DNA from: Bacteroidota bacterium | GTDB taxonomy: Bacteria; Bacteroidota; Ignavibacteria; Tepidaquicellales; Tepidaquicellaceae | Assembly (NCBI GenBank): GCA_018266835.1 | Contig: JAFDZP010000006.1 | Coordinates: forward strand, 124,001 to 188,000 | Direction of reading: 5' to 3' | DNA length: 64,000 nucleotides | Shown here: positions 1 to 64,000 of the stretch, in pieces | Numbering within the stretch: the first letter of the stretch is position 1 | Layout: each line of letters opens with the position of its first letter | Program-made: the position numbers and the translations under genes | The notes under the pieces: generated by a model | Database searches by the model: none | What the model was told of the DNA's origin: nothing | What the model saw: only the letters and a program-made list of their open reading frames with translations

Positions 1-720
1 TGTAACTGCAATCTTTGCTCTTTCACCTGCAAATCTTGCAATACCTTTTACTTCAATTATACCGTCGTAAATTTCAGGGATTTCAAGCTCAAATAATTTG
101 TAAAGGAACTGCTCATCTGCTCTTGAAGCAATTACAACAGGAGGTCCTGATTGTCTTTTTTCAACGCTCTTAATTATAGCTCTTATAGTATCGCCTTTTT
201 TGTATCTTTCTTTTGCAATCTGTTCGTTCTTTGGGAAAATCACTTCGTTGCCGTTGTGAATCAATAAAATTGATTTCGGTTTTAACTGATAAATTTCACC
301 AACGACTATTTCACCGACTAAATCTTTATAATAATTAAATGTAATTTCTTTTTCTATTTCTCTTATCTTCTGGTTAAGATTTTGTTTTAAGTTGATAACG
401 TTTCTTCTTCCGAAATCCTCAATCGGGATTTCTTCAACAAAGTCGTCATCAATTTCAAAATCTTCACCTGATTTTGCTTTTGCGGATTCAACATCAATTT
501 CCTTTGCAGGATCCATAACCTCTTCAACTACTGTCTTGTAAAGAAAAATTTCGATATCGCCTTTTTCCATGTTCACGATAACTTCGAAGTTCGCTTCCAG
601 CCCGTACTTCTTTTCCATCATTTTTACGAAGGAATCTTTTATTACCGAAGCAAGAATATCTCTATCGATATTTTTTTCTTTTGCCATTTGTGTAAAGGCA
701 TCAACTATCAGACTTCTCAT
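1..720 (-). CDS. nusA: Transcription termination/antitermination factor NusA, N-terminal part (cut by window edge)
   Basis: Reading the minus strand from the ATG at 720 gives an open frame of 240 codons to the window edge. It starts MRSLIVDAFTQMAKEKNIDR and has the NusA N-terminal domain followed by the start of the S1 domain ('VGEIVVGEIYQL'). NusA binds RNA polymerase and modulates pausing, termination and antitermination. It lies 9 nt downstream of rimP, the usual rimP–nusA order, so the two are probably cotranscribed; infB would be expected beyond the window. The C-terminal S1/KH domains are not visible. Confidence 0.93.
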   Translation of the reverse strand, partial: MRSLIVDAFTQMAKEKNIDRDILASVIKDSFVKMMEKKYGLEANFEVIVNMEKGDIEIFLYKTVVEEVMDPAKEIDVESAKAKSGEDFEIDDDFVEEIPIEDFGRRNVINLKQNLNQKIREIEKEITFNYYKDLVGEIVVGEIYQLKPKSILLIHNGNEVIFPKNEQIAKERYKKGDTIRAIIKSVEKRQSGPPVVIASRADEQFLYKLFELEIPEIYDGIIEVKGIARFAGERAKIAVT

Positions 721-729
721 TTTTGTTAA

Positions 730-1185
730 TTATTTAAAAAGTAATTTTGCTTTAATTTCTGAAATATCTTTGAATGAATATTGTATATTTCTTAATAGAT
801 TTTTTTTCTTCTCATCTCTTACTTCAAGCTCAAACGTTTCATTTTCGGGATTCAGCTCAACAAGCTTTCCTGTTACCTGAGTGTTATCGTTCAAAGTAAC
901 TTCCATCGGACGCCCTTTGTGCTTAACCATCTGCCAGAAATATTTATACGGCTTATCTGCTCCGGGTGAGGAAACTGATATTTTGGCAATATCGTTTTCT
1001 TTGTAATTCTCGTCAAACTCTTTGTTTATTCCTCTCGTAATCGCGGCAATCTCATCTATTGAAAAGTTTTCTGTTCTGTCGATGTATATTTCAAGAATCT
1101 TGTTGTCCTTATCACCTTTTCTCACCAGTTCAATAACTTTGAAGTCGGAGTCTTTAAAGAAGTTCTCAATTATGTCGTTTATCAT
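730..1185 (-). CDS. rimP: Ribosome maturation factor RimP
   Basis: A 151-residue protein starting MINDIIENFFKDSD. It has the RimP N-terminal alpha/beta domain ('DNKILEIYIDR', 'ISVSSPGADKPYKYFWQMVKHKGR') and a C-terminal SH3-like domain ('TGKLVELNPENETFELEV'). RimP assists late 30S ribosome assembly. The start at 1185 is preferred over an in-frame start at 1230 because the extra 15 codons would be read through a perfect terminator hairpin and a run of nine T. Length and the neighbouring nusA match the family. Confidence 0.92.
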   Translation of the reverse strand: MINDIIENFFKDSDFKVIELVRKGDKDNKILEIYIDRTENFSIDEIAAITRGINKEFDENYKENDIAKISVSSPGADKPYKYFWQMVKHKGRPMEVTLNDNTQVTGKLVELNPENETFELEVRDEKKKNLLRNIQYSFKDISEIKAKLLFK

Positions 1186-1198
1186 AAAAAATTTGTAT

Positions 1199-1227
1199 AA
1201 AAAAAAAGTGGGTTCTTGTGACCCACT
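1199..1227 (-). terminator. Rho-independent terminator hairpin in the rimP–nusA leader (possible attenuator)
   Basis: On the minus strand a perfect 7-bp stem (AGTGGGT, ACCCACT, 7-nt loop) is followed by nine consecutive T, ending 14 nt before the rimP ATG. No minus-strand gene lies between here and the plus-strand gene at 1858, so it does not end an obvious upstream gene. It may act as an attenuator in the rimP–nusA leader. Confidence 0.7.
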
Positions 1228-1310
1228 CAATAAATTATAATCATCTAAACTTTGTAAGTAATAAATATAGTGAAATTAAAAATTAATTTCAATATCTGCA
1301 AAATTGCATA

Positions 1311-1332
1311 AACCTATTACTACTAATAGGTT
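1311..1332. repeat. Perfect inverted repeat AACCTATTA/TAATAGGTT
   Basis: A 9-bp perfect inverted repeat with a 4-nt spacer lies in the rimP upstream region. Loosely related sequences (CCTATTAGTAGGTATAGGG) occur near 23975 and 24125, so it may belong to an interspersed family or be a regulatory site. Confidence 0.4.
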
Positions 1333-1531
1333 AAAACACTTTTGGACTTAAAAAAATTTTGATTATTTTGAAGTGGTGTGATAACTTCCTGCACTCTTTA
1401 ACATAAAATGTGTCAAAAATGTTACTATCTCATATTGTGAGACAGTGAAATAATGAAAAGTGAGAAAATTAATTAAAATTAAAGAATCCGTCAAAAATTC
1501 ATCAAAATTGCAAAGATTAAATTAGCAATCA

Positions 1532-1645
1532 GGGGGCGCGCCTGTCCCGCTTCCAGCGGGACTCAAGTGCATTTTGTGAATTGAATTCTTCAATTCACAA
1601 GATGCATTGCCCGTTCCGACTCCGCCGGAACGGAGGCGCGCCCCC
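1532..1645. repeat. GC-rich four-way-junction palindromic element
   Basis: A 114-bp element in AT-rich DNA. Its outer arms (1532–1542, 1635–1645) form a perfect 11-bp stem (GGGGGCGCGCC/GGCGCGCCCCC). Three hairpins lie inside: 1544–1562 (8 bp, loop of 3), 1568–1606 (18 bp with one G·U-compatible mismatch, loop of 3) and 1611–1633 (8 bp, loop of 7). It encodes no protein. It resembles a composite REP/MITE-like element; a folded RNA is also possible. Confidence 0.75.
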
Positions 1646-1650
1646 AAAAA

Positions 1651-1835
1651 TGTAACAATAATGTGACTTTAGTATTTTCAAAAGAACAAAACCCGACTAT
1701 TTCCCGACTTTAATAACAAAATTTGCTTTTATTAAAAGAATGCAACAATAATGCGACTTTTTTACGACTATTTTACAAAGTTTAATTTCTCCATTTTTAG
1801 TTCAAAATTAAAGAATGTGACAATAATGTGACATT
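1651..1835. repeat. Three dispersed copies of a TGYRACAATAATGYGACWTT motif
   Basis: Near-identical 20-mers lie at 1651–1670, 1741–1760 and 1816–1835. Between them are 'CCCGACTATTTCCCGACTTT'-type segments. A reverse-complement copy of the 20-mer lies at 23444–23463, and 'AGTCGCAAAAAAGTCGCATT'-type relatives lie near 23030, 23390 and 23520, so this is a dispersed intergenic family. Confidence 0.55.
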
Positions 1836-1857
1836 AAAATGATTTCAAAAACCAAGA

Positions 1858-2262
1858 ATGAATAAACTAATAATACTAATATTTTCCCTTATTTTAATTG
1901 CCGGATGCAGCAAAACCGGTAAAGAAATCACAACTGCTTCAGGACTTAAATACACTGATATTAAAGAAGGTACAGGAGCCGCACCTTCAAAAGGTAAAAC
2001 AGTATCCGTTCATTATACAGGCACGTTTCCCGACGGAAGAGTTTTTGACAGCTCAATCGAAAAAAAGCAGCCTTTAACTTTTACAATCGGTTCAGGTGAA
2101 ATGATTGCAGGATTTGATGAAGGCATTTCAACTATGAAAGTCGGCGGCAGAAGAAAACTTGTTATCCCGCCAAATCTCGGCTGGGGTTCAGACGGGGCAG
2201 GAGATATTATCCCGCCTAACGCAGTAACAATTTTCGATGTAGAATTGTTGGAAGTAAAATAA
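1858..2262 (+). CDS. FKBP-type peptidyl-prolyl isomerase, lipoprotein
   Basis: A 134-residue protein. Residues 1–17 are a lipoprotein signal peptide with lipobox 'LIAGC', so it is probably anchored to a membrane and faces the periplasm. The rest is a single FKBP domain: 'VSVHYTGTFPDGRVFDSS', 'GEMIAGFDEGI' and 'PPNAVTIFDVELLEV'. It catalyses cis-trans isomerisation of prolyl bonds. It is a paralogue of the next gene (29-bp gap) and is probably cotranscribed with it; the pair suggests one exported and one cytoplasmic enzyme. Confidence 0.9.
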   Translation: MNKLIILIFSLILIAGCSKTGKEITTASGLKYTDIKEGTGAAPSKGKTVSVHYTGTFPDGRVFDSSIEKKQPLTFTIGSGEMIAGFDEGISTMKVGGRRKLVIPPNLGWGSDGAGDIIPPNAVTIFDVELLEVK

Positions 2263-2290
2263 ACTATAAATAAAATCTTAATATAAAATT

Positions 2291-2635
2291 ATGGCAGAAG
2301 AAGTAACAACAGCATCAGGACTAAAATATACTGACCTTGTAGAAGGCACAGGCGCATCACCAACAAAAGGCAAAGTCGTTACAGTTCATTACACAGGGAC
2401 CTTTGAGGACGGCAAAAAATTCGACAGCTCAGTTGATAGAAACGAACCGTTCCAGTTTGTTATCGGAGCAGGACAAGTTATCGCAGGCTGGGATGAAGGC
2501 GTAATGAGCATGAAAGTCGGCGGCAAAAGAAAATTAGTTATTCCACCGGACTTAGCTTACGGTTCCCGCGGTGCAGGCGGAGTCATTCCTCCGAACGCTA
2601 CAATACTTTTCGAAGTAGAATTATTAGGTGTATAA
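2291..2635 (+). CDS. FKBP-type peptidyl-prolyl isomerase, cytoplasmic
   Basis: A 114-residue single-domain FKBP without a signal peptide ('[18 protein letters not shown]', '[20 protein letters not shown]', '[18 protein letters not shown]'). Conserved active-site aromatic and Asp positions (Y, F, D, W) are present. It is closely similar to the exported paralogue immediately upstream, indicating a tandem duplication followed by different targeting. Confidence 0.92.
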
Positions 2636-2674
2636 TAATTTTCCAATATGTTCCTCTTCTTAGCAAGCGGAACG

Positions 2675-2706
2675 TCCCGCTTTAGCGGGAGAGGGGTTAG
2701 GGGTGG
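2675..2706. repeat. Copy of the C/G-rich palindromic repeat
   Basis: TCCCGCT-tt-AGCGGGA forms a 7-bp hairpin followed by GAGGGGTTAGGGGTGG, the same layout as the 'CCACCCCCTTAATCCCCCTCC' repeats at 23.1–24.1 kb read in reverse. It sits just before the glycosylase start at 2711, which argues against the longer reading frame that would begin at 2648. Confidence 0.55.
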
Positions 2707-2710
2707 TTTA

Positions 2711-3310
2711 ATGAGTCAGTTCAAAAAAATTCCTATAAAAAATTTTCAGAGAAGCGCTCTTGAAGTTGCTCCATTTCTATTGGGAAAACTTCTAGTACGT
2801 AAACTCAATGATAAATTTTTAGTCACACGTATCGTTGAAGTTGAAGCATATCTAAATGATGACCCCGCTTCACATTCATTCGGGAGAATAACCGAACGCA
2901 ATAAAGCTATGTATGAAGCCGGCGGACATTTTTATGTTTACTTTATTTACGGAAATTATTTCTGCGTTAACGTTGTGACAAACGTAAAAGGACATGGCGA
3001 GGGAGTTCTCATCCGCGCAGTCGAGCCTTTAGAGGGAATAGAAGAAATGCTCAGGAACAGAAAAAACATTACCAATGAACATGATGTAACTAACGGTCCC
3101 GGAAAACTCTGCATGGCTCTGAACATCAATAAAGATTTTTACGGAGCACGAGTTGACGGTGAAGACTTATTCATTGCTTATGACGAATCACCTGCCGATT
3201 TTAAAACAGGTATTTCAAAGCGAATCGGATTATCCGTCAGCGAAGAAATCGAACACAGATTTTTTATCAAAGGAAATAAATTTGTAACGAAGCATAAATT
3301 TAATAAATGA
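2711..3310 (+). CDS. 3-methyladenine DNA glycosylase (Mpg/AAG family)
   Basis: A 199-residue protein of the alkyladenine DNA glycosylase family. Motifs include 'VARFLLGKLLVRKL'-type N-terminus (here 'VAPFLLGKLLVRKL'), 'TRIVEVEAYLNDDPASHS' with the catalytic Glu, 'GGHFYVYFIYGNYFCVNVV' and 'NGPGKLCMALNI'. It removes alkylated purines and leaves an abasic site. An in-frame start at 2648 would read through a palindromic repeat, so the ATG at 2711 is preferred. The stop overlaps the start of the next gene (ATGA), indicating translational coupling. Confidence 0.9.
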   Translation: MSQFKKIPIKNFQRSALEVAPFLLGKLLVRKLNDKFLVTRIVEVEAYLNDDPASHSFGRITERNKAMYEAGGHFYVYFIYGNYFCVNVVTNVKGHGEGVLIRAVEPLEGIEEMLRNRKNITNEHDVTNGPGKLCMALNINKDFYGARVDGEDLFIAYDESPADFKTGISKRIGLSVSEEIEHRFFIKGNKFVTKHKFNK

Positions 3311-4749
3311 AAATAAGATTCTGCGGAGCAGCCCGTACCGTTACCGGCTCACAGCACCTACTCCAGATAAACGGCAAAAAAATTCTTCTTGACTGCGGAT
3401 TGTACCAGGGTAAAAGAGAAGAAGCTTACGAAGTAAATAAAAACTTTTTATTCGATGCACAGGATATTCACGCTGTAATTTTATCTCATGCGCACATTGA
3501 CCACTCGGGAAATCTGCCTTCACTTGTAAGGCAGGGTTTCAGCGGAAGCATTTACGCAACATCTGCTACACGCGACCTCTGCGCAATTATGCTTCAGGAT
3601 AGCGCTCACATTCAGGTAAAAGATACAGAGTTCGTTAACAAAAAAAGAAAGAAGAAAAATCTTTCTCCGTTCAATCCGTTATACAGAGAAGGTGATGTTG
3701 TGAACACTCTTTCCAAATTCAAAACAACTTCTTACTATCAGGATTTTTATATCGAAGGTCTTGGCGACTCTATGAAGGTTCAGTTCATCGATGCAGGGCA
3801 TATTCTTGGTTCCGCTGAAGTTGTACTCACTATAAAAGAAAAAGGAAGAGAATATAAATTTGCTTTCACGGGTGATTTAGGAAGACCGAATCTTCCAATA
3901 CTTCGCGACCCTGATTTCATGGGAAATGTTAATTTCTTAATTTCCGAATCAACTTACGGAGGCAAGTATCACGATAACCCGACACAGATGGAATCGCAGC
4001 TTGCAGCAGTAATAAATGAGGCAGTCAGCCGCGGCGGAAAAATAATTGTTCCTGCATTCAGCGTCGGCAGAACTCAGGAAATTTTATATTCAATGTCAAG
4101 ATTAATTAGCAGGAAAGAAATTCCTTCCTTCCCTATTTATGTTGATAGTCCTTTATCATCATCTGCTACAGGTGTATTCAAAGTCCATCCTGAGTGTTAC
4201 GATAAAGAAATACAGCAATTAATATCAGAAGGAACAAATGTATTCGAGCTTCCTACAGTAAAGTATGTAACTAAAGTTGAAGACTCAAAGAAATTAAACT
4301 CAATGCATGAATGCGCAATGATAATTTCTGCTTCAGGAATGTGTGAAGCAGGAAGAGTGCTGCATCATCTTGCAAATAATATTGAAGATAAAAATGCAAC
4401 GATTCTTATAGTAGGATTTATGGCAGAGCATACGCTCGGCAGAAAGTTAGTTGAAGCAAAAGATACTCCGGGAGTTCCTGTAAATATTTTCGGAGAAGAA
4501 TATAAAACTAATGCTAAGATAGTTGTACTTAATTCCTTCTCTGCTCATGCAGACAGAAAAGAGCTTTTGGATTACTTCAGCAAATTTGATAAAAATGAAT
4601 TGCAGCAGGTATATTTAGTACATGGAGAGCTCGACCAGCAGCAGGCATTAAAGCAAGGGCTTGGTGAATTGAACATCAAGAATGTAGAAATACCTGTGAA
4701 GGGAACGGAGATAGAAATATCGTTATTAGTTATGAGTTATGAGTTATGA
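3307..4749 (+). CDS. MBL-fold beta-CASP RNA-processing exonuclease
   Basis: A 480-residue metallo-beta-lactamase/beta-CASP protein. It shows 'HAHIDHSGN' (metal-binding HxHxDH), 'AGHILGSAEV', 'FTGDLGRP' and the beta-CASP motifs 'SGMCEAGR' and 'FSAHADRKEL'. Relatives act on RNA 5' ends or as endonucleases (CPSF73/YSH1-like). It overlaps the glycosylase by 4 bp. The last codons run into a heptanucleotide tandem repeat that supplies the stop codon, so the extreme C-terminus (VMSYEL) is repeat-derived. Confidence 0.9.
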   Translation: MKIRFCGAARTVTGSQHLLQINGKKILLDCGLYQGKREEAYEVNKNFLFDAQDIHAVILSHAHIDHSGNLPSLVRQGFSGSIYATSATRDLCAIMLQDSAHIQVKDTEFVNKKRKKKNLSPFNPLYREGDVVNTLSKFKTTSYYQDFYIEGLGDSMKVQFIDAGHILGSAEVVLTIKEKGREYKFAFTGDLGRPNLPILRDPDFMGNVNFLISESTYGGKYHDNPTQMESQLAAVINEAVSRGGKIIVPAFSVGRTQEILYSMSRLISRKEIPSFPIYVDSPLSSSATGVFKVHPECYDKEIQQLISEGTNVFELPTVKYVTKVEDSKKLNSMHECAMIISASGMCEAGRVLHHLANNIEDKNATILIVGFMAEHTLGRKLVEAKDTPGVPVNIFGEEYKTNAKIVVLNSFSAHADRKELLDYFSKFDKNELQQVYLVHGELDQQQALKQGLGELNIKNVEIPVKGTEIEISLLVMSYEL

Positions 4750-4822
4750 GTTATGAGTTATGAGTTATGAGTTATGAGTTATGAGTTATGAGTTATAAGT
4801 TATGAGTTATAAGTTATGAGTT
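4729..4822. repeat. Heptanucleotide tandem repeat (TTATGAG)n
   Basis: About 13 head-to-tail copies of TTATGAG, two with a G-to-A change (TTATAAG), overlap the 3' end of the beta-CASP gene. Every frame contains TGA, so copy-number change cannot extend the protein much. A second short array of TTAATTG-like units follows at about 4855–4900. Confidence 0.9.
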
Positions 4823-4877
4823 AAAACTGAACAGTAAAGAAGATAGTTTATAATTGTTAACTGCTAAATGTTAATTG

Positions 4878-6329
4878 CTAATTGTTAATTGTTAATTGTT
4901 CATACAAATTATAATACTCTTCCGCTGATTTATCCCATGAGAAATCGGATTTCATTCCGCGGACAACAATTTGCTCCCAGACTTCCTTATCCTGGTAAAC
5001 GTCGATTGCTCGTTTTACTGTTAAGTATAAAGCTTCGGGTGTTGCATCTTCAAATGAAAATCCGTTGCCGGATTGATTGAACTCATGATAATCAAAAACT
5101 GTATCTGCAAGTCCACCTGTTTTTCTTACAATAGGAACTGCGCCGTAACGCAGACTATACATCTGATTCAAGCCGCATGGTTCATAAAGCGAAGGCATTA
5201 AAAACATATCAGATGCAGCAGTAATTAAATGAGACAACTCGTTATTGTAACCGACGTACTCAATAAAATTATCTGTATAAGCATCGGCAGCGCGCTCAAT
5301 GAAGTCTTCATATTTTTTCTCACCGCTTCCCAGCACCATCATGTAAATCGGAAGCTGCATAAGCTCATGAAACACAGGCATAATTAAGTCTAAACCTTTT
5401 TGTCCTGTAAGTCTTGTAATTAACCCTATGAGAGGAACGTCCTCTTTGTATTTAAAGCCCGCTTCTTTTATCAGATGCTTTTTTATCTCGTGCTTTTCAT
5501 CAAGTGAATTGAATGAGTAGTTATGCGGTATGTAAATATCCTTTTCAGGATTCCAGATATCTGTATCGATGCCGTTAAGAATTCCGTACAGGTCTTTGCT
5601 TCTGAATTGAAGAACGCCTTCAAGTCCTGCTCCGTATTCCTTTGTCTGAATTTCTTTTGCGTAGTTGGGACTTACAGTTGTAAGAACATCGGCGAACCAA
5701 AGTCCTGCTTTTAAAAAACTGAAAGCCTTATCAAGTTCGTAAGGACCTTCGGGATAAAAGTGGTCCCTTGTTAAACCTGCTTTCTCAATAGTAGAGGGAG
5801 CAAATCTTCCCTGATAACCAATGTTATGAATTGATAAAACTGTTTTTGTATTCTTGAAAAGTTCGTCCCAGTTATAATTGAATCTGACGTATGCAGGTAT
5901 AAGTCCGGTCTGCCAGTCATTACAATTGATAATAGCAGGAGACCATTTTAATCTTTGAATTAATTCAAGACAGGCTATCTGAAAAAAAATGAATCTCTCA
6001 TCTTCATCTTTATCTTCTGTATAAGGTTTTCCCCTATGAAAGAAGTGCGGACAGTCTATAAAATAAACGTTTACTTCTGAATCAGGAAGTTTGCCCTCCC
6101 AGAAATTGAATGTATATGTTGCGTCACCGATTTTTACGGGAGTATCTATAAATTCTTCATTCTGATAAAGACCGTTATCGATGGTTTTTATAGTATCATA
6201 AAGAGGCAGAAATACTTTCATATCGCAGCCCAGCTTTTGCAAAGCTTTCGGAAGTGAACCTGAAACGTCAGCGAGTCCCCCTGTTTTTACATAGGGAAAA
6301 CACTCAGTCGTTAGAAATGCTACATTCAT
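4878..6329 (-). CDS. glgA: Glycogen (starch) synthase, GT5 family
   Basis: A 483-residue retaining glucosyltransferase that extends alpha-1,4-glucan from ADP-glucose. The N-terminal 'KTGGLADVSGSLPKAL' is the ADP-glucose loop. 'ILNGIDTDIWNPEKD', 'LITRLTGQKGLDL' and 'MPSLYEPCGLNQMYSLRYGA' are typical of GlgA, and full length matches the family. It implies glycogen storage. No other glycogen genes are adjacent; the next minus-strand gene is a separate esterase. Confidence 0.95.
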   Translation of the reverse strand: MNVAFLTTECFPYVKTGGLADVSGSLPKALQKLGCDMKVFLPLYDTIKTIDNGLYQNEEFIDTPVKIGDATYTFNFWEGKLPDSEVNVYFIDCPHFFHRGKPYTEDKDEDERFIFFQIACLELIQRLKWSPAIINCNDWQTGLIPAYVRFNYNWDELFKNTKTVLSIHNIGYQGRFAPSTIEKAGLTRDHFYPEGPYELDKAFSFLKAGLWFADVLTTVSPNYAKEIQTKEYGAGLEGVLQFRSKDLYGILNGIDTDIWNPEKDIYIPHNYSFNSLDEKHEIKKHLIKEAGFKYKEDVPLIGLITRLTGQKGLDLIMPVFHELMQLPIYMMVLGSGEKKYEDFIERAADAYTDNFIEYVGYNNELSHLITAASDMFLMPSLYEPCGLNQMYSLRYGAVPIVRKTGGLADTVFDYHEFNQSGNGFSFEDATPEALYLTVKRAIDVYQDKEVWEQIVVRGMKSDFSWDKSAEEYYNLYEQLTINN

Positions 6330-6405
6330 TCAGAGAAAATTTTAATAGAGTAACTAGAGAGAATTAACTATTTAAATTCTGAAATGCCTTTAAATAATTA
6401 AAGTA

Positions 6406-7137
6406 TTACAGCTTTGTTTCAATAAAATACGGAAGCATCTTTCTCCACGTTGGCCAATCATGCGGCATATCATATCCCCATAAATCAAGTGTATGTGGAA
6501 TTTGTTTTGTATCAAGTATAGAAGATAGTTTTTTGGAAGCATCCGGGTCTTCATAATTTCCCTGACCTGTTGCGATTATGATTTTCTTGTTATCTCTCAT
6601 CTGTTCGAGAATACTTTCGTCAGTAAGATTTGCAAGATAATCAACGGGAGAATTGAAGTAACAGTTATCATCGAAGTAACCCTTACTGTACGAACGAAGC
6701 GAGTATGCGCCGCTCATAGCAATAGTACCTGCAATTAAGTCAGGTCTCTTGAAAAATATATTTGCGCAATGCAAGGCACCGAGTGATGCGCCTGTTGTAT
6801 AGATAGGAACTTCACCGTTGCTGTCATTGATGATAAAAGGAACAACTTCGTTATAAACATATTCATTAAACTGCTGATGTCTCGTTGCTTTATGCTGCGG
6901 AGCCATTTCATCATTCAACCAGCTTTCGTTGTTGATGCTGTTTATAGAAAAAACTTTTATCTTTCCGCTTTCAATATGAGGAGTAATAGCTTCAATCAGA
7001 TGAAATCTTTCGTACTCTAAATAATCTGCAGCTGCAGTAGGAAACATCAAAAGCGCATCGCCGAAGTCACCGTAAACAACTAAATCCATTTCTTTGTTAA
7101 GGTTCGGGCTGAACCATTTGTGAATTTCTCTTCTCAT
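6406..7137 (-). CDS. Putative esterase (alpha/beta hydrolase, esterase D/PF00756 type)
   Basis: A 243-residue cytoplasmic alpha/beta hydrolase. The nucleophile elbow 'GASLG' lies at about residue 116, and C-terminal 'GYDMPHDWPTWRK' supplies a likely catalytic His. 'LVVYGDFGDALLMFPTAAADY' is typical of uncharacterised esterases in this family. Substrate unknown. It stands between a terminator (7237–7272) and glgA, and may be its own transcript. Confidence 0.75.
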   Translation of the reverse strand: MRREIHKWFSPNLNKEMDLVVYGDFGDALLMFPTAAADYLEYERFHLIEAITPHIESGKIKVFSINSINNESWLNDEMAPQHKATRHQQFNEYVYNEVVPFIINDSNGEVPIYTTGASLGALHCANIFFKRPDLIAGTIAMSGAYSLRSYSKGYFDDNCYFNSPVDYLANLTDESILEQMRDNKKIIIATGQGNYEDPDASKKLSSILDTKQIPHTLDLWGYDMPHDWPTWRKMLPYFIETKL

Positions 7138-7236
7138 ATTGTAAAGATTTTTTAAAAATTTTAAGAATAAATGTGGGGTTGAAAATTGGTTTCAATATAT
7201 AAAATTAACTGATATTTTATAATACAAAATAAAGTA

Positions 7237-7272
7237 ATGAAAAAGGTCAAACTCCATTGGGAATTTGACCTT
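7237..7272 (-). terminator. Rho-independent terminator after the lyase gene
   Basis: A 9-bp perfect stem (AAGGTCAAA/TTTGACCTT) has a 12-nt loop and, on the minus strand, is followed by TTTTTC. It lies 7 nt past the stop of the gene at 7279–8655. Confidence 0.8.
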
Positions 7273-7278
7273 CTTAAA

Positions 7279-8655
7279 CTAACATTCTTCAAATTTTGCA
7301 GTGAAGTGCCGCAGGAATTCAGGCTCTTCAGTTATCTTCAATCCTTTAAGTTTATCTTTAGTTTTGCTTATTTCAATAAGGACTTCAGCAACATAATCAA
7401 AATGACTTTGTGTATAAACTCTGCGCGGGAATGCAAGTCTTACAAGCTCCATATCAGCAGGAATTAATTTTCCTTTATCATATTTGCCGAACATAACGCT
7501 GCCTATTTCCACAGCACGGATTCCGCCTTCTCTGTATAAAGCGCAAACAAGTGCCTGTCCGGGATATTTATCGGAAGGAATATGAGGCAGGAAATCTTTT
7601 GCATCAAGATAAATTGCATGTCCTCCGGTTGGTTTAATAAATGGGATACCATTCTTTTCAAGTTTTTCACCTATGTATTCGACTGAACGAATTCGGTAAT
7701 GTAAGTAATCTTCATCCATAATTTCTTTAAGTCCCTGAGCAATTGCTTCAAGGTCGCGTCCGGCAAGTCCGCCGTATGTTTCGAATCCTTCAGTGATGAT
7801 TAAAAGATTTTTGCATTTTTCATAGAGTGATTTATCGTTCATTGCAAGAAATCCGCCGATGTTTGCAAAGGCATCTTTCTTAGCGCTCATCGTACAGCCG
7901 TCAGCATAAGAGAAAGTTTCTTCAACTATTTCTTCAATTGATTTATCTTTATATCCTTCTTCTCTCTGCTGGATAAAATATGCATTCTCTGCAAATCTGC
8001 ATGCATCCAAGAAGAATGGGATATTGTGCTTCACACAAATTTTCTTCGTCTCTCTGATATTTTCCATCGATACGGGCTGTCCGCCATTGGTATTATCCGT
8101 AATAGTTATCATCACCATCGGAATATTTTCAGCGCCGACTTCAGTAATCTTCTCTTCCAACTTTTTTAAATCAATATTGCCTTTGAATGGATGAATCAAC
8201 GAAGGATGTTTTCCCTCTTCAATATTTAAATCAATTGCTTCACCGAGATTAAATTCAATGTTTGCTCTTGTCGTATCGAAGTGATTATTGTTCAGTATAT
8301 ATTTTTTCTTTGAGTGGTCATCGAGCAATATGGAAAACAAAATTCTCTCCGCAGCTCTTCCCTGGTGAACAGGAATTACGTAGTCGAACCCGAAGATTTT
8401 CTTAACAGTATCTTTGAATCTGTAATAACTTTTTGAGCCTGCGTATGATTCATCGCCGTCCATTATTCCTGCCCACTGAAGCGAGCTCATTGCTGAGGTT
8501 CCGCTATCGGTAAGCAAATCTATAATTACATCATCGGCTTTTATTAGAAATGGATTGAAGTACGCTTCTTTTAAAATAACTTCGCGTTCTTCTTTTGTAG
8601 TAAAATGGATTTTTTCTACGGATTTTATTTTGAATGGTTCAATTATGGTTTTCAT
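7279..8655 (-). CDS. tnaA: Tryptophanase / tyrosine phenol-lyase family beta-eliminating lyase
   Basis: A 458-residue PLP enzyme. The N-terminal half has 'DLLTDSGTSAMSSLQWAG' and 'VIPVHQGRAAERILFS'. The PLP lysine is in 'MSAKKDAFANIGGF'. The C-terminal part ('GGHAIYLDAKDFLPHIPSDK', 'GIRAVEIGSVMFG', 'LRHFTAKFEE') is closer to tryptophanase than to tyrosine phenol-lyase as I remember them. It would cleave tryptophan to indole, pyruvate and ammonia, or tyrosine to phenol. Substrate choice is not certain from sequence. A terminator follows it. Confidence 0.85.
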   Translation of the reverse strand: MKTIIEPFKIKSVEKIHFTTKEEREVILKEAYFNPFLIKADDVIIDLLTDSGTSAMSSLQWAGIMDGDESYAGSKSYYRFKDTVKKIFGFDYVIPVHQGRAAERILFSILLDDHSKKKYILNNNHFDTTRANIEFNLGEAIDLNIEEGKHPSLIHPFKGNIDLKKLEEKITEVGAENIPMVMITITDNTNGGQPVSMENIRETKKICVKHNIPFFLDACRFAENAYFIQQREEGYKDKSIEEIVEETFSYADGCTMSAKKDAFANIGGFLAMNDKSLYEKCKNLLIITEGFETYGGLAGRDLEAIAQGLKEIMDEDYLHYRIRSVEYIGEKLEKNGIPFIKPTGGHAIYLDAKDFLPHIPSDKYPGQALVCALYREGGIRAVEIGSVMFGKYDKGKLIPADMELVRLAFPRRVYTQSHFDYVAEVLIEISKTKDKLKGLKITEEPEFLRHFTAKFEEC

Positions 8656-8808
8656 TATTTCGAATTATTTATATTCAAAAATAATGAAATTACCGCAGGT
8701 GAAATATGATTTAGCTCATAATTAGTTGCCGGTTTTCAGTTAATAGTTGCCGGTAAAAAAGCAACTGAACTCTTATGTTTCTGACAACTAATAACTGACA
8801 ACTAATAA

Positions 8809-10344
8809 CTACGCAACATCTTCATCATCTTTTTGCTCTTCATCAAAATCAATGCTTCCACTAATTAATTTTAACGGATCTTCAGATGGCAGCTCATGCA
8901 CATCTCTGAGCTTTCTTTCAATCGAACGCGAGCGGGTTCCAACTCTGTCCAGTTCATTTGTTGCTTCAGTAAGCTTCTTCTTTGTCTTCTCAATTAACGT
9001 TGCATAGGTACCGAATTCGGTTTTTACTGAGCTGAGCAAGTCCCAGACTTCGCTTGAACGTTTACCGATTGCAAGTGTCTTGAATCCCATTTGCAGACTG
9101 TTCAATAAAGCAGAAATCGTAGTAGGACCCGTAATAGTGATTTTACACTCTCGCTGGATTTGTTCAAACAGTCCCGGGATTCTCAAAACCTCAGCGTATA
9201 AACTTTCAAATGGCAGGAACATAATTCCGAAGTCAGTCGTATTCGGCGGATCAATATATTTATCGTTTATATACTTTGCATTCTTCTTTACATTGGAAGC
9301 CAGATCTTTCTGAGCTGCTTCAATAGCTGTGATATCACCTGAATCATAAGCTGTATTAAGTGCCTGATAAACTTCTGTTGGGAATTTTGCATCTATCGGC
9401 AGCCATAGCACACCTGAGTTATTGTCTTTGCCAGGCATTTTAATTGCAAACTCAACGCTGTCATTGCTACCGGTTTTTGTCTTAACATTTTTTCCGTACT
9501 GGTCAGGAGTTAATAACTGTTCAAGGATATTTTCAAGCTGATACTCACCAAAGACTCCACGCGTTTTTACATTGGATAAAACTTTTTTCAAGTCCCCTAC
9601 TCCGGTTGCAAGATTTCTCATTTCACCGAGTCCCGAATGTACAAGCTCAAGTCTCTCACTTACAATTTTGAATGATTCACCCAGACGTTTTTCCAATGTG
9701 GATTGTAATTTTTCATCGACAGTAACTCTCATTCTTTCAAGCTGGGATGCGTTATCTTCCTGTATTGATTTCAGTTTTCCTTCAACTGTCTCTCGCATTT
9801 TTTCAAGTCGCTTCTCAGTCGTTTCCGATAATTGCTTTTGCTGTAAAGTCAGCTCTTCAAATTTCTCTCGTATGTTTTTACTGAAGACATCGAATGAGTT
9901 TGACTGCGAATTTGTTATTTCCCTCATGCTTGATATTGTCGTATCTGAGAAATTCTTGAACGATACATTTAACTCATCTCTTACCGCTCTTTGCTGTGAT
10001 GTTAATTCTTCAAATTTCTCTCTTAGATTTTTGCTGAACACATCAAAAGAGTTTGCCTGAGAGTTTGTTATTTCTCTCATGCTGGAAATAGTAGTGTCTG
10101 AAAAATTCTTGAATGATGTGTTTAGTTCGTCTCTTGTTTCCTTCGATGACCTGTTAAACTCTTCCCTGTTCCTGCTGATTTCTTCTTTTACCGAGCCTTC
10201 TATTCTGCTTACATTTTCATTCATGTAGCTCAGTGTATTTTTCATTTCTGCATCGTTACCTGAATCTCCCTTAGAAGATTTCATTAAACTTACAATCTGC
10301 AATACTATTACAATTGCTATCAGTATTATTAAGACTATTTCCAT
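8809..10344 (-). CDS. rmuC: DNA recombination protein RmuC family, with duplicated coiled-coil segment
   Basis: A 511-residue protein. Residues 1–22 form a membrane anchor ('VLIILIAIVIVLQIVSL'). A long coiled coil to about residue 230 is followed by the RmuC domain ('GVFGEYQLENILEQLLTPDQY', 'WLPIDAKFPTEVY', 'FLPFESLYAEVLR', 'GPTTISALLNSLQMGF'). RmuC limits DNA inversion and rearrangement and has a PD-(D/E)XK-like core. A ~48-residue segment (DELNxSFKNFSDTTISSMRE…) occurs twice in tandem, reflecting an internal duplication at about 9850–10135. Confidence 0.9.
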   Translation of the reverse strand: MEIVLIILIAIVIVLQIVSLMKSSKGDSGNDAEMKNTLSYMNENVSRIEGSVKEEISRNREEFNRSSKETRDELNTSFKNFSDTTISSMREITNSQANSFDVFSKNLREKFEELTSQQRAVRDELNVSFKNFSDTTISSMREITNSQSNSFDVFSKNIREKFEELTLQQKQLSETTEKRLEKMRETVEGKLKSIQEDNASQLERMRVTVDEKLQSTLEKRLGESFKIVSERLELVHSGLGEMRNLATGVGDLKKVLSNVKTRGVFGEYQLENILEQLLTPDQYGKNVKTKTGSNDSVEFAIKMPGKDNNSGVLWLPIDAKFPTEVYQALNTAYDSGDITAIEAAQKDLASNVKKNAKYINDKYIDPPNTTDFGIMFLPFESLYAEVLRIPGLFEQIQRECKITITGPTTISALLNSLQMGFKTLAIGKRSSEVWDLLSSVKTEFGTYATLIEKTKKKLTEATNELDRVGTRSRSIERKLRDVHELPSEDPLKLISGSIDFDEEQKDDEDVA

Positions 10345-10436
10345 CTGTGTGATTATGTTTCTGAAGTGAATTGATACTATACTAAATTAAGGTAATTTAG
10401 ATTTGAGATTAAAGTCCATTAATTAATTTAATACAA

Positions 10437-10468
10437 AAAGCCCTGAAAGTTTACACCTTCAGGGCTTT
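10437..10468. terminator. Bidirectional terminator hairpin downstream of desaturase
   Basis: AAAGCCCTGAA and TTCAGGGCTTT form an 11-bp stem with a 10-nt loop. A- and T-rich flanks on both sides would allow termination of the minus-strand desaturase gene at 10493. Confidence 0.75.
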
Positions 10469-10492
10469 CTAAAAATCTTGAATATTTAAAAA

Positions 10493-11239
10493 TTATTTTG
10501 TGGTTGAGTATCTTACTTTTGCAAGACCGACCATAGAAAGAGTTTTAATATAAACCCAGCCCATATCAAACTCATACCATTTTCTTGAAAACTTAGGTGA
10601 TGCAGGATTTGCATGGTGATTATTATGAAGTTCCTCACCTGCAATTAAAATCCCGACCGGGATAATGTTTGTTGAATGATCGTCAACTTCAGTGTTTCTG
10701 TATCCAAGCGAGTGGCCGATTCCGTTAACAACGTGACCAATAAAAATCATCCATAATACCTGACCGAGCCAAACTGCCGGTCCCCAGATAAATCCGAACA
10801 ATAAGATATTTATACCCATTAAGATATAAATTCCCCATGAGCGGTATTTCATATAAACATTGTTTTCGAGCCAGTCATCGGGACAACCTTTTCCGAATTT
10901 TTCAACCATTTCTTTATCAGCAACGGCTTTTCTGTAATGGAATACTCCGCCAAATAATACTGACCAGAATCCTTTTTGTACAGGTGAATGCGGATCTTCA
11001 GGTTCATCAGGGAATGCATGATGTTTTCTGTGACAGGCAACCCATTCTTTGGTGCTCATGCCCGTTGCGAGCCAAAGCCAGGTTCTCATTAAGAAACTTA
11101 TCGGAGCGGCGAAAACAACTCCTTTATGTGTAATAGAACGGTGTAAATAAAGTGATGACGATATACTGGTAAAGTGCCCTGTTATCAGTACAAACGCTAG
11201 TGGAATCCAGAAAGATTCCGGAACGAAATTAAATATCAT
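10493..11239 (-). CDS. Membrane fatty-acid (acyl-CoA Delta9-type) desaturase
   Basis: A 248-residue integral membrane di-iron desaturase. Three histidine boxes are visible: 'HRSITH' (HxxxxH), 'HRKHH' (HxxHH, in 'ACHRKHHAFPDEPEDPHSP') and 'HNNHH' (in 'ELHNNHHANP'). Hydrophobic segments around residues 10–30 and 140–190 fit two membrane hairpins. It introduces a double bond into saturated acyl chains to adjust membrane fluidity. It appears monocistronic with its own terminator. Confidence 0.92.
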   Translation of the reverse strand: MIFNFVPESFWIPLAFVLITGHFTSISSSLYLHRSITHKGVVFAAPISFLMRTWLWLATGMSTKEWVACHRKHHAFPDEPEDPHSPVQKGFWSVLFGGVFHYRKAVADKEMVEKFGKGCPDDWLENNVYMKYRSWGIYILMGINILLFGFIWGPAVWLGQVLWMIFIGHVVNGIGHSLGYRNTEVDDHSTNIIPVGILIAGEELHNNHHANPASPKFSRKWYEFDMGWVYIKTLSMVGLAKVRYSTTK

Positions 11240-11399
11240 TAAATAGGTTTTTGCTATCTTTTTAATTCAAAATCTCTAAACAGCAAAAACATTATTAGAA
11301 ACCGTAAATAAAATAGATATGATGTTAAAAAGTAATAGTTAATAAGATACAAATTTTATCGGGAGGGAAAAATGCACTAAACTGTGCGATGAATGCCTC

Positions 11400-11624
11400 T
11401 TAGGCTCTAACAAAGTAAAAGTCGTAAACGTTCTTTATATAATCATTAAAATACTTTTCGCGGAAAAATGAATTACGGAACTCTTCATACATCTCTTTTA
11501 TAACTCCGTAAAACTCTTCTACTTTACCATTTGTATATGATACGAGCAGTAGCTCTTCTTTTTCATCATATAAAATGTCAGCAATTGATGCCGATAATAC
11601 GGCACCGGGATTATCCTTTAACAT
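11400..11624 (-). CDS. KTSC-domain small protein
   Basis: A 74-residue protein that fits the KTSC domain: 'SASIADILYDEKEELLLVSY', a GKVEEFYGV turn and 'FFREKYFNDYIKNVYDF'. The domain is often found alone or fused to nucleic-acid-related proteins; its biochemical role is poorly known. It is a single gene between the desaturase and the secreted-protein cluster. Confidence 0.7.
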   Translation of the reverse strand: MLKDNPGAVLSASIADILYDEKEELLLVSYTNGKVEEFYGVIKEMYEEFRNSFFREKYFNDYIKNVYDFYFVRA

Positions 11625-11889
11625 TGTTCTGGGGATTGACTTGAAAATGTTTGGTATGGGTAAAATTACACAGAAATTCTCAATCTGTCAATTCAAGGAA
11701 TAGTAAATTTAATGTAAACTCATTTCCCTTTCGGAATATTGCCCCATTCCGGGACTCAAACGCCATTCCGGCATTACTGCTTTTTTTCCAAAAGCTCCAT
11801 CTCTTTGCGAGATTTGTATCCGCATTTCACGAATAACGCCCGAAAGAACAAAACTATATTAATATTTATATTACAATGTTAAGGCAATA

Positions 11890-14202
11890 TTATTTTATCA
11901 GCATCATTTTCTTTACTGAAATATAAATCGTGCCGTTTTCTGTTACTGCTTTGATTGAATAAAAATATAGTCCACTTGAAAGCCCGTTGGCTATAAATGG
12001 ATACGAATAATACCCTGCTTGTTTGTTTTCATTCAATACTTCAGCAACTTGCTTTCCGGAGATATCATAAATTTTTATAGATACATTTGCATTCTCAGGC
12101 AAATCAAAATCTATCTTTGTAGTTGGATTAAAAGGATTAGGATAGTTTTGCCAAAGCACAAATTTATCAGGAGTTCCTGATGGCACAATTTTAAAAATAG
12201 AAGCCGAGGAAATTTGTCCGTCAGGATTTGTAACTGTAACAAGTCTTGTAGAATTTCTGACAGCACCTTCAGTATTCACATTTAAATTTATTGTTGTATC
12301 GTTAATGTATGAAACAGAATTTACAATTACTCCGTCGATTGCAACTTTTAAATGATTAGTAAATCCTGAACCCGGGTCAAAAAATCCCGAACCGTTAATT
12401 GACTTACCTATAAGATTTACCGAAATATTTGAACCGATTGAAACATTTGGTGGACTAATTTCATAAGGCGTTGCAGGAGGCGGAGCTTTAAGCTCGGCAA
12501 CATAAACTCCGTAATTGTTTTCTCCGTTGCACCATTGGTGAATTGCCCAGAAAGTCATGTCATCATTCGGGTCAACTCTTATGCATGAGTAATCTCCCCA
12601 TCTTCTGCTTCCGGCAGTACCGGGATCTGCAGGTGGATTATATGCAAAGCTTGTATTATTTGTTATTGTAAATGGTGTCTGCATTGTGCCTAAAGCATCT
12701 GATGAAAGTCTTCCGACACTTCCCATATTTATTCTGGTGTTTGCGCCGGCAATACAATAAACCATGGCTGAATGTCCTTGTCCTGATGTTGCAATAGTCG
12801 GTAACCAGTAATTAGCTGCGTTAGTAGAATTATCAAATACAGTCCCTGATTGTATCAAAGCAGGAGTTGAGTTTAGATTGCTAACCTGGTACCATCTGCT
12901 TCCGTTTCTTGTTGGATTTGAAGTGGTACCTGAACTATTTACTCCTATGTTATGCACCGTCCATATAGAACCATTCCTCATCTGTGCCATAAATAATTTG
13001 TCATCCAAAGCATCCAATCTTCCGTTTTCTCCGCCTGTATTTCCTAAGTGAGGGACCTTCAATGGCTTTGAAGTCGTTGGTACCGTTACCGGAATGTTAG
13101 GAGAAAGGGACGGAGTTCCTCCCGGATTCAAAACTCTTCTTATCATAAGCGTTCCGAAACTTCCTTTATCCACTCCTATGAAATAGCCTTCAGTAGCATT
13201 GGGATCAGGATTATCGACTCCTTGCGGAGTAAATGGTCCTGAATTATTTATTATTAATCCTCCAAGGTCTGTTATTACCATTGGACCTGTTCCCTGAATA
13301 GATGACTTCTTTATTACCAGAGCATTAGAATTTACAAACTCGTCAGTTGATAAATCATATAAATTTCCGCCGATATAAAGCGCGTTTGCATCGAGTCCCA
13401 AAGTCGGATAATCTAAAAATGCTTTTGACTGCTGATAAAAGAAAAATCTGAAAACTGTACTTGAAGTTATAATGCTGTCAGGGCTAACTGCAAGCAGAAC
13501 TCTGTTTGCAAGCGGTTGCGGAACATCTATCATCAATAAGTACCACTTCTTTGTTAGTCTGTCATATCTTATTCTCGGGTCGGTTGTATATGTTCCGGGA
13601 GAATTGGTCATTATTCCGGCAAAAAAATTATTAGTAGTTGTATTTATTGCTCCGTCAACTAAACCGGTTGATTTTGAAAATGATACTATTCTTCCGTTAA
13701 CGTGAATTATGTATTGCGCAGGTCCCACTTCTCCCATAACATCCGGGGGATAATAGCCTGAGGGATTTGTTCCTGATAAACTTACTCCGTTGAAATTTAT
13801 ACCAAGTGTTTGAGGTGAATCATTATTTGTAGATTTATGATTGTGAGAATTTGGAGTGCGTTCAGGATATTGTGAGATTTCTTTTGAGTCCGGATTCTGC
13901 GGTAAGTTGTCTCTATCTGAATATTCTTTTTCTCTCTCTTGTTTAGGAATTTGCAGCGATTTTAATGGTCCAAATTTTTTTTCGCGTTCCATTATTTCGG
14001 AGAGCGGAACTTCAAATGCCATGTTGCCGTCATTTGAACGTCTGACATCTTTTAAATATTCTGTGTTGGAATAAACAACTGAGTCTCCGGCTGCATATAA
14101 TTTTGTCTTAGTTACTTCATTACGGTTAATGGTTACCAGGTAACAATAATACGTTAAAGAAAGAAAAATGAATATTGCTAAGGTTAACCCGTATCGCTTC
14201 AT
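11890..14202 (-). CDS. Secreted protein with IPT-like domain and T9SS type A sorting domain (paralogue 1)
   Basis: A 770-residue exported protein with an N-terminal hydrophobic segment (7–25). A large conserved domain (about 140–585) contains 'YYPPDVMGEVGPAQYIIHVN', 'DPRIRYDRLTKKWYL' and 'RWGDYSCIRVDPNDDMTFWA'. An IPT/TIG-like beta-sandwich (about 590–680) follows. The C-terminal 75 residues are a T9SS sorting domain ('NYPNPFNPTTKIDFDLPE', 'GLYFYSIKA'). The large domain is of unknown function. It is a tandem paralogue of the next gene upstream, and both are probably surface-attached or released. Confidence 0.85.
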   Translation of the reverse strand: MKRYGLTLAIFIFLSLTYYCYLVTINRNEVTKTKLYAAGDSVVYSNTEYLKDVRRSNDGNMAFEVPLSEIMEREKKFGPLKSLQIPKQEREKEYSDRDNLPQNPDSKEISQYPERTPNSHNHKSTNNDSPQTLGINFNGVSLSGTNPSGYYPPDVMGEVGPAQYIIHVNGRIVSFSKSTGLVDGAINTTTNNFFAGIMTNSPGTYTTDPRIRYDRLTKKWYLLMIDVPQPLANRVLLAVSPDSIITSSTVFRFFFYQQSKAFLDYPTLGLDANALYIGGNLYDLSTDEFVNSNALVIKKSSIQGTGPMVITDLGGLIINNSGPFTPQGVDNPDPNATEGYFIGVDKGSFGTLMIRRVLNPGGTPSLSPNIPVTVPTTSKPLKVPHLGNTGGENGRLDALDDKLFMAQMRNGSIWTVHNIGVNSSGTTSNPTRNGSRWYQVSNLNSTPALIQSGTVFDNSTNAANYWLPTIATSGQGHSAMVYCIAGANTRINMGSVGRLSSDALGTMQTPFTITNNTSFAYNPPADPGTAGSRRWGDYSCIRVDPNDDMTFWAIHQWCNGENNYGVYVAELKAPPPATPYEISPPNVSIGSNISVNLIGKSINGSGFFDPGSGFTNHLKVAIDGVIVNSVSYINDTTINLNVNTEGAVRNSTRLVTVTNPDGQISSASIFKIVPSGTPDKFVLWQNYPNPFNPTTKIDFDLPENANVSIKIYDISGKQVAEVLNENKQAGYYSYPFIANGLSSGLYFYSIKAVTENGTIYISVKKMMLIK

Positions 14203-14281
14203 TGTGATTTTATCAGGTCAAAAGATACTTAATTATTGAGTTATTCTAAATGTAATATAGGGGAAGTTATGCAGGATGGGT

Positions 14282-14318
14282 ATAAAAAAAGCAGCCCCGA
14301 AAAATTCAGAGCTGCTTT
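14282..14318 (-). terminator. Rho-independent terminator after secreted paralogue 2
   Basis: On the minus strand AAAGCAGCTC pairs with GGGCTGCTTT (one wobble), followed by TTTTTTT. It lies 26 nt beyond the stop at 14344, so the two paralogues are probably separate transcripts. Confidence 0.75.
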
Positions 14319-14343
14319 GTATGAAACTAAGTTATGTGTAAAT

Positions 14344-16962
14344 TTATTTTACTAACATCATTTTCTTTACTGAGCTGTAAGTTTTACCGTTATCAGTTAA
14401 AGCGCTGATTGAGTAAAAATACAATCCGCTTGAAAGTCTGCTTGCATTAAATGAAGCTGAATAATATCCTGCTGTTTTATAATCATTCATTACATTAGCA
14501 ACTTCTTTACCTGAAATGTCATAAATCTTTATTGAGACTTTTGCATTTTCCGGTAAATCAAAATCTATCTTAGTCGAAGGATTAAATGGATTTGGATAGT
14601 TTTGAGCTAATACAAATTTAGATGGGATACCAACCTGTACTTCAGTGTTTAAATCATAATATTTGAAGTTACCGTTGTAATCTATCTGCTTTAATCTGTA
14701 GTTATATTTTCCGGATTCTAATTTTGTATCATTATATGAATAATCAACCTGTGAATTGGAATTACCTCTTCCCTGAACAAAACCGATTTTCTTCCAGTTA
14801 TTATCTGATAACAGTTTTCTTTCAATATCAAATCCTGAGTTGTTTTGTTCGTTAGATGTTGACCATTTTAAGTTAACATCGTTCTTATTCACAGAGGAAG
14901 TAAAAGATGATAACTCGACCGGTAATACAACGAATATTGTAGCAGATGAAGTCTGTCCATCAGGATTTGTAACAGTTACAAGTCTTGTTGTATTTTGTGT
15001 AGCTCCCGTAGTGGTAACTACTAAGTTAATTGTAGTTGCATTTACATAGGTTGCAGAGTTTACCACAACTCCGCCATCGATTGCAACACTTAAGTGATTT
15101 GCAAATGTTGAACCGGGATCAAAAAATCCCGAGCCGCTGGCAGACGTTCCCGTTAAGGTTACTGCTATATTTGAACCTATCGGAACACTTGACGGACTGA
15201 TTGAAGACGGAGTTGCAGGCGGCGGAGCTTTTAGCTGAGCTACGAAGCAACCATAGTTATTATTGCTCGGGTTTGATTCGTTAATTGCCCAAAAAGTCAT
15301 ATCGTCATTCGGGTCAACTCTAATGCATGAGTAATCACCCCATCTTCTTCCACCTGAACCACCGGGATCGCCGCTTGGGTTATAAGCAAATGAAGAATTA
15401 GTTGAAATTATCAACGGAGTCTGCATAGTTCCGGCTGCATCTGATGAAAGTCTGCCAACGCTTCCCATGTTAATTCTTGAACTTGCTCCTGCAAAGCAAA
15501 AAGAAATTGCCGCATGATTCTGTCCTGATGAAGCTATAGTAGGAATCCAGTAATTATTTACACTGGCAGTATTATCAAATACAGTGCCTGACTGTGTAAG
15601 AGTTGGAGTTGTTGTTAAATTTGAAATCTGATACCATCTTGCTCCGTTTCTGGTTGCTGATGTAGAAACACCTGAACTATTTACGCCTACGTTGTGAGTC
15701 GTCCATAAAGTACCGTTTCTCATCTGCGCCATAAATAATCTGTCGTCAAGAGCATCCAGTCTTCCGTTCGTTCCACCTGTATTTCCTGAATGGTTTACCA
15801 CTAACGGAGATGCAGTTGTTGATACTGTCAATGTTAAATTTCCTGAGATAGTAGGAGTTCCTCCCGGAGTTGAAACTCTTCTAATCTGTAATGTGCCAAA
15901 AGTTGCATTATCTACACCAATGAAATATCCTTCAGTTGCATTCGGATCAGGATTATCAACACCCTGAGGAGTATAAGGACCGGCACCTGAGGCACTTGGA
16001 AGTAAATTGCCGAGATTGGTTGTAACCATAGGGCCGGCACCTTGAATAGAGGATTTTCTTATTACAAGCGCATTTGTATTTGAAAATGCTCCGGCAAATG
16101 TAAATAAATTACCGCCGATATATAGAGCATTAGCATCTATTCCTAATGTAGGATAATCTAAAAATGTGCCTGAATGCTGATAGAAAAAGAATTTAAAAAT
16201 AGTTGAAACTTTGATTGTACTATCAGGACTGACGCCCACTAATACTCTGTTTGCAATAGCGCCTGTTCCTGCAGGTACATCAATAATTATAAAGTACCAT
16301 TTTTTTGAAAGTCTGTCATATCTTACTCTTGGATCAGATGTAAATGTACCTGAGTTGGAAGACATAACACTGGCAAAGAAATTGTCTGGAGTAGTATTAA
16401 TAACTCCGTCAGCAACGCCTGTTGTTTTGTTATAAGAAATGAATTGTCCGTTTACACCTACAATATATTGTGTAGGACCTACATCTCCCATTACATCAGG
16501 AGGAAATGGACCTGAACTTCCGCCGCCGGTTGAACCGTTAAAAGTTATTCCTGCTGTTTGGGGAGCATCCGTCTGGTTAGTTTGAACGTTTTGATTTCTT
16601 GAATCACTAGGAGGATATTGAGAAGTTTTTGGTGAATTAGGATTTTGCGGTAAATTACTTCTGTCTGGTCCTTCTCTTTCTTCAATCTTTTTATTGATTC
16701 TTTGGGATTTTAATAGTCCGTATTTTTGCTCTCTAGCCATTATTTCAGAGAGAGGAACTTCAAAAGCCATTGCTCCGTCGTGGGAAACTCTGACATCTTT
16801 CAGATACTCAGTATTTGATGCTACTGAATCGGAAGATATTGATAAGCCATTCTTCGATACTTCATTATCCGGGGTCGTAAATTTGTAGATAAGGCAAGCT
16901 ATTGCTAAAAGAACGGGTACAATTAAGTACAGCCTGGGGTTTTTCATAAATAGTTTTTTCAT
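14344..16962 (-). CDS. Secreted protein with IPT-like domain and T9SS type A sorting domain (paralogue 2)
   Basis: An 872-residue exported protein. Its N-terminal anchor (about 10–28), large conserved domain ('FPPDVMGDVGPTQYIVGVNG', 'DPRVRYDRLSKKWYF', 'RWGDYSCIRVDPNDDMTFWA') and IPT-like domain closely match the neighbour at 11890. It has an extra ~95-residue domain ('LPVELSSFTSSVNKNDVNLK', 'GKYNYRLKQIDYNGNF'), a beta-sandwich often found before the sorting signal. The C-terminus is a T9SS sorting domain ('NYPNPFNPSTKIDFDLPE'). Function unknown. Confidence 0.85.
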   Translation of the reverse strand: MKKLFMKNPRLYLIVPVLLAIACLIYKFTTPDNEVSKNGLSISSDSVASNTEYLKDVRVSHDGAMAFEVPLSEIMAREQKYGLLKSQRINKKIEEREGPDRSNLPQNPNSPKTSQYPPSDSRNQNVQTNQTDAPQTAGITFNGSTGGGSSGPFPPDVMGDVGPTQYIVGVNGQFISYNKTTGVADGVINTTPDNFFASVMSSNSGTFTSDPRVRYDRLSKKWYFIIIDVPAGTGAIANRVLVGVSPDSTIKVSTIFKFFFYQHSGTFLDYPTLGIDANALYIGGNLFTFAGAFSNTNALVIRKSSIQGAGPMVTTNLGNLLPSASGAGPYTPQGVDNPDPNATEGYFIGVDNATFGTLQIRRVSTPGGTPTISGNLTLTVSTTASPLVVNHSGNTGGTNGRLDALDDRLFMAQMRNGTLWTTHNVGVNSSGVSTSATRNGARWYQISNLTTTPTLTQSGTVFDNTASVNNYWIPTIASSGQNHAAISFCFAGASSRINMGSVGRLSSDAAGTMQTPLIISTNSSFAYNPSGDPGGSGGRRWGDYSCIRVDPNDDMTFWAINESNPSNNNYGCFVAQLKAPPPATPSSISPSSVPIGSNIAVTLTGTSASGSGFFDPGSTFANHLSVAIDGGVVVNSATYVNATTINLVVTTTGATQNTTRLVTVTNPDGQTSSATIFVVLPVELSSFTSSVNKNDVNLKWSTSNEQNNSGFDIERKLLSDNNWKKIGFVQGRGNSNSQVDYSYNDTKLESGKYNYRLKQIDYNGNFKYYDLNTEVQVGIPSKFVLAQNYPNPFNPSTKIDFDLPENAKVSIKIYDISGKEVANVMNDYKTAGYYSASFNASRLSSGLYFYSISALTDNGKTYSSVKKMMLVK

Positions 16963-17100
16963 TCGGTCGAGAGAATGGTTTAAGGGGCATTCTATCGAAT
17001 GAACGACTGAGGTTTAGTGAATCAAAAAGGAATATACCTTATTTTTCGGCGAATTTAAATGGATTACGTGGGGAGTAATTTTGCGATTTGTGAGAGATAA

Positions 17101-17130
17101 AAAATACAGCCCCGATTGAAACGGGGCTGT
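17101..17130 (-). terminator. Rho-independent terminator
   Basis: ACAGCCCCG/CGGGGCTGT form a 9-bp stem with a 7-nt loop, followed by ATTTTTT on the minus strand. It lies just past the stop of the gene at 17149. Confidence 0.85.
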
Positions 17131-17148
17131 TGTATTCAAAAATTTCTA

Positions 17149-18960
17149 TTATTTCATTAATATCATTCTTCTGGTATCTGAGAATGAGGCTGATTCTATT
17201 TTATAGAAGTAGACTCCGCTGGCAAATTCTGAAGCCTTGAATTCTGTCTCGTAGCTTCCTGCTGCAAAGTTACCGCTTAATAATTCGCTTACAAGCATAC
17301 CTGTGCTGTTATATACTTTCAACGATACAAATTCAGATTTTGGAATATTAAATCTTATTTTTGTTGTAGGATTGAAAGGATTCGGGTAATTATTAAATAG
17401 CTTAAATTCTTTTGGAATCTCAGAACTTATTAAATTTACACCAACCAGCAATGTGGAGAAGCTCCAAGGTGATGAGAATGAACCTGTTCCGCTCGCATTA
17501 GTTGCGCTTACTCTCCAGAAATATGTCAATCCGTTTCCTAATTTTCCTGCCGGAACTGTGTATTGAGTAGTGGCACCGGAAACACTTCCCGAATCAGTAA
17601 TAACTGCAAAATTTGAAATAGTTGAAATCTGAATGTGGAAAGCTGTCGCTCCGGCAATTGCCTGCCAAGTCAATGTAGGCGTAAGTGATTGTCCATTAGC
17701 TCCGTTTGACGGTGAAACCAAAGTTGGTGTAGGAGGAGGAGTAACAGTTGTTGAGAAATTAAATACTGTTGAAAATGCACTAGTACCTACAGCATTGCTT
17801 GCACTTACTCTCCAGAAATACGCAGAAGCATTTTGTAACTTTCCAACAGGAACGCTATACGAATTTGTAAACACTGTAGCAGAATCTGTTATCACTCCAA
17901 AATTTGAAATTGTAGATATCTGAACTTTATATGACGATGCGCCATTAACTGCATTCCATCCCAATGTAGGAGTTACGGAAACATTAGAAGAATTATTAGC
18001 AGGAGTAGTTAATACCGGGGCGGTCGGTGCTGAAAGTCCGCCTGTAGTAGTTTTTAAAACTACACCGTTATCTCCTACTACCCATCCGGTAGTAGTATTT
18101 ACCATAGAAACACCATTCAGATTTGAGTTTGTACCTGAAGTTTGTGTTGACCATGTATTACCGCTGGTAGCAGTATAATTTATTCTTCCCTGCTGTCCTG
18201 TTGCCCAGCCTGTGCTTGGGTTTAAAAAGTTTACCGAAGTAATATTTGCAGTTACTGTACCAAGTGATTGTGTAGTCCAATTTGTACCGCCATTTAGTGT
18301 ATTCAGCATAGTTCCTGCTGCTCCGCAAACCCATCCTAAAGTAGTTGATACAAATGAAACCGAATTCAATGTACCGGTCACACCAGATGTCAAAGCAGTC
18401 CAGTTAGTTCCACCGTTAGTTGTTTTTCTTATTGTTCCTGTAGCTCCCGTAACATAACCTTCCAAATCAGTTGTAAAAAATGCAGATGTAAGATTTACAG
18501 TTGTACCGCTTGTTAATGCAGTCCAGTTAGCACCGCCATTAGTTGTTTTAAGAATAGTACCTGCTGCACCTACAGCGTAACCTATTAATGCGCTCGGAAA
18601 ATTTACATGAGTTAAGTTTGTACCGGTTGTTTGGCTGGTCCAGGTTTCACCTGCATTGGTTGACAATAAGATAATACCAAACTGACCTACAGCAACAGCA
18701 TTAGTTGCCGAAGCAAATCGAACACATGTTAATGCATTTGCTGTGAGACTTGTTTTAGTAACCCAGTTTGTACCACCGTTAGTTGTCTTAATAATAGTAC
18801 CGTTTGAACCTACAGCAAGACCGGTAGTTGCAGATAGAAAATTTACACTGCTTAGTGATACCGCTCCTACTCCCGACGTTTGTGCTACCCAACCTTGTGA
18901 ATATGCCAAATCCGAAAATAGAAAAGATACTACTGCCAGAATTAATAGTAATTTTTTCAT
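17149..18960 (-). CDS. Secreted YCF48/BNR-like repeat protein with two FN3-like domains and T9SS sorting domain
   Basis: A 603-residue exported protein with signal peptide 1–21 ending 'AYSQ'. Seven propeller-type repeats (about 25–310) carry '(K/R)TTNGGTNW'-like turns and 'GWAVGxxGxI' strands, as in YCF48-like proteins. Two fibronectin-III-like domains (about 315–405 and 407–500) share the phrase 'YFWRVSA'. The C-terminal T9SS sorting domain has 'NYPNPFNPTTKIRFNIPK'. It is likely cell-surface or secreted; ligand unknown. A second YCF48-type protein lies at 31968. Confidence 0.85.
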   Translation of the reverse strand: MKKLLLILAVVSFLFSDLAYSQGWVAQTSGVGAVSLSSVNFLSATTGLAVGSNGTIIKTTNGGTNWVTKTSLTANALTCVRFASATNAVAVGQFGIILLSTNAGETWTSQTTGTNLTHVNFPSALIGYAVGAAGTILKTTNGGANWTALTSGTTVNLTSAFFTTDLEGYVTGATGTIRKTTNGGTNWTALTSGVTGTLNSVSFVSTTLGWVCGAAGTMLNTLNGGTNWTTQSLGTVTANITSVNFLNPSTGWATGQQGRINYTATSGNTWSTQTSGTNSNLNGVSMVNTTTGWVVGDNGVVLKTTTGGLSAPTAPVLTTPANNSSNVSVTPTLGWNAVNGASSYKVQISTISNFGVITDSATVFTNSYSVPVGKLQNASAYFWRVSASNAVGTSAFSTVFNFSTTVTPPPTPTLVSPSNGANGQSLTPTLTWQAIAGATAFHIQISTISNFAVITDSGSVSGATTQYTVPAGKLGNGLTYFWRVSATNASGTGSFSSPWSFSTLLVGVNLISSEIPKEFKLFNNYPNPFNPTTKIRFNIPKSEFVSLKVYNSTGMLVSELLSGNFAAGSYETEFKASEFASGVYFYKIESASFSDTRRMILMK

Positions 18961-19116
18961 AAATAATAATTAAGTTTTTTGAACCGGACAGTTGGAAATC
19001 CGGTTTAAATAATTTGGTGAATGCACCTATTAGTTATACAAAACCTAATTATTATATGAATAAAAATCAATAGTGATAATTAATTCGCAGAACTAATTTT
19101 ACCCATGAAAACCGTG

Positions 19117-19145
19117 ATTGTCCGTTTCTTATCGAAACGGACAAT
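19117..19145. terminator. 12-bp hairpin downstream of the propeller-like gene
   Basis: ATTGTCCGTTTC/GAAACGGACAAT form a perfect 12-bp stem with a 5-nt loop, 11 nt past the stop of the minus-strand gene at 19156. The T-tract is weak, so termination strength is uncertain. Confidence 0.6.
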
Positions 19146-19155
19146 TATTATAATA

Positions 19156-20517
19156 TTAGTTACATTTTCTCCAATACATCATATGATCCCCCGGCGTACC
19201 GGTAATATCCTGAGTAAATGAACCTCCTACATATAAAAAACCTTGAAATGAAGCCAAGGCATCGCTTACCGAAGCATTTGGCTTTAAAGTATTGTAAACT
19301 CCATAAGTATTTAATTTATACCAGACAGGCAAAGAACTGCAGTCACAAGCAGATAGCCTCGCAATTCCATTGTATCCATGGATCGTTCCAATATCATATA
19401 TTGGTCCAATTGCAATAATATCTCCATTGTAATCAAGTATTCTATTAATCATACTTAACTTATCTACTCCGTAAGTTAAACTTGAATTATTACTTTGAAC
19501 AGAAATCCAATTTCCACCTGTCCCTAAATAAGCAATGTGATTAACATAACTGGTAGGAGAATATAGAGTCCTGAATTCCCCCGCCATGTAAAGTACTCCC
19601 GCCTTAATCATAAAATCTAAAATTACCGGAGATTTACCGGAAACACTTGTAAAATTGGAAGGTGTCCAGGAACTCCCGTTATACTTAATATATAAATTAG
19701 AGTTAATATTGTTAAATTTTAAAAATCTTCCGCCAATATATAATTCTCCGTTAAAAGTTTTCATTGCATAAACACCTGCGCAATCTCCGGCACTTGAAAC
19801 ATAAGCATCTGCACCGTAAGTAGTTAAAATCTGGAAAGCTCCTGAAGCATCAATACAAATTATTCCATGAACATCTGTAAGAATACCTGAAGGTCTGTTA
19901 TCTCCAAATTTTAAAAATGTTCCACCCACAAATAGTTTATTCTGGAATACTTCTAAAGCAATGATTTCACCTGTCTCACTTCCTGCACTGCACCTACCAT
20001 GTAATCCATAATTTATATTGATACCGTAGTTTCCGTTCCATCCGCTTAAATAATCCCAATGTCCTGAATTTATCCTGGCTAAATTTTCATTAGAACCGCC
20101 AATATATAAACTCCCATTATAAAAACACGCACAGAAAGCACAGGCGCTTAATTGCCAGTTAAGACTTTCATTAATTAACGCTTCAAATTTTACGCCGTCC
20201 CATAAGGCTACGTGCTTTGTATTTGGGACTATTACTCCATTGTTCATAGCATATTCAAATCTACCATAAACTAATAATTTGCTTCCATAATTTAAAAATC
20301 CCTTTACAGTTACATATTCCTGATCAGTTATTCCGGAAGTATATAATCCGGTTGCATTAGGAAGTACATTCCAGTTTGGTCCTGACGCCTGACCGCATGG
20401 CGGCCAACTTACCGGACCTGTATTTTGATTAGATTTGTTTGGCTGGGCTTCAGAAAATTTGACAGGAATGAATAAGCCCACCATGAATACGAATAACATT
20501 AAAAATGTTCTATTCAT
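19156..20517 (-). CDS. Exported propeller-like protein with YIGG-type repeats, no T9SS domain
   Basis: A 453-residue protein with a signal peptide starting MNRTFLMLFVFMVGLFIPVK. At least five repeats share 'LYIGGxF' or 'LFVGGTFLKF' (also 'LYMAGEF' and 'LYVGGSF'), suggesting a beta-propeller. The start at 20517 places the Met directly before the signal peptide; an upstream in-frame start at 20613 would add a non-signal-like, Cys-containing extension. Unlike its neighbours it lacks the C-terminal sorting domain. Function unknown. Confidence 0.7.
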   Translation of the reverse strand: MNRTFLMLFVFMVGLFIPVKFSEAQPNKSNQNTGPVSWPPCGQASGPNWNVLPNATGLYTSGITDQEYVTVKGFLNYGSKLLVYGRFEYAMNNGVIVPNTKHVALWDGVKFEALINESLNWQLSACAFCACFYNGSLYIGGSNENLARINSGHWDYLSGWNGNYGININYGLHGRCSAGSETGEIIALEVFQNKLFVGGTFLKFGDNRPSGILTDVHGIICIDASGAFQILTTYGADAYVSSAGDCAGVYAMKTFNGELYIGGRFLKFNNINSNLYIKYNGSSWTPSNFTSVSGKSPVILDFMIKAGVLYMAGEFRTLYSPTSYVNHIAYLGTGGNWISVQSNNSSLTYGVDKLSMINRILDYNGDIIAIGPIYDIGTIHGYNGIARLSACDCSSLPVWYKLNTYGVYNTLKPNASVSDALASFQGFLYVGGSFTQDITGTPGDHMMYWRKCN

Positions 20518-20582
20518 GAGGAGTATATTAGGTTTCTTACTGCAATGTGCAGAAAACTCTTGCTTCCTCTTCCATATTAAGA

Positions 20583-20627
20583 AACTGCCTGCTGCGCATT
20601 GGCGTTTGCGCACAACTGCAGGCAGTT
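20583..20627. repeat. Long imperfect inverted repeat
   Basis: AACTGCCTGC (20583–20592) pairs with GCAGGCAGTT (20618–20627), and an inner TGCGCA pair (20593–20598, 20607–20612) extends the stem. It lies upstream of the propeller gene and resembles the other hairpin elements in this genome. Confidence 0.6.
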
Positions 20628-20728
20628 ATGATGTGATTTGTAGCAGAAGAACTGCAGAGGAAATTATTCCGTGTTTTTAGCGGGAACATGGAATAACACT
20701 TGTATTTTAATATCTTTTCCGAACTTCA

Positions 20729-20755
20729 CCGCCCGTAAGGGGGACTAGCGGGCGG
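20729..20755. repeat. CCGCCCG/CGGGCGG inverted repeat
   Basis: A 7-bp GC-only stem with a 13-nt loop in otherwise AT-rich DNA, just downstream of the minus-strand gene at 20772. It could end that gene or be a REP-like element. Confidence 0.45.
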
Positions 20756-20771
20756 AGAAAGTATCGAGCAA

Positions 20772-21080
20772 TCATTCAAACCGTAATTGGCTCCGCTTTT
20801 CCGGAATGATATGATGCGATAATGCATTGGCAACTTTTGGAAGTTCTAAACTTTGTGTTTCATATACCGATAAGATATTCTCACCGGTTAAGTCTTCAAA
20901 TATTGCAGGGTCACAGTCTTTTACACTTTCCAGAAATTCATCCTTGCTGCTAAAGAAAGTCTGACCTTCGGGCTTGTTTATATTAAAAGCTAATATCTTC
21001 GAGTTATATTTTATCAGCCGGACTTTCTTTATTACCCTGCCTTGTTCGTCTAATGAAACTGAATAATTAAATTTTGCCAT
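20772..21080 (-). CDS. Hypothetical protein, 102 residues
   Basis: Not recognised. The protein starts MAKFNYSVSLDEQGRVIKKV and is predicted as mixed alpha/beta with no signal peptide or membrane segment. It may be cotranscribed with the shorter ORF at 21146, although a hairpin (21116–21143) separates them. Confidence 0.5.
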   Translation of the reverse strand: MAKFNYSVSLDEQGRVIKKVRLIKYNSKILAFNINKPEGQTFFSSKDEFLESVKDCDPAIFEDLTGENILSVYETQSLELPKVANALSHHIIPEKRSQLRFE

Positions 21081-21115
21081 GGAGTTTATGTTTAAATATT
21101 ATTCATTTCTAAATT

Positions 21116-21143
21116 AATCCTGCTGCGGAGGGGCAGCAGGATT
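21116..21143. terminator. Bidirectional-type hairpin between two small ORFs
   Basis: AATCCTGCTGC/GCAGCAGGATT form an 11-bp stem with a 6-nt loop. The plus-strand side is followed by TT and more T-rich sequence; on the minus strand the T-tract is poor. Confidence 0.5.
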
Positions 21144-21145
21144 TT

Positions 21146-21343
21146 TCAAATCCCTGATGAACTTATTATATTCACAGAGCGGTTTTTACTTTCCAGTGTC
21201 TTGTGCTGAAATTCTTTTTTTTGAAGCTCTTTCTTTATGACCTCTTTTTTGAGGGATTGATTTTCCCGAACGTCATTCATAAAAAAAGGATTTTCACCTA
21301 TTATCGAAACTTCATTTTGAGTTACTACAGTTAATTGTGTCAT
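21146..21343 (-). CDS. Hypothetical small protein, 65 residues
   Basis: An unrecognised ORF starting MTQLTVVTQNEVSIIGENPF with a Lys/Glu-rich middle likely to be helical (residues 28–50). The ATG context and the position upstream of 20772 in the same direction are consistent with a gene, but coding status is uncertain. Confidence 0.35.
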   Translation of the reverse strand: MTQLTVVTQNEVSIIGENPFFMNDVRENQSLKKEVIKKELQKKEFQHKTLESKNRSVNIISSSGI

Positions 21344-21501
21344 TAGTTAATTTTAATCAAAATTATGAGTAATAGCTTCTCCAAACAAATAAAAATATGC
21401 TTGTTTGTTATATGAAATTTTTATGATTTTAAAGAAAACTTTAATTTTGTGTTGATTTTCAATATTTTATTCTGAAAATTGTTAGACCAAACCCCAATTT
21501 T

Positions 21502-22914
21502 ATGATTAACTCTTCTGCAATTGATTTAATTAAAACACTCTCTAAAGAAGAATTCTCTGAATTCGAAAGTTTTATCAAATCGGAATTCTTCAATACTCAT
21601 AAGCCCGTCGTTCTTTGTTTTGAGTTTATGAAGAAATATTTCCCTGATTTTGAACAGACAGAATTCAATAAGGAAAATCTCTTCGAAAAAATTTATCCCG
21701 GCAAAAAATATAATGATACAAATGTAAGAGTAAATCTATCAGCTATACTGAAACTTGCCGAGTCTTACCTTGCCTATAAAAATTTCAGGAAGAACGAATT
21801 TGAAAGCTCACTGCTGCTTGCTAAAGATTCTTACAAAAGAAATCTTCCCAAGTTTGAAGAGCGGCACATAAAAAACTGTGAAGCAAAATTAGCAGAAGCA
21901 AAATTTCTGGATGAAAATTATTTCTATGATAAATTTTCATTGGAGAATACTAAAACTCAGCAGAGAAAATCTGAAGACCAGTATCAATATATCGACTCAG
22001 TTCAAATAGCCAATGAGAACCTGACATATTTTTATTTCTCAAAGCTTCTGAGAAACTATGTTCTCATTTTAAATGAACAGTCAGCAGTTGAAGTTGAGTA
22101 CGATATGAGCTCTATTAAAATTGTAATGGAGTTTGCGCAGATGTATGACTTTTCAAAATTCCCTGCCATTATGATTTATATGAATCTTCTCAAGATGTTT
22201 TTGAATTCGGATTTTAATGCATACTACAAAGCAAAAAAATTATTCCTTGAAGAAGGTGCTGACATGGATTCTAATGAAAAATTTAATACGTATATCTACC
22301 TTACTAACTTCATCTTTAAAAAATATATCGAGACAAAAAACGTTGAATATCTGAAAGAATGTCTTAATGTTCAGCTTCATCAGGTTGAAAACAAAGTCTT
22401 CGGAAGCAAGTATCTTTCGTATACCATTTATACAAATCTAGTAAGCATGGCAAGCCGTCTGGAAGATTACGAGATGGCGGAAAATCTTATCCATAAATAT
22501 AAGAACGACCTCTCCCCTGTAAACAGAGAGAGCTTTTACGAATACGCGCTTGCTAGATTTTATTATCTTAAGAAGGACTTCGTTAAGGCAATGGAAATTA
22601 TTATAAAGACCAAGCCCGTCGATATTTTTTATGAGCTCACAATTAAAGGCATGCTGCTTACTATTTACTATGAGCTGTCTTATTTTGAAAATGCCTTTGC
22701 ATTGGTAAATACATACAAGCATACGGTAAAGTCACCGCTGCTGACTTCATCAGACAGAGCTATATTTTCAATCTTTGTGAGGTTATATGCAAAGCTGCTA
22801 AAGCTTAAAACCTCTGCCGATACTTCAAAGAAAGATGAGATACAGTTCCTTATAGATAAGGAAGATTATTTCCCGCATAAGGGATGGATGATAGAAAAGC
22901 TTTCTCAGTTGTGA
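21502..22914 (+). CDS. Helical-repeat (TPR-like) protein of unknown function
   Basis: A 470-residue soluble protein composed almost entirely of alpha-helices with a periodicity suggesting TPR or similar solenoid repeats ('AESYLAYKNFRKNEFESSLLL', 'ALARFYYLKKDFVKAMEII', 'YYELSYFENAFALVNTY'). No signal peptide, enzyme motif or DNA-binding domain is evident. It stands alone, followed by a repeat-rich gap. Confidence 0.6.
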   Translation: MINSSAIDLIKTLSKEEFSEFESFIKSEFFNTHKPVVLCFEFMKKYFPDFEQTEFNKENLFEKIYPGKKYNDTNVRVNLSAILKLAESYLAYKNFRKNEFESSLLLAKDSYKRNLPKFEERHIKNCEAKLAEAKFLDENYFYDKFSLENTKTQQRKSEDQYQYIDSVQIANENLTYFYFSKLLRNYVLILNEQSAVEVEYDMSSIKIVMEFAQMYDFSKFPAIMIYMNLLKMFLNSDFNAYYKAKKLFLEEGADMDSNEKFNTYIYLTNFIFKKYIETKNVEYLKECLNVQLHQVENKVFGSKYLSYTIYTNLVSMASRLEDYEMAENLIHKYKNDLSPVNRESFYEYALARFYYLKKDFVKAMEIIIKTKPVDIFYELTIKGMLLTIYYELSYFENAFALVNTYKHTVKSPLLTSSDRAIFSIFVRLYAKLLKLKTSADTSKKDEIQFLIDKEDYFPHKGWMIEKLSQL

Positions 22915-23114
22915 GTTGTGAGTATTTCACCCTATCTCCATTTGTCTATTTCACTTTTTGTAAAAATTCGGGAAATAGTCGTGTTTTCATTTCACAATTT
23001 CACCAGTTGACCATTTCATTATTTGTAAATAGTCGCAAAAAAGTCGCATTTTCTTCCGCCATTGTTGGTCTCCTGACCAACAACGGTTGTAAGTATAAAT
23101 TTTAAATACTTAAA

Positions 23115-23154
23115 CCACCCCCTTAATCCCCCTCCTTGTAAAGGAGGGGGAAAC
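23115..23154. repeat. C/G-rich palindromic repeat, copy 1
   Basis: CCACCCCCTTAATC followed by the palindrome CCCCCTCCTT-gta-AAGGAGGGGG (23128–23150). Confidence 0.85.
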
Positions 23155-23166
23155 AAACATCTCATA

Positions 23167-23211
23167 GTTGCGATGCTGAACTGGTCCCGATTTTGACGGG
23201 AGCATCGCAAC
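23167..23211. repeat. Composite hairpin GTTGCGATGC/GCATCGCAAC
   Basis: A 10-bp outer stem encloses TCCCG/CGGGA as an inner stem. The inner part resembles the hairpins at 1544 and 2675. Confidence 0.7.
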
Positions 23212-23258
23212 GGAAAGTAATATTATTGTAACGTTAATCCTGAGAGGTGTAGTTTTGA

Positions 23259-23300
23259 TACCGCCCCCTCAGTCCCCCTCCTTCTAAAGGAGGGGGGAAG
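23259..23300. repeat. C/G-rich palindromic repeat, copy 2
   Basis: TACCGCCCCCTCAGT followed by CCCCCTCCTTctAAAGGAGGGGG; nearly identical to the copy at 23467. Confidence 0.85.
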
Positions 23301-23466
23301 TTTGTGTAATAGTCGGGTTTCTCTCCTCCTTCCCAAACCCCTGTTTGGGAAGGCCAAAAATTTCTAATAAGACTTCTCTAAATAGTCGCAAAATAGTCGC
23401 ATTTTGTTTTCTTCGTTGATTTCATATCTGCTCAAAATACCATTGTAACATTATTGTCACATTTTT

Positions 23467-23507
23467 ATACCGCCCCCTCAGTCCCCCTCCTTCTAAAGGA
23501 GGGGGAA
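23467..23507. repeat. C/G-rich palindromic repeat, copy 3
   Basis: Nearly the same sequence as copy 2, including the TACCGCCCCCTCAGT head, about 210 bp further on. Confidence 0.85.
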
Positions 23508-23642
23508 GCTTATGTAAATAGTCGCAAAAAAGTCGCATTTTGTATTCTCCCGTATTGTAAAAACAATTCGCCGAGGCGAACCTTCGGCATTGCATATTTT
23601 ATTTCAAAATTTTGACGGGTTTTTGACGGATTTTGTTCGCCT

Positions 23643-23676
23643 GACCTGACAGTTCGCCTTGGCGAACTGTCAGGTC
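23643..23676. repeat. Perfect 16-bp hairpin with 2-nt loop
   Basis: GACCTGACAGTTCGCC and GGCGAACTGTCAGGTC are perfect reverse complements separated by TT. GTTCGCC also occurs immediately before it (about 23630). Confidence 0.85.
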
Positions 23677-23872
23677 AATTCTTGAATTTCCGCCGTTGTT
23701 GGTCTTTTGAGCAACAGCTACAATAAGAATAAATTTTAACCACCCCGTTAATCCCTCCCAACTTTGTCGGGACAAGCTCTCCTTGTAAAGGATGGGGAAA
23801 CACTTGTACTCAGAAGCTCAGTTCTACACAAAATAACTTACAAAAATTTTGGAATTACTCTTCACTTAGCTC

Positions 23873-23921
23873 AACAACCCCCTCCTTTTTCTAAGGAGGG
23901 GGGAAGGGGGGGGGGTGGTTA
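23873..23921. repeat. C/G-rich palindromic repeat, degenerate copy
   Basis: CCCCCTCCTT-tttct-AAGGAGGGG followed by a 10-base G run and GTGGTT, the mirrored head of the family. A further, rearranged copy lies at about 23739–23802. Confidence 0.7.
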
Positions 23922-24025
23922 CTTTTTACTTCAAACAAATATACTGTATTTATAAAAGGAAGGAAATCAAATGTTCCCTATTAGTAGGTATAGGGAAAAA
24001 TTATTTATTAAAAATTGACACATAC

Positions 24026-24067
24026 TTCCCCCTCCTTTATAAGGAGGGGGACTGAGGGGGCGGTATC
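24026..24067. repeat. C/G-rich palindromic repeat, inverted copy
   Basis: CCCCCTCCTTtatAAGGAGGGGG followed by ACTGAGGGGGCGGTAT, the reverse complement of the head of copies 2 and 3. Confidence 0.85.
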
Positions 24068-24245
24068 AATCGCATAACACTATAGCCGTTGGTCAGGAGA
24101 CCAACGACAGCTATAAATCAAATGTTTCCTATTACCATGTATAGGGCAAAAAAACTTCACCCTTCATATTTCCTATATATTTTAAAAAAGGTTTAATATA
24201 TTAATTTACAATCATTCTAACCCTAAAATTTAAATATAATTTAAT

Positions 24246-26237
24246 ATGGCAGGAAAGCGTTACACAACGAAATTCTCTCTCGTTTTATCCACATTTGTTG
24301 TTTTGGCATTATGCTCGATGATTTTATATTCTTGCGGAAATGATAAACCAAAATCGAAAACCGTTGACACCAAACCTATCTCAATCAAAAAATTTGATAC
24401 TCCTCCGGGGGCAGACCCATCTGTATCCGCTGAACAGGGCGGTAACGGATTCACGGGCGAAGGATGGACGACCTACACAAAACTTATCGGGTACGGAGAT
24501 CCGAAGGCAACTAAAGGCGGCAGCATTTCATGGTCAATCCCTGACTTCCCTGCTACCTTAAGACCAATCGGTAAAGATGAAAATTCTTACTATACACGTA
24601 TGGCTCAGAACATGATGTATGAAAGACTTTTACAGCAGGACCCTGTAACAGAGGACTATGCTCCGTTACTTGCAACTCACTGGAAAATCTCTGATGACAA
24701 AATGAAGTTCACATTCCGTATCAACCCGAATGCAAGATGGGCTGACGGAAAACCTGTAACAGCAGATGATTACCTTGCAACATGGAAAATGATGCTTGAT
24801 CCGGAGCTCTTAACAGGCGGCGATGAATTCTATAAAGAAAACTTTGAAATGCCTGTAAAGGAATCAATGTACATCGTATCAGTAAAAGCTAAGAAACTCG
24901 GCTGGATTTATTTTGACGTAGCTGCAGGTATAAAAGTTCTTCCTGCTCATTACTTACAGGATGATAAAGGTAACATGATGAAGGGTAAAGAATTCTTAGA
25001 AAAATATAACTACGACCCGATTCCCGGAAGCGGACCTTATTACATCAAAAAAGAAGACGTTGAAAAAGGCAGAACAATTATAATGAGAAGACGTTCAGAC
25101 TACTGGGCAGAAAAAGAAAACTGGGCAGTTGGTATGAACAACTTCGACGTTTTCAAAACAGATGTTATACAGGATGACAACCTTGAATTTGAAAAGTTCA
25201 AAAAAGGCGATATAGATGTTTACTCATATAACAGAGCTTCATGGTGGGCAGAAAAAAGTGACTTTGATGATGTAAAAAGAGGCTTAGTTCAAAAAAGAAA
25301 GATCTTCAATCAAAAACCTGAAGGCCAGTCAGGACTTGCTCTCAATATGAGAAAAGAACCGTTCAATGATATTAAAATGAGAGAAGCTGTTAACAAGCTT
25401 ATCGATTTTGATAAATGGAATGAAAGACTTTTCTTCAACGCATACAAAAGAATTAATTCATTCTTCGGCGGAACACCTTATGCAAACCCGACAAATGAAA
25501 CATTCAAATATGATTTAGACGGAGCAATAAAATTAATCGAAGAAGCAGGATTCAAAGATAAAAATTCCGAAGGTTACAGAACAAAGAACGGTAAAGTGCT
25601 TGCGCTTGAGCTTCCATTCTCAAACAAATCACAGGAAAGATATTTAACAATCCTTCAGGAAGATTTCAAAAAAGCAGGTATAAAGCTTGACCTTAAAGAA
25701 GTTGACGGAACAACAAACTTCAAGATTGGTAACGAAAGAAACTTCACAATGATTATTGCCAACTGGGGCGGACAAAATCCTCCTTCACTTGACTTCAACG
25801 TTGTAAGTAAAACAGCCGATGACCCGAACAGCACAAACTGGCCGGGATACAAAAGCGAGAGAGTTGACGAGCTTGTAAAACAATACACAGTTAACTTCAA
25901 CAAAAAAGAGAGAATTCCTATGGTACAGGAAATTGATAAAATTTTATATAATATGTACCCATACGGATATTTCTGGACAGCCCAGTATCAAAGATTATCA
26001 TGGCAGAATAAATTCGGAATGCCGAAATGGATACTTGCAAAAGGCGATGACTTCTACGGCGGAACAGATACACCTATCTTCCAGATCTGGTGGTTTGACC
26101 CGGCAAAAGCAGCAGCTTATGATGAAGCAAAGAAAGACAACTCAAAGAAAATTCCTACAGAAGAAACAGAGAACAAATTCTGGATTACCGAAGGAAAGAG
26201 CGATGTATTAAAACTCAGTGACTTCTACACCAAATAA
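24246..26237 (+). CDS. Peptide ABC transporter substrate-binding lipoprotein (SBP family 5, YejA-like)
   Basis: A 663-residue lipoprotein. The hydrophobic signal (10–28) ends in lipobox-like 'ILYSC'. The body is a family-5 solute-binding protein ('YERLLQQDPVTEDYAPLLAT', 'FTFRINPNARWADGKPVTAD', 'PIPGSGPYYI', 'LNMRKEPFNDIKMREAVNKL'). The layout is closer to YejA/OppA-type peptide binders than to sugar binders, judging also from the Yej-like permeases that follow. It captures peptides outside the inner membrane for uptake. A hairpin after the gene may let it be expressed above the permease genes. Confidence 0.88.
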   Translation: MAGKRYTTKFSLVLSTFVVLALCSMILYSCGNDKPKSKTVDTKPISIKKFDTPPGADPSVSAEQGGNGFTGEGWTTYTKLIGYGDPKATKGGSISWSIPDFPATLRPIGKDENSYYTRMAQNMMYERLLQQDPVTEDYAPLLATHWKISDDKMKFTFRINPNARWADGKPVTADDYLATWKMMLDPELLTGGDEFYKENFEMPVKESMYIVSVKAKKLGWIYFDVAAGIKVLPAHYLQDDKGNMMKGKEFLEKYNYDPIPGSGPYYIKKEDVEKGRTIIMRRRSDYWAEKENWAVGMNNFDVFKTDVIQDDNLEFEKFKKGDIDVYSYNRASWWAEKSDFDDVKRGLVQKRKIFNQKPEGQSGLALNMRKEPFNDIKMREAVNKLIDFDKWNERLFFNAYKRINSFFGGTPYANPTNETFKYDLDGAIKLIEEAGFKDKNSEGYRTKNGKVLALELPFSNKSQERYLTILQEDFKKAGIKLDLKEVDGTTNFKIGNERNFTMIIANWGGQNPPSLDFNVVSKTADDPNSTNWPGYKSERVDELVKQYTVNFNKKERIPMVQEIDKILYNMYPYGYFWTAQYQRLSWQNKFGMPKWILAKGDDFYGGTDTPIFQIWWFDPAKAAAYDEAKKDNSKKIPTEETENKFWITEGKSDVLKLSDFYTK

Positions 26238-26250
26238 AATTTATTATCTC

Positions 26251-26280
26251 AAAGCCTGCCGGTTAATTCCGGCAGGCTTT
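26251..26280 (+). terminator. Intercistronic hairpin between binding protein and permease genes
   Basis: AAAGCCTGCCGG/CCGGCAGGCTTT form a 12-bp perfect stem with a 6-nt loop and a weak T-tract. In transporter operons such hairpins often reduce read-through or protect the upstream mRNA. Confidence 0.65.
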
Positions 26281-26299
26281 ATAAATCATATAATCTTAT

Positions 26300-27328
26300 A
26301 TGACCTTTTATTTTATCCGAAGATTTTTACTTATCATTCCTACCTTTTTTGGAATTACATTAATTACCTTTTTAATCCTTCAGATTGTTCCCGGCGGTCC
26401 CCTCGAAATGGAAATCATGAAAATTCGTATGGGCGGTCAGAAAGGAAGTGAGTCCGGTTCAAATTCCGGTTCGACTCAGAATATTCCTCAGTCTGCAATC
26501 GATGAATTAAAAAAATTCTATGGTTTTGATAAACCGATTCACGAAAGGTATATTATCTGGGTTACTCACTTATTAAAATTCGATCTGGGCAGGTCTTATG
26601 TTTACTCCGAGCCTGTTTGGGATGTAATAAAATCAAGATTTCCCGTCTCGATATATTTCGGACTGATAGGATTCATTCTCACCTACCTTGTCTGCGTTCC
26701 CCTCGGGGTTTATAAGGCAGTTAAGAACGGCTCCGTCTTCGACTTTATATCGTCTTCGCTGGTATTCATCGGCTACTCAATTCCCGGTTTTGCATTCGGC
26801 GCATTGATGCTAGTGTTATTCGGCGGTGGAAGCTTCTGGAGCGTATTTCCGCTTGGCGGATTTCGTTCAGACTCATGGGATGATTTGTCTTTTAGTTCTA
26901 AGATATGGGACCAGCTGCGGCATACATTTCTCCCCGTATTAGCTTACATGATTGGCAGCTTTGCAACTCTTACAATTCTAACAAAGAATACGGTAATAGA
27001 TAATTTAGGGCAGGATTATATCAGAACAGCTTTTTCAAAAGGTATCTCCGAGAAAAGAGTTATATTCGGACATGCTCTTAGAAATTCCATGATTCCGATT
27101 GCAACAGGACTTGGTCATTTTATTTCATTGGTTCTTGCAGGCAGCTTTTTAATTGAAAAAGTATTCAACATTAACGGAATGGGACTTCTCGGTTACACAT
27201 CTATCGTGCAAAGAGATTATCCCGTTGTGATGGGAATACTTGTTATTTCTACATTGCTATTGCTTATCGGCAATATTCTTTCCGATATGATATATGCAAT
27301 GGTTGACCCGAGAATCAGATTCAATTAA
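26300..27328 (+). CDS. Peptide ABC transporter permease, YejB/OppB-like
   Basis: A 342-residue inner-membrane permease with about six membrane segments. The N-terminus 'IRRFLLIIPTFFGITLITFL', 'IVPGGPLE', 'YGFDKPIHERY' and 'GMGLLGYTSIVQRDYPVVMG' resemble YejB more than the general OppB. The EAA-like loop is 'YIRTAFSKGISEKRVIFGHA'. It forms the transmembrane channel with the next gene. Confidence 0.9.
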   Translation: MTFYFIRRFLLIIPTFFGITLITFLILQIVPGGPLEMEIMKIRMGGQKGSESGSNSGSTQNIPQSAIDELKKFYGFDKPIHERYIIWVTHLLKFDLGRSYVYSEPVWDVIKSRFPVSIYFGLIGFILTYLVCVPLGVYKAVKNGSVFDFISSSLVFIGYSIPGFAFGALMLVLFGGGSFWSVFPLGGFRSDSWDDLSFSSKIWDQLRHTFLPVLAYMIGSFATLTILTKNTVIDNLGQDYIRTAFSKGISEKRVIFGHALRNSMIPIATGLGHFISLVLAGSFLIEKVFNINGMGLLGYTSIVQRDYPVVMGILVISTLLLLIGNILSDMIYAMVDPRIRFN

Positions 27329-27355
27329 TTCTAAAATTTTTTTGAGTTTCATAAT

Positions 27356-28447
27356 ATGACTGAAATCACTGCAGAAGAAATCCAATCCGAAGAACAAAAA
27401 GGAAACAAGGTTTCTACTTCCATCTTCAAGAAGCGATGGAAAAAATTCAAAACCCTTAAGCGCGGTTATTATTCATTTTTAATAATAACATTTCTGTTCG
27501 CGCTCTCATTCATCCTTCCTATTTTTGCGGGAAGAGATGCACTGATGGTAAAATATAACGGAGATTATTACTTCCCTGTTTTTAAATTTCATTTAGGTTC
27601 TGACCTTGGTCAGACGAATATTCAGGGCGAAGCAAACTACAGATTATTAAAAGAGCAATTCAAAGCTGAAGATAAAGGCAACTGGGTATGGCTGCCTATA
27701 TATCCCTACGGACCAAATGAAAATCTCCTCGATGAAATGACTGAAAACCCTCCTACCAAACCTGACGGTAAACACTGGGCCGGTACGGATAACAGAGGGC
27801 GTGATGTTTTTGTGCGGCTTGTATACGGATTCCGTATTGGTTTATCATTCTCATTAATTGTAACGGCATTCAGTTTCTTTATAGGTATAGTAGTCGGCGC
27901 AGTCAGCGGTTACTTTGGCGGCAAGACTGATATTGTGATTCAGAGATTCATTGAGATATGGTCAACACTTCCATTCTTATACGTTATTATTATAGTCAGC
28001 TCAATATTGCAGCCGAACTTCTTCCTGCTTATAATTATTCTTACTCTGTTCGGATGGATTGGTATGACTTACTACATCCGTGGAGAATTTTTAAGAGAAA
28101 AGGCAAGAGATTACGTATCTGCCGCAGTATCGATGGGCGCAAATAACAATAAGATTATGTTCAGGCACATTCTGCCTAACTCATTAACACCATTGATATC
28201 ATACGCTCCGTTTACAATCGTTGCAAATATTTTCTCATTGGTATCGCTGGACTTTTTAGGATTCGGACTTCCGCCTCCCACACCAAGCTGGGGTGAGCTT
28301 ATGGGTCAGGGACTTGAAAGCATAGAAAAATGGTGGCTTATCATGACTCCGTTACTTGCTATGTTCCTTACTCTTTTATGCATCACATTCATAGGAGAAG
28401 CAATAAGAGAAGCATTCGATCCGAAAGTATATTCAAGATTGAAATAA
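27356..28447 (+). CDS. Peptide ABC transporter permease, YejE/OppC-like
   Basis: A 363-residue inner-membrane permease. It has the YejE-type insertion after the first membrane segment ('MVKYNGDYYFPVFKF') and 'WAGTDNRGRDVFVRLVYGFR'. The EAA loop is 'DYVSAAVSMGANNNKIMFRH', and the C-terminus has 'SLDFLGFGLPPPTPSWGELM'. It pairs with the preceding permease. Both permeases point to the Yej subfamily, although the ATPases here are two separate proteins. Confidence 0.9.
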   Translation: MTEITAEEIQSEEQKGNKVSTSIFKKRWKKFKTLKRGYYSFLIITFLFALSFILPIFAGRDALMVKYNGDYYFPVFKFHLGSDLGQTNIQGEANYRLLKEQFKAEDKGNWVWLPIYPYGPNENLLDEMTENPPTKPDGKHWAGTDNRGRDVFVRLVYGFRIGLSFSLIVTAFSFFIGIVVGAVSGYFGGKTDIVIQRFIEIWSTLPFLYVIIIVSSILQPNFFLLIIILTLFGWIGMTYYIRGEFLREKARDYVSAAVSMGANNNKIMFRHILPNSLTPLISYAPFTIVANIFSLVSLDFLGFGLPPPTPSWGELMGQGLESIEKWWLIMTPLLAMFLTLLCITFIGEAIREAFDPKVYSRLK

Positions 28448-28462
28448 TTTTTTTCAATCAGA

Positions 28463-28693
28463 ATGGATTTAAAATATAAAGTAAATATTTTTTGGAGCGA
28501 GGACGATAACTCTTATATAGCAGAAATGCCTGAACTGGCAGGATGCATGTCGGATGGAAAAACTTACGAAGAAGCTTTAAAAAATATTGAAATAATTGCA
28601 GAGGAATGGATTGAAACTGCAGAAATGCAGGGAAGAAAAATTCCCCGTCCAAGACCTGCAAGAAACGTAAAAAATTTAACAAAAAAAGTTTAG
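28463..28693 (+). CDS. HicB-like antitoxin-fold protein (solitary)
   Basis: A 76-residue protein with the HicB partial RNase H-like fold: 'YKVNIFWSEDDNSYIAEMPE', 'LAGCMSDGKTYEEALKNIE' and a C-terminal tail. No HicA toxin is present next to it. It lies 15 nt after the permease and 18 nt before the ATPase gene, so it is cotranscribed with a transporter operon. It may be a domesticated regulator or a leftover toxin–antitoxin gene. Confidence 0.8.
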   Translation: MDLKYKVNIFWSEDDNSYIAEMPELAGCMSDGKTYEEALKNIEIIAEEWIETAEMQGRKIPRPRPARNVKNLTKKV

Positions 28694-28711
28694 CTTAATT
28701 TTAGTCAATAA

Positions 28712-29767
28712 ATGGCAAATAAACTTGTAGAAGTAAAAGACCTCAAAACATATTTCTTCGTAGAAGCAACGGATAAAGCTATTAAAGCCGGAGACTTCAG
28801 CCACGATGCAAATCTTAATGAGCTTTACAGAAAAGATAAAAAGATGAAGGGCAAAGTAGCTGCGAAAGCAGTTGACGGAGTTTCATTTGATATATATGAA
28901 GGCGAAGTATTGGGAATTGTAGGTGAGTCAGGCTCGGGGAAATCCGTAACGGCTTATTCAATTTCCAGACTGATACCCGACCCTCCCGGAAAAATTGTCG
29001 CCGGTGAAATTAATTTCAAAGGAACGGACTTACTGAAGCTTACCTACGATGAAATGAAAAAATATCGCGGGAAAGAAATTGCTATGATATTTCAGGAGCC
29101 GATGACATCTCTTAATCCTGTTATGAAGATAGGCGACCAGATAATGGAAATTATTTTACAGCATGAAGACGTAACAAAAGAGCAGGCATTTAATAAAGGC
29201 GCTCAGATGCTTGAACTTGTCGGAATTGCTGCTCCGGAAAAAAGAATGAAAGATTACCCGCATCAGTTCAGCGGCGGTATGAGACAGAGAGTTATGATTG
29301 CAATGGCGCTTGCCTGTAACCCTTCCCTGCTGATTGCAGATGAACCAACCACTGCGCTTGATGTTACAATCCAGGCACAGATACTTGACCTTATGTTAAG
29401 ACTGAAGAATGAAAGAAAAGAAGCAGCGATTTTATTAATCACTCACAACCTTGGAGTAGTTGCTGAAACATGTAACAGAGTAATTGTAATGTACGGAGGT
29501 AAAGTTCAGGAAGAAGCTGAAGTTCATCAGCTGTTTAAAAATCCTGCTCACCCATATACAAAAGGTTTGCTTTCATCACTGCCTGACCCTGATAATCCTC
29601 AGGAGCACTTGCAGGCAATTCCCGGAATCATCCCGCATATTCTTGAGCTTCCGAAGGGATGTAAGTTCTGCACTAGATGCACAGAGGTAATGGATATCTG
29701 CTGGCAGACAGAACCCGAGCTTAAAGAAATAAGACCCGGACAAAAAGTAAGATGTCATTTGTATTAA
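28712..29767 (+). CDS. Peptide ABC transporter ATP-binding protein, OppD/DppD-like
   Basis: A 351-residue ATPase. The Walker A is 'GESGSGKS', the Q-loop '[19 protein letters not shown]', the signature 'FSGGMRQR' and the Walker B 'LLIADEPTT'. The C-terminal oligopeptide-transporter extension has a Cys cluster ('[16 protein letters not shown]') that often binds an Fe–S cluster in this family. An unusual ~35-residue insertion ('[20 protein letters not shown]') follows the first strand. It energises peptide uptake with OppF. Confidence 0.92.
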
Positions 29768-29812
29768 TACAAAAATAAATACAAAAAATAATTTTTCATT
29801 TAACATGATTTA

Positions 29813-30856
29813 ATGAAAGCTGAAAATATTCTTGAGATAAAAAATTTAAAAGTAAAATTCCCTATACACGGCGGCTTATTCCTTAAAAAAGTTGCCGAAG
29901 TAAAAGCTGTTGACGGTGTATCGCTTGAGCTTAAACGCGGAGAGACATTAGGACTTGTAGGAGAATCCGGCTGCGGAAAATCTACAATCGGAAAAGCTGT
30001 TATCAACATCCTGAAATTCTCCTCACCCGATGTTGAAATTGAAGGAGAAGTATGGCTAAGAACAGATAATGGTGAGATAGATTTACTGAAGCTGAACAGA
30101 AATGAAATGAGAGAATACCGCGGACTTATTCAGATGATTTTTCAAGACCCGTATTCTTCGCTCAACGCAAGAATGTCAGTCGGCCAGATAATTGAAGAAC
30201 CGATGCTTTATCATACAAAAATGAATAAAGCAGAGAGAATGGAGAAAGTCGCATGGCTTATGGAGAAAGTCGGCTTACAGCCCGAGCAGTCCAAACGCTA
30301 CCCTCACGAGTTTTCAGGCGGACAAAGACAGAGAATTGGTATTGCCCGCTCACTCGCTACCAACCCCAGAATTATTGTTGCTGATGAACCTGTATCTGCT
30401 CTTGACGTTTCTATTCAGGCGCAGGTAATTAATCTTATGCAGGAGCTGCAGTCAGAGTTCGACTTAAGTTTATTATTTGTTGCTCACGATTTATCAGTTG
30501 TTGAACACATCAGCTCACGTATAGCAGTTATGTATCTTGGCAGCATTGTTGAGATTGGAAACGGTAAAGATATTTATCATAACCCCGTTCATCCTTATAG
30601 CAAGGCATTGCTATCAGCTGTTCCATTGCCAAACCCCGATAGAAAGAAAAAAGAAAGAATAATTTTAAAGGGTGATGTTCCGAATCCTATCAATAAGCCG
30701 AGCGGCTGTTCATTCAGAACTCGCTGCCCAATTGCACATGCTGACTGCGCGCTGGCAGTTCCGCCGCTTGAATTAAAAAAAGAAGGTCATTACGCTGCCT
30801 GTCCTTACGTATCCTATGATACTGTGATTGCAGAGAGCGTAGAGAACAGAGCGTAA
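29813..30856 (+). CDS. Peptide ABC transporter ATP-binding protein, OppF/DppF-like
   Basis: A 347-residue ATPase. The Walker A is 'GESGCGKS', the Q-loop 'MIFQDPYSSLNARMSVGQI', the signature 'FSGGQRQR' and the Walker B 'IIVADEPVS'. The C-terminal OppF/DppF extension has 'GCSFRTRCPIAHADCA'. It completes the transporter and is followed by a strong terminator. Confidence 0.92.
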   Translation: MKAENILEIKNLKVKFPIHGGLFLKKVAEVKAVDGVSLELKRGETLGLVGESGCGKSTIGKAVINILKFSSPDVEIEGEVWLRTDNGEIDLLKLNRNEMREYRGLIQMIFQDPYSSLNARMSVGQIIEEPMLYHTKMNKAERMEKVAWLMEKVGLQPEQSKRYPHEFSGGQRQRIGIARSLATNPRIIVADEPVSALDVSIQAQVINLMQELQSEFDLSLLFVAHDLSVVEHISSRIAVMYLGSIVEIGNGKDIYHNPVHPYSKALLSAVPLPNPDRKKKERIILKGDVPNPINKPSGCSFRTRCPIAHADCALAVPPLELKKEGHYAACPYVSYDTVIAESVENRA

Positions 30857-30881
30857 ATATTTAGCATATTTTATATTAAAG

Positions 30882-30910
30882 AAGCCCGGAAAATTCCCGG
30901 GCTTTTTTGT
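30882..30910 (+). terminator. Rho-independent terminator of the peptide transporter operon
   Basis: AAGCCCGG/CCGGGCTT form an 8-bp stem with a 7-nt loop, followed by a T-run, 26 nt after the OppF-like stop. Confidence 0.88.
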
Positions 30911-30955
30911 TTGTAGTAACATTAACATTTTCCAATTCCGAACGTAGGAACATTT

Positions 30956-31912
30956 ATGAAGCTTGCATATTATTCCACATTCCCTGATTACAGCGCGCAG
31001 AATTTTAATATGGAGCAGTATATACAGACATACAGGACTTCCAACGTAATAATTGATGCTGCAGCTTCCAGCATTCATTATCCTCCTCACGAATCTACTT
31101 TAACTATTAAAACGGTTTTCAAAGGCGAGGAACATTACAGAACGAAGAACTGCAGATACAGAGTTACGGAAAACAATTTTTTACTGCTGAATGCATTTAA
31201 TGAATATGAAAGTAAAATTGAATCCGATATAACTGCTTATTCTTTTACTCATTCATTTTCAATATTTTTTCATCCTGCATTTGTAAGAGAAGCATTTGCA
31301 ACGAACAAAATTTCACAGGGAAAATTATTAGAGAACAATATTCATGAAAGTTCTGATTCAAATTCGTTTGAGTTTATTCAAACATTATACAAGAAAGACA
31401 GCAGGATTTTGAAACTGTTAAAAAATATTCAAACTGCTCCAGCAAAATTATCCCAGAATCAAGATTATATTGATGAGCAAATTCATTTTTTATTTGATTA
31501 TCTTTTGAAAACTCAAAACAAATTAAATACTGAAATAAGTAAAAGTCATCCTGTAAAAAAATCCACTAAACTGGAATTATTCCGGAGATTATATCTAGTC
31601 AAAGATTATATAGAATCCTGCTACAATGAAAATATAAAGTTATCACAGCTTGCTAAAACTGCCTGTATGTGTGAGCATCACACGTTGAGGGAATTCAGAA
31701 AGTATTTTAAAATAACTCCTCATCAATATCTCACACGAATAAGATTAGAGGAGTCAAGAAAATTACTCTCTCAAAATCAAAGAAGCATTTCAGAAATATC
31801 AACGTTAGTCGGGTTTGAGCATCACAGCTCTTTCAGCCAGCTTTTCACACAGAGATATAAAATTTCTCCCAGTGCTTACCGTAAAAATTCATTCCGAAAA
31901 AATCAATTTTGA
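30956..31912 (+). CDS. AraC-family transcriptional regulator
   Basis: A 318-residue protein. The N-terminal half is a ligand or dimerisation domain of uncertain fold. The C-terminal ~100 residues hold two helix-turn-helix motifs: 'IKLSQLAKTACMCEHHTLRE' and 'RSISEISTLVGFEHHSSFSQ'. The AraC end motif 'FTQRYKISPSAYRK' is clear. Target genes are unknown; it stands between a terminator and the YCF48-type gene. Confidence 0.85.
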   Translation: MKLAYYSTFPDYSAQNFNMEQYIQTYRTSNVIIDAAASSIHYPPHESTLTIKTVFKGEEHYRTKNCRYRVTENNFLLLNAFNEYESKIESDITAYSFTHSFSIFFHPAFVREAFATNKISQGKLLENNIHESSDSNSFEFIQTLYKKDSRILKLLKNIQTAPAKLSQNQDYIDEQIHFLFDYLLKTQNKLNTEISKSHPVKKSTKLELFRRLYLVKDYIESCYNENIKLSQLAKTACMCEHHTLREFRKYFKITPHQYLTRIRLEESRKLLSQNQRSISEISTLVGFEHHSSFSQLFTQRYKISPSAYRKNSFRKNQF

Positions 31913-31937
31913 GTAAATTTTAATTTCTGCCATTTTA

Positions 31938-31945
31938 TACTTTTG
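31938..31945 (+). promoter_or_regulatory. Possible Bacteroidota-type −7 element (TAnnTTTG)
   Basis: TACTTTTG fits TAnnTTTG and lies 22 nt before the ATG at 31968. A TTTG at 31909–31912 could be the upstream element, though the spacing is longer than usual. Weak evidence. Confidence 0.25.
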
Positions 31946-31967
31946 TATAAGAATAAAACCAATTTTT

Positions 31968-33188
31968 ATGCAAAAAATATTTTCATTTTTAGTTCTTTCT
32001 CTTTTTGTTTTTAATAAATGTTACTCTCAATCCGCATGGATTCAGCAATTAAGCGGCGTAGGAACTCAGACTCTTTTGGGAGTATCAATTACGGATATAA
32101 ATACAGGTTATGTCTGCGGAGTTAACGGACTGATTTTGAAAACAACCAACGGAGGAACTAACTGGGTTACTGTACCCACCGGAACAACAAAGTTTATCCG
32201 TTCAATAAAATTTGTTAACGCAAATACAGGTTATGCCGCAGGAGAATCGGGGTTGATACTGAAAACAACTAACGGCGGAGCAAACTGGAGTGACCAGACA
32301 ATCACTACGGCAAATGCATTTGTGAATATAAATTTTTACAATGAACTTACAGGAACTGCATGCGGACAAAACGGACTTGTCGCGAGCACAACTAACGGAG
32401 GAGCAAACTGGAATGTTCAGACAAGTAACGTTACGGTAGAATTAACGGAAGTATGTTATACTAATTCTGCAACTGCTTATGCTTCAGGCTTTGGAGGCAC
32501 AATTTTAAGAACTACAAACAATGGAGTTAATTGGACTTCACAGGTTTCTACTGTCACAAATGACTTAAGGGCAGTTTATTTTACAAATGAAAGTACGGGA
32601 ATAGTCACAGGTATAGGAGGAAAAATTTTAAGGACAACAAATTCAGGTTTAAACTGGACTTCAATTTCATCGGGAGCTATAAATGATTTATACTCCGTAT
32701 TTTTTTCAAATGAGAATACAGGCACTGCAGTAGGAACAGGAAAAGTACTAAGAACTACAGACGGCGGACTAACTTGGCTGAGTCAGCCGATAAACTATGT
32801 TAACGATTTATACAGTGTATGTTTTGCTAATGAAACTACTGGGTGGGCCGTCGGTCAGCAGGGCGCAATATTCAAAACTATTAGAGGCGGCGTTGGAATA
32901 AGGCAGGTATCGGGAACTGTTCCTGAAAAATTTGCTTTGCTACAGAATTATCCAAATCCATTTAATCCCACAACTAAAATAAAATTTAATATAGCAGCAA
33001 ATGGTATTACAAAGATTACCATAGTTGATATAAATGGCAGAGAAGTAGAAGTAATAAATGATAAAATAATAACAAGAGGGCAATACGAATTTACATGGAA
33101 TGCATTACATCTTCCCGCCGGAATATATTTTTGCAGATTGGAAAATGAAAATTTTAATCAGACACTTAAAATGATTTTATTAAAGTAA
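31968..33188 (+). CDS. Secreted YCF48-like repeat protein with T9SS sorting domain
   Basis: A 406-residue exported protein with signal peptide 1–20 ('FSFLVLSLFVFNKCYSQ'). Seven propeller-type repeats carry 'LKTTNGGTNW'-like turns. It ends in a T9SS sorting domain ('NYPNPFNPTTKIKFNIAA', 'GIYFCRLEN'). It resembles the repeat part of the protein at 17149 but lacks FN3 domains. It lies 16 nt before the amide hydrolase gene, possibly cotranscribed. Confidence 0.85.
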   Translation: MQKIFSFLVLSLFVFNKCYSQSAWIQQLSGVGTQTLLGVSITDINTGYVCGVNGLILKTTNGGTNWVTVPTGTTKFIRSIKFVNANTGYAAGESGLILKTTNGGANWSDQTITTANAFVNINFYNELTGTACGQNGLVASTTNGGANWNVQTSNVTVELTEVCYTNSATAYASGFGGTILRTTNNGVNWTSQVSTVTNDLRAVYFTNESTGIVTGIGGKILRTTNSGLNWTSISSGAINDLYSVFFSNENTGTAVGTGKVLRTTDGGLTWLSQPINYVNDLYSVCFANETTGWAVGQQGAIFKTIRGGVGIRQVSGTVPEKFALLQNYPNPFNPTTKIKFNIAANGITKITIVDINGREVEVINDKIITRGQYEFTWNALHLPAGIYFCRLENENFNQTLKMILLK

Positions 33189-33204
33189 AATGTTATCTTT
33201 GTAA

Positions 33205-34266
33205 ATGAAGAAATTATTTGTTTTTATTTTGTGTGTATCACTTCCCTCTTATATTTTCCCATGCACAACTTTTTTTATTAATGATGGAGATACAAAGATA
33301 TTCGGAAGGAATTACGATTTTCAAATAGGTAAAGGATTATTAATTCTAAATAAAAACGGACTGGCCAAAGAATCTCCGAAAGATAAAAATGGCAACTCGA
33401 TAAAGTGGAACTCCGAATTTGGCAGCGTTACTTTTAATCAATTCGGAAGAGAGTATCCCATGGGAGGAATGAATGAGGCAGGACTTGTGATAGAACTTAT
33501 GTGGATGGATGGAACAGAATATCCCGAACCGGATTCCCGTCCCGCAGTAAATACACTTTTATGGATTCAATATCAGCTGGATAATTTTTCTTCTGTACAA
33601 GAAGTGATAGATTCTGATTCGAAAATAAGAATCAGCAAAAGCAGTGTCCCAATTCATTATTTGATAGCAGATAAAAACGGAAACTCAGCTACAATAGAGT
33701 TTATCGGGGGGAAAATGGTTTACCATATGAACTCAGATTTAAAGTTTAAAGTACTGGCAAATGATTTTTATAGTTCATCCCTTGATTATATAGGTAAGTA
33801 TAAAGATTTCGGCGGTAATGAAGAATTGGTTTCGAATCAATCTTCGCTAAACAGATTTGCAAGAACATGTAAACTGATAAAATCTTACAACAGTAAAGTA
33901 AATCAGAATCCTGTGGACTTTTCATTCGATGTATTGGATAAAATCTCACAGCAAGGATGGACTCAATGGAGTATTATTTACGATTTATCAAATTCAAAAA
34001 TATATTTCAGAACCAAAGAATCTTCCAAAATTAAAAATATTGAATTTAAAGATTTAGATTTTAGCTGCACGAGCAATGCGAAGATTTTTGATTTAAGTTC
34101 TGATATTGAAGGAAATATTAACACAGCATTAAGTGATTATTCAGCTTCAATTAATTATGATTTAGTAAAATACTCTTTTACTAATGTAGATTTTCTTAAA
34201 GGAACGTCAGAAGAAACCATCAAATCTTTTTCATTATATCCCGAATCTTTTCATTGCTCTAAATAA
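33205..34266 (+). CDS. Linear amide C–N hydrolase (choloylglycine hydrolase/penicillin acylase-like Ntn hydrolase), exported
   Basis: A 353-residue protein. Its signal peptide (1–19) is followed directly by Cys20 in 'CTTFFINDGDTKIFGRNYDF', the expected N-terminal nucleophile of this family once the leader is removed. Further motifs are 'EYPMGGMNEAGLVIE' and 'HYLIADKNGNSATIEF'. It hydrolyses non-peptide amide bonds outside the cytoplasm; the substrate (bile-acid-like, penicillin-like or other) cannot be told. Confidence 0.85.
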   Translation: MKKLFVFILCVSLPSYIFPCTTFFINDGDTKIFGRNYDFQIGKGLLILNKNGLAKESPKDKNGNSIKWNSEFGSVTFNQFGREYPMGGMNEAGLVIELMWMDGTEYPEPDSRPAVNTLLWIQYQLDNFSSVQEVIDSDSKIRISKSSVPIHYLIADKNGNSATIEFIGGKMVYHMNSDLKFKVLANDFYSSSLDYIGKYKDFGGNEELVSNQSSLNRFARTCKLIKSYNSKVNQNPVDFSFDVLDKISQQGWTQWSIIYDLSNSKIYFRTKESSKIKNIEFKDLDFSCTSNAKIFDLSSDIEGNINTALSDYSASINYDLVKYSFTNVDFLKGTSEETIKSFSLYPESFHCSK

Positions 34267-34341
34267 TTTACAATAATTTTTTATAAATTTTAGTTTAATG
34301 AATTGTATTTCCGCCGTTGAATTTTTATTTTGCAATGCGAA

Positions 34342-34414
<73 letters not shown>

Positions 34415-34423
34415 CGAATATAA

Positions 34424-34454
34424 AAGCCCGATAAATTAAATACTTATCGGGCTT
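34424..34454 (+). terminator. Terminator hairpin after tRNA-Ala
   Basis: AAGCCCGATAA/TTATCGGGCTT form an 11-bp stem with a 9-nt loop, followed by CTTCTTTTT, 9 nt past the tRNA. It may also lie downstream of the integrase on the opposite strand. Confidence 0.8.
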
Positions 34455-34478
34455 CTTCTTTTTAAAGACGCTCACTTG

Positions 34479-34509
34479 TCAGCAGTTTGTCAGCAGTTTG
34501 TCAGCAGTT
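34479..34509. repeat. Three tandem 11-bp repeats TCAGCAGTTTG next to the integrase gene
   Basis: Copies at 34479–34489, 34490–34500 and 34501–34509 (the last cut short, TCAGCAGTT). The 11-bp period is about one helical turn. The position between the presumed att site and int fits arm-type integrase or excisionase binding sites. Confidence 0.8.
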
Positions 34510-34530
34510 GAGAACACTTTTCAAACACTT

Positions 34531-35592
34531 TCATTTTTTTTGATTCAATTTATTACGCAAATCTTCAGTAATTACATCGGTATAAAACTCTTTTGTAGTC
34601 TCAATATCATCGTGCCCTAACAGGTTTGCGACATCCTGAATATGTAATGTTTTTGCATATAGAGTAGCAAATGTTTTTCTAAAAGTTCTCAAAGTATACT
34701 TATGTTTATCTAAAATACCAAGCTTGAGTTTTATTCTTCGGAATTTTCTTCCAACTCTCGCAACAGAATAACCGGGGAATAAATATTCCTCCTTACTTTT
34801 TGAAACAACCTCCTTCATTTCTATGAATAAAAATTCTTTTAATTCATCATATAATGGAAATTTTATTTCGTTACTGACTTTTGACATTCGAACCAATATT
34901 GAATTCTTATCGAAATCTAAATCACCTACTTTCAAATTCAACAAATCAATTGGTCTAATAGCAGTGAAGCCAAGCATCTTTAAAATACAATAAAAAGTAT
35001 AATCTCTTCGAAGCGATTCTTCAAGTAGTGCATACAACATTTCCTTTGGAAAAGTGGTAATGGCTTTTCTTGCTCTCTTTGGTAAATCTTTTGTTCTTAT
35101 CGGTGTTTTTAAAATATAGTCTTCATCAACTAGATAATTGAAGAAAGCTTTTAAATAATTCAAATAAGTTATGAGAGTAGCATTACTAACTATATTCATA
35201 TGAAGTTTAATATATCTGATAATGTGTTCAGGGGTAACTTCCTTAGGAGAAAAGTCTCCTGGAACAATATCTTGAAATCTTGCCATTGCATACTCAAATA
35301 CTTCTTGGTGAGACTTCGACCTAATTGAAAGCTTGATTCGATATTTTTCAATATGCTCAGATATTGTTAGTTGTTCCTTATTTTCATCGAGATATCCTGC
35401 AGATTGCTCATAGCTACGTTCTTTGATTTCAGTTTTTTTGATTTCGACTTCTTTTTCGATATCAGCCTTTATTTTTTCTACTTTTTTAAGATTTCTGGAA
35501 GTTATCTTTAATTGGGTGTTTATAGTTTTTCTTTTATTACCTACCCAAAAATCTATAAAGTAAAATCCCCTCTTCTTGTATAGAGAAGCCAT
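34531..35592 (-). CDS. Tyrosine recombinase (phage/ICE-type integrase)
   Basis: A 353-residue integrase. The N-terminal region has an AP2-like segment ('RGFYFIDFWVGNKRKT'), a core-binding domain follows (about 75–170), then the catalytic domain. The catalytic Arg is in 'GFTAIRPIDLLNLKVGDL', the second Arg region in 'YTLRTFRKTFAT', and 'LLGHDDIETTKEFYTD' carries the Gly-His and the nucleophilic Tyr. The usual HxLR His is replaced by Tyr/Thr. It ends about 115 bp from tRNA-Ala, so it probably drives integration there. Confidence 0.9.
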   Translation of the reverse strand: MASLYKKRGFYFIDFWVGNKRKTINTQLKITSRNLKKVEKIKADIEKEVEIKKTEIKERSYEQSAGYLDENKEQLTISEHIEKYRIKLSIRSKSHQEVFEYAMARFQDIVPGDFSPKEVTPEHIIRYIKLHMNIVSNATLITYLNYLKAFFNYLVDEDYILKTPIRTKDLPKRARKAITTFPKEMLYALLEESLRRDYTFYCILKMLGFTAIRPIDLLNLKVGDLDFDKNSILVRMSKVSNEIKFPLYDELKEFLFIEMKEVVSKSKEEYLFPGYSVARVGRKFRRIKLKLGILDKHKYTLRTFRKTFATLYAKTLHIQDVANLLGHDDIETTKEFYTDVITEDLRNKLNQKK

Positions 35593-35598
35593 ATTATT

Positions 35599-35922
35599 TT
35601 AACTCCTTTTGTGTTTTCTAATTATGTTTTTAAGGTTGCTTTTAATTGAAGAAGTCTCATAAGACTTTACAATACTGCGTTTGTCTCTCAAAGTTTTACT
35701 AGAACGGTTGATAAAACTTCGTAGCTTTATTAAAGGTATCTTTCTTCTATTGTTCACTTGTATAAACTCTATTTCACCTCTCTCAATAAGCTCGACAACT
35801 GCTTGGTATCTGATTCCAAGAAGTCTTCTAGCTTCATTGATCGATAATAAACGCATATCCTCAGTCGAATTAGTTAAGTGAGAAAAATTATGAACAATAT
35901 TTTGCGGGTATGTTATTGACAA
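35599..35922 (-). CDS. Excisionase-type / helix-turn-helix DNA-binding protein
   Basis: A 107-residue protein whose residues 23–70 ('RLLSINEARRLLGIRYQAVV', 'ERGEIEFIQVNNRRKIPL') match the HTH_17/excisionase domain. A basic C-terminal tail follows. Its stop is 6 nt before the integrase start, so the two are cotranscribed. It probably controls direction of recombination. The ATG at 35856 (MRLLSINEAR) is an alternative start. Confidence 0.7.
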   Translation of the reverse strand: MSITYPQNIVHNFSHLTNSTEDMRLLSINEARRLLGIRYQAVVELIERGEIEFIQVNNRRKIPLIKLRSFINRSSKTLRDKRSIVKSYETSSIKSNLKNIIRKHKRS

Positions 35923-36126
35923 TTTCCTTCTATAATATTATACCATTGTTTAGGGTATATCAATTTTTTTATAAAATTACAGGTCCAAGATCTTTGTACA
36001 AACAAACAATGTTTTCTTTTACGCCATAGCCTATGTATGACTTATAAATCCCTATGCTTTTTTTATAGTTTAGAAAAATTAAAATATTTAAAAAAATTTA
36101 CTTTCAGTTGTTATTTCCTTGAACGC

Positions 36127-37858
36127 TTAAATTTTTTCACCTTCAAGTGATTTCATTGCTTCTTCAAGTTCATAAACGTCCGAAGCGAAGGAGGTTAAAA
36201 CATTATTTATTTCACCACTTTTTTCTTCTTCTGTTAAAGAAATTTTCGTTAAGTGAGTTGATATCTCCATTGATATATAATGAAGTAGTTTTATATTTAT
36301 TGTATAGCTTCCCTTTGAGTTTTCAGGTAATCTTTTTTGAAATTCATCATGCTTTCGATAAAGAATTATTGACGAATCGCGTATAACCGAGCGGAGTGGT
36401 TCTCCTTGTATATTTTTTACCGGTTCCTGTTTATCATCAATGAAAAACTTTAAGGTAGCATTTAATAATGATTCTTCTGAATTCGAAGATGGAAACTTAA
36501 CTGTTACTTTCTTATTTCGTAACCTGGGGTTATGTTGCTTGTTCTTACCTTTTATTGTAATTCGCTTTTGCTGTTTTTGAACAGATGACTTATTGCTTGA
36601 AAGAACGTTATAACCATTGATGGTATATACAGTTGTACCCCTTATCTCTCCATCCGGATTTACTCCGGCTACTTTACTCTCGAAGTATTTTTGCAACACA
36701 TTATTCACTTTATCTTCGAGATTTTTTAATTTAGTCGAATGATTTAAACTGGTCTTTTTTTTAATATACTCTTCGATATCACTCTCAATATCAATTAATT
36801 TATTAAAAAGTGCTTTAGTGTATTTACCAGTTTGAAAATCCTTTCGAGTTGAATTTGGTATAAGTACATCCGTTACATCAATATAACCTGTTACTCTAGA
36901 CCATATTGCAGATTTTTTTAATGTTCTGAACTGATCTACTTTTGAAACCTCGATTACTCTTCTTCCTTTAAACACGAAAAAAGGTTCTCTGTAAAAATCC
37001 GTGTCCTTAGAAGCTATCAGGAATACTTTTACAGGTGTTTTACTAATATCGAAGTACCTTTTTGTTTTTTGCTTCTTTGAGAGAGTCTCATATAATGTTG
37101 CTATCTCTCTTATAAATGGGTCCTTACAGTAAAGGGAATAATTGAATGGTTTGCATACTAGTGTTTTATTCCCTTCACATAAAGTTATTTTTATGTTACT
37201 CCTGTTAAGTAATGCGTCAAAATGTTTTTCAATGGCGGACTGTAATATTTCTAATTCAATGTCATCGTATGAATTATGTAAAAATCCCGAAAGAGTAATT
37301 GTTGTGCCGCTGGAACAATCATCTACAGTAGCCAGGATTTTATCGATTGAAAATTCAGGGACCGCCTTTTTGAGAGTCCTTAAAAATCTTCTTATTTATA
37401 TCAAAACTGTAGTAGTAATTTGACTTTTCAGTTTTCGTTTTAACTTTCAGATTATTACAAATAGAAAAAAAGGAGAACATTCCGCTGCCATACATCCCAT
37501 TTGTCTTGGGATCGTTGCGCTTGTCCGATTTGAAAATTACAAAAGGTTTATTAAAATCTTTTTTAAACCCGGAGCAATTATCCTGAATTGTAATATTTCC
37601 ACTTCTGGACTTTAACTTCGTTTTACTAATTCGTATTTCGATCGGCTTTGAATAAGAATTTGAGGCATGATCGAAATAATCTTCCGCTGAATCGAGAGAA
37701 TTATCGATAAATTCTAATATCGGTCGATTTAGATCAGGATTATTTAAAGATTCCTGTAATATTGAAGTAGGAGAGTATATTATTTTTTGGTTTATAGTAC
37801 TCATATATTCATTATAAAATAAATCAGGAGGGTAATAATCCCTCCTGATGATTTGCAT
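36127..37858 (-). pseudogene. GHKL (HSP90/MutL-like) ATPase gene, interrupted by a frameshift
   Basis: Two overlapping frames make one protein of about 560 residues. The first (37858–37355) holds the GHKL ATP-binding motifs: N-box 'EFIDNS' (E49, D52, N53), 'DNCSGF' (D93) and 'GMYGSG' (G121–G126). It ends prematurely. The second frame is open from 37395 to 36127 and continues the fold ('GTTITLSGF', 'FFVFKGRRVIEVSKVD', 'GYIDVTDVLIP') but starts with no good start codon. Joining them needs a +1 shift near the CAAAAAGG at about 37365. The architecture suggests a HATPase_c_3/MORC-like stand-alone ATPase. It lies 7 nt downstream of the ClpP-like gene. Confidence 0.7.
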
Positions 37859-37865
37859 GGCGAGA

Positions 37866-38501
37866 TTAGTTTTTTATTCTTCTTCCACGCTTAGTAGGTT
37901 GTTGAGATTGATCTGAATTTGAAGTTTCCACATTCTGATTTTCATCTTTGGTGTCATTCAAATTTTCAGTATTTGTGTTTGAGCTTCCTTTCTTAGGCTC
38001 AATTTTATTTTTGTATTTAGATTTGAATCCGTCTGTTTCATCAATAATACCGCACCTGATAGCAGAGGTTGAAGAGATTTCTTCTGCGCTCAAAATTTTC
38101 TCTAGGATTTTTTTGGGTTTCCCTGTTAATTCGGATAATGCATCATAAACGGCTTGATCTTTTGAATCCAAGTCATCTAGTTTTGCATCCTTATCATAAG
38201 GCTCCCCATCAGTGCATCTGAATTTTGCACCTGGCTTTGCTTTTCTGTGACCCGGCTCTCCAATGGCAGCAAGTATTGTACCTGCTGTATCCATTTCCCC
38301 ATCTGCATGAGTTCTTATTGCAATGTTGGAGCAATGTAAATCTTGAGCTATTTTCAAAGCGATTTCAGTATCACCTTTAGCTGATTGTATTTCTAGCAAT
38401 AGCTCTTTATCTGAAGATTTATCGTTTTCGATTTCTTCTTTGGCTTTCTTTGTTTTTATTGACAAAGCCTCATCAATTGTGTTCATAATTATTTTTTCCA
38501 T
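37866..38501 (-). CDS. ClpP-like (S14-fold) protein lacking the Ser–His catalytic residues
   Basis: A 211-residue protein. 'GDTEIALKIAQDL', 'DTAGTILAAIGEPGHRKAKP' and 'LTGKPKKIL…SAEEI…GIIDE' follow the order of ClpP: the 'GGSVxAGLAIYD' region, 'ASMGAxLLAAG', 'HTGQPxExIEKD' and 'MSAEEAxxYGLID'. The catalytic Ser position is Thr72 and the 'MIHQP' His region reads 'FRCTDG', so it is probably not a normal serine protease. The last 50 residues are low-complexity and basic at the end (KRGRRIKN). It pairs with the GHKL ATPase gene. Function unknown. Confidence 0.5.
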   Translation of the reverse strand: MEKIIMNTIDEALSIKTKKAKEEIENDKSSDKELLLEIQSAKGDTEIALKIAQDLHCSNIAIRTHADGEMDTAGTILAAIGEPGHRKAKPGAKFRCTDGEPYDKDAKLDDLDSKDQAVYDALSELTGKPKKILEKILSAEEISSTSAIRCGIIDETDGFKSKYKNKIEPKKGSSNTNTENLNDTKDENQNVETSNSDQSQQPTKRGRRIKN

Positions 38502-38521
38502 AATTATTTTTTTGATTTATT

Positions 38522-38580
38522 AAAAAATTCCTTGCAAATGGCAAGGTTAGAAATTTTCGAAACATCTTTTGAAAATTTCT
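38522..38580 (-). terminator. Two hairpins upstream of the ClpP-like gene, one terminator-like
   Basis: On the minus strand AGAAATTTTC/GAAAATTTCT (38549–38580, 10-bp stem) is followed by CCTTGC/GCAAGG (38530–38546) and a six-T run at 38522–38527, ending 21 nt before the ClpP-like start. It either ends an upstream transcript or forms an attenuator. Confidence 0.5.
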
Positions 38581-38765
38581 ATAATAAAAATGCTTAGAAA
38601 ATTTATGAATTTCAAAGAAAGCTATCCTTACTTTTTTTGAAAAGTTAATATATTGAAAATAAGTAAGTTGGTAGAATAAATTTGTAAAAAAATTGAATTA
38701 AGCCGAAATGGATTTTAATAAAGTTGAGAAATGGAAATGCAGTGAGGTGTGTTTTGTTAAGAGAA

Positions 38766-39341
38766 TTAATCCAAAATTAGGTAGCTATCTGTAGATGCGG
38801 TATCAAGAAGAGTTTCTAAAATTACATAAATATTTGTATCTTTTCGTTTTGTTTTTTTATTTTTTTTAAAAGATATAATTGACCTTGTTACATCAATTTC
38901 ACCATAATTTTCTATCAAATTATTATATGCTTTCTTTAATTCATTTATGCTATAACTGCCACCCGAATTTCTAAAAAAAATCATCCTAATGTAATTAAAC
39001 ATTAATGTTTCATCAAATTTAAAATATCCTTTTCCTAAAGCATATTTAAAAAAATAAATTAAATGACTTATTTTAGCCCGCCATCTGATTTTGAACTCCT
39101 GATTCAAAGTTTTATTTTTAGTCGGAATTTTATCTATCACAAAAAAATTACTAATGGGAAAATTTTCATCTACAAAATTAATAATTTCTTTTTGGCATAA
39201 AGAATCAAATAATTTTACTAGTTTGGTTTCACTTTTTGTCCAAATTATTTTGGGAAGTTTAGATCTCGGTCGCCAAACGGGAATGCTAATAAAAGGTGGA
39301 AACTCCTTTTCATCATCAATTTTTATATAATTGCATTTCAT
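38766..39341 (-). CDS. Hypothetical protein, weakly RteC-like
   Basis: A 191-residue basic, helix-rich protein. 'PKIIWTKSETKLVKLFDSL' near residue 30 resembles the 'W-x-G-S/T-xx-x-L-xx-L' region of RteC-type proteins and related Bacteroidota mobile-element proteins, but no catalytic motif is evident. It is placed alone between the ClpP-like unit and the cluster of exported proteins. Confidence 0.4.
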   Translation of the reverse strand: MKCNYIKIDDEKEFPPFISIPVWRPRSKLPKIIWTKSETKLVKLFDSLCQKEIINFVDENFPISNFFVIDKIPTKNKTLNQEFKIRWRAKISHLIYFFKYALGKGYFKFDETLMFNYIRMIFFRNSGGSYSINELKKAYNNLIENYGEIDVTRSIISFKKNKKTKRKDTNIYVILETLLDTASTDSYLILD

Positions 39342-39470
39342 TGTTCGATGTTTAAATTGGACTTTCTCAAAATTAAATGCTTTTTAAAAAAATTAGTACT
39401 CAAATATTAAATCGCAGGAAAATAAATTATCATTAAAATAATCTAAATTTCCTACGATTTCTATATATGA

Positions 39471-39938
39471 TTAGCGCTCTTTTACGAATTCAAATACTTT
39501 TTCATATATCGTAAAAGGATAAATTCTATTTGTAACATAATACAACCAGGTTGGGCGCGACTCCCATGTAAAATGATTTCCCTTATCACCAACGAATTCA
39601 TAGTCCTTAGGTGTGAATATTTTTTTGTTAGTTTCATTAAATGAAACCAGTTCTCTGAATTCTATAAATGAAAATGACTGAAACTTCTGTTCTCGATTAG
39701 TGTAGTCAATACAAGGTTTTGCATAAACATATTTAATCCAAACTTCAATTATATTTTCTGTAGTACCGCTCCTTGAGTTTTCAGTATATCGGTTAATTCC
39801 TTCTGAATCGTAGTAAATGGTTACATTATGATGATTAGCTGTACCCACATATATCCACCTATCACTTTGCCCAGCAGCAGAAGAATATATAACAAATAAA
39901 AGGGGTAGAAAAAGAAGACATTTCTTTAATATTTGCAT
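39471..39938 (-). CDS. Small exported protein, surface-adhesin-E-like (paralogue A1)
   Basis: A 155-residue protein with signal peptide 1–23 ending 'SAAGQ'. 'DRWIYVGTANHHNVTIYYDS' and 'EVWIKYVYA' follow the pattern of adhesin-E-like proteins (W…YYDxxxI…W.K). It overlaps the stop of the upstream gene by 13 bp, so the group is cotranscribed. Function unknown. Confidence 0.6.
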   Translation of the reverse strand: MQILKKCLLFLPLLFVIYSSAAGQSDRWIYVGTANHHNVTIYYDSEGINRYTENSRSGTTENIIEVWIKYVYAKPCIDYTNREQKFQSFSFIEFRELVSFNETNKKIFTPKDYEFVGDKGNHFTWESRPTWLYYVTNRIYPFTIYEKVFEFVKER

Positions 39939-40420
39939 AATTTTTCCTTTAAGGTTTCTGCAATCGATAAAGGCTGAATATCCTCCATTTTTGATTTGTC
40001 ATAAGAGTGCGAATATTCCGACTTCCATTTTGATTCTTTTGCATTGTATACTATTGTTTCAAGGATATCATATTTATTTTCAACACAGTCTATTCTGTAG
40101 AGATAAAACGATAGATTAACACTCTTTGAGCTTTCATTGTATTCCTGAACCCAAGCTCCTAATGTATTATCTTGATAAATAAATTTTGCAATAGATTTTG
40201 TATCATATCCAATTTCTTTTATTTTATCACCTTCTCGGTATTCTTTTATTATCTCCATTCTGTCGTTTGAAGTAATATCCACCCACGAATTTCCCATTAT
40301 AAAAAAATTATCATCATCTGGCGAGGTATTATTTTTATTCCTCATTGTAATGCACCCATCAAATATCATTAACGGTATTAAAAGAATTAATAAATGTAAA
40401 ACTAATTTTGATTTAATCAT
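39926..40420 (-). CDS. Small lipoprotein, adhesin-E-like (paralogue A2)
   Basis: A 164-residue protein. The signal ends in 'MIFDGC', a lipobox. It keeps the same skeleton as its neighbours ('WVDITSN', 'IGYDTKSIAK', 'GAWVQEY', 'LYRIDCVENKY', terminal 'LKEKLCKY'). Probably an outer-membrane or periplasmic lipoprotein. Part of a five-gene cluster. Confidence 0.6.
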   Translation of the reverse strand: MIKSKLVLHLLILLIPLMIFDGCITMRNKNNTSPDDDNFFIMGNSWVDITSNDRMEIIKEYREGDKIKEIGYDTKSIAKFIYQDNTLGAWVQEYNESSKSVNLSFYLYRIDCVENKYDILETIVYNAKESKWKSEYSHSYDKSKMEDIQPLSIAETLKEKLCKY

Positions 40421-40431
40421 ATTGTTAAAGT

Positions 40432-40845
40432 TTATTTACATAATTTTTTAAAAAGTTCTTCATAAACGGTTTCAGGCTTTATAGATTCTGTAATGTGTTC
40501 TGAACTTATAGTTTCCTGATCTCCTGTTCTATAAAGGTAAATCAATTTTACCCTCACAAATTCTTTTTCAACACAGCTTATATATATCTCCATTAGTCTC
40601 GATTCCACTTTTTTACTTTTAAATTCCATAGGCGTGCTTGCATTTTCAACTTTTATCCAGACATGATAAAAATTCTCTTCCTCGTTTTTTGTAATAGTTT
40701 GAGAATCGTAATAATAGAAATCGTTGCCTGTTGTAACTGAGAATAAAGTCCATCGGTCTGTTTGGGCTGTTGTATAATTCGAATAACACACAACGAAGGC
40801 AAACATAAATAAAACTAGAATTTTCTTTTTATAATTAGCTTTCAT
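40432..40845 (-). CDS. Small exported protein, adhesin-E-like (paralogue A3)
   Basis: A 137-residue protein with a signal peptide to about residue 28 ('NYTTAQ'). 'DRWTLFSVTTGNDFYYYDSQ', 'YHVWIKVEN' and terminal 'VYEELFKKLCK' match A1 and A2. Function unknown. Confidence 0.6.
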   Translation of the reverse strand: MKANYKKKILVLFMFAFVVCYSNYTTAQTDRWTLFSVTTGNDFYYYDSQTITKNEEENFYHVWIKVENASTPMEFKSKKVESRLMEIYISCVEKEFVRVKLIYLYRTGDQETISSEHITESIKPETVYEELFKKLCK

Positions 40846-40874
40846 AAATATTTTTTAAATTTGAAAATATCTCG

Positions 40875-41261
40875 TCAATAACATTCATATCTGTATAATT
40901 TCCATTTAGCAGAATCATCTCTTCTAAAGTAAAGTATTGCAGTAGATTTTTTGTAAGCCACACCTTTAAACTGTATTTCTTTACTATACTGGTTAACTGT
41001 GTAATTATGGAAACTAAAAAAACTGTTTTGCAAATATGGAAAAGCTACAGAAGGATCTTCATAAGCTTTATTAACTTGGTTATTTATTGTGACTGTAGTT
41101 TCAATTCTACTTTCACAATACAATCCAAATCCCTCATAACTATGTATTCCATTTGAAACAAATTCACTGGCAAAATTTTCAAAATCCTTATTTACCATTG
41201 AACCCGAACAAGCAGAGAATAGACAAAATAAAACAATAGATGTAAAAAATATTTTTTTCAT
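40875..41261 (-). CDS. Small lipoprotein (paralogue B1)
   Basis: A 128-residue protein with lipobox 'LFSAC'. 'FENFASEFVSNGIHSYEGFG' and 'KWKLYRYECY' are shared with B2 at 41322, defining a second family in the cluster. Function unknown. Confidence 0.6.
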   Translation of the reverse strand: MKKIFFTSIVLFCLFSACSGSMVNKDFENFASEFVSNGIHSYEGFGLYCESRIETTVTINNQVNKAYEDPSVAFPYLQNSFFSFHNYTVNQYSKEIQFKGVAYKKSTAILYFRRDDSAKWKLYRYECY

Positions 41262-41321
41262 AACAATTTTAATTTATCGAGAAGATATTTTCTCAGTAAT
41301 ATTATACCGGATTTTTGACAT

Positions 41322-41687
41322 TTAAAGAATTGCATCATACTTATAAAGCTTCCATTCTCCATCTGAATTCTCCCTAAAGTATATACTTATTTTATATTCC
41401 CCATCTGATAATTCTATTCTATTCTTTTTTATCTTAAATTTTTTGAACTCGAAGAAGTATTTCAAATAATTATATGCTGTTGTGGGTTTTTCTTTAGTGG
41501 GATTTCCTTGGTCATTTGTAGTGCTAACTTTACTTTCGCAGTATGCTTCAAATCCAGATAGGCTACTAGTTCCATTATCAATGAAATCATTAGCAAATTC
41601 TTTAAATGTTTGAGTTTGAGCTTGAAGAGATGAAAAGATAAATGAATAGACAATAACAATTAGTAAAACAGAAAATGTTTTTTTCAT
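41322..41687 (-). CDS. Small exported protein (paralogue B2)
   Basis: A 121-residue protein starting MKKTFSVLLIVIVYSFIFSS with a signal peptide ending 'LQAQ'. 'FKEFANDFIDNGTSSLSGFE' and 'EWKLYKYDAIL' match B1. The start at 41687 is chosen because the signal peptide begins there; an in-frame ATG at 41714 would add nine residues. It is the first gene of the cluster. Confidence 0.6.
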   Translation of the reverse strand: MKKTFSVLLIVIVYSFIFSSLQAQTQTFKEFANDFIDNGTSSLSGFEAYCESKVSTTNDQGNPTKEKPTTAYNYLKYFFEFKKFKIKKNRIELSDGEYKISIYFRENSDGEWKLYKYDAIL

Positions 41688-41712
41688 AGGAGTAAGATTA
41701 GGTTTATAAAAC

Positions 41713-41849
41713 AAAAAAGGGGCGACCTTATATGTCGCTACCCATCAGGCACTGGTATGCCCACAAGCTAGCTAATATAAAGCACACCCCATATTGAGGC
41801 GTGACCTTATACTTCGTTCAGCTTGTTTAAAATTACCAGTTTTGATGGG
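41713..41849 (-). ncRNA. Candidate structured non-coding RNA with terminator
   Basis: Read on the minus strand, nested pairs form one long stem: CCCATCA/TGATGGG (41843–41849 with 41741–41747), ACTGGT/ACCAGT, ACAAGCT/AGCTTGT, ATAAG/CTTTAT and a terminal CACGCC/GGTGTG hairpin. The 3' end has a GCGAC/GTCGC hairpin followed by CCCCTTTTTTG, a terminator. One pair is a wobble that works only in the minus-strand RNA. A 12-nt near-repeat (ATAAGGTCxxxCC) occurs in the apical arm and in the terminator. It does not match a class I recognise. Confidence 0.45.
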
Positions 41850-42012
41850 CGAACTCAGTTAAAGTTACGTTAAACTTTATATGTGAATTTCTTTTTTACT
41901 CGATAGTTAAAATTATTTGAATCAATGTAACAATCTGAATATTATTTTTGTAGGTAATTTTGCTTTACCCTAAATTTAGGAACCATTTAATAATGACCAA
42001 CTGTTGCGGGAG

Positions 42013-42036
42013 TTTTGTCCAGGATTGTGGACAAAA
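42013..42036. repeat. TTTTGTCC/GGACAAAA palindrome
   Basis: An 8-bp perfect stem with an 8-nt loop. A related 22-bp palindrome lies at 42665–42686; both share the GTCCA…TGGACAAAA layout. Confidence 0.6.
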
Positions 42037-42664
42037 TTATCAAGCACTTGAACTAAAAAATATCTTGCTAATTAGAACGATTTTACTCTATTTTCCACCT
42101 TCAGGTTTTTTTATTTTTTAAAGCTCAAAAATGCTAATTCTGTTTAGTATAAGATGTTTTTAAAAATAATTCAGAGATAATCACCTAATATACCAGTAAA
42201 TATGCTTAGAATGATAACTAAGGTATATAATAAAGGAGAATAATAGTAATAAACAATATAGATCTTACATACCTATTACCTAGATATAAGAAGTAACAGC
42301 GCAATTGAAGTAAGACTGAACAAACAAAGGCGATATTTTTTATTTTCAAAATCTTCCAATTCCATTCTTTAGTAAATAATTAGTACTTAATAAATAATGC
42401 CTACTTAAAATACAGGTTTAAAGCCATTCTGAGCCTCGATCTGATTTAGGCAGGTAGGATATAGAGTCTTATTCTTAAATCTTGTCTTATATGTAAATCT
42501 AAAGCCATTTAATATTAAATCTACACAGGTTCTGAGATGTAATTTCTTACTTCACCAATTTTTGCAATAATTATAGTCGTAATTAAATAGTAAACTTCCA
42601 GGTTGGATTTAAGAAGGATTTAAGTTGGTAAATATATTTACGTATCCCGCCCATCCATAAAAAA

Positions 42665-42686
42665 ATGTCCATGATCTTGGACAAAA
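42665..42686. repeat. TGTCC/GGACA palindrome
   Basis: TGTCCatgatcttGGACA followed by AAAA lies just past the 3' end of the polymerase-like gene and resembles the palindrome at 42013. Possibly a protein-binding site. Confidence 0.5.
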
Positions 42687-42704
42687 ACCGTGGACGCTAG
42701 AAAA

Positions 42705-44018
42705 TCATTTCTTCTCAATTATCGGTAAGTTGCCAAATTTCCCTTTGTAAACTTCCTCCATTTTCATTCTTAGCTCATCTTCATATTGTTCGTCTATAAC
42801 AAATGAATCATGTATGCATAAGACTAGAATGCCGCGTTTTGCAAAGGACATTAATATTTCATGCGCCATATTAGAATCATGATTTGTCAGTTCATGGCAT
42901 TTCTCGGTAAATAAGTCTTCTTCTATCTGCTTGTTGTGGGCAATTAATTCATCAACCATTTGCAGTCTGGTTTTAAATTTGTTATCACCAACAGTATTAA
43001 ATAAATCTTCATCATCCCTTATCTTATCTCCAAAAGCATTAATTGCGCCATTCTTATCCTTAGCATTAATCATAACCAGAAATAATCTTTTATATGCGCT
43101 TCTTTGATCTTTTGTAAGATTTGCTCTTACTTCATATGGATCAAAATTTGAAGGTAGTTTAATTTGTCTCAAATCATATAGCATTTTTGGATGTAATGAT
43201 TTATAGTCAAGCTCGATAGTTGGTTTCCCATTGATATACAACTCTGCTCGAAGCTCATTTCTCAGTGTACTTTCCAATCCCCATTAAAACCGGCCCGCGA
43301 TGGTTGGTTTATCATTATATATTCTTACCATATAAGTTGTTTTTAAATTAATCTTATACTCGGAATTTATAGGTATAAGTTTATTTACATCCTCAATGGC
43401 AAAATCTTGAATGGTACTCTTGTATGCATTGAACAAGCTTGCTGGTAGCTTCTCAAAAGATATTTTTGTGGATTCTCTTAAATCGTTATATAATTCCATA
43501 TCTTTGTGAAGCTTTTCTTTGAACAAATATGGTTTATATTTTACGTCTACTTTCTCACCGTTTTTTTCTTTCCTCAAAATTATGAATGTTTTGGGTCTTT
43601 GTACCTCAACAGTTTTATACTCCAAATGAGAAATTAGGTTGAACATCTTTTCAGTAGCAAAATATCCCGTTCTTAGTCTGTTTAATATGGCAGGTCTTTC
43701 AGTTACATATCCATTTGTCTTCAGAGCATCTAGAGTTTTAGTTACAATTGTATAGGTTTGGTAATCAGGTATGTTCTCTCCAGGCACGCCATTGTAAAAA
43801 GTCTGTGCTCTTGAAATCAGCAAGGGATTATTATTGCGTGAAGATATTTTAAGATTTATCATCAGATTTACAATGAACTCAGTTTTTTCTTTTGTTAATC
43901 TATTTCCCAGGTTTAAAGATCTTCGCAGCCAATCGGCAGTTCGGATAATCTCTGAGTCTTTTGTCCATAATCTAAAATTATGAAACTTGTCTTTTCCTAT
44001 AAATCCACTCATATGCAA
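42705..44018 (-). pseudogene. Polymerase-like (family A-type palm) gene interrupted by one in-frame TAA
   Basis: The frame from 44018 is open to a TAA at 43284–43286, then open again in the same frame to 42705. The upstream part (244 codons) ends '…NDKPTIAGRF'; the next in-frame codons give 'WGLESTLRNELRAELYIN', then 'ELDYKSLHPKMLYD' (palm motif A-like) and 'LCIHDSFVIDEQYEDEL' (motif C-like, cf. 'HDE' of DNA polymerase I and 'HDSFG' of T7 RNA polymerase). The TAA may have replaced Tyr in a 'GRFYG'-like motif. It is either a nonsense-mutated gene or a read-through case. The precise family is not certain. Confidence 0.6.
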
Positions 44019-44080
44019 AATTAATTGTTTTCAATAAAAAAGAGCGGGCACTTTTGTATGCCCACCCTGTTAGTTAGTTG

Positions 44081-44473
44081 TCAGCTGAATTTGAAGTTAA
44101 ATGTTTCTTCGTATCTGTTCCATTCGCTGATGTACTTATCATTGACTACTGTAATTTTGTAACATTCATTCGGGTATCTGTCGTCATCCTTTACTATCAT
44201 TATCAGTCCGAGCTTTATCAGTTCACGGAATGACTTTTTAGTTGTGTTCCGGCTGAGATTGGCGAGTTTGCTTACACCAAGCAGGTTGATCTCAAAAGCA
44301 TCAGACACAATCGTATCCTTTTTATATTCCATGCATCTTTGCTTCAAATATCCATACAGCCATTTAGTAAAATAACTTTTGACCTTCATGGTGTCAAAGC
44401 TTGGGTGGAACTGCGTATCGCACAGTTTCATGAACTCTTCCATTCGATCTGCTCTATTCTTAGTCAGCTTCAT
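44081..44473 (-). CDS. Winged-helix DNA-binding protein, likely plasmid/ICE replication or regulation
   Basis: A 130-residue protein. Residues 55–120 ('INLLGVSKLANLSRNTTKKS', 'ELIKLGLIMIVKDDDRYPNE') look like a winged helix-turn-helix. It overlaps the upstream gene by 1 bp (ATGA-type junction) and is followed by the polymerase-like gene. Function inferred from context only. Confidence 0.5.
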   Translation of the reverse strand: MKLTKNRADRMEEFMKLCDTQFHPSFDTMKVKSYFTKWLYGYLKQRCMEYKKDTIVSDAFEINLLGVSKLANLSRNTTKKSFRELIKLGLIMIVKDDDRYPNECYKITVVNDKYISEWNRYEETFNFKFS

Positions 44474-44733
44474 TAAAGTACCTCCTTGTATTTGTCAAAG
44501 AAATCGTAGTACTCAACTTCATACGGTTCCTCGCTGCTGAGCATCCTGTTTAGTTTATTTCTTTCTTTTAAATCTCTTGAAATGTCGTCACCGAACTGGT
44601 GGGCTTTGATCATTTCTTTTTCCAGCTGATCAAATTCCTTTTTTGAGATTTCATAGTAGACTGGTCCTAGAGACTCGTCTTTGAGAATTTCCATTCTCAT
44701 TTTAAAGAACTTTAATTTTTTTCTCGTTTTCAT
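44473..44733 (-). CDS. Hypothetical protein, 86 residues
   Basis: Charged, helix-rich protein starting MKTRKKLKFFKMRMEILKDE, with an acidic C-terminus ('EEPYEVEYYDFFDKY'). Its stop overlaps the start of the winged-helix gene, so both are in one operon. Not recognised. Confidence 0.5.
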   Translation of the reverse strand: MKTRKKLKFFKMRMEILKDESLGPVYYEISKKEFDQLEKEMIKAHQFGDDISRDLKERNKLNRMLSSEEPYEVEYYDFFDKYKEVL

Positions 44734-45217
44734 TAGTCAATATAATTTTAATTATCGGAGGAAACCTCTTCATGAGCATTTAATAGTATTTGACAATTTA
44801 ACCAACAAGTTTATGGATCCAAAAATACTGACCCTCTGTGAATGTCAAAAACTGTTAAATCCCAGTAAATACTTGCTAAACAAAATTAACGTTTGACACT
44901 TGTCGTTCAAAATATGTCGTTGTTACTGACCATCAGTCACCGTGAGGTAAATAAAAATTTTGGAATGAGGTTTTTGGGAGGTATTCAAAAATAATTTAAA
45001 TATGAAGTTTGTTCGAGGTTATTAACCGGCCGAGGAGTTACTTGGCTCGCGCGAGGGACTGGCTAGTTTATAAATGTTGTATTTTGTTGTTGGTCAAATT
45101 GATACTGACCATTAATAAAAAAATTATATCAAGTGATGAATAGGGATCCTAATTTAGGATAGAAATGAATTACAGATAGCTGTGCCTTAATGGATCTAGA
45201 TAAGATAGTAAAGGAAA
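44734..45217. other. Non-coding gap with recurring TACTGACC motifs
   Basis: No gene seen. ACTGACC occurs at about 44829, 44935 and 45103, twice as part of small inverted repeats (CTGAccaTCAG; TGGTCA…TGACCA). A short GC-rich stretch ('GCTCGCGCGAGG') lies at about 45044. It could be an origin or control region upstream of the replication-type genes; weak. Confidence 0.4.
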
Positions 45218-45967
45218 CTACAATTTATAAATACTTTTCTCCAATTCTTTTTTTCTATCTCTCCATTCAGGCAACATTGAATTTAATAGATTATAAAATC
45301 GGCGATCATGATTACGGTAAAGTAAGTGACATAGTTCATGAATTATCACATAGTCTATACACCGAGTAGGCATTTTAATAAGTAATTGATTGAGAATTAA
45401 TTTATCCTTTGTATTACAGCTACCCCATCTGGTATGCATTAACTTAACAGAAAGTCTGGGCTTAGACAAAACTAATTTACTAAACATTTGAAAATTAATT
45501 TCCAGCCGTTCGTTGAATTTTTTCTTAGAAGATGTTTCATACCAATTCTTAATTAGAACATTTACAACCTTTGAGTTTGTTTTGTATTTAGTAAATACAT
45601 TGATAATGTTTCCATTCAAGCGGACATCTTCTAAATTAGACTTGTTTACTTTGAGTCTACAATGTCTTCCCAGATAATAATAAGATTCTCCACTTATAAA
45701 TTTCCGAGATGGAAATTTAGGTAACAGTGATTCGTAATAGTCTAAACTTTTAATTATCCATGATATTTTTTTCTGAACAATCTTATGGATTTTTTCAAGT
45801 GAAGATTTCGGGGGCGCATAAACTTTCACGCATTGCTCTGGGGTGACAATTATTCCAAGAGTTTTGCGGTTTTTAAATTCAACCGTGTACTCAATTTTCT
45901 TGCTTCCAAATTGCAACGAAAAATTTAGATCATTATTGGAAGCCATCTCAGTATCTATGTTTTGCAA
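45218..45967 (-). CDS. DUF45/YgjP-like zinc metallopeptidase associated with type I R-M
   Basis: A 249-residue protein with the zinc motif 'HELCH' (210–214) followed by 'LLYRNHDRRF', and 'WGSC' (181–184), the hallmarks of the YgjP/SprT-like metallopeptidase family (PF01863). Such genes commonly follow hsdR. It overlaps hsdR by 20 bp and is the last gene of the operon. Confidence 0.88.
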   Translation of the reverse strand: MQNIDTEMASNNDLNFSLQFGSKKIEYTVEFKNRKTLGIIVTPEQCVKVYAPPKSSLEKIHKIVQKKISWIIKSLDYYESLLPKFPSRKFISGESYYYLGRHCRLKVNKSNLEDVRLNGNIINVFTKYKTNSKVVNVLIKNWYETSSKKKFNERLEINFQMFSKLVLSKPRLSVKLMHTRWGSCNTKDKLILNQLLIKMPTRCIDYVIIHELCHLLYRNHDRRFYNLLNSMLPEWRDRKKELEKSIYKL

Positions 45968-48900
45968 TTTCGATAGATTTTTCTATTATCTCATCTTGTT
46001 CATTTATTGAAAGACCTATTTGATACTTATCATTCACCGCATATAAATAATCATCAATATCTTGGCGCATTTTATTCTTTACAATATTATTGTCATGCCA
46101 ATCAACAACGACATTATTCTTAATTATTTTGTCAATTTGAATTGCACATTCAGCAGACAATTGACTAACTTCAATTCCGTCTGATTCAAATTTTTCAAAC
46201 ACTTCAACGCATATTCCATAGAAGGCCTTAGCAATATCCCTGCCATCAAGTATTTCAGGCAACTCATCACCAACTCTATTTAACACAGAATTCATCAAGT
46301 CCTTGACTCTGGATAAATATTCTGCATCAGTTATTCTTTTTTGTCTAAATTCCTCTATCACTTCTTGAAGTAATTGAGAAAATTTCTTATAAAAGGCAGG
46401 ATCCTCTTCCATCTTTTCACTTATTGCCTTTTGTGTCCTTGAAGCTATCATATCTGCCTTGTATGCTGTACCTGTAACTTTTTCCACTTCTTCTTGAAAT
46501 CTATCAGTTTCAAAAATATTCACAGACTCAGTTATTTGAATTACTTCATTAGATGTTATATGTGTATCTATCAATCTTTGAATTTGAGCTTCATATTGTT
46601 TGTAATCAATTTTGTCCGAATATCTTTTTTGAACCGATGCTCTTAGGCTTAAAAACATCTTGGCATCATTCCTATACAAATTAATATTTTCAGTTGATGT
46701 CTTTTCAATGAACGAAAGATTTGAAAGGGCTATCTTCAGAGTTTTAGCAAATTTTGTTAATCGTCCATAAAATTTTTCTCTTATAAAATCATCGGCAAGA
46801 TACTGCTCGTATTCTTCTAAATCTTTTTTATTCTTAATTGTCTTAAAAATATCCCAGACCTGTGAATGCAGCTCCGGTAATTTTTCAATCTCTACATTTA
46901 TACTGATAAGAGTATTTTCTAAATCATCCTCTTCAAATCCTGCAAGTGCTTTATACTCTGAAAGAGCTAAATCTAAATTTCCTAAGATTCCATAATAATC
47001 GATAATATAGCCGAAGTCCTTTCCTTCGTACAATCTATTCACTCTTGCAATAGCTTGGAGAAGCTTATGGTCTTTTAAATTCTTAGCAATATATAAAACA
47101 ACATTTCTTGGAGCATCAAATCCCGTCAAAAGCTTATCTACAACTATGATAATTTCAGGTTTCTCATCCTTCTTAAAAGCGTTAATAATTTGTTCGTTAT
47201 ATTTTTTTTCATCGCCAAATCTACTCATCATGTTTTTCCAGAATGATTTAACTTTATCATCAGGCTCATTATCAATATCTTCATATCCTTCTCTGTCGTC
47301 TGGTGGCGAAATTAAAACTTCACTGCTGACAATACCAATTTCATCAAGATATTTTTTATATTTCATAGCAGCATTTTTTGACGATGTTGCTAGCTGCCCC
47401 TTAAATGCTGTTCCTTGCCATTCATTTCTGAAATGAATACTTATGTCCCACGCGATTCTATATATTTTTTGATCTGCTTCGTTTATATGGTCAGCAGAAG
47501 CAAATTTCTTTTTTAAATCTGCTTTTAGTTCATCAGTTAAAGATTTACAAACTAAATCAAAATATGTATCAATTGGCTTTTGATCTACCTCCTGAACAAT
47601 GTGTCTCCCTTCATAAAGCAATGGCACAACAGCTTTATCTTCTACTGCTTTATCTATAGTGTATGTTGGCTGTATCAGTCCTCCAAACTTTCCAATGGTA
47701 TCTCTCTCATTCCTTTTTATTGGAGTTCCCGTGAATCCTATAAAACATCCGTTTGGAAGAACTTTCATCATTTGTGTATTACTAAATCCATACTGACTTC
47801 TATGAGCTTCATCTATAAGTACAAATATTTCAGATGAAGGATTTGAAAATTCTCTTATGTTTCCGGCGGCTTCAAATTTATCAATTATAGTCGTAATAAT
47901 ATCCTTCGTATCATCATTGATAAGATTCATTAAATGTCTGCCGGATTTTGCTTTTATAAGTTTTTTTCCGCAATTCTTGAACGTTTTATATATCTGGTCA
48001 TCTAAGTCAACTCTATCTGTAACCAGAATAATTCTTGGTTCTAAAATTGTTTTCTCAAGAGCTATCGCTTTAGCAAGCATAACCATTGTAATAGACTTTC
48101 CGCTTCCCTGCGTATGCCATACAATTCCACCTCTTCTTTTACCATTCTCTTTAAATCTTATTCTTTGAATTAAATTCTCAACTGTAAAGAATTGCTGATA
48201 TCTTGCAATTTTCTTTTCTCCGCTATCGAATATGATAAACTTAAAAATTATATCCAGTAGTCTGTCGGGACGGCAAAGACTATATAATAATCTGTCCTGC
48301 TCATTAATCATTACTTCTTCCGATTCAAACGAATCAAAATAATCCTTAGAATATTTATAGGAAGATGAGTACAATTTATTTTTATTCTCTTCTGAAAGCT
48401 TTCTATTTTTAATCTCTGAAACTAAATTTTCATAATTATCTTTCTCATCCTCATTTCTAAAATGCTCTTTCCACTTTGCCCAGAATTCCTTTGATGTGCC
48501 GGTAGTTGCATACTTTCCTTCATTTGTAGAGAAGGCAAAAAGTATCTGTGAATACGCATAAAGTTTTTGAATGCCGTCTTCATGCTGATTCCTTAAGTTC
48601 TGTGATATTGCTTCATTTAAAGAATCTTTTATATCAGGTCTTTTACATTCCATTACTACTAAAGGAATACCATTAATAAATAATACTATATCCGGGCGAT
48701 ATGTTTTCTCGCCGCCTTCTCTTTGAACGTCAAATTCATCCGTTACATGAAAAACATTATTCTCAATATTTTCCCAGTCAATATACTTTATGTCAAAACT
48801 TTTTCTGTCCCCTTCAATAATTTGTTCAAAGCTTTTTCCCAAAGTAAGAAGGTCATAAATATTTTCGTTAGTTCTTATTAGCCCATCTTTTAATGGAAAG

Positions 48901-49151
48901 TTTTTTAAAGCATCTACAGCCCCTATAATATTACTCTCGCTGAAAAGGTATTCATTACCTTTGTGACTAATTCTATTAATTTTCCTTAACTGCTCGGTAA
49001 GGATTTCATCTAATATCACATTTGAACATTTATTAAAACGCAGCTTACGCGCCTGCGCAGGACTGATATACTCATAACCTAGATTAATAAGAAACTTTAA
49101 TGCAGGTATCTGCGATACGGGCTCTTCCTTAAATGATAATACTTCGGTCAT
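45948..49151 (-). CDS. hsdR: Type I restriction enzyme, restriction/translocase subunit HsdR
   Basis: A 1067-residue protein. The N-terminal PD-(D/E)XK nuclease has D154 and E168-x-K170 ('RPDIVLFINGIPLVVMECK'). The SF2 translocase has Walker A 'TQGSGKS' (347–353), 'DEAHRSQYG' (447–455) and 'FTGTPI'. The C-terminal helical domain docks to the methylase. Full length. It cleaves DNA lacking the host methylation after translocation. Confidence 0.95.
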   Translation of the reverse strand: MTEVLSFKEEPVSQIPALKFLINLGYEYISPAQARKLRFNKCSNVILDEILTEQLRKINRISHKGNEYLFSESNIIGAVDALKNFPLKDGLIRTNENIYDLLTLGKSFEQIIEGDRKSFDIKYIDWENIENNVFHVTDEFDVQREGGEKTYRPDIVLFINGIPLVVMECKRPDIKDSLNEAISQNLRNQHEDGIQKLYAYSQILFAFSTNEGKYATTGTSKEFWAKWKEHFRNEDEKDNYENLVSEIKNRKLSEENKNKLYSSSYKYSKDYFDSFESEEVMINEQDRLLYSLCRPDRLLDIIFKFIIFDSGEKKIARYQQFFTVENLIQRIRFKENGKRRGGIVWHTQGSGKSITMVMLAKAIALEKTILEPRIILVTDRVDLDDQIYKTFKNCGKKLIKAKSGRHLMNLINDDTKDIITTIIDKFEAAGNIREFSNPSSEIFVLIDEAHRSQYGFSNTQMMKVLPNGCFIGFTGTPIKRNERDTIGKFGGLIQPTYTIDKAVEDKAVVPLLYEGRHIVQEVDQKPIDTYFDLVCKSLTDELKADLKKKFASADHINEADQKIYRIAWDISIHFRNEWQGTAFKGQLATSSKNAAMKYKKYLDEIGIVSSEVLISPPDDREGYEDIDNEPDDKVKSFWKNMMSRFGDEKKYNEQIINAFKKDEKPEIIIVVDKLLTGFDAPRNVVLYIAKNLKDHKLLQAIARVNRLYEGKDFGYIIDYYGILGNLDLALSEYKALAGFEEDDLENTLISINVEIEKLPELHSQVWDIFKTIKNKKDLEEYEQYLADDFIREKFYGRLTKFAKTLKIALSNLSFIEKTSTENINLYRNDAKMFLSLRASVQKRYSDKIDYKQYEAQIQRLIDTHITSNEVIQITESVNIFETDRFQEEVEKVTGTAYKADMIASRTQKAISEKMEEDPAFYKKFSQLLQEVIEEFRQKRITDAEYLSRVKDLMNSVLNRVGDELPEILDGRDIAKAFYGICVEVFEKFESDGIEVSQLSAECAIQIDKIIKNNVVVDWHDNNIVKNKMRQDIDDYLYAVNDKYQIGLSINEQDEIIEKSIEIAKHRY

Positions 49152-49155
49152 ATAA

Positions 49156-49761
49156 TTATTTTTTATCTAAATTATTCCATATTGTAATAAAACTATCGGC
49201 TTCTCCCATAATTAATGGCATAAAATCAATTCTTCTTTTATCGCGGTAGTGAATTCTAGAATTTGTGATATCTAGCACGCAAAATTTACTTTTCTCGCGA
49301 AGCATTGAAGATAATTCGTTTTCCATAAAACAAATAATCGAGTTCACTTTATCTTTTTCAATCTTATCTTTTTTAAAATATAGCTTCACAATGTGTGGCT
49401 CGCCTTTAATTATTAAACCGAGTTCTGGATTTAATTTCATATTTAGCTCTTTATAACTCCAGTTTTTCTTAGGAACGTCAAAAGATTCAAATTTCTTTTT
49501 CCCCATAAATTTTTTGTACCCATTTAAAACAGCCGTATAATTATCTTTTTTCTTTTTATCTGTAACAGTTGCCACTATTTTATCTAATTCACCAGTATCT
49601 TTTGAATTTTTTTGATTTTGTATAATTCCATCACGTATTCTTTTATAGAAATCAGTTTTAGGATCGTATTTACCCCTTTCACGAATTTGTTTTACTTTAG
49701 TCAGTCTTTTACCGCCAGATAGCGCAATAAAATCTACAAAGTCCGTCAATGAAATTTTCAT
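49156..49761 (-). CDS. Hypothetical protein in type I R-M operon
   Basis: A 201-residue Lys-rich protein ('SLTDFVDFIALSGGKRLTKV' at the start, 'SKFCVLDITNSRIHYRDKRR' near the end). Not recognised. It sits 4 nt upstream of hsdR, so expression is coupled; it may contribute to or modify restriction. Confidence 0.55.
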   Translation of the reverse strand: MKISLTDFVDFIALSGGKRLTKVKQIRERGKYDPKTDFYKRIRDGIIQNQKNSKDTGELDKIVATVTDKKKKDNYTAVLNGYKKFMGKKKFESFDVPKKNWSYKELNMKLNPELGLIIKGEPHIVKLYFKKDKIEKDKVNSIICFMENELSSMLREKSKFCVLDITNSRIHYRDKRRIDFMPLIMGEADSFITIWNNLDKK

Positions 49762-49790
49762 ACAGTTTTATTATTTCAGTTAATATAAAA

Positions 49791-50561
49791 TTATTTTTTA
49801 GAAATGAATAATTTTGACAATTCAGAATCCTTACACTCAACATTTTGAAAATTATACTTCTTCACCAAATCTTCAATATTTCTTTTATGCGTTTCTTTCA
49901 TTTCAGGATGGAATAAAATTTCAAAAGGTACATCTTTCAAGTTTACTAATGCCAGTTTAATTGCATTCACATTCTGTTCTTCCCACGTAAGCTTTTGCTT
50001 TCCTTGGGTTATCCTCCCCTTACATTTTATAAGAACTCTGACTTCTTTTTCATCACTATAGCTTTGATCCTTATAAAGTCCCATTATACCATGTCTAGTA
50101 TCTTTAGTAATTTCTTTTTCGTTTAAATAGTCTTTGTAAATCATTTTATCTATAAATATTCTATTAATCCAATCTGAGTCACAATCAAATTCTATATTGT
50201 TCAATTCCCAAAGTTTATTGAAGTTTCTTAACTTATATTTTATTGCAACACTTGAGCTGTCAGAATACAAATTCCACATTGCAAATGATTCCCTTTTGCT
50301 TCCGAACCAACAGGTAGCAAAATAACTTCTTTGTCTTTTTTCCAAATCCATTTCTTTCTTGGGAGAAACAAAAAATATTTTTGGGTACAGTAATTTTATT
50401 AACTGTTGATGTGATATAGCTTCTGATTTATCTTTAAATGAGTCAAGTCGGGAAAAGTAAAGTTTTTCAGAAATCAATAAGTCCAGAAGTTTTGGCAAAT
50501 TAAGAAACCTTACCACATAAGGAAATTCTTTAACATCAAGAAGATTATTTTTTAACTCCAT
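49791..50561 (-). CDS. DUF2971-family protein
   Basis: A 256-residue protein with the DUF2971 layout: 'YVVRFLNLPKLLDLLISEKL', 'YFSRLDSFKD', then 'YFATCWFGSKRESFAMWNLY' and 'SDEKEVRVLI'. DUF2971 proteins occur widely in defence and mobile regions; their role is unknown. It is inside the R-M operon, between DUF2188 and the 201-residue protein. Confidence 0.75.
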   Translation of the reverse strand: MELKNNLLDVKEFPYVVRFLNLPKLLDLLISEKLYFSRLDSFKDKSEAISHQQLIKLLYPKIFFVSPKKEMDLEKRQRSYFATCWFGSKRESFAMWNLYSDSSSVAIKYKLRNFNKLWELNNIEFDCDSDWINRIFIDKMIYKDYLNEKEITKDTRHGIMGLYKDQSYSDEKEVRVLIKCKGRITQGKQKLTWEEQNVNAIKLALVNLKDVPFEILFHPEMKETHKRNIEDLVKKYNFQNVECKDSELSKLFISKK

Positions 50562-50566
50562 TCGGA

Positions 50567-50794
50567 TTATCCTTTTGATTTTTTAGGATCTATGCTTTTG
50601 GGATAAGTTCTTTCTTCCTGAAATCTGCCATTCTCTTTATGGATTAAAAGAGAGCCTCCGCCATGCTCTTTTACATATTCAGCACTCTTCTTCACTCCAT
50701 CAGTTTTGTTATCGAATTTTTTGATTGCTCTTGATGAATCTTCTGAAGCCAGCTTCCAAGAATCATCTTTTTTAGTTAAGTGAAATTTTTTCAT
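50567..50794 (-). CDS. DUF2188-family small protein
   Basis: A 75-residue basic protein. 'DDSWKLASEDSSRAIKKFDN', 'AEYVKEHGGGSLLIHKENGR' and 'FQEERTYPKS' fit DUF2188 (PF09954), a small fold common near restriction genes. It lies 24 nt from hsdS and 5 nt from DUF2971. Confidence 0.8.
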   Translation of the reverse strand: MKKFHLTKKDDSWKLASEDSSRAIKKFDNKTDGVKKSAEYVKEHGGGSLLIHKENGRFQEERTYPKSIDPKKSKG

Positions 50795-50818
50795 TTGGAT
50801 GTAATTTATATTTAAGAA

Positions 50819-52063
50819 TTAAATTTTTACTCTCACTTTTCCTGTGAGAAGAACTTGCATTAAACCCTTTTTCTGTTCGGTCAGTTTATTTAAATATTCT
50901 TTTAGAAAACAAATTTCTTTATCGATAGAGTTCAAAATGTTAGATATAGCTTTTTGTTCCTCAACATCGGGAATAAATATTTTAAGACTAAAAAAATCTT
51001 TCGGAGTAACATTTAATAATCCGTGAGCTCTTCCTCCTTCATGTGCAATCTTTGTAAGCCCTTCATTAATAATATTAGCAGCAAAGAAATGTTCAAAAAA
51101 GTCTGTACTGTTCATAAACTCTTTCTTCATTTTAAAGCATATATAAAGAGTAGTTACAACAGCTTTATCAAACTCTTTTAATAATTTAACCGCACCCCAG
51201 TCATATCCTTTAGAATAACTTTTATTATAAACAAACTCTCCTCGTTCTAATAAAAAATAATCTTTCAATTCTTCGCTCGCTACAAATTTATTGAAAAAAT
51301 CATTTTGCTTAACAAACCCTCGCTGCGCTGAAACTGTAACAACATTTTGATTTTTCTCTGTATTTTTTCTTGTTACTCTTTCGAATACATCAGAAAATTT
51401 TGTTTTTTTCCACTTCCCTTTAAAACCTTTTAATCTCTTTCCACTTGTTAACAATTGCTGCATTAAACCCTTTTTAAGTTTTTCTTTTGCAGCGATGAGG
51501 TTTTCGGTTTGTTCAATTGCGTTATCCCAAGTTTGCAAATATTTTACAATAGATTTCTGTTCTAGCAAGTTTGGGAATGGAATTGGAATACTATTAATAA
51601 TTTGAAGATTTAAACCACCTCTACCTCCATCACCAGTTGATAATTTCCTTAGTTCATCATACCTCATATCAAGATTATAATAAAGAAACTCAGGTACAAA
51701 TTTTTCATTAGGCAGTATAGCTGCAACTGATTGATTGGTAGATAGTTCAACCATATTAATTGCTACGGTTCCTCTTGTCTTTCCTTGTCCTGCAAGACCG
51801 ATTAGAATAGATTTTGGAGGAATCATTCTGGCACTTGAATTTTTTAGGCCCTCTTCGGTAATTCTTCCTTCAACTTCAAATATTTTCTTTTGGTTTAAAT
51901 CACCTGAACTCATCCACCTTACGGTACCATTATCCCAATAACTACTCACTCTCGTGCTAGGGGTGCCACCAGCAGTAGTTTTTGCGAACTCTTTGATTTT
52001 CTTTATTTCCCAATCTTGTGGAATTTTACCAACACTTGTTATCTTTGTTTGAACTTTATTCAT
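50819..52063 (-). CDS. hsdS: Type I restriction enzyme specificity subunit HsdS (two target-recognition domains)
   Basis: A 414-residue protein. TRD1 lies at about 10–170, a helical spacer ('EQKSIVKYLQTWDNAIEQTE') at about 163–215, TRD2 at about 220–370, then a second helical repeat ('EEQKAISNILNSIDKEI'). The two TRDs recognise the halves of a bipartite DNA target. It overlaps the 248-residue gene by 8 bp. A separate half-size S-like protein lies on the other side of hsdM. Confidence 0.93.
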   Translation of the reverse strand: MNKVQTKITSVGKIPQDWEIKKIKEFAKTTAGGTPSTRVSSYWDNGTVRWMSSGDLNQKKIFEVEGRITEEGLKNSSARMIPPKSILIGLAGQGKTRGTVAINMVELSTNQSVAAILPNEKFVPEFLYYNLDMRYDELRKLSTGDGGRGGLNLQIINSIPIPFPNLLEQKSIVKYLQTWDNAIEQTENLIAAKEKLKKGLMQQLLTSGKRLKGFKGKWKKTKFSDVFERVTRKNTEKNQNVVTVSAQRGFVKQNDFFNKFVASEELKDYFLLERGEFVYNKSYSKGYDWGAVKLLKEFDKAVVTTLYICFKMKKEFMNSTDFFEHFFAANIINEGLTKIAHEGGRAHGLLNVTPKDFFSLKIFIPDVEEQKAISNILNSIDKEICFLKEYLNKLTEQKKGLMQVLLTGKVRVKI

Positions 52064-52802
52064 TATCTTTCCTTTTCATAATTATAATAAAACCTTCGAC
52101 TGCTCCGGTATAAATGGGAATTTCTTCTCCAAAAATTGAATCAGTATTTTCACCGAAACCCTTAACGTATTCTTCTACAGATTCCTTAAAAACTGAAAAA
52201 TGTTTTATATTAACGTCTAATTTTGTATTGTTTTTATATTCTGATAATTCTGCTAAAGAATTTTCAATAGCTGGTATATAGTCCGCCTCGTTAAAACACT
52301 TCGTTGGAGTATCTAATCTTTTTAAAAATGCGATAAAGCAAACTTCTATGCTATTTTCACCAATTGGATCCGTTTCTAATAGGGCATGTTCAAATCTTAA
52401 AAAATCTTTTTTAACATCCCCCTTATGTGGATTGATAGCTTTTATTTCAATACCACAAACACTTCTCTTGAAGGGTTTACTAATGAATTTATCCAAGATT
52501 GCAATGTCTATTCTGCCTTTTCTAATACTTTCATGTTTTCTTTGTCTTATTGATGGAAACAGCTTCATAAAAGTAAATGCGTGAGATAAGAATTCGTCTG
52601 AATCATACTCTACTCTAATAGAAGAGAGAGTAGACAATTTCTTAGTATTTTCAAGCAGTTTTTTTACAACTCCAACTGTGATTAAATATTCAGTTATTTT
52701 ATCTTTCAACAATTCACTATAATCTTCATGCTTAACTAGGTCGTAATATGCTGTTTCAATTCCATTTTTTATGAGTTCTAATATTAAATCAATATTTATC
52801 AT
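52056..52802 (-). CDS. PD-(D/E)XK-like protein embedded between hsdM and hsdS
   Basis: A 248-residue protein. 'GRIDIAILDK' (D99) followed by 'VCGIEIKAINPHKGD' (E119-x-K121) is the pattern of a restriction-endonuclease-like fold. It overlaps hsdM by 4 bp and hsdS by 8 bp, so it is translated with the R-M genes. It may be an extra nuclease or a DNA-binding accessory subunit. Family not recognised. Confidence 0.55.
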   Translation of the reverse strand: MINIDLILELIKNGIETAYYDLVKHEDYSELLKDKITEYLITVGVVKKLLENTKKLSTLSSIRVEYDSDEFLSHAFTFMKLFPSIRQRKHESIRKGRIDIAILDKFISKPFKRSVCGIEIKAINPHKGDVKKDFLRFEHALLETDPIGENSIEVCFIAFLKRLDTPTKCFNEADYIPAIENSLAELSEYKNNTKLDVNIKHFSVFKESVEEYVKGFGENTDSIFGEEIPIYTGAVEGFIIIMKRKDNE

Positions 52803-54304
52803 CCTTTATAACCCAATTCCTTTAAATATTTATTCATTTCACTCCTTACATTCAGAAGTTGATTTTCAAGCTCAAGAATTTCTTTTTGAACTTTTACAAT
52901 ATCAACTTCCTCTTCCTCTTCAAATGTATCTACATACCGGGGGATGTTCAGATTATATTCGTTCTCCTTTATTTCATCAATAGTAGCTTTATAAGAATAT
53001 TTATCAATCGTTTCAAATTTTTCATAAGTAGAAACAATCTTATCTATATCCGAATCACGCAGTTTGTTTTGATTCGTTCCGCTTTCATACTCCTTACTTC
53101 CATCAATAAAAATAACATCAGTATTTTTTTTGCGCTTATTGAAAATAAGTATTGCAGCGGGGATACCGGTGCCGAAAAATAAATTAGCAGGAAGGCCAAT
53201 TACAGCTTCAAGAAGATTATCATTAATGAACTGCTCACGAATTCTACCTTCACTTGAGCCTCTGAATAAAACACCGTGCGGCACAATCACACCGGCTCTG
53301 CCAGTTTCGTTCAATGATTCTATCATGTGAGTAATAAAGGCATAGTCGCCTTTACTTTTAGGAGGAATACCTCTCCAGAACCTGTTAAACTTATCTGCCG
53401 GCGCATCATCTGCTCCCCATTTATCCAATGAGAATGGAGGATTGGCAACTACAACATCAAACTTCATCAGCTTGTCACCTTCGACATGTTTAGGATTACT
53501 AATAGTATTTCCCCATGCAATCTTAGCGTTATCAATTTTGTGAAGGAACATATTCATCTTACAAAGAGCGTAAGTGTTGCCATTAGACTCCTGACCGTAT
53601 AAAGAATAATTTTGTGAACCAACTTCATTAGCTACTTTAATAAGAAGTGAGCCTGAACCGCAGGTAGGATCATAAATTCTATTCCCTTCTTTGGGTTTTA
53701 AAAGCTTTGAAAGTAATTTTGAGATGAATTGAGGAGTATAAAACTCCCCGCCCTTTTTACCTGCGCCACTTGCAAACATATATAAAAGATATTCATATGT
53801 ATCACCAATTACATCACGCTCACCTATATGCGAAGGTCTGAAATCTAAAGCCGGTTTGGAAAAATCCTCAATTAAATTTTTAAGTCTTAGGTTTTTATCT
53901 TTAGTTTCACCAAGATTAATTTCAGAATTGAAATCTATACCTCTAAAAACGTCTTCCAGCTTTCCTGAGTTTGCCTCTTCAAGATTTGCTGTAGCTATAT
54001 TAATAAGTTCACCAATGTTAACATCATTGCGATGGGAATAAAGGTAATCAAAGGTGCTTTCATTTGGGACAACAAATCTTTCTCTTTTAAGAGCGCGATC
54101 TACTCTATCGGCATCGCCTTTATACTTTATTGAATATTCTTCAACTTTATCTTTCCACAAATCACTGATGTATTTAATGAAAAGAAAAACGAGAATGTAA
54201 TTTTTATATTGGTCGGGGTCAACGACTCCCCTGAAGGTATCGCATGCATTCCATGCTACTGAGTTCACCTCATCTTGAGTTGGGATTTTTTTTGTATCAA
54301 TCAT
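52799..54304 (-). CDS. hsdM: Type I restriction enzyme methyltransferase subunit HsdM
   Basis: A 501-residue N6-adenine methyltransferase. The helical HsdM N-domain (about 10–150) is followed by 'GGEFYTP', SAM-binding 'DPTCGSGS' (212–219) and catalytic 'NPPF' (288–291). With HsdS it methylates host DNA and, with HsdR, directs restriction. The C-terminal helix binds HsdS. It overlaps the half-S gene by 8 bp upstream. Confidence 0.95.
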   Translation of the reverse strand: MIDTKKIPTQDEVNSVAWNACDTFRGVVDPDQYKNYILVFLFIKYISDLWKDKVEEYSIKYKGDADRVDRALKRERFVVPNESTFDYLYSHRNDVNIGELINIATANLEEANSGKLEDVFRGIDFNSEINLGETKDKNLRLKNLIEDFSKPALDFRPSHIGERDVIGDTYEYLLYMFASGAGKKGGEFYTPQFISKLLSKLLKPKEGNRIYDPTCGSGSLLIKVANEVGSQNYSLYGQESNGNTYALCKMNMFLHKIDNAKIAWGNTISNPKHVEGDKLMKFDVVVANPPFSLDKWGADDAPADKFNRFWRGIPPKSKGDYAFITHMIESLNETGRAGVIVPHGVLFRGSSEGRIREQFINDNLLEAVIGLPANLFFGTGIPAAILIFNKRKKNTDVIFIDGSKEYESGTNQNKLRDSDIDKIVSTYEKFETIDKYSYKATIDEIKENEYNLNIPRYVDTFEEEEEVDIVKVQKEILELENQLLNVRSEMNKYLKELGYKG

Positions 54305-54869
54305 TTTTTCTTAAAATTTTATTGTGGATGATTTCGTTTATTAACAAAGTTCGCTTAGTCGAGATTTGTTTTAGTAATTCTCTTTCCAACATTTGTTGAT
54401 TCTCTATTAAAGCAATTGTTTTTTGAGTTTTCAAATCCGTTATAGGAATTTTTAACTCGATTAATTTTGATTTAGGAATTGAAGGAATAAATGTACCGTG
54501 AGTATTCGCTTTAAAAAAATCTTGTGCTGGTTTAGAATTTAAATACCAGGATAAGTATTCCGGTAAAACATTTTCCGAAGTAATTCTAATTATGAAAAAG
54601 GTTGATGATGCGGCTACTTCGCCAAGTTCACCATTATAATGAAAAGCAAAATTTCTATTTCCTTTGGCAGCGAAAAGTACATCGCCAGATTTTAGATATT
54701 GATACTTGTCTACACAGTATCTATCTAATTTGAATAAATTATCTTTATTTAGTAAATTGTTCTGAATATCTTTTCCCTGAATAAGAAAAACAGATGCTTG
54801 TTCTGCATTTATATTTTTACTGTTATATTTCAATCCAGTAAAAATTGATGTTAGACTTCCTAATTGCAT
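54297..54869 (-). CDS. Half-size HsdS-like protein (single target-recognition domain)
   Basis: A 190-residue protein with one TRD ('MQLGSLTSIFTGLKYNSKNI', 'YLKSGDVLFAAKGNR', 'FFIIRITSENVLPEYLSWYL') and a C-terminal helix ('QKTIALIENQQMLERELL'). It is the first gene of the R-M operon. It may form alternative specificity by dimerising or exchanging with the full HsdS, or be a leftover. Confidence 0.8.
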   Translation of the reverse strand: MQLGSLTSIFTGLKYNSKNINAEQASVFLIQGKDIQNNLLNKDNLFKLDRYCVDKYQYLKSGDVLFAAKGNRNFAFHYNGELGEVAASSTFFIIRITSENVLPEYLSWYLNSKPAQDFFKANTHGTFIPSIPKSKLIELKIPITDLKTQKTIALIENQQMLERELLKQISTKRTLLINEIIHNKILRKND

Positions 54870-54909
54870 TTTGTAATATTTTCTTTGAGTAATCTCTCTA
54901 CGGATACAA

Positions 54910-54931
54910 AATATCCTAAATGAAGGATATT
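54910..54931. promoter_or_regulatory. AATATCCT/AGGATATT inverted repeat between divergent operons
   Basis: An 8-bp perfect inverted repeat with a 6-nt spacer lies in the ~60-bp gap between the minus-strand R-M operon and the plus-strand glycosylase cassette. It is a candidate operator controlling one or both. Confidence 0.4.
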
Positions 54932-55649
54932 GTCAAGTTATTTATTCTGGATAATTTGCTGTACTCTATTTATAATATCGTTTATGTGCTCAAGTTTACT
55001 ATCAGCTTCAAATATTTTGAAAGAAAAAGCTCCATTTATGAGAGCTTTTATGAAAAACTATATATTTGAGCAGATCAAAGTTCCATTGTCAATTGAATCA
55101 ATAGAGAAAAAAGAAAGCTATGAGAAAATTATTGAATTTTGCTTAAATACAAGAAGAAGAATAAGGAATGAGCATTTAGAAAGTGGTAAAAAATATTTTT
55201 CTGATAATTATGCGCTATTTCGAGAGTTGTTATTAGTAAAAAAAGATGTAATTCAATTACAACAATTAGTTTACAAAGCTGAAGGAGTCGGGCAGAAGAT
55301 TGGGAGTTTCATATTGGTAGTTTTTATACATTATATACTTCAAGATAATGAAATGAGTAAGCAGTTAAATGTACCTTTGGATACACATGTCATAAGAATT
55401 TTTGAAGAGGCTTTTAATGAAAAACCTCCAAATGTAGGTTATAAAATTGATGCAAAAGAGTATAGAGATTTTCAAGGGAAATTGAAGGAAAATTCAGCTG
55501 ACGGTAACACAATTTACTTCGATTATTTTTGGTTTATTGGAAAGGTATTTCATACTAAAATTAATCCTGGCAGAAATAATAAAGGATATCGTTTATGTTC
55601 AATGTGTTGGATAAAGGATGTTTGTCAATCAAATGATAAATGGGAGTAA
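54930..55649 (+). CDS. HhH-GPD DNA glycosylase/AP lyase, endonuclease III-like
   Basis: A 239-residue protein. The helix-hairpin-helix 'EGVGQKIGSF' (K123 at the catalytic Lys position) is followed by 'VPLDTHVIRIFEEAF' (D151 at the catalytic Asp position), as in endonuclease III. The C-terminal 'LCSMCWIKDVCQ' has C-x2-C-x5-C (C223, C226, C232), matching three of the four cluster cysteines; the first is missing. It would excise a modified base and may cut the strand. The start is uncertain: TTG at 54930 gives a hydrophobic N-terminus, and ATGs at 54984, 55038 and 55050 are alternatives. First gene of a three-gene cassette. Confidence 0.7.
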   Translation: MSSYLFWIICCTLFIISFMCSSLLSASNILKEKAPFMRAFMKNYIFEQIKVPLSIESIEKKESYEKIIEFCLNTRRRIRNEHLESGKKYFSDNYALFRELLLVKKDVIQLQQLVYKAEGVGQKIGSFILVVFIHYILQDNEMSKQLNVPLDTHVIRIFEEAFNEKPPNVGYKIDAKEYRDFQGKLKENSADGNTIYFDYFWFIGKVFHTKINPGRNNKGYRLCSMCWIKDVCQSNDKWE

Positions 55650-55713
55650 CTGTAAATTATAATCTGAACAACAAGCTACATTCTTTAAGTACTCAATCAG
55701 CATAAACCCCAAA

Positions 55714-56364
55714 ATGAACAAAAAGGAAATTTTCGATTCATCGTTAATAATAAGAGATGAACTGAAACTCAAAAACGATTTTGAAGTTAATCCAATTGAC
55801 ACAACTCTTTTACCTATTCCTCCATTCAGTCTTTCAGATGATATAAAGTTAATTATTTTAGGTCAAGATCCCACAGTAAAAATACCTGAAAGCCGGTTAA
55901 AAATAAAACACACATTAAATTTAGATAAAGGTGGTTCGCTAAGAAAATATATCAATGACATTTGTATAGCACTCGAAATTTCATTTGAGAATGTTTATGC
56001 TACGAATGTTTTCAAATATTTTTATACAATTCCACCGGAAAGAACTATGAATGTAATTTATAGTCATCTCGATAAAAACCTTGAACTTTTAGAAAGAGAA
56101 CTTAGCAATTATCCGGATGTTCCAATAGTTACATTGGGTTTACCGGTATTGAGATTATTAACAAAAGAAAATTCAGAAGTCAGTTATTTTTGGGATTACA
56201 ATAGAAGAACTAAGCTAACTGATGGAGCTTTTAAATTTTGTATTGGAAGTGAAAATAAACTTCGAAGAGATTTTTTTCCTTTGCCACACCAACCAAGTTT
56301 AGCTAAAGATTTCTATAGTAGTAATTTGCAAGATTATTTAAAGTTTGTTAAAAGCAAAATCTAA
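55714..56364 (+). CDS. Uracil-DNA glycosylase superfamily protein
   Basis: A 216-residue protein. 'KLIILGQDPT' (GQDP at 50–53) matches UDG motif A ('GQDPYH') and 'PLPHQPSL' (190–196) matches the C-terminal His/Pro/Ser motif. 'VPIVTLGLPVLRLL' is the strand and helix before it. The Tyr-His after GQDP is replaced by Thr-Val, so its base specificity probably differs from classical UDG. It lies 64 nt after the HhH glycosylase and 12 nt before the nuclease-like gene. Confidence 0.75.
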   Translation: MNKKEIFDSSLIIRDELKLKNDFEVNPIDTTLLPIPPFSLSDDIKLIILGQDPTVKIPESRLKIKHTLNLDKGGSLRKYINDICIALEISFENVYATNVFKYFYTIPPERTMNVIYSHLDKNLELLERELSNYPDVPIVTLGLPVLRLLTKENSEVSYFWDYNRRTKLTDGAFKFCIGSENKLRRDFFPLPHQPSLAKDFYSSNLQDYLKFVKSKI

Positions 56365-56376
56365 TAAGGAGTAATC

Positions 56377-57678
56377 ATGGAACGTCTCAATTACTTTTGC
56401 CCATATCAATCTAAAAGTGCTAAACATGAAGACCAATTAACAAGAGCTTTTATGGTTCTTATGAAATATTCTTTTCATGTCTCTTCATTATTCTATAACT
56501 ACTGTAATGTTGAATTTAAACGTTCTGCAAAAGCAACTGAACTCCCATCATTGAGTCAACTGATAAATTATGACTGGGTATTTGATACACAAAAATCTGA
56601 TCCTATTATTGATTCAGAACTTTTAGTTTCAGTATTAATAACAGATAAGGAATTCGAAAAATCAAATGAAAATATAGTTGCTGATCCTGAAAGGAGTGCC
56701 AGATATGATGGTATAATTAAATTCGGAAAAGTCTTAACAATGATAATAGAAGTAAAACCACAATCTGAAAACGTTTGGTTTAAACAGCTTAACCCATCAC
56801 GGAAAAATCTTAGTGAGGAAACTAAGGTACAGGAAATTCCTGTTATATTACAATGGAAAGAAATAATCAAACAGTTAAATGCTATATTAGAATTACCAAC
56901 TTTGAATTCACAAGAAAGATTTTTGATTGATGATTTTTTGGAATTTGTTGATGATTTTTTCCCAACTTTAAATCCATATGATAAGTTCGAATTATGTAAA
57001 AGTAACAAAGTTTTATTGTTAAGAAGAATTGAAAACATCTTAAAGGAAATTGTAAAACAAGACACAGTAATTGATTATCATAGAGGTTGGGGAAATATCA
57101 TTAAAGTCGGAGAACAGTTTAAGGATTTCAATCAAATTGGATTAATTTTACAGCAAAATGATTCAGACAAATCCTGGCACATTGAGTTAAGTATTTATTT
57201 TGCAGATACAGTCAGTCAAGCAAGAAAATTTTATGATAAAGATTTTAACTTGACTAGTTTCAAAGAACGAGGATGGGAAATTTTACCAAATTTTCATGTT
57301 TCATTTAGGAGTCAAAATCTAGTTTATTTTAACTCAAAAGATATTCAAACGTATTTAGACTATTGGAGAAATAATCAACAAAATATACGGCAATACAAAA
57401 TTATTGAAATAAGAAGCTTTTTAGAAGAACTAACAAATAAACAAATAATCGTCTTCGAAGAAAAAAACAAGGATGAACTGACCAAAAAGTTTTTTAATAC
57501 AAAAATGCCCACACTTAATTTTTGTCCGGGAATAGGCTTTAAGTTTCAAATAAAATCAGATATTGCAATCACTATGGATAATAATAATAAGTTATCTTCT
57601 CTTATTAAAGAAAAAATTTTTGAAGCTCTAGCTATAATGGGTTATACTGATAACGATATTTATTCATTTCTTAAATAA
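56377..57678 (+). CDS. PD-(D/E)XK-like protein, third gene of the glycosylase cassette
   Basis: A 433-residue protein. Residues 105–130 'SARYDGIIKFGKVLTMIIEV' give D111 and E125-x-K127, and the N-terminal 'KHEDQLTRAFMVLM' supplies the helix Glu common to PD-(D/E)XK nucleases. The C-terminal half ('DKSWHIELSIYFADTVSQAR') is not recognised and may bind DNA or regulate. It would cut DNA near abasic sites made by the two glycosylases, if the cassette works as a unit; this is inference. Confidence 0.55.
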   Translation: MERLNYFCPYQSKSAKHEDQLTRAFMVLMKYSFHVSSLFYNYCNVEFKRSAKATELPSLSQLINYDWVFDTQKSDPIIDSELLVSVLITDKEFEKSNENIVADPERSARYDGIIKFGKVLTMIIEVKPQSENVWFKQLNPSRKNLSEETKVQEIPVILQWKEIIKQLNAILELPTLNSQERFLIDDFLEFVDDFFPTLNPYDKFELCKSNKVLLLRRIENILKEIVKQDTVIDYHRGWGNIIKVGEQFKDFNQIGLILQQNDSDKSWHIELSIYFADTVSQARKFYDKDFNLTSFKERGWEILPNFHVSFRSQNLVYFNSKDIQTYLDYWRNNQQNIRQYKIIEIRSFLEELTNKQIIVFEEKNKDELTKKFFNTKMPTLNFCPGIGFKFQIKSDIAITMDNNNKLSSLIKEKIFEALAIMGYTDNDIYSFLK

Positions 57679-57795
57679 ACTATTTTAGCTTTTTCAATTT
57701 TTGTATAGTATTTACAGCTCATTGAAAAAAATTGCCCAGTAAATATTAAAATAATTTATACACTGGTCAATTTAGTTTTCGTGTTAAAGATTGAT

Positions 57796-58110
57796 TTAAT
57801 TCTTATTGAGCTTCTCCCACAACTCCTTCGCATTCACTTCTGTAAAGTGTAAATCTCTTTCAATTCCTAAACTCATTCTGCCCTTATAATTTTCAAGTTC
57901 ACTCTTTGAAAAGCTCCCTATCTCCCATTCGAAGATATGGCAAATTCCCCAGCAATATTCTGGATCGTTCGGATCTTGATTCATAAAATACCATGTACCT
58001 GCACCGGTTGGATTGAAGAATTTTGCAACAATTACCTGTGACTCCAGGTCACTTCCTTTCGGATATTGCTCTTGAGCTTTTGCTTCTATTTCTTTAGTGA
58101 AAAGTTTCAT
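57796..58110 (-). CDS. DUF2958-family protein
   Basis: A 104-residue protein. 'QVIVAKFFNPTGAGTWYFMN', 'WGICHIFEWEIGSFSKSELE' and 'GIERDLHF' match DUF2958 (PF11171), which is frequent on plasmids and integrative elements. It lies at the 3' end of the ubiquitin-like module, in the same direction. Confidence 0.85.
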   Translation of the reverse strand: MKLFTKEIEAKAQEQYPKGSDLESQVIVAKFFNPTGAGTWYFMNQDPNDPEYCWGICHIFEWEIGSFSKSELENYKGRMSLGIERDLHFTEVNAKELWEKLNKN

Positions 58111-58149
58111 ATTCTGATTTTAGTTTAGTTGTTTTTTCAATACTTGCTA

Positions 58150-58206
58150 TTCCGTGTAAAAAATTTACACAGAATAAACGAAGGACTGCACTATTGGTGC
58201 AGCCCT
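58150..58206 (-). terminator. Two adjacent hairpins before the DUF2958 gene
   Basis: GTGTAAA/TTTACAC (58154–58170) and CTGCAC/GTGCAG (58186–58202) lie between the 42-residue ORF and DUF2958. No strong T-tract is seen. They may end or slow the upstream transcript. Confidence 0.4.
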
Positions 58207-58295
58207 CCTGTTTATTAATAGATAGGTTTTCAGCAGGAATGTTTTTCAACACCGAGATAGATTGGATAATGCTAATTGGCAACTTTGTTTACTGA

Positions 58296-58424
58296 CTATT
58301 CGTATGGCGGTTTATATCTGGGTTCTTCTTTTTTGAACTTATAGTATAAACCCATTATAAGAAGCTTGAAGACGAATATCAGAAATCTCTTTAGTTTGTA
58401 TACTGTATAATAGAACCAGCGCAT
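58296..58424 (-). CDS. Micro-ORF, 42-residue basic membrane-like peptide
   Basis: ATG at 58424 to TAG at 58296 gives MRWFYYTVYKLKRFLIFVFK followed by a short hydrophobic stretch and a tail ending 'EEPRYKPPYE'. It combines basic and aromatic residues with a possible membrane helix. It sits between the JAB gene and DUF2958 in the same direction. Too short to be sure. Confidence 0.4.
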   Translation of the reverse strand: MRWFYYTVYKLKRFLIFVFKLLIMGLYYKFKKEEPRYKPPYE

Positions 58425-58540
58425 TGATTGATGCTCCTTTCAACTTAGATTTTTAAAAATTATGATTTGGTTATATAGAAGAATATAGAATTGGTAAAAA
58501 GAGGATGAATGAATGGAAGAAAGGAGCGAAAGTGTGAAAA

Positions 58541-59596
58541 TTATAAATATGGATTTCCATAATACATTGCACCTTCCATTTCACTTAATCTTCCTTCAAG
58601 CTCATAAATGTTATCATTCACTTCTTCCAGTAATATTCTTTTCAGAAGATTGTAGTCGAGATTTTCTTCGGAGAGTTTTTCTAGTATCTTATTTGCTTTT
58701 TCTCTGTCTTCTTTATCCAGGTCAAACATACTGTTATTCTTTGTTTTTTCTCGACTGCGGTCGATGTGCATTCCAAATGGAAGTTCTCCATCTTTGTTAG
58801 CTCTTCTGCTTATTGACTCTACAAACATATCAGCTTCTCTGTCATCTGTTGAACCGTATGCTTTACCATTTCCCTTGGAATCATTTAATAATAATCTTCT
58901 GTTTGTTCTGCTGGAAGACTTAAAGAAACTGTCTCTTACAGTATTTATCTTTGATATGTCTATCTGCTCAAGCCCGGTATCTACTACTATTTCAATCGGC
59001 AGCTGAATAATGGATTCTGAATGCTTTAGATTGTAAACTCCTCCGACAAATCCATCCCTTCGAGTATAAAGAACGGAAAGTTTGAAATTCTGATTAATGA
59101 AGTTTTTATCTGTTGAACTGAAGCTGTTCAATCCATCCGGGTGTCTGTGAATAACAGTATTAAAGTTATAATCTTCAGGGATATAATCTATTGATGTAGA
59201 AGACACCACTTGCTGCGGGATGTAGAACTCTTCAGATAACCTGATGATGTTATCTTTCTCAGTAAGATTTACAAGTATTGAAAATTCTTCTCCGGTCAGT
59301 CTATCTGCAATTTGATTACATGTAAGTAAAAGCTTGAGTGGAATTATTACTTTTACTGATTCAAGTATCTTGATGCCGCTTTCCCATGCGCCGGTTGTAG
59401 ATCTGTTGTTGGATAAATCTGCTTTACCCACATCCTTCGAGTTGGGTTTATTATTGTTCTTTTCATTTTTAGTTAGCTTTTTAAATTTTATTATCTCGGT
59501 CTTTCTGTTGGCTGTATTATTTTCTTCTTTACTATCAGAAGAATTTATTTCATCCAAACAGATTGTACCGTTAGATTTAGAGCTATTATCTTTCAT
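58541..59596 (-). CDS. JAB/JAMM metallopeptidase (Ubl-specific isopeptidase-like; PRTRC protein A/BilC-like)
   Basis: A 351-residue protein. The JAMM metal motif is complete: 'HRHPDGLNSFSSTD' gives H150-x-H152-x10-D163, with upstream Glu in 'TGEEFSILVN' (E103/E104). The N-terminus (1–65) is disordered and Lys/Asn-rich; the C-terminus (about 285–351) is helical. JAB proteins in these modules process or remove the ubiquitin-like protein. It is downstream of the E1-like gene. Confidence 0.8.
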   Translation of the reverse strand: MKDNSSKSNGTICLDEINSSDSKEENNTANRKTEIIKFKKLTKNEKNNNKPNSKDVGKADLSNNRSTTGAWESGIKILESVKVIIPLKLLLTCNQIADRLTGEEFSILVNLTEKDNIIRLSEEFYIPQQVVSSTSIDYIPEDYNFNTVIHRHPDGLNSFSSTDKNFINQNFKLSVLYTRRDGFVGGVYNLKHSESIIQLPIEIVVDTGLEQIDISKINTVRDSFFKSSSRTNRRLLLNDSKGNGKAYGSTDDREADMFVESISRRANKDGELPFGMHIDRSREKTKNNSMFDLDKEDREKANKILEKLSEENLDYNLLKRILLEEVNDNIYELEGRLSEMEGAMYYGNPYL

Positions 59597-59761
59597 TGTT
59601 TTGTTGAATTAATTCATTAAAGATAACCTCTCACTTTACCCAATGAGGAAGTCAGGTAAAGTGAAAGAGTTTTAGAGAGAACAATTGATGTAAAATCGAA
59701 TTGAACTATAGGAATTAGAAATTTAATAGAAATGAGTTTCAGATATTTGCTGATTTAATAA

Positions 59762-60535
59762 TTATTGATTAAGCAGCGTTTTCACATTCACTGTCTTAGT
59801 CTGAACTGACTTATTCTTAACAATCAGCATTTCAATTACAGCAGCTGCGCTCAGGAGCTGAGGTGTTCCAAAGAACGAAGGAGTAAATCTATATCTAGAG
59901 TCTGTGCCCCATCTTCCTGAATCAAAATCGTTCAGGCATATTGTTCCTTCAAAACCGTCATATCCGAGCTTCACATACTGTGGAAACTCAATCACCGGAG
60001 CTTGAACTTCGTCACCATTATTCGTCATACCTGGAACATGATTCAGATAAGGAGCTGATTGAGTAACAGAATAATTTCTTTTCAATCTTTTGTTTTTATT
60101 CTTTTCAGCTTTCTCTTTAAGTTCTTTATCCATTCTCTGTTTGATTTTGAACTCATACAATGAGTCTTTCAACCGTAATGTATCCGTACAGTCAAAGAAG
60201 TATTCTACTCCTTCGAACTTACCCAGCATATCAGCTTCAAAGAACTGTTCAAATCCTAAAACGATACAGTCTTTTCTGCGCTCAGAAATTAACTCCTTAA
60301 CTGCTTTTGTTTTATGTTTTCCGATTTGTGATTCTTTAAATAATGTTCTGTTGAGATTGGAAGCTTCAACTTTATCATTATCGAATATAAATATGGAGCC
60401 TACTCCAATTAATGCCAGGTCAAGAGCTACCCAACTTCCTATTCCTCCAAGCCCTGCAACAATTGCAATTGCATTACTGAAATCCGGAATGAGCTTGGTT
60501 TGCCTGTTGTTGATTTGTGTTATTGTACTTTCCAT
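59762..60535 (-). CDS. ThiF/E1-like activating enzyme (PRTRC ThiF/BilD-like)
   Basis: A 257-residue E1-superfamily protein. The nucleotide loop is 'GLGGIGSWVA' (28–37); 'FDNDKVEASNLNRTLF' has the ATP-contacting Asp, Asn and Arg residues; 'GKHKTKA' and 'FDCTDTLRLKD' follow. Cys200 in 'EGTICLND' is a candidate thioester Cys. It would adenylate and load the ubiquitin-like protein. It lies between the E2-like and JAB genes. Confidence 0.85.
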   Translation of the reverse strand: MESTITQINNRQTKLIPDFSNAIAIVAGLGGIGSWVALDLALIGVGSIFIFDNDKVEASNLNRTLFKESQIGKHKTKAVKELISERRKDCIVLGFEQFFEADMLGKFEGVEYFFDCTDTLRLKDSLYEFKIKQRMDKELKEKAEKNKNKRLKRNYSVTQSAPYLNHVPGMTNNGDEVQAPVIEFPQYVKLGYDGFEGTICLNDFDSGRWGTDSRYRFTPSFFGTPQLLSAAAVIEMLIVKNKSVQTKTVNVKTLLNQ

Positions 60536-60603
60536 TTTCTGCTTGTTATAGAGTTTTTAACTTTTTTGAATAACTTAACGGCGGATTTAAATGTTTTTTT
60601 CAT
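60520..60603 (-). CDS. Micro-ORF overlapping the E1-like start, 27 residues
   Basis: ATG at 60603 to TAA at 60520 encodes a basic peptide (MKKTFKSAVKLFKKVKNSIT…) that overlaps the E1-like start by 16 nt. It may act in translational coupling or be a chance ORF. Confidence 0.25.
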   Translation of the reverse strand: MKKTFKSAVKLFKKVKNSITSRKWKVQ

Positions 60604-60813
60604 TGCTGTTTTTGGTTTTTAGATTAAGAAAAGATGTTTGTTAAAAGAAATTTATAAATTGATTACATTGATGTGAGGGGGACCTAAAGAATATTGAATG
60701 ATATTAAATACTGACCAACAGATAAAAATTTAATATCAAAATTCTAAAAGGATGCTTTTTTACTAAAAGAATTCATTTTTCAAATAGCGGTGCCTTCCTT
60801 TTTTATAAGAACT

Positions 60814-61746
60814 TTAACTGGCCTTCCACTTGTATTCTTCTTTGAGTTCGTAGGACACATTGGGCTTATAATAACTGCTGTCCAAATGAATTTTCTCGTA
60901 GGTTGCAGAGATTTCATCCAGAAGTGTTACAAGCTTAAGGGGATCCGATAGGTTAATCTCTCTGTCTAAGAATGTTCCGGGGCAAGCTTCACTAAAACCT
61001 CCTGTCTGACAGTTCGGGTGATGTCCTGTTGTTGAAAGATGAATAGTTCCATAAGTGATTTTAGGATGAAGTATGTTCACGTATATTCCTCTTATCATGC
61101 AAATGGTAGAGTTATATTCAAGAACCTTTCCTGAGTTGTAGTATCCGCTAGTTACTTCAAACGGAGGATTATAGAACTTGTAAGCGTTAACAGAGTTATC
61201 TTTCATGAGCAGGTACCATTCACTTCCTGATATTGCTTTAATGATCTCAATTAAAGATTCTCCAACCACAGCAGATTGATAAAGCTGTTTAAGTCTTGAT
61301 AGCTCATTCTGATAAAGACTGTTTACCTGATTGATAGCAGTCTGAAGCTCAGTTTTGAATACTGATTTTAACTGCTTCAATGAGTTTACATAATCAAGCT
61401 CAGATTCTATTAAGATTTCCTTTACAAGGATGTTTTCCTGCTTTGATTTCAACATTCTTTCAGTAAAGTCCTTGAACTTCACTTCTTTTGAAATAATGTT
61501 TACTAAGTGCTTATCAGATTGTTTGAGAATGTTGGAAATGTTTTTCCCGGTTGATTTCTTTTTGCTCTTTGTGGATTTAGGTGTTTGTCCAGCAGTGTTG
61601 TCAGCTCCAACATTTGCTTCCTGCTCAATTACGCTTGCTCTGCTTTCATCTGATTCTCCACCCGACTCTTCCATCCTTTGAAAGAATGAAATGTTTAATT
61701 GATTAACTCCGGATAAGTTTGTTTGTTCTGTTTGATTTGAAGACAT
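60814..61746 (-). CDS. E2-like (UBC-fold) protein with N-terminal coiled coil (Prok-E2/PRTRC protein B-like)
   Basis: A 310-residue protein. Residues 1–68 are disordered, 70–165 a coiled coil, and 175–295 resemble an E2 core: 'HPKITYGTIHLSTTGHHPN', then Cys246, 'EACPGTFLD' (Cys255) and the final helix 'LLDEISATYEKIHLDSSYY'. In E2s the catalytic Cys follows 'HPN…G…ICLD'; Cys255 is the best match here. It would carry the activated Ubl. Between the Ubl and E1-like genes. Confidence 0.6.
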   Translation of the reverse strand: MSSNQTEQTNLSGVNQLNISFFQRMEESGGESDESRASVIEQEANVGADNTAGQTPKSTKSKKKSTGKNISNILKQSDKHLVNIISKEVKFKDFTERMLKSKQENILVKEILIESELDYVNSLKQLKSVFKTELQTAINQVNSLYQNELSRLKQLYQSAVVGESLIEIIKAISGSEWYLLMKDNSVNAYKFYNPPFEVTSGYYNSGKVLEYNSTICMIRGIYVNILHPKITYGTIHLSTTGHHPNCQTGGFSEACPGTFLDREINLSDPLKLVTLLDEISATYEKIHLDSSYYKPNVSYELKEEYKWKAS

Positions 61747-61928
61747 ATGTGTTAATCGATTAATGATTTATGTTTTCATTTATTTTTATCCGCAGCAGAT
61801 ATTCTCTATTATCATAAGTCACTATAACTCACACTTTTTAATATTAAAGGTACAAGACTTATTTATTTTTTTGAGGAATATCTGCCGGGGAAATTCTGCT
61901 TACTCGCAGCCTTACATCTATAGGACCT

Positions 61929-62198
61929 TTAAGCTGCTGCTACATTAAATCTTACAAGAGTTAAATCTCCTGTAAAATTACCTGCTTCAATCTGGTCCGG
62001 ATTGATGTTTCTGTTTTGAGAGTCATATATATCAAACTTCGATATATCGTTATCTCTGGCAATAGCTTTAATCTTGTCAGTAAGCGCTACTCCTTCAAGA
62101 CCTGTTACATCGTAATTCTCAGAATTACATCTGACCTGTCTTCTATTTTGCTGAAGAGTATCAGTACCACCGCCATTGTTGTTTGTGTTCCATGACAT
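61929..62198 (-). CDS. Ubiquitin-like protein (Prok_Ub/PRTRC protein C-like)
   Basis: An 89-residue protein. An N-terminal tail ('SWNTNNNGGGTDTLQQ') precedes a ubiquitin-like fold ('RRQVRCNSENYDVTGLEGVA', 'LTDKIKAIARDNDIS', 'FDIYDSQNRNI', 'GDLTLVRFNV'). It ends VAAA without a Gly-Gly tail, so either conjugation uses another end or processing is unusual. It is directly upstream of the E2-like gene. Confidence 0.65.
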   Translation of the reverse strand: MSWNTNNNGGGTDTLQQNRRQVRCNSENYDVTGLEGVALTDKIKAIARDNDISKFDIYDSQNRNINPDQIEAGNFTGDLTLVRFNVAAA

Positions 62199-62295
62199 TG
62201 CAATATTCCTTTCTGTTTAAATGTTTGTGAATTATTATGTTTGAAAATGTATTTAAAGATTGAATTGTAGTAAGTAAGAATACGAAATGATTTGG

Positions 62296-62574
62296 TTACA
62301 ACATGTAAAGCTCCGCAAGGAAGTATGAGGGGATGGAATCTTTTGGTTCAGCAAGTTCAGAATTAACTTCTTCTTCATCAAGCTCAACCTCCGCTTCACT
62401 AAAATCTAAATTTGTTTCACCATGGTCATCTGAATCTACATACTCTTCATTTACTCGATTTCTGTAATCAGAAATTTTTCTTAATGCATCTTCTTCAGAC
62501 TCTGCATAAACTGTTCCTTTGAGATTTCCATATTTTGAATAATCATATGGAATGGAAAATGAATATTTATTCAT
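62296..62574 (-). CDS. Small acidic protein in the Ubl module (paralogue 1)
   Basis: A 92-residue protein. 'MNKYSFSIPYDYSKYGNLKG' and 'VYAESEEDALRKIS' give a beta strand and helix; the C-terminal half is very acidic ('EAEVELDEEEVNSELAE') and ends 'SIPSYFLAELYML'. It shares its start and end with the next gene. Role unknown; position suggests a substrate, adaptor or Ubl-like partner. Confidence 0.6.
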   Translation of the reverse strand: MNKYSFSIPYDYSKYGNLKGTVYAESEEDALRKISDYRNRVNEEYVDSDDHGETNLDFSEAEVELDEEEVNSELAEPKDSIPSYFLAELYML

Positions 62575-62614
62575 TGGACATTAAATTTGAATTGTAAAAA
62601 TTATTGATAAGGAA

Positions 62615-62935
62615 TTATAAGAGTTGTAGTTCTGATAGAAAGTAATCAGGAATGAGTGAGTAATGAGAAGTTTGAGTTTGAGAAGGAATATTATTATCAA
62701 GGTTTACAGGTGGTGGGTTTGGTATGGTTACATCTTCTTCTTCGGTTTCAACTGTCATTTCATCATATGAGAAATTTGTGCCGTCTGAGCCATCATCATC
62801 ATAATCTTCATCTAAGCGGTTGGAACTATCCAGTGCAAGCTCTAATGCTTCTTCACTGTTTTCTGCATAAATATAACAAGTTAATTTTCCGAACTGAACA
62901 TAATTGTATGGGATTGTTACGAGGTATTTATTCAT
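62615..62935 (-). CDS. Small acidic protein in the Ubl module (paralogue 2)
   Basis: A 106-residue protein from the ATG at 62935 ('MNKYLVTIPYNYVQFGKLTC', 'IYAENSEEALELAL'). An acidic middle and a C-terminal 'SLIPDYFLSELQLL' match paralogue 1. An in-frame start 63 nt upstream is rejected because the paralogue begins at MNKY. It is the first gene of the module. Confidence 0.6.
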   Translation of the reverse strand: MNKYLVTIPYNYVQFGKLTCYIYAENSEEALELALDSSNRLDEDYDDDGSDGTNFSYDEMTVETEEEDVTIPNPPPVNLDNNIPSQTQTSHYSLIPDYFLSELQLL

Positions 62936-62998
62936 AGTTTGGTTGGTTTTCTTTCTATATATATTATACCAGATAATTTGATTGTGAATATATTTCAA

Positions 62999-63325
62999 TT
63001 ACATTAGATTGAAATAAAAGTATTTAACTATAAAGCATTAATTCTTTATTGTTTAAATTTTCAACAACTGATAACTAATAATTATAAGTTGTCAAAAATA
63101 AAACATTCACCTTATTCCTCAAACAGCAATCCATATAATATTTCAGTTTTACAATAAATTCAGTGGTAATCATCTTAGAATTTTATTTTTTTAAGTAATT
63201 ATACCTTTTCTAAATGTGTCAATTCGTTAGAATTTGTTAAAAATTGGATAAAATATATGGATTACTTTTATTTTAATACTTTTAGATCTATAATTGTAAT
63301 TATAATCAAAATATAAAACTATTTT
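62999..63325. other. Non-coding AT-rich gap
   Basis: I see no gene or clear structure here apart from a short 'AACTGATAACTAATAATTATAAG'-like low-complexity stretch at about 63066, similar in style to ones near 8710 and 8790. Confidence 0.6.
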
Positions 63326-64000
63326 CTATACACTCTTTCTACTTCCAGTTTTTTCACCGTGGTTTTTCCAGTCCAAGAAAATAAAATAAATCATTAAGAT
63401 TACCAAAAAAATACCAATGTAAATTAAATAGTTTTGGTCTGCCGGAAGCCCGTCAATATGAAAGCCTGTACCTTTTTTAAAACTTGCTTTTACAAATAAC
63501 ATTTCAATAATTTTTATTAAGATGTATGAAATTAATGAGGAGGTAAAAAGAACCTTTGTTAAATTCATCGTTTTAATCGATTTTTCTTCATCTATTGATA
63601 TTGATCTTGGCTCAAGTAGTTTCAACCTCGCATTTGCCTTGTAATAATTAAAAAATCCCAGGACTATGAAAACAGGGAGCAAATATAAAAAAATATTTTC
63701 AGATACAGAGAGTATTGCAGTTTCTTTATTATTCGATTCTGATTTACTGTTTTTCTCACCTATATAATTCGAATCAATGTTTGTATTATCCAAATCAATT
63801 GTTTTTTTCACTGATTCTTCTTTACCCATAACAGCATGCAAATATTCTTCACCTAGTTTAATTGTCAGTCCGATCCCAGATGCAAGTGTTGTACCTACAA
63901 TTAAAAGATATAAAAAAAACAATATTAGTTTATCAACTAACAATCGTGAAATTCTACCTTCAAATTTAGCTGAATTCAATTCAAATTTATCATACCATTT
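63326..64000 (-). CDS. Membrane protein of unknown function, N-terminus outside window
   Basis: The frame is open to the window edge (… KWYDKFELNSAKFEGRI), so the real start probably lies beyond it; the TTG at 63979 is not a convincing start. Four hydrophobic segments are visible, around 'LILFFLYLLIVGTTLASGIG', 'IFLYLLPVFIVLGFF', 'VLFTSSLISYILIKIIEML' and 'LIYIGIFLVILMIYFIFL', with a polar loop after the first. No family recognised. Confidence 0.6.
   Translation of the reverse strand, partial: KWYDKFELNSAKFEGRISRLLVDKLILFFLYLLIVGTTLASGIGLTIKLGEEYLHAVMGKEESVKKTIDLDNTNIDSNYIGEKNSKSESNNKETAILSVSENIFLYLLPVFIVLGFFNYYKANARLKLLEPRSISIDEEKSIKTMNLTKVLFTSSLISYILIKIIEMLFVKASFKKGTGFHIDGLPADQNYLIYIGIFLVILMIYFIFLDWKNHGEKTGSRKSV

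Follow-up and report, generated by a model that had tools for sequence, protein, structure and literature searches.

We propose that three separate defence-type genes, in tandem on the plus strand at positions 54984-57678 of the window (the whole 64,000-nt stretch of DNA analysed here), came together as independently mobile cargo beside a type I restriction-modification (R-M) operon, on an island at a tRNA-Ala gene. In this joint reading, to which we assign a probability of about one half, gene 2 would be a base-excision enzyme, gene 1 a lyase-type enzyme and gene 3 a nuclease. The first-pass annotation had proposed a single three-gene defence system, a claim left unsupported by our neighbourhood comparison and by BLAST of all three proteins against the loci of their relatives. 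No neighbour pair was found: none of the 11 other homologous loci (four for gene 1, six for gene 2 and one for gene 3) has a second member of the trio adjacent, with the limit that the contigs of two gene 2 relatives (L019 and L020) start 327 and approximately 570 bases before the gene, so that an upstream partner there would lie beyond view, and that the contig of one gene 1 relative (L003) spans only 11.4 kb. At this sampling depth, homologues that do not co-occur are the outcome that the first-pass annotation had itself named as a refutation. An additional, decayed gene 3 fragment is likewise partnerless, and one genome (G031) carries relatives of genes 1 and 2 on the same contig, 42 kb apart. 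The most interesting point, and one worth following, is the recurrent linkage of the gene 2 family, which belongs to the uracil-DNA glycosylase (UDG) superfamily, to type I R-M operons.

Gene 1 was searched for in samples of 395 and 245 genomes from the phylum or class, gene 2 in samples of 30 and 395, and gene 3 in samples of 296, 44, 391 and 123, the samples overlapping in part; the 395-genome samples yielded gene 1 in two other genomes and gene 2 in two other genomes. All three families are small, comprising 5, 7 and 2 loci for genes 1, 2 and 3, respectively, when the window is included. No homologue of any of the three genes was found in plasmids or named phages, and a PDB sequence search with the three proteins returned no relevant match.

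The three plus-strand open reading frames (ORFs) that the first-pass annotation had placed beside a divergent R-M operon are present, and their homologues elsewhere indicate that they are genuine genes. Gene 1 (54984-55649) encodes a 221-aa protein resembling the HhH-GPD (endonuclease III) superfamily, gene 2 (55714-56364) a 216-aa protein resembling UDG-superfamily DNA glycosylases, and gene 3 (56377-57678) a 433-aa PD-(D/E)XK-like protein. The annotated gaps of 64 nt (55650-55713) and 12 nt (56365-56376) are exact. For gene 1, an ATG start at 54984 is likelier than the TTG at 54930 chosen by the ORF tool (239 aa), because the homologue in L003 begins at the former position. No terminator-like site was found on the plus strand between the three genes. 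From the 12-nt spacing and a good ribosome-binding site ahead of gene 3, we infer that genes 2 and 3, at least, may be co-transcribed and co-selected.

The neighbouring operon runs on the minus strand from 54869 down to 45948 and is of type I, with hsdR, hsdM, one full-length and one half-length specificity (S) gene. The half-length S gene (54297-54869; 190 aa; PADLOC Specificity_I, E = 6.7e-17) is divergent from gene 1 and is followed by hsdM (52799-54304; Pfam N6_Mtase, E = 4e-111, plus HsdM_N), a Tin-related cargo gene (52056-52802; PADLOC Tin, E = 8e-23), full-length hsdS (50819-52063; Pfam Methylase_S, E = 7e-32) and hsdR (45948-49151; Pfam HSDR_N and SWI2_SNF2). The operon thus combines two specificity genes of different length, and the Tin-like gene sits between hsdM and the full-length hsdS. 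No match to an Rfam family was found within 45-64 kb of the window.

The host is an Ignavibacteria genome (G000) of 4.0 Mb. The GC content of the left half of the window is approximately 0.37 and falls to approximately 0.30 past a tRNA-Ala(GGC) gene (34342-34415) and a tyrosine-integrase-like gene (34531-35592); the low value persists to the end of the contig, with 0.28-0.29 in each of genes 1-3 and 0.28-0.32 over the trio and its surroundings. Since the GC drop starts after the tRNA-Ala/integrase-like pair and reaches the contig end, we regard the trio as cargo of a large integrated island, of which this pair is the probable left end. A search for 10-14-base direct repeats of the tRNA-Ala 3' end found none downstream, and hence no far end of the island was located. 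Several other features of the region were recorded. A minus-strand operon at 58541-62998 contains a ThiF/E1-like gene (PADLOC E1-E2 matches for 59762-60535) along with small genes whose products may be ubiquitin-like; the operon is possibly a defence system based on ubiquitin-like conjugation. A DUF2958 gene 80% identical to the one at 57796-58110 adjoins a different cassette in a genome of the same genus (L016:280-2776; G396:C27), whose products are an HNH protein, a second protein that carries a GINPG-like motif (UDG-like by eye, with no Pfam match) and a member of the UDG superfamily (PF03167, E = 7e-10). Beyond the window, a patatin-like protein and TerC/TerD-like genes were recognised by eye.

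Gene 2 matches PF03167 above the cut-off (E = 2.6e-6; 28.0 bits versus 24.3) and carries the motifs GQDPT (50-54), ATN (96-98) and HQPS (192-195). The first-pass annotation had read a GQDP motif followed by Thr-Val rather than Tyr-His; this is correct, and Thr followed by Val or Ile is found in all seven family members, as are ATN and PH with the late His. The family 1 (Ung) motif GQDPYH, in which Tyr excludes thymine, does not occur in any of the seven, and of the four cysteines that bind the [4Fe-4S] cluster in family 4 UDG only two have counterparts in number, C84 and C176. The match between a housekeeping UDG and gene 2 by hhalign was weak (E = 0.007), and PADLOC-DB 2023 contained no match. 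The conservation of GQDPT[VI], ATN and the late His makes glycosylase chemistry plausible for gene 2, with a predicted pocket more open than that of Ung.

The six other loci with gene 2 relatives are L017, L018, L019, L020, L094 and L095. At three of them, in two Ignavibacteria genomes and one Bacteroidales genome, the UDG gene is a member of a type I R-M operon: it lies between hsdS and hsdR, one gene away from hsdR, in L017 and L018, and directly upstream of hsdR in L019 (Bacteroidales). In L017, the gene comes after Menshen NsnABC, and Menshen and the UDG gene (6693-10663) are all embedded in the R-M operon. The relative in L020 is near a transposase-like gene at the contig end, and those in L094 and L095 are each paired with a small unknown gene outside any type I R-M operon. 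The R proteins of the three UDG-bearing operons are 58-91% identical to one another and 26-28% identical to the R protein of the window; two of these operons share near-identical R-M genes (91% identical R) and are not independent cases.

Our analysis supports gene 1 as a remote relative of the HhH-GPD/endonuclease III proteins in a separate small family, an assignment made at the level of sequence profiles. By hhalign, an alignment of its five members matched two endonuclease III families of related genomes at E ~1e-5, compared with 0.009 for the best of 60 column-shuffled controls and 0.34 or worse for unrelated profiles. In these matches the cluster cysteines, the lysine of the helix-hairpin-helix (K105) and an aspartate of the catalytic type (D133) fell in register. 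K105 and D133 are the K123 and D151 that the first-pass annotation had seen as kept, renumbered from the corrected start, and they are invariant in all five members. The annotation had also counted only three cluster cysteines, and they are indeed C205, C208 and C214; the first cluster position, after a G(K/H).F motif, is His190 in the window, whereas the four other members have Cys there. The spacing is H-X14-C-X2-C-X5-C in the window and C-X5-C-X2-C-X5-C in L015, and the canonical C-X6-C-X2-C-X5-C [4Fe-4S] loop of endonuclease III is absent from the window protein, in which a 3Cys-1His metal site is possible. No member matched PF00730, even at E = 10, and no curated family was matched in Pfam or PHROG, also at permissive limits, or in PADLOC. 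Kinship with phage hypermodification enzymes (aGPT-Pplase and the HMUDK helical domain) was considered and rejected, with no Pfam or PHROG match at permissive limits. The AlphaFold model of gene 1 was poor (mean pLDDT 51.8); Foldseek with this model gave nothing significant, and the top rows in VIA, though consistent with the assignment, were all weak (Z 3.0-4.1), including EndoIII-3 (Z 4.1; rmsd 4.1; 77 aligned), an EndoIII-3 double mutant, and the archaeal Ogg MjaOgg (Z 3.0; rmsd 4.8; 122 aligned). The enzyme families of the first-pass annotation are supported for gene 1 by profile-profile match, for gene 2 by a Pfam match above the cut-off, and for gene 3 by a conserved D...ExK motif, as described below.

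A scan of genome contigs with gene 1 gave no homologue, and the viral contigs yielded one gene 1 locus only and no relative of gene 2 or gene 3. The four other loci are diverse. In L003, an 11.4-kb prophage contig, the gene adjoins a phage integrase gene; in L015, it stands alone, and the closest member of a gene cluster with a type III restriction gene is approximately 3.6 kb away; in L014, it lies alone amid ordinary chromosomal genes without a defence partner; and in L030, it follows an N6/N4 DNA methyltransferase gene on the same strand after a gap of 114 nt, in a defence-rich region. The L014 copy, together with the membership of both proteins in repair superfamilies, is what would be expected if genes 1 and 2 were ordinary base-excision repair enzymes carried on the island, guarding the element or the host from damaged bases with no role in defence. 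We consider this rather unlikely, because the host already encodes its own family 4 UDG and HhH-GPD (EndoIII-type) proteins elsewhere in the genome; moreover, both families are rare and patchy, and most of their loci are mobile or defence-related.

Judged from its motif, gene 3 is probably a PD-(D/E)XK nuclease. It has one full-length relative, in G523, which is 53% identical and retains D111 and E125-V-K127 of the annotated D...ExK motif as well as E18. A match in G640 is a decayed 77-aa fragment, and one in G435, in a gyrB/uppP neighbourhood, was rejected as spurious. Pfam, PADLOC, NCBIfam and PHROG contained no family for gene 3, and its single-sequence model (pLDDT 33.6) was too poor to use. 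At the locus of the full-length relative (L023:5846-10166), an AAA/peptidase M41 gene, another PD-(D/E)XK-like gene (recognised by motif only) and the gene 3 relative lie in a row, and this row is possibly an uncharacterised three-gene unit.

Reasoning from the observed families, motifs and neighbourhoods to substrates, catalysis and an anti-phage role, we infer that the product of gene 2, and perhaps that of gene 1, probably backs up the R-M system by cutting uracil or modified bases out of phage DNA. Under our preferred reading of three independent cargo genes, gene 2 comes from a small family found repeatedly as a passenger of type I R-M operons and would most likely create abasic sites in incoming DNA by removing uracil or a modified base; phages that evade restriction through base modification would still be damaged, following a Brig-like logic. 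Gene 1 has the Lys and Asp that are paired in bifunctional glycosylase/AP lyases and could excise a base and nick the DNA unaided, so that a separate abasic-site nuclease would not be needed. The first-pass annotation had assigned that cutting to the nuclease, for which this analysis gave no support; gene 3 would be a nuclease not necessarily acting on abasic sites. A more specific arrangement, which we regard as unlikely, is that the UDG-superfamily glycosylase is the dedicated partner of one type I R-M lineage. The operon would cut unmodified foreign DNA, and the glycosylase would strip bases from DNA that is modified or contains uracil, so that base modification would no longer offer an escape; gene 1, where present, would add AP-lyase nicking.

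It is very unlikely that the trio is one recently assembled base-excision defence operon, in which the two glycosylases would generate abasic sites or nicks for the nuclease to finish the cleavage. The tandem order, the short gaps, the terminator-free intergenic regions and the alike low GC of the three genes are consistent with such an operon; however, similar GC is common to the surrounding island too, no two of the genes stand side by side at any other locus, and the neighbours differ from gene to gene. A role of gene 1 as a restriction glycosylase or modification-dependent enzyme that cooperates with a DNA methyltransferase, as enzymes of the PabI type do, is highly doubtful as well: the L030 relative follows a methyltransferase gene and the window gene lies beside a type I M/S/R set, but the window R-M system already has its own hsdR, and the phage and chromosomal copies of gene 1 have no adjacent methyltransferase gene. 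At L030:7236-9920, the site-specific DNA methyltransferase gene, the gene 1 relative and, downstream, a DUF3800-like gene lie on one strand, and the first two are possibly a methyltransferase/glycosylase pair.

If the gene 2 family works like Brig1, it would represent base-excision enzymes placed inside type I restriction operons, and this would give a simple account of how one locus could deal with phages whether or not their bases are modified. Base-excision immunity would then have recruited a second lineage, the EndoIII-like one of gene 1.

Among known proteins, gene 1 resembles endonuclease III (Nth) and HhH-GPD proteins in two profile-aligned features, the GVGxK...VPxD catalytic core and the C-terminal C-X2-C-X5-C, and differs in a long insert before C-X2-C, a His as the first cluster residue, and the lack of a PF00730 match above threshold. 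Gene 2 shares PF03167, motif A (GQDP), the Asn in ATN and the late His with family 4 and family 1 UDGs; it differs from family 1 in Thr-Val versus Tyr-His and from family 4 in having two Cys, hence no Fe-S cluster. The PabI restriction glycosylases have an unrelated fold, HALFPIPE (PMC10273834); what gene 1 would have in common with them is the idea of base excision as restriction and one relative that follows a methyltransferase gene. Gene 2 relatives among hsdS-hsdR cargo recall type I R-M operons with embedded cargo, such as Menshen NsnABC in L017; in contrast, the trio of the window is divergent from its operon, and the R-M lineage is distinct (26-28% in R).

Immunity based on base excision by a UDG-superfamily enzyme was reportedly first described in 2024, for Brig1. 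Brig1 is a defence-island glycosylase of this superfamily that removes alpha-glucosyl-hmC (PMC11078745), and Brig3 (Brig3-BapA) is another, which removes 5hmC (PMC13160076). The likeness of gene 2 to them is one of superfamily and setting: it encodes a UDG-superfamily protein in a defence island, as a single gene or in a small operon, for which non-canonical base excision is proposed. It differs in its family-1-like GQDP followed by Thr, in its association with type I R-M, and in that no BapA-like partner was identified. Brig1 homologues are found alongside restriction and BREX genes, and the authors of the Brig1 study argued that phages resistant to restriction are dealt with by enzymes of this kind (PMC11078745). 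The gene 2 family, with members inside type I R-M operons, is in line with this logic of backing up restriction.
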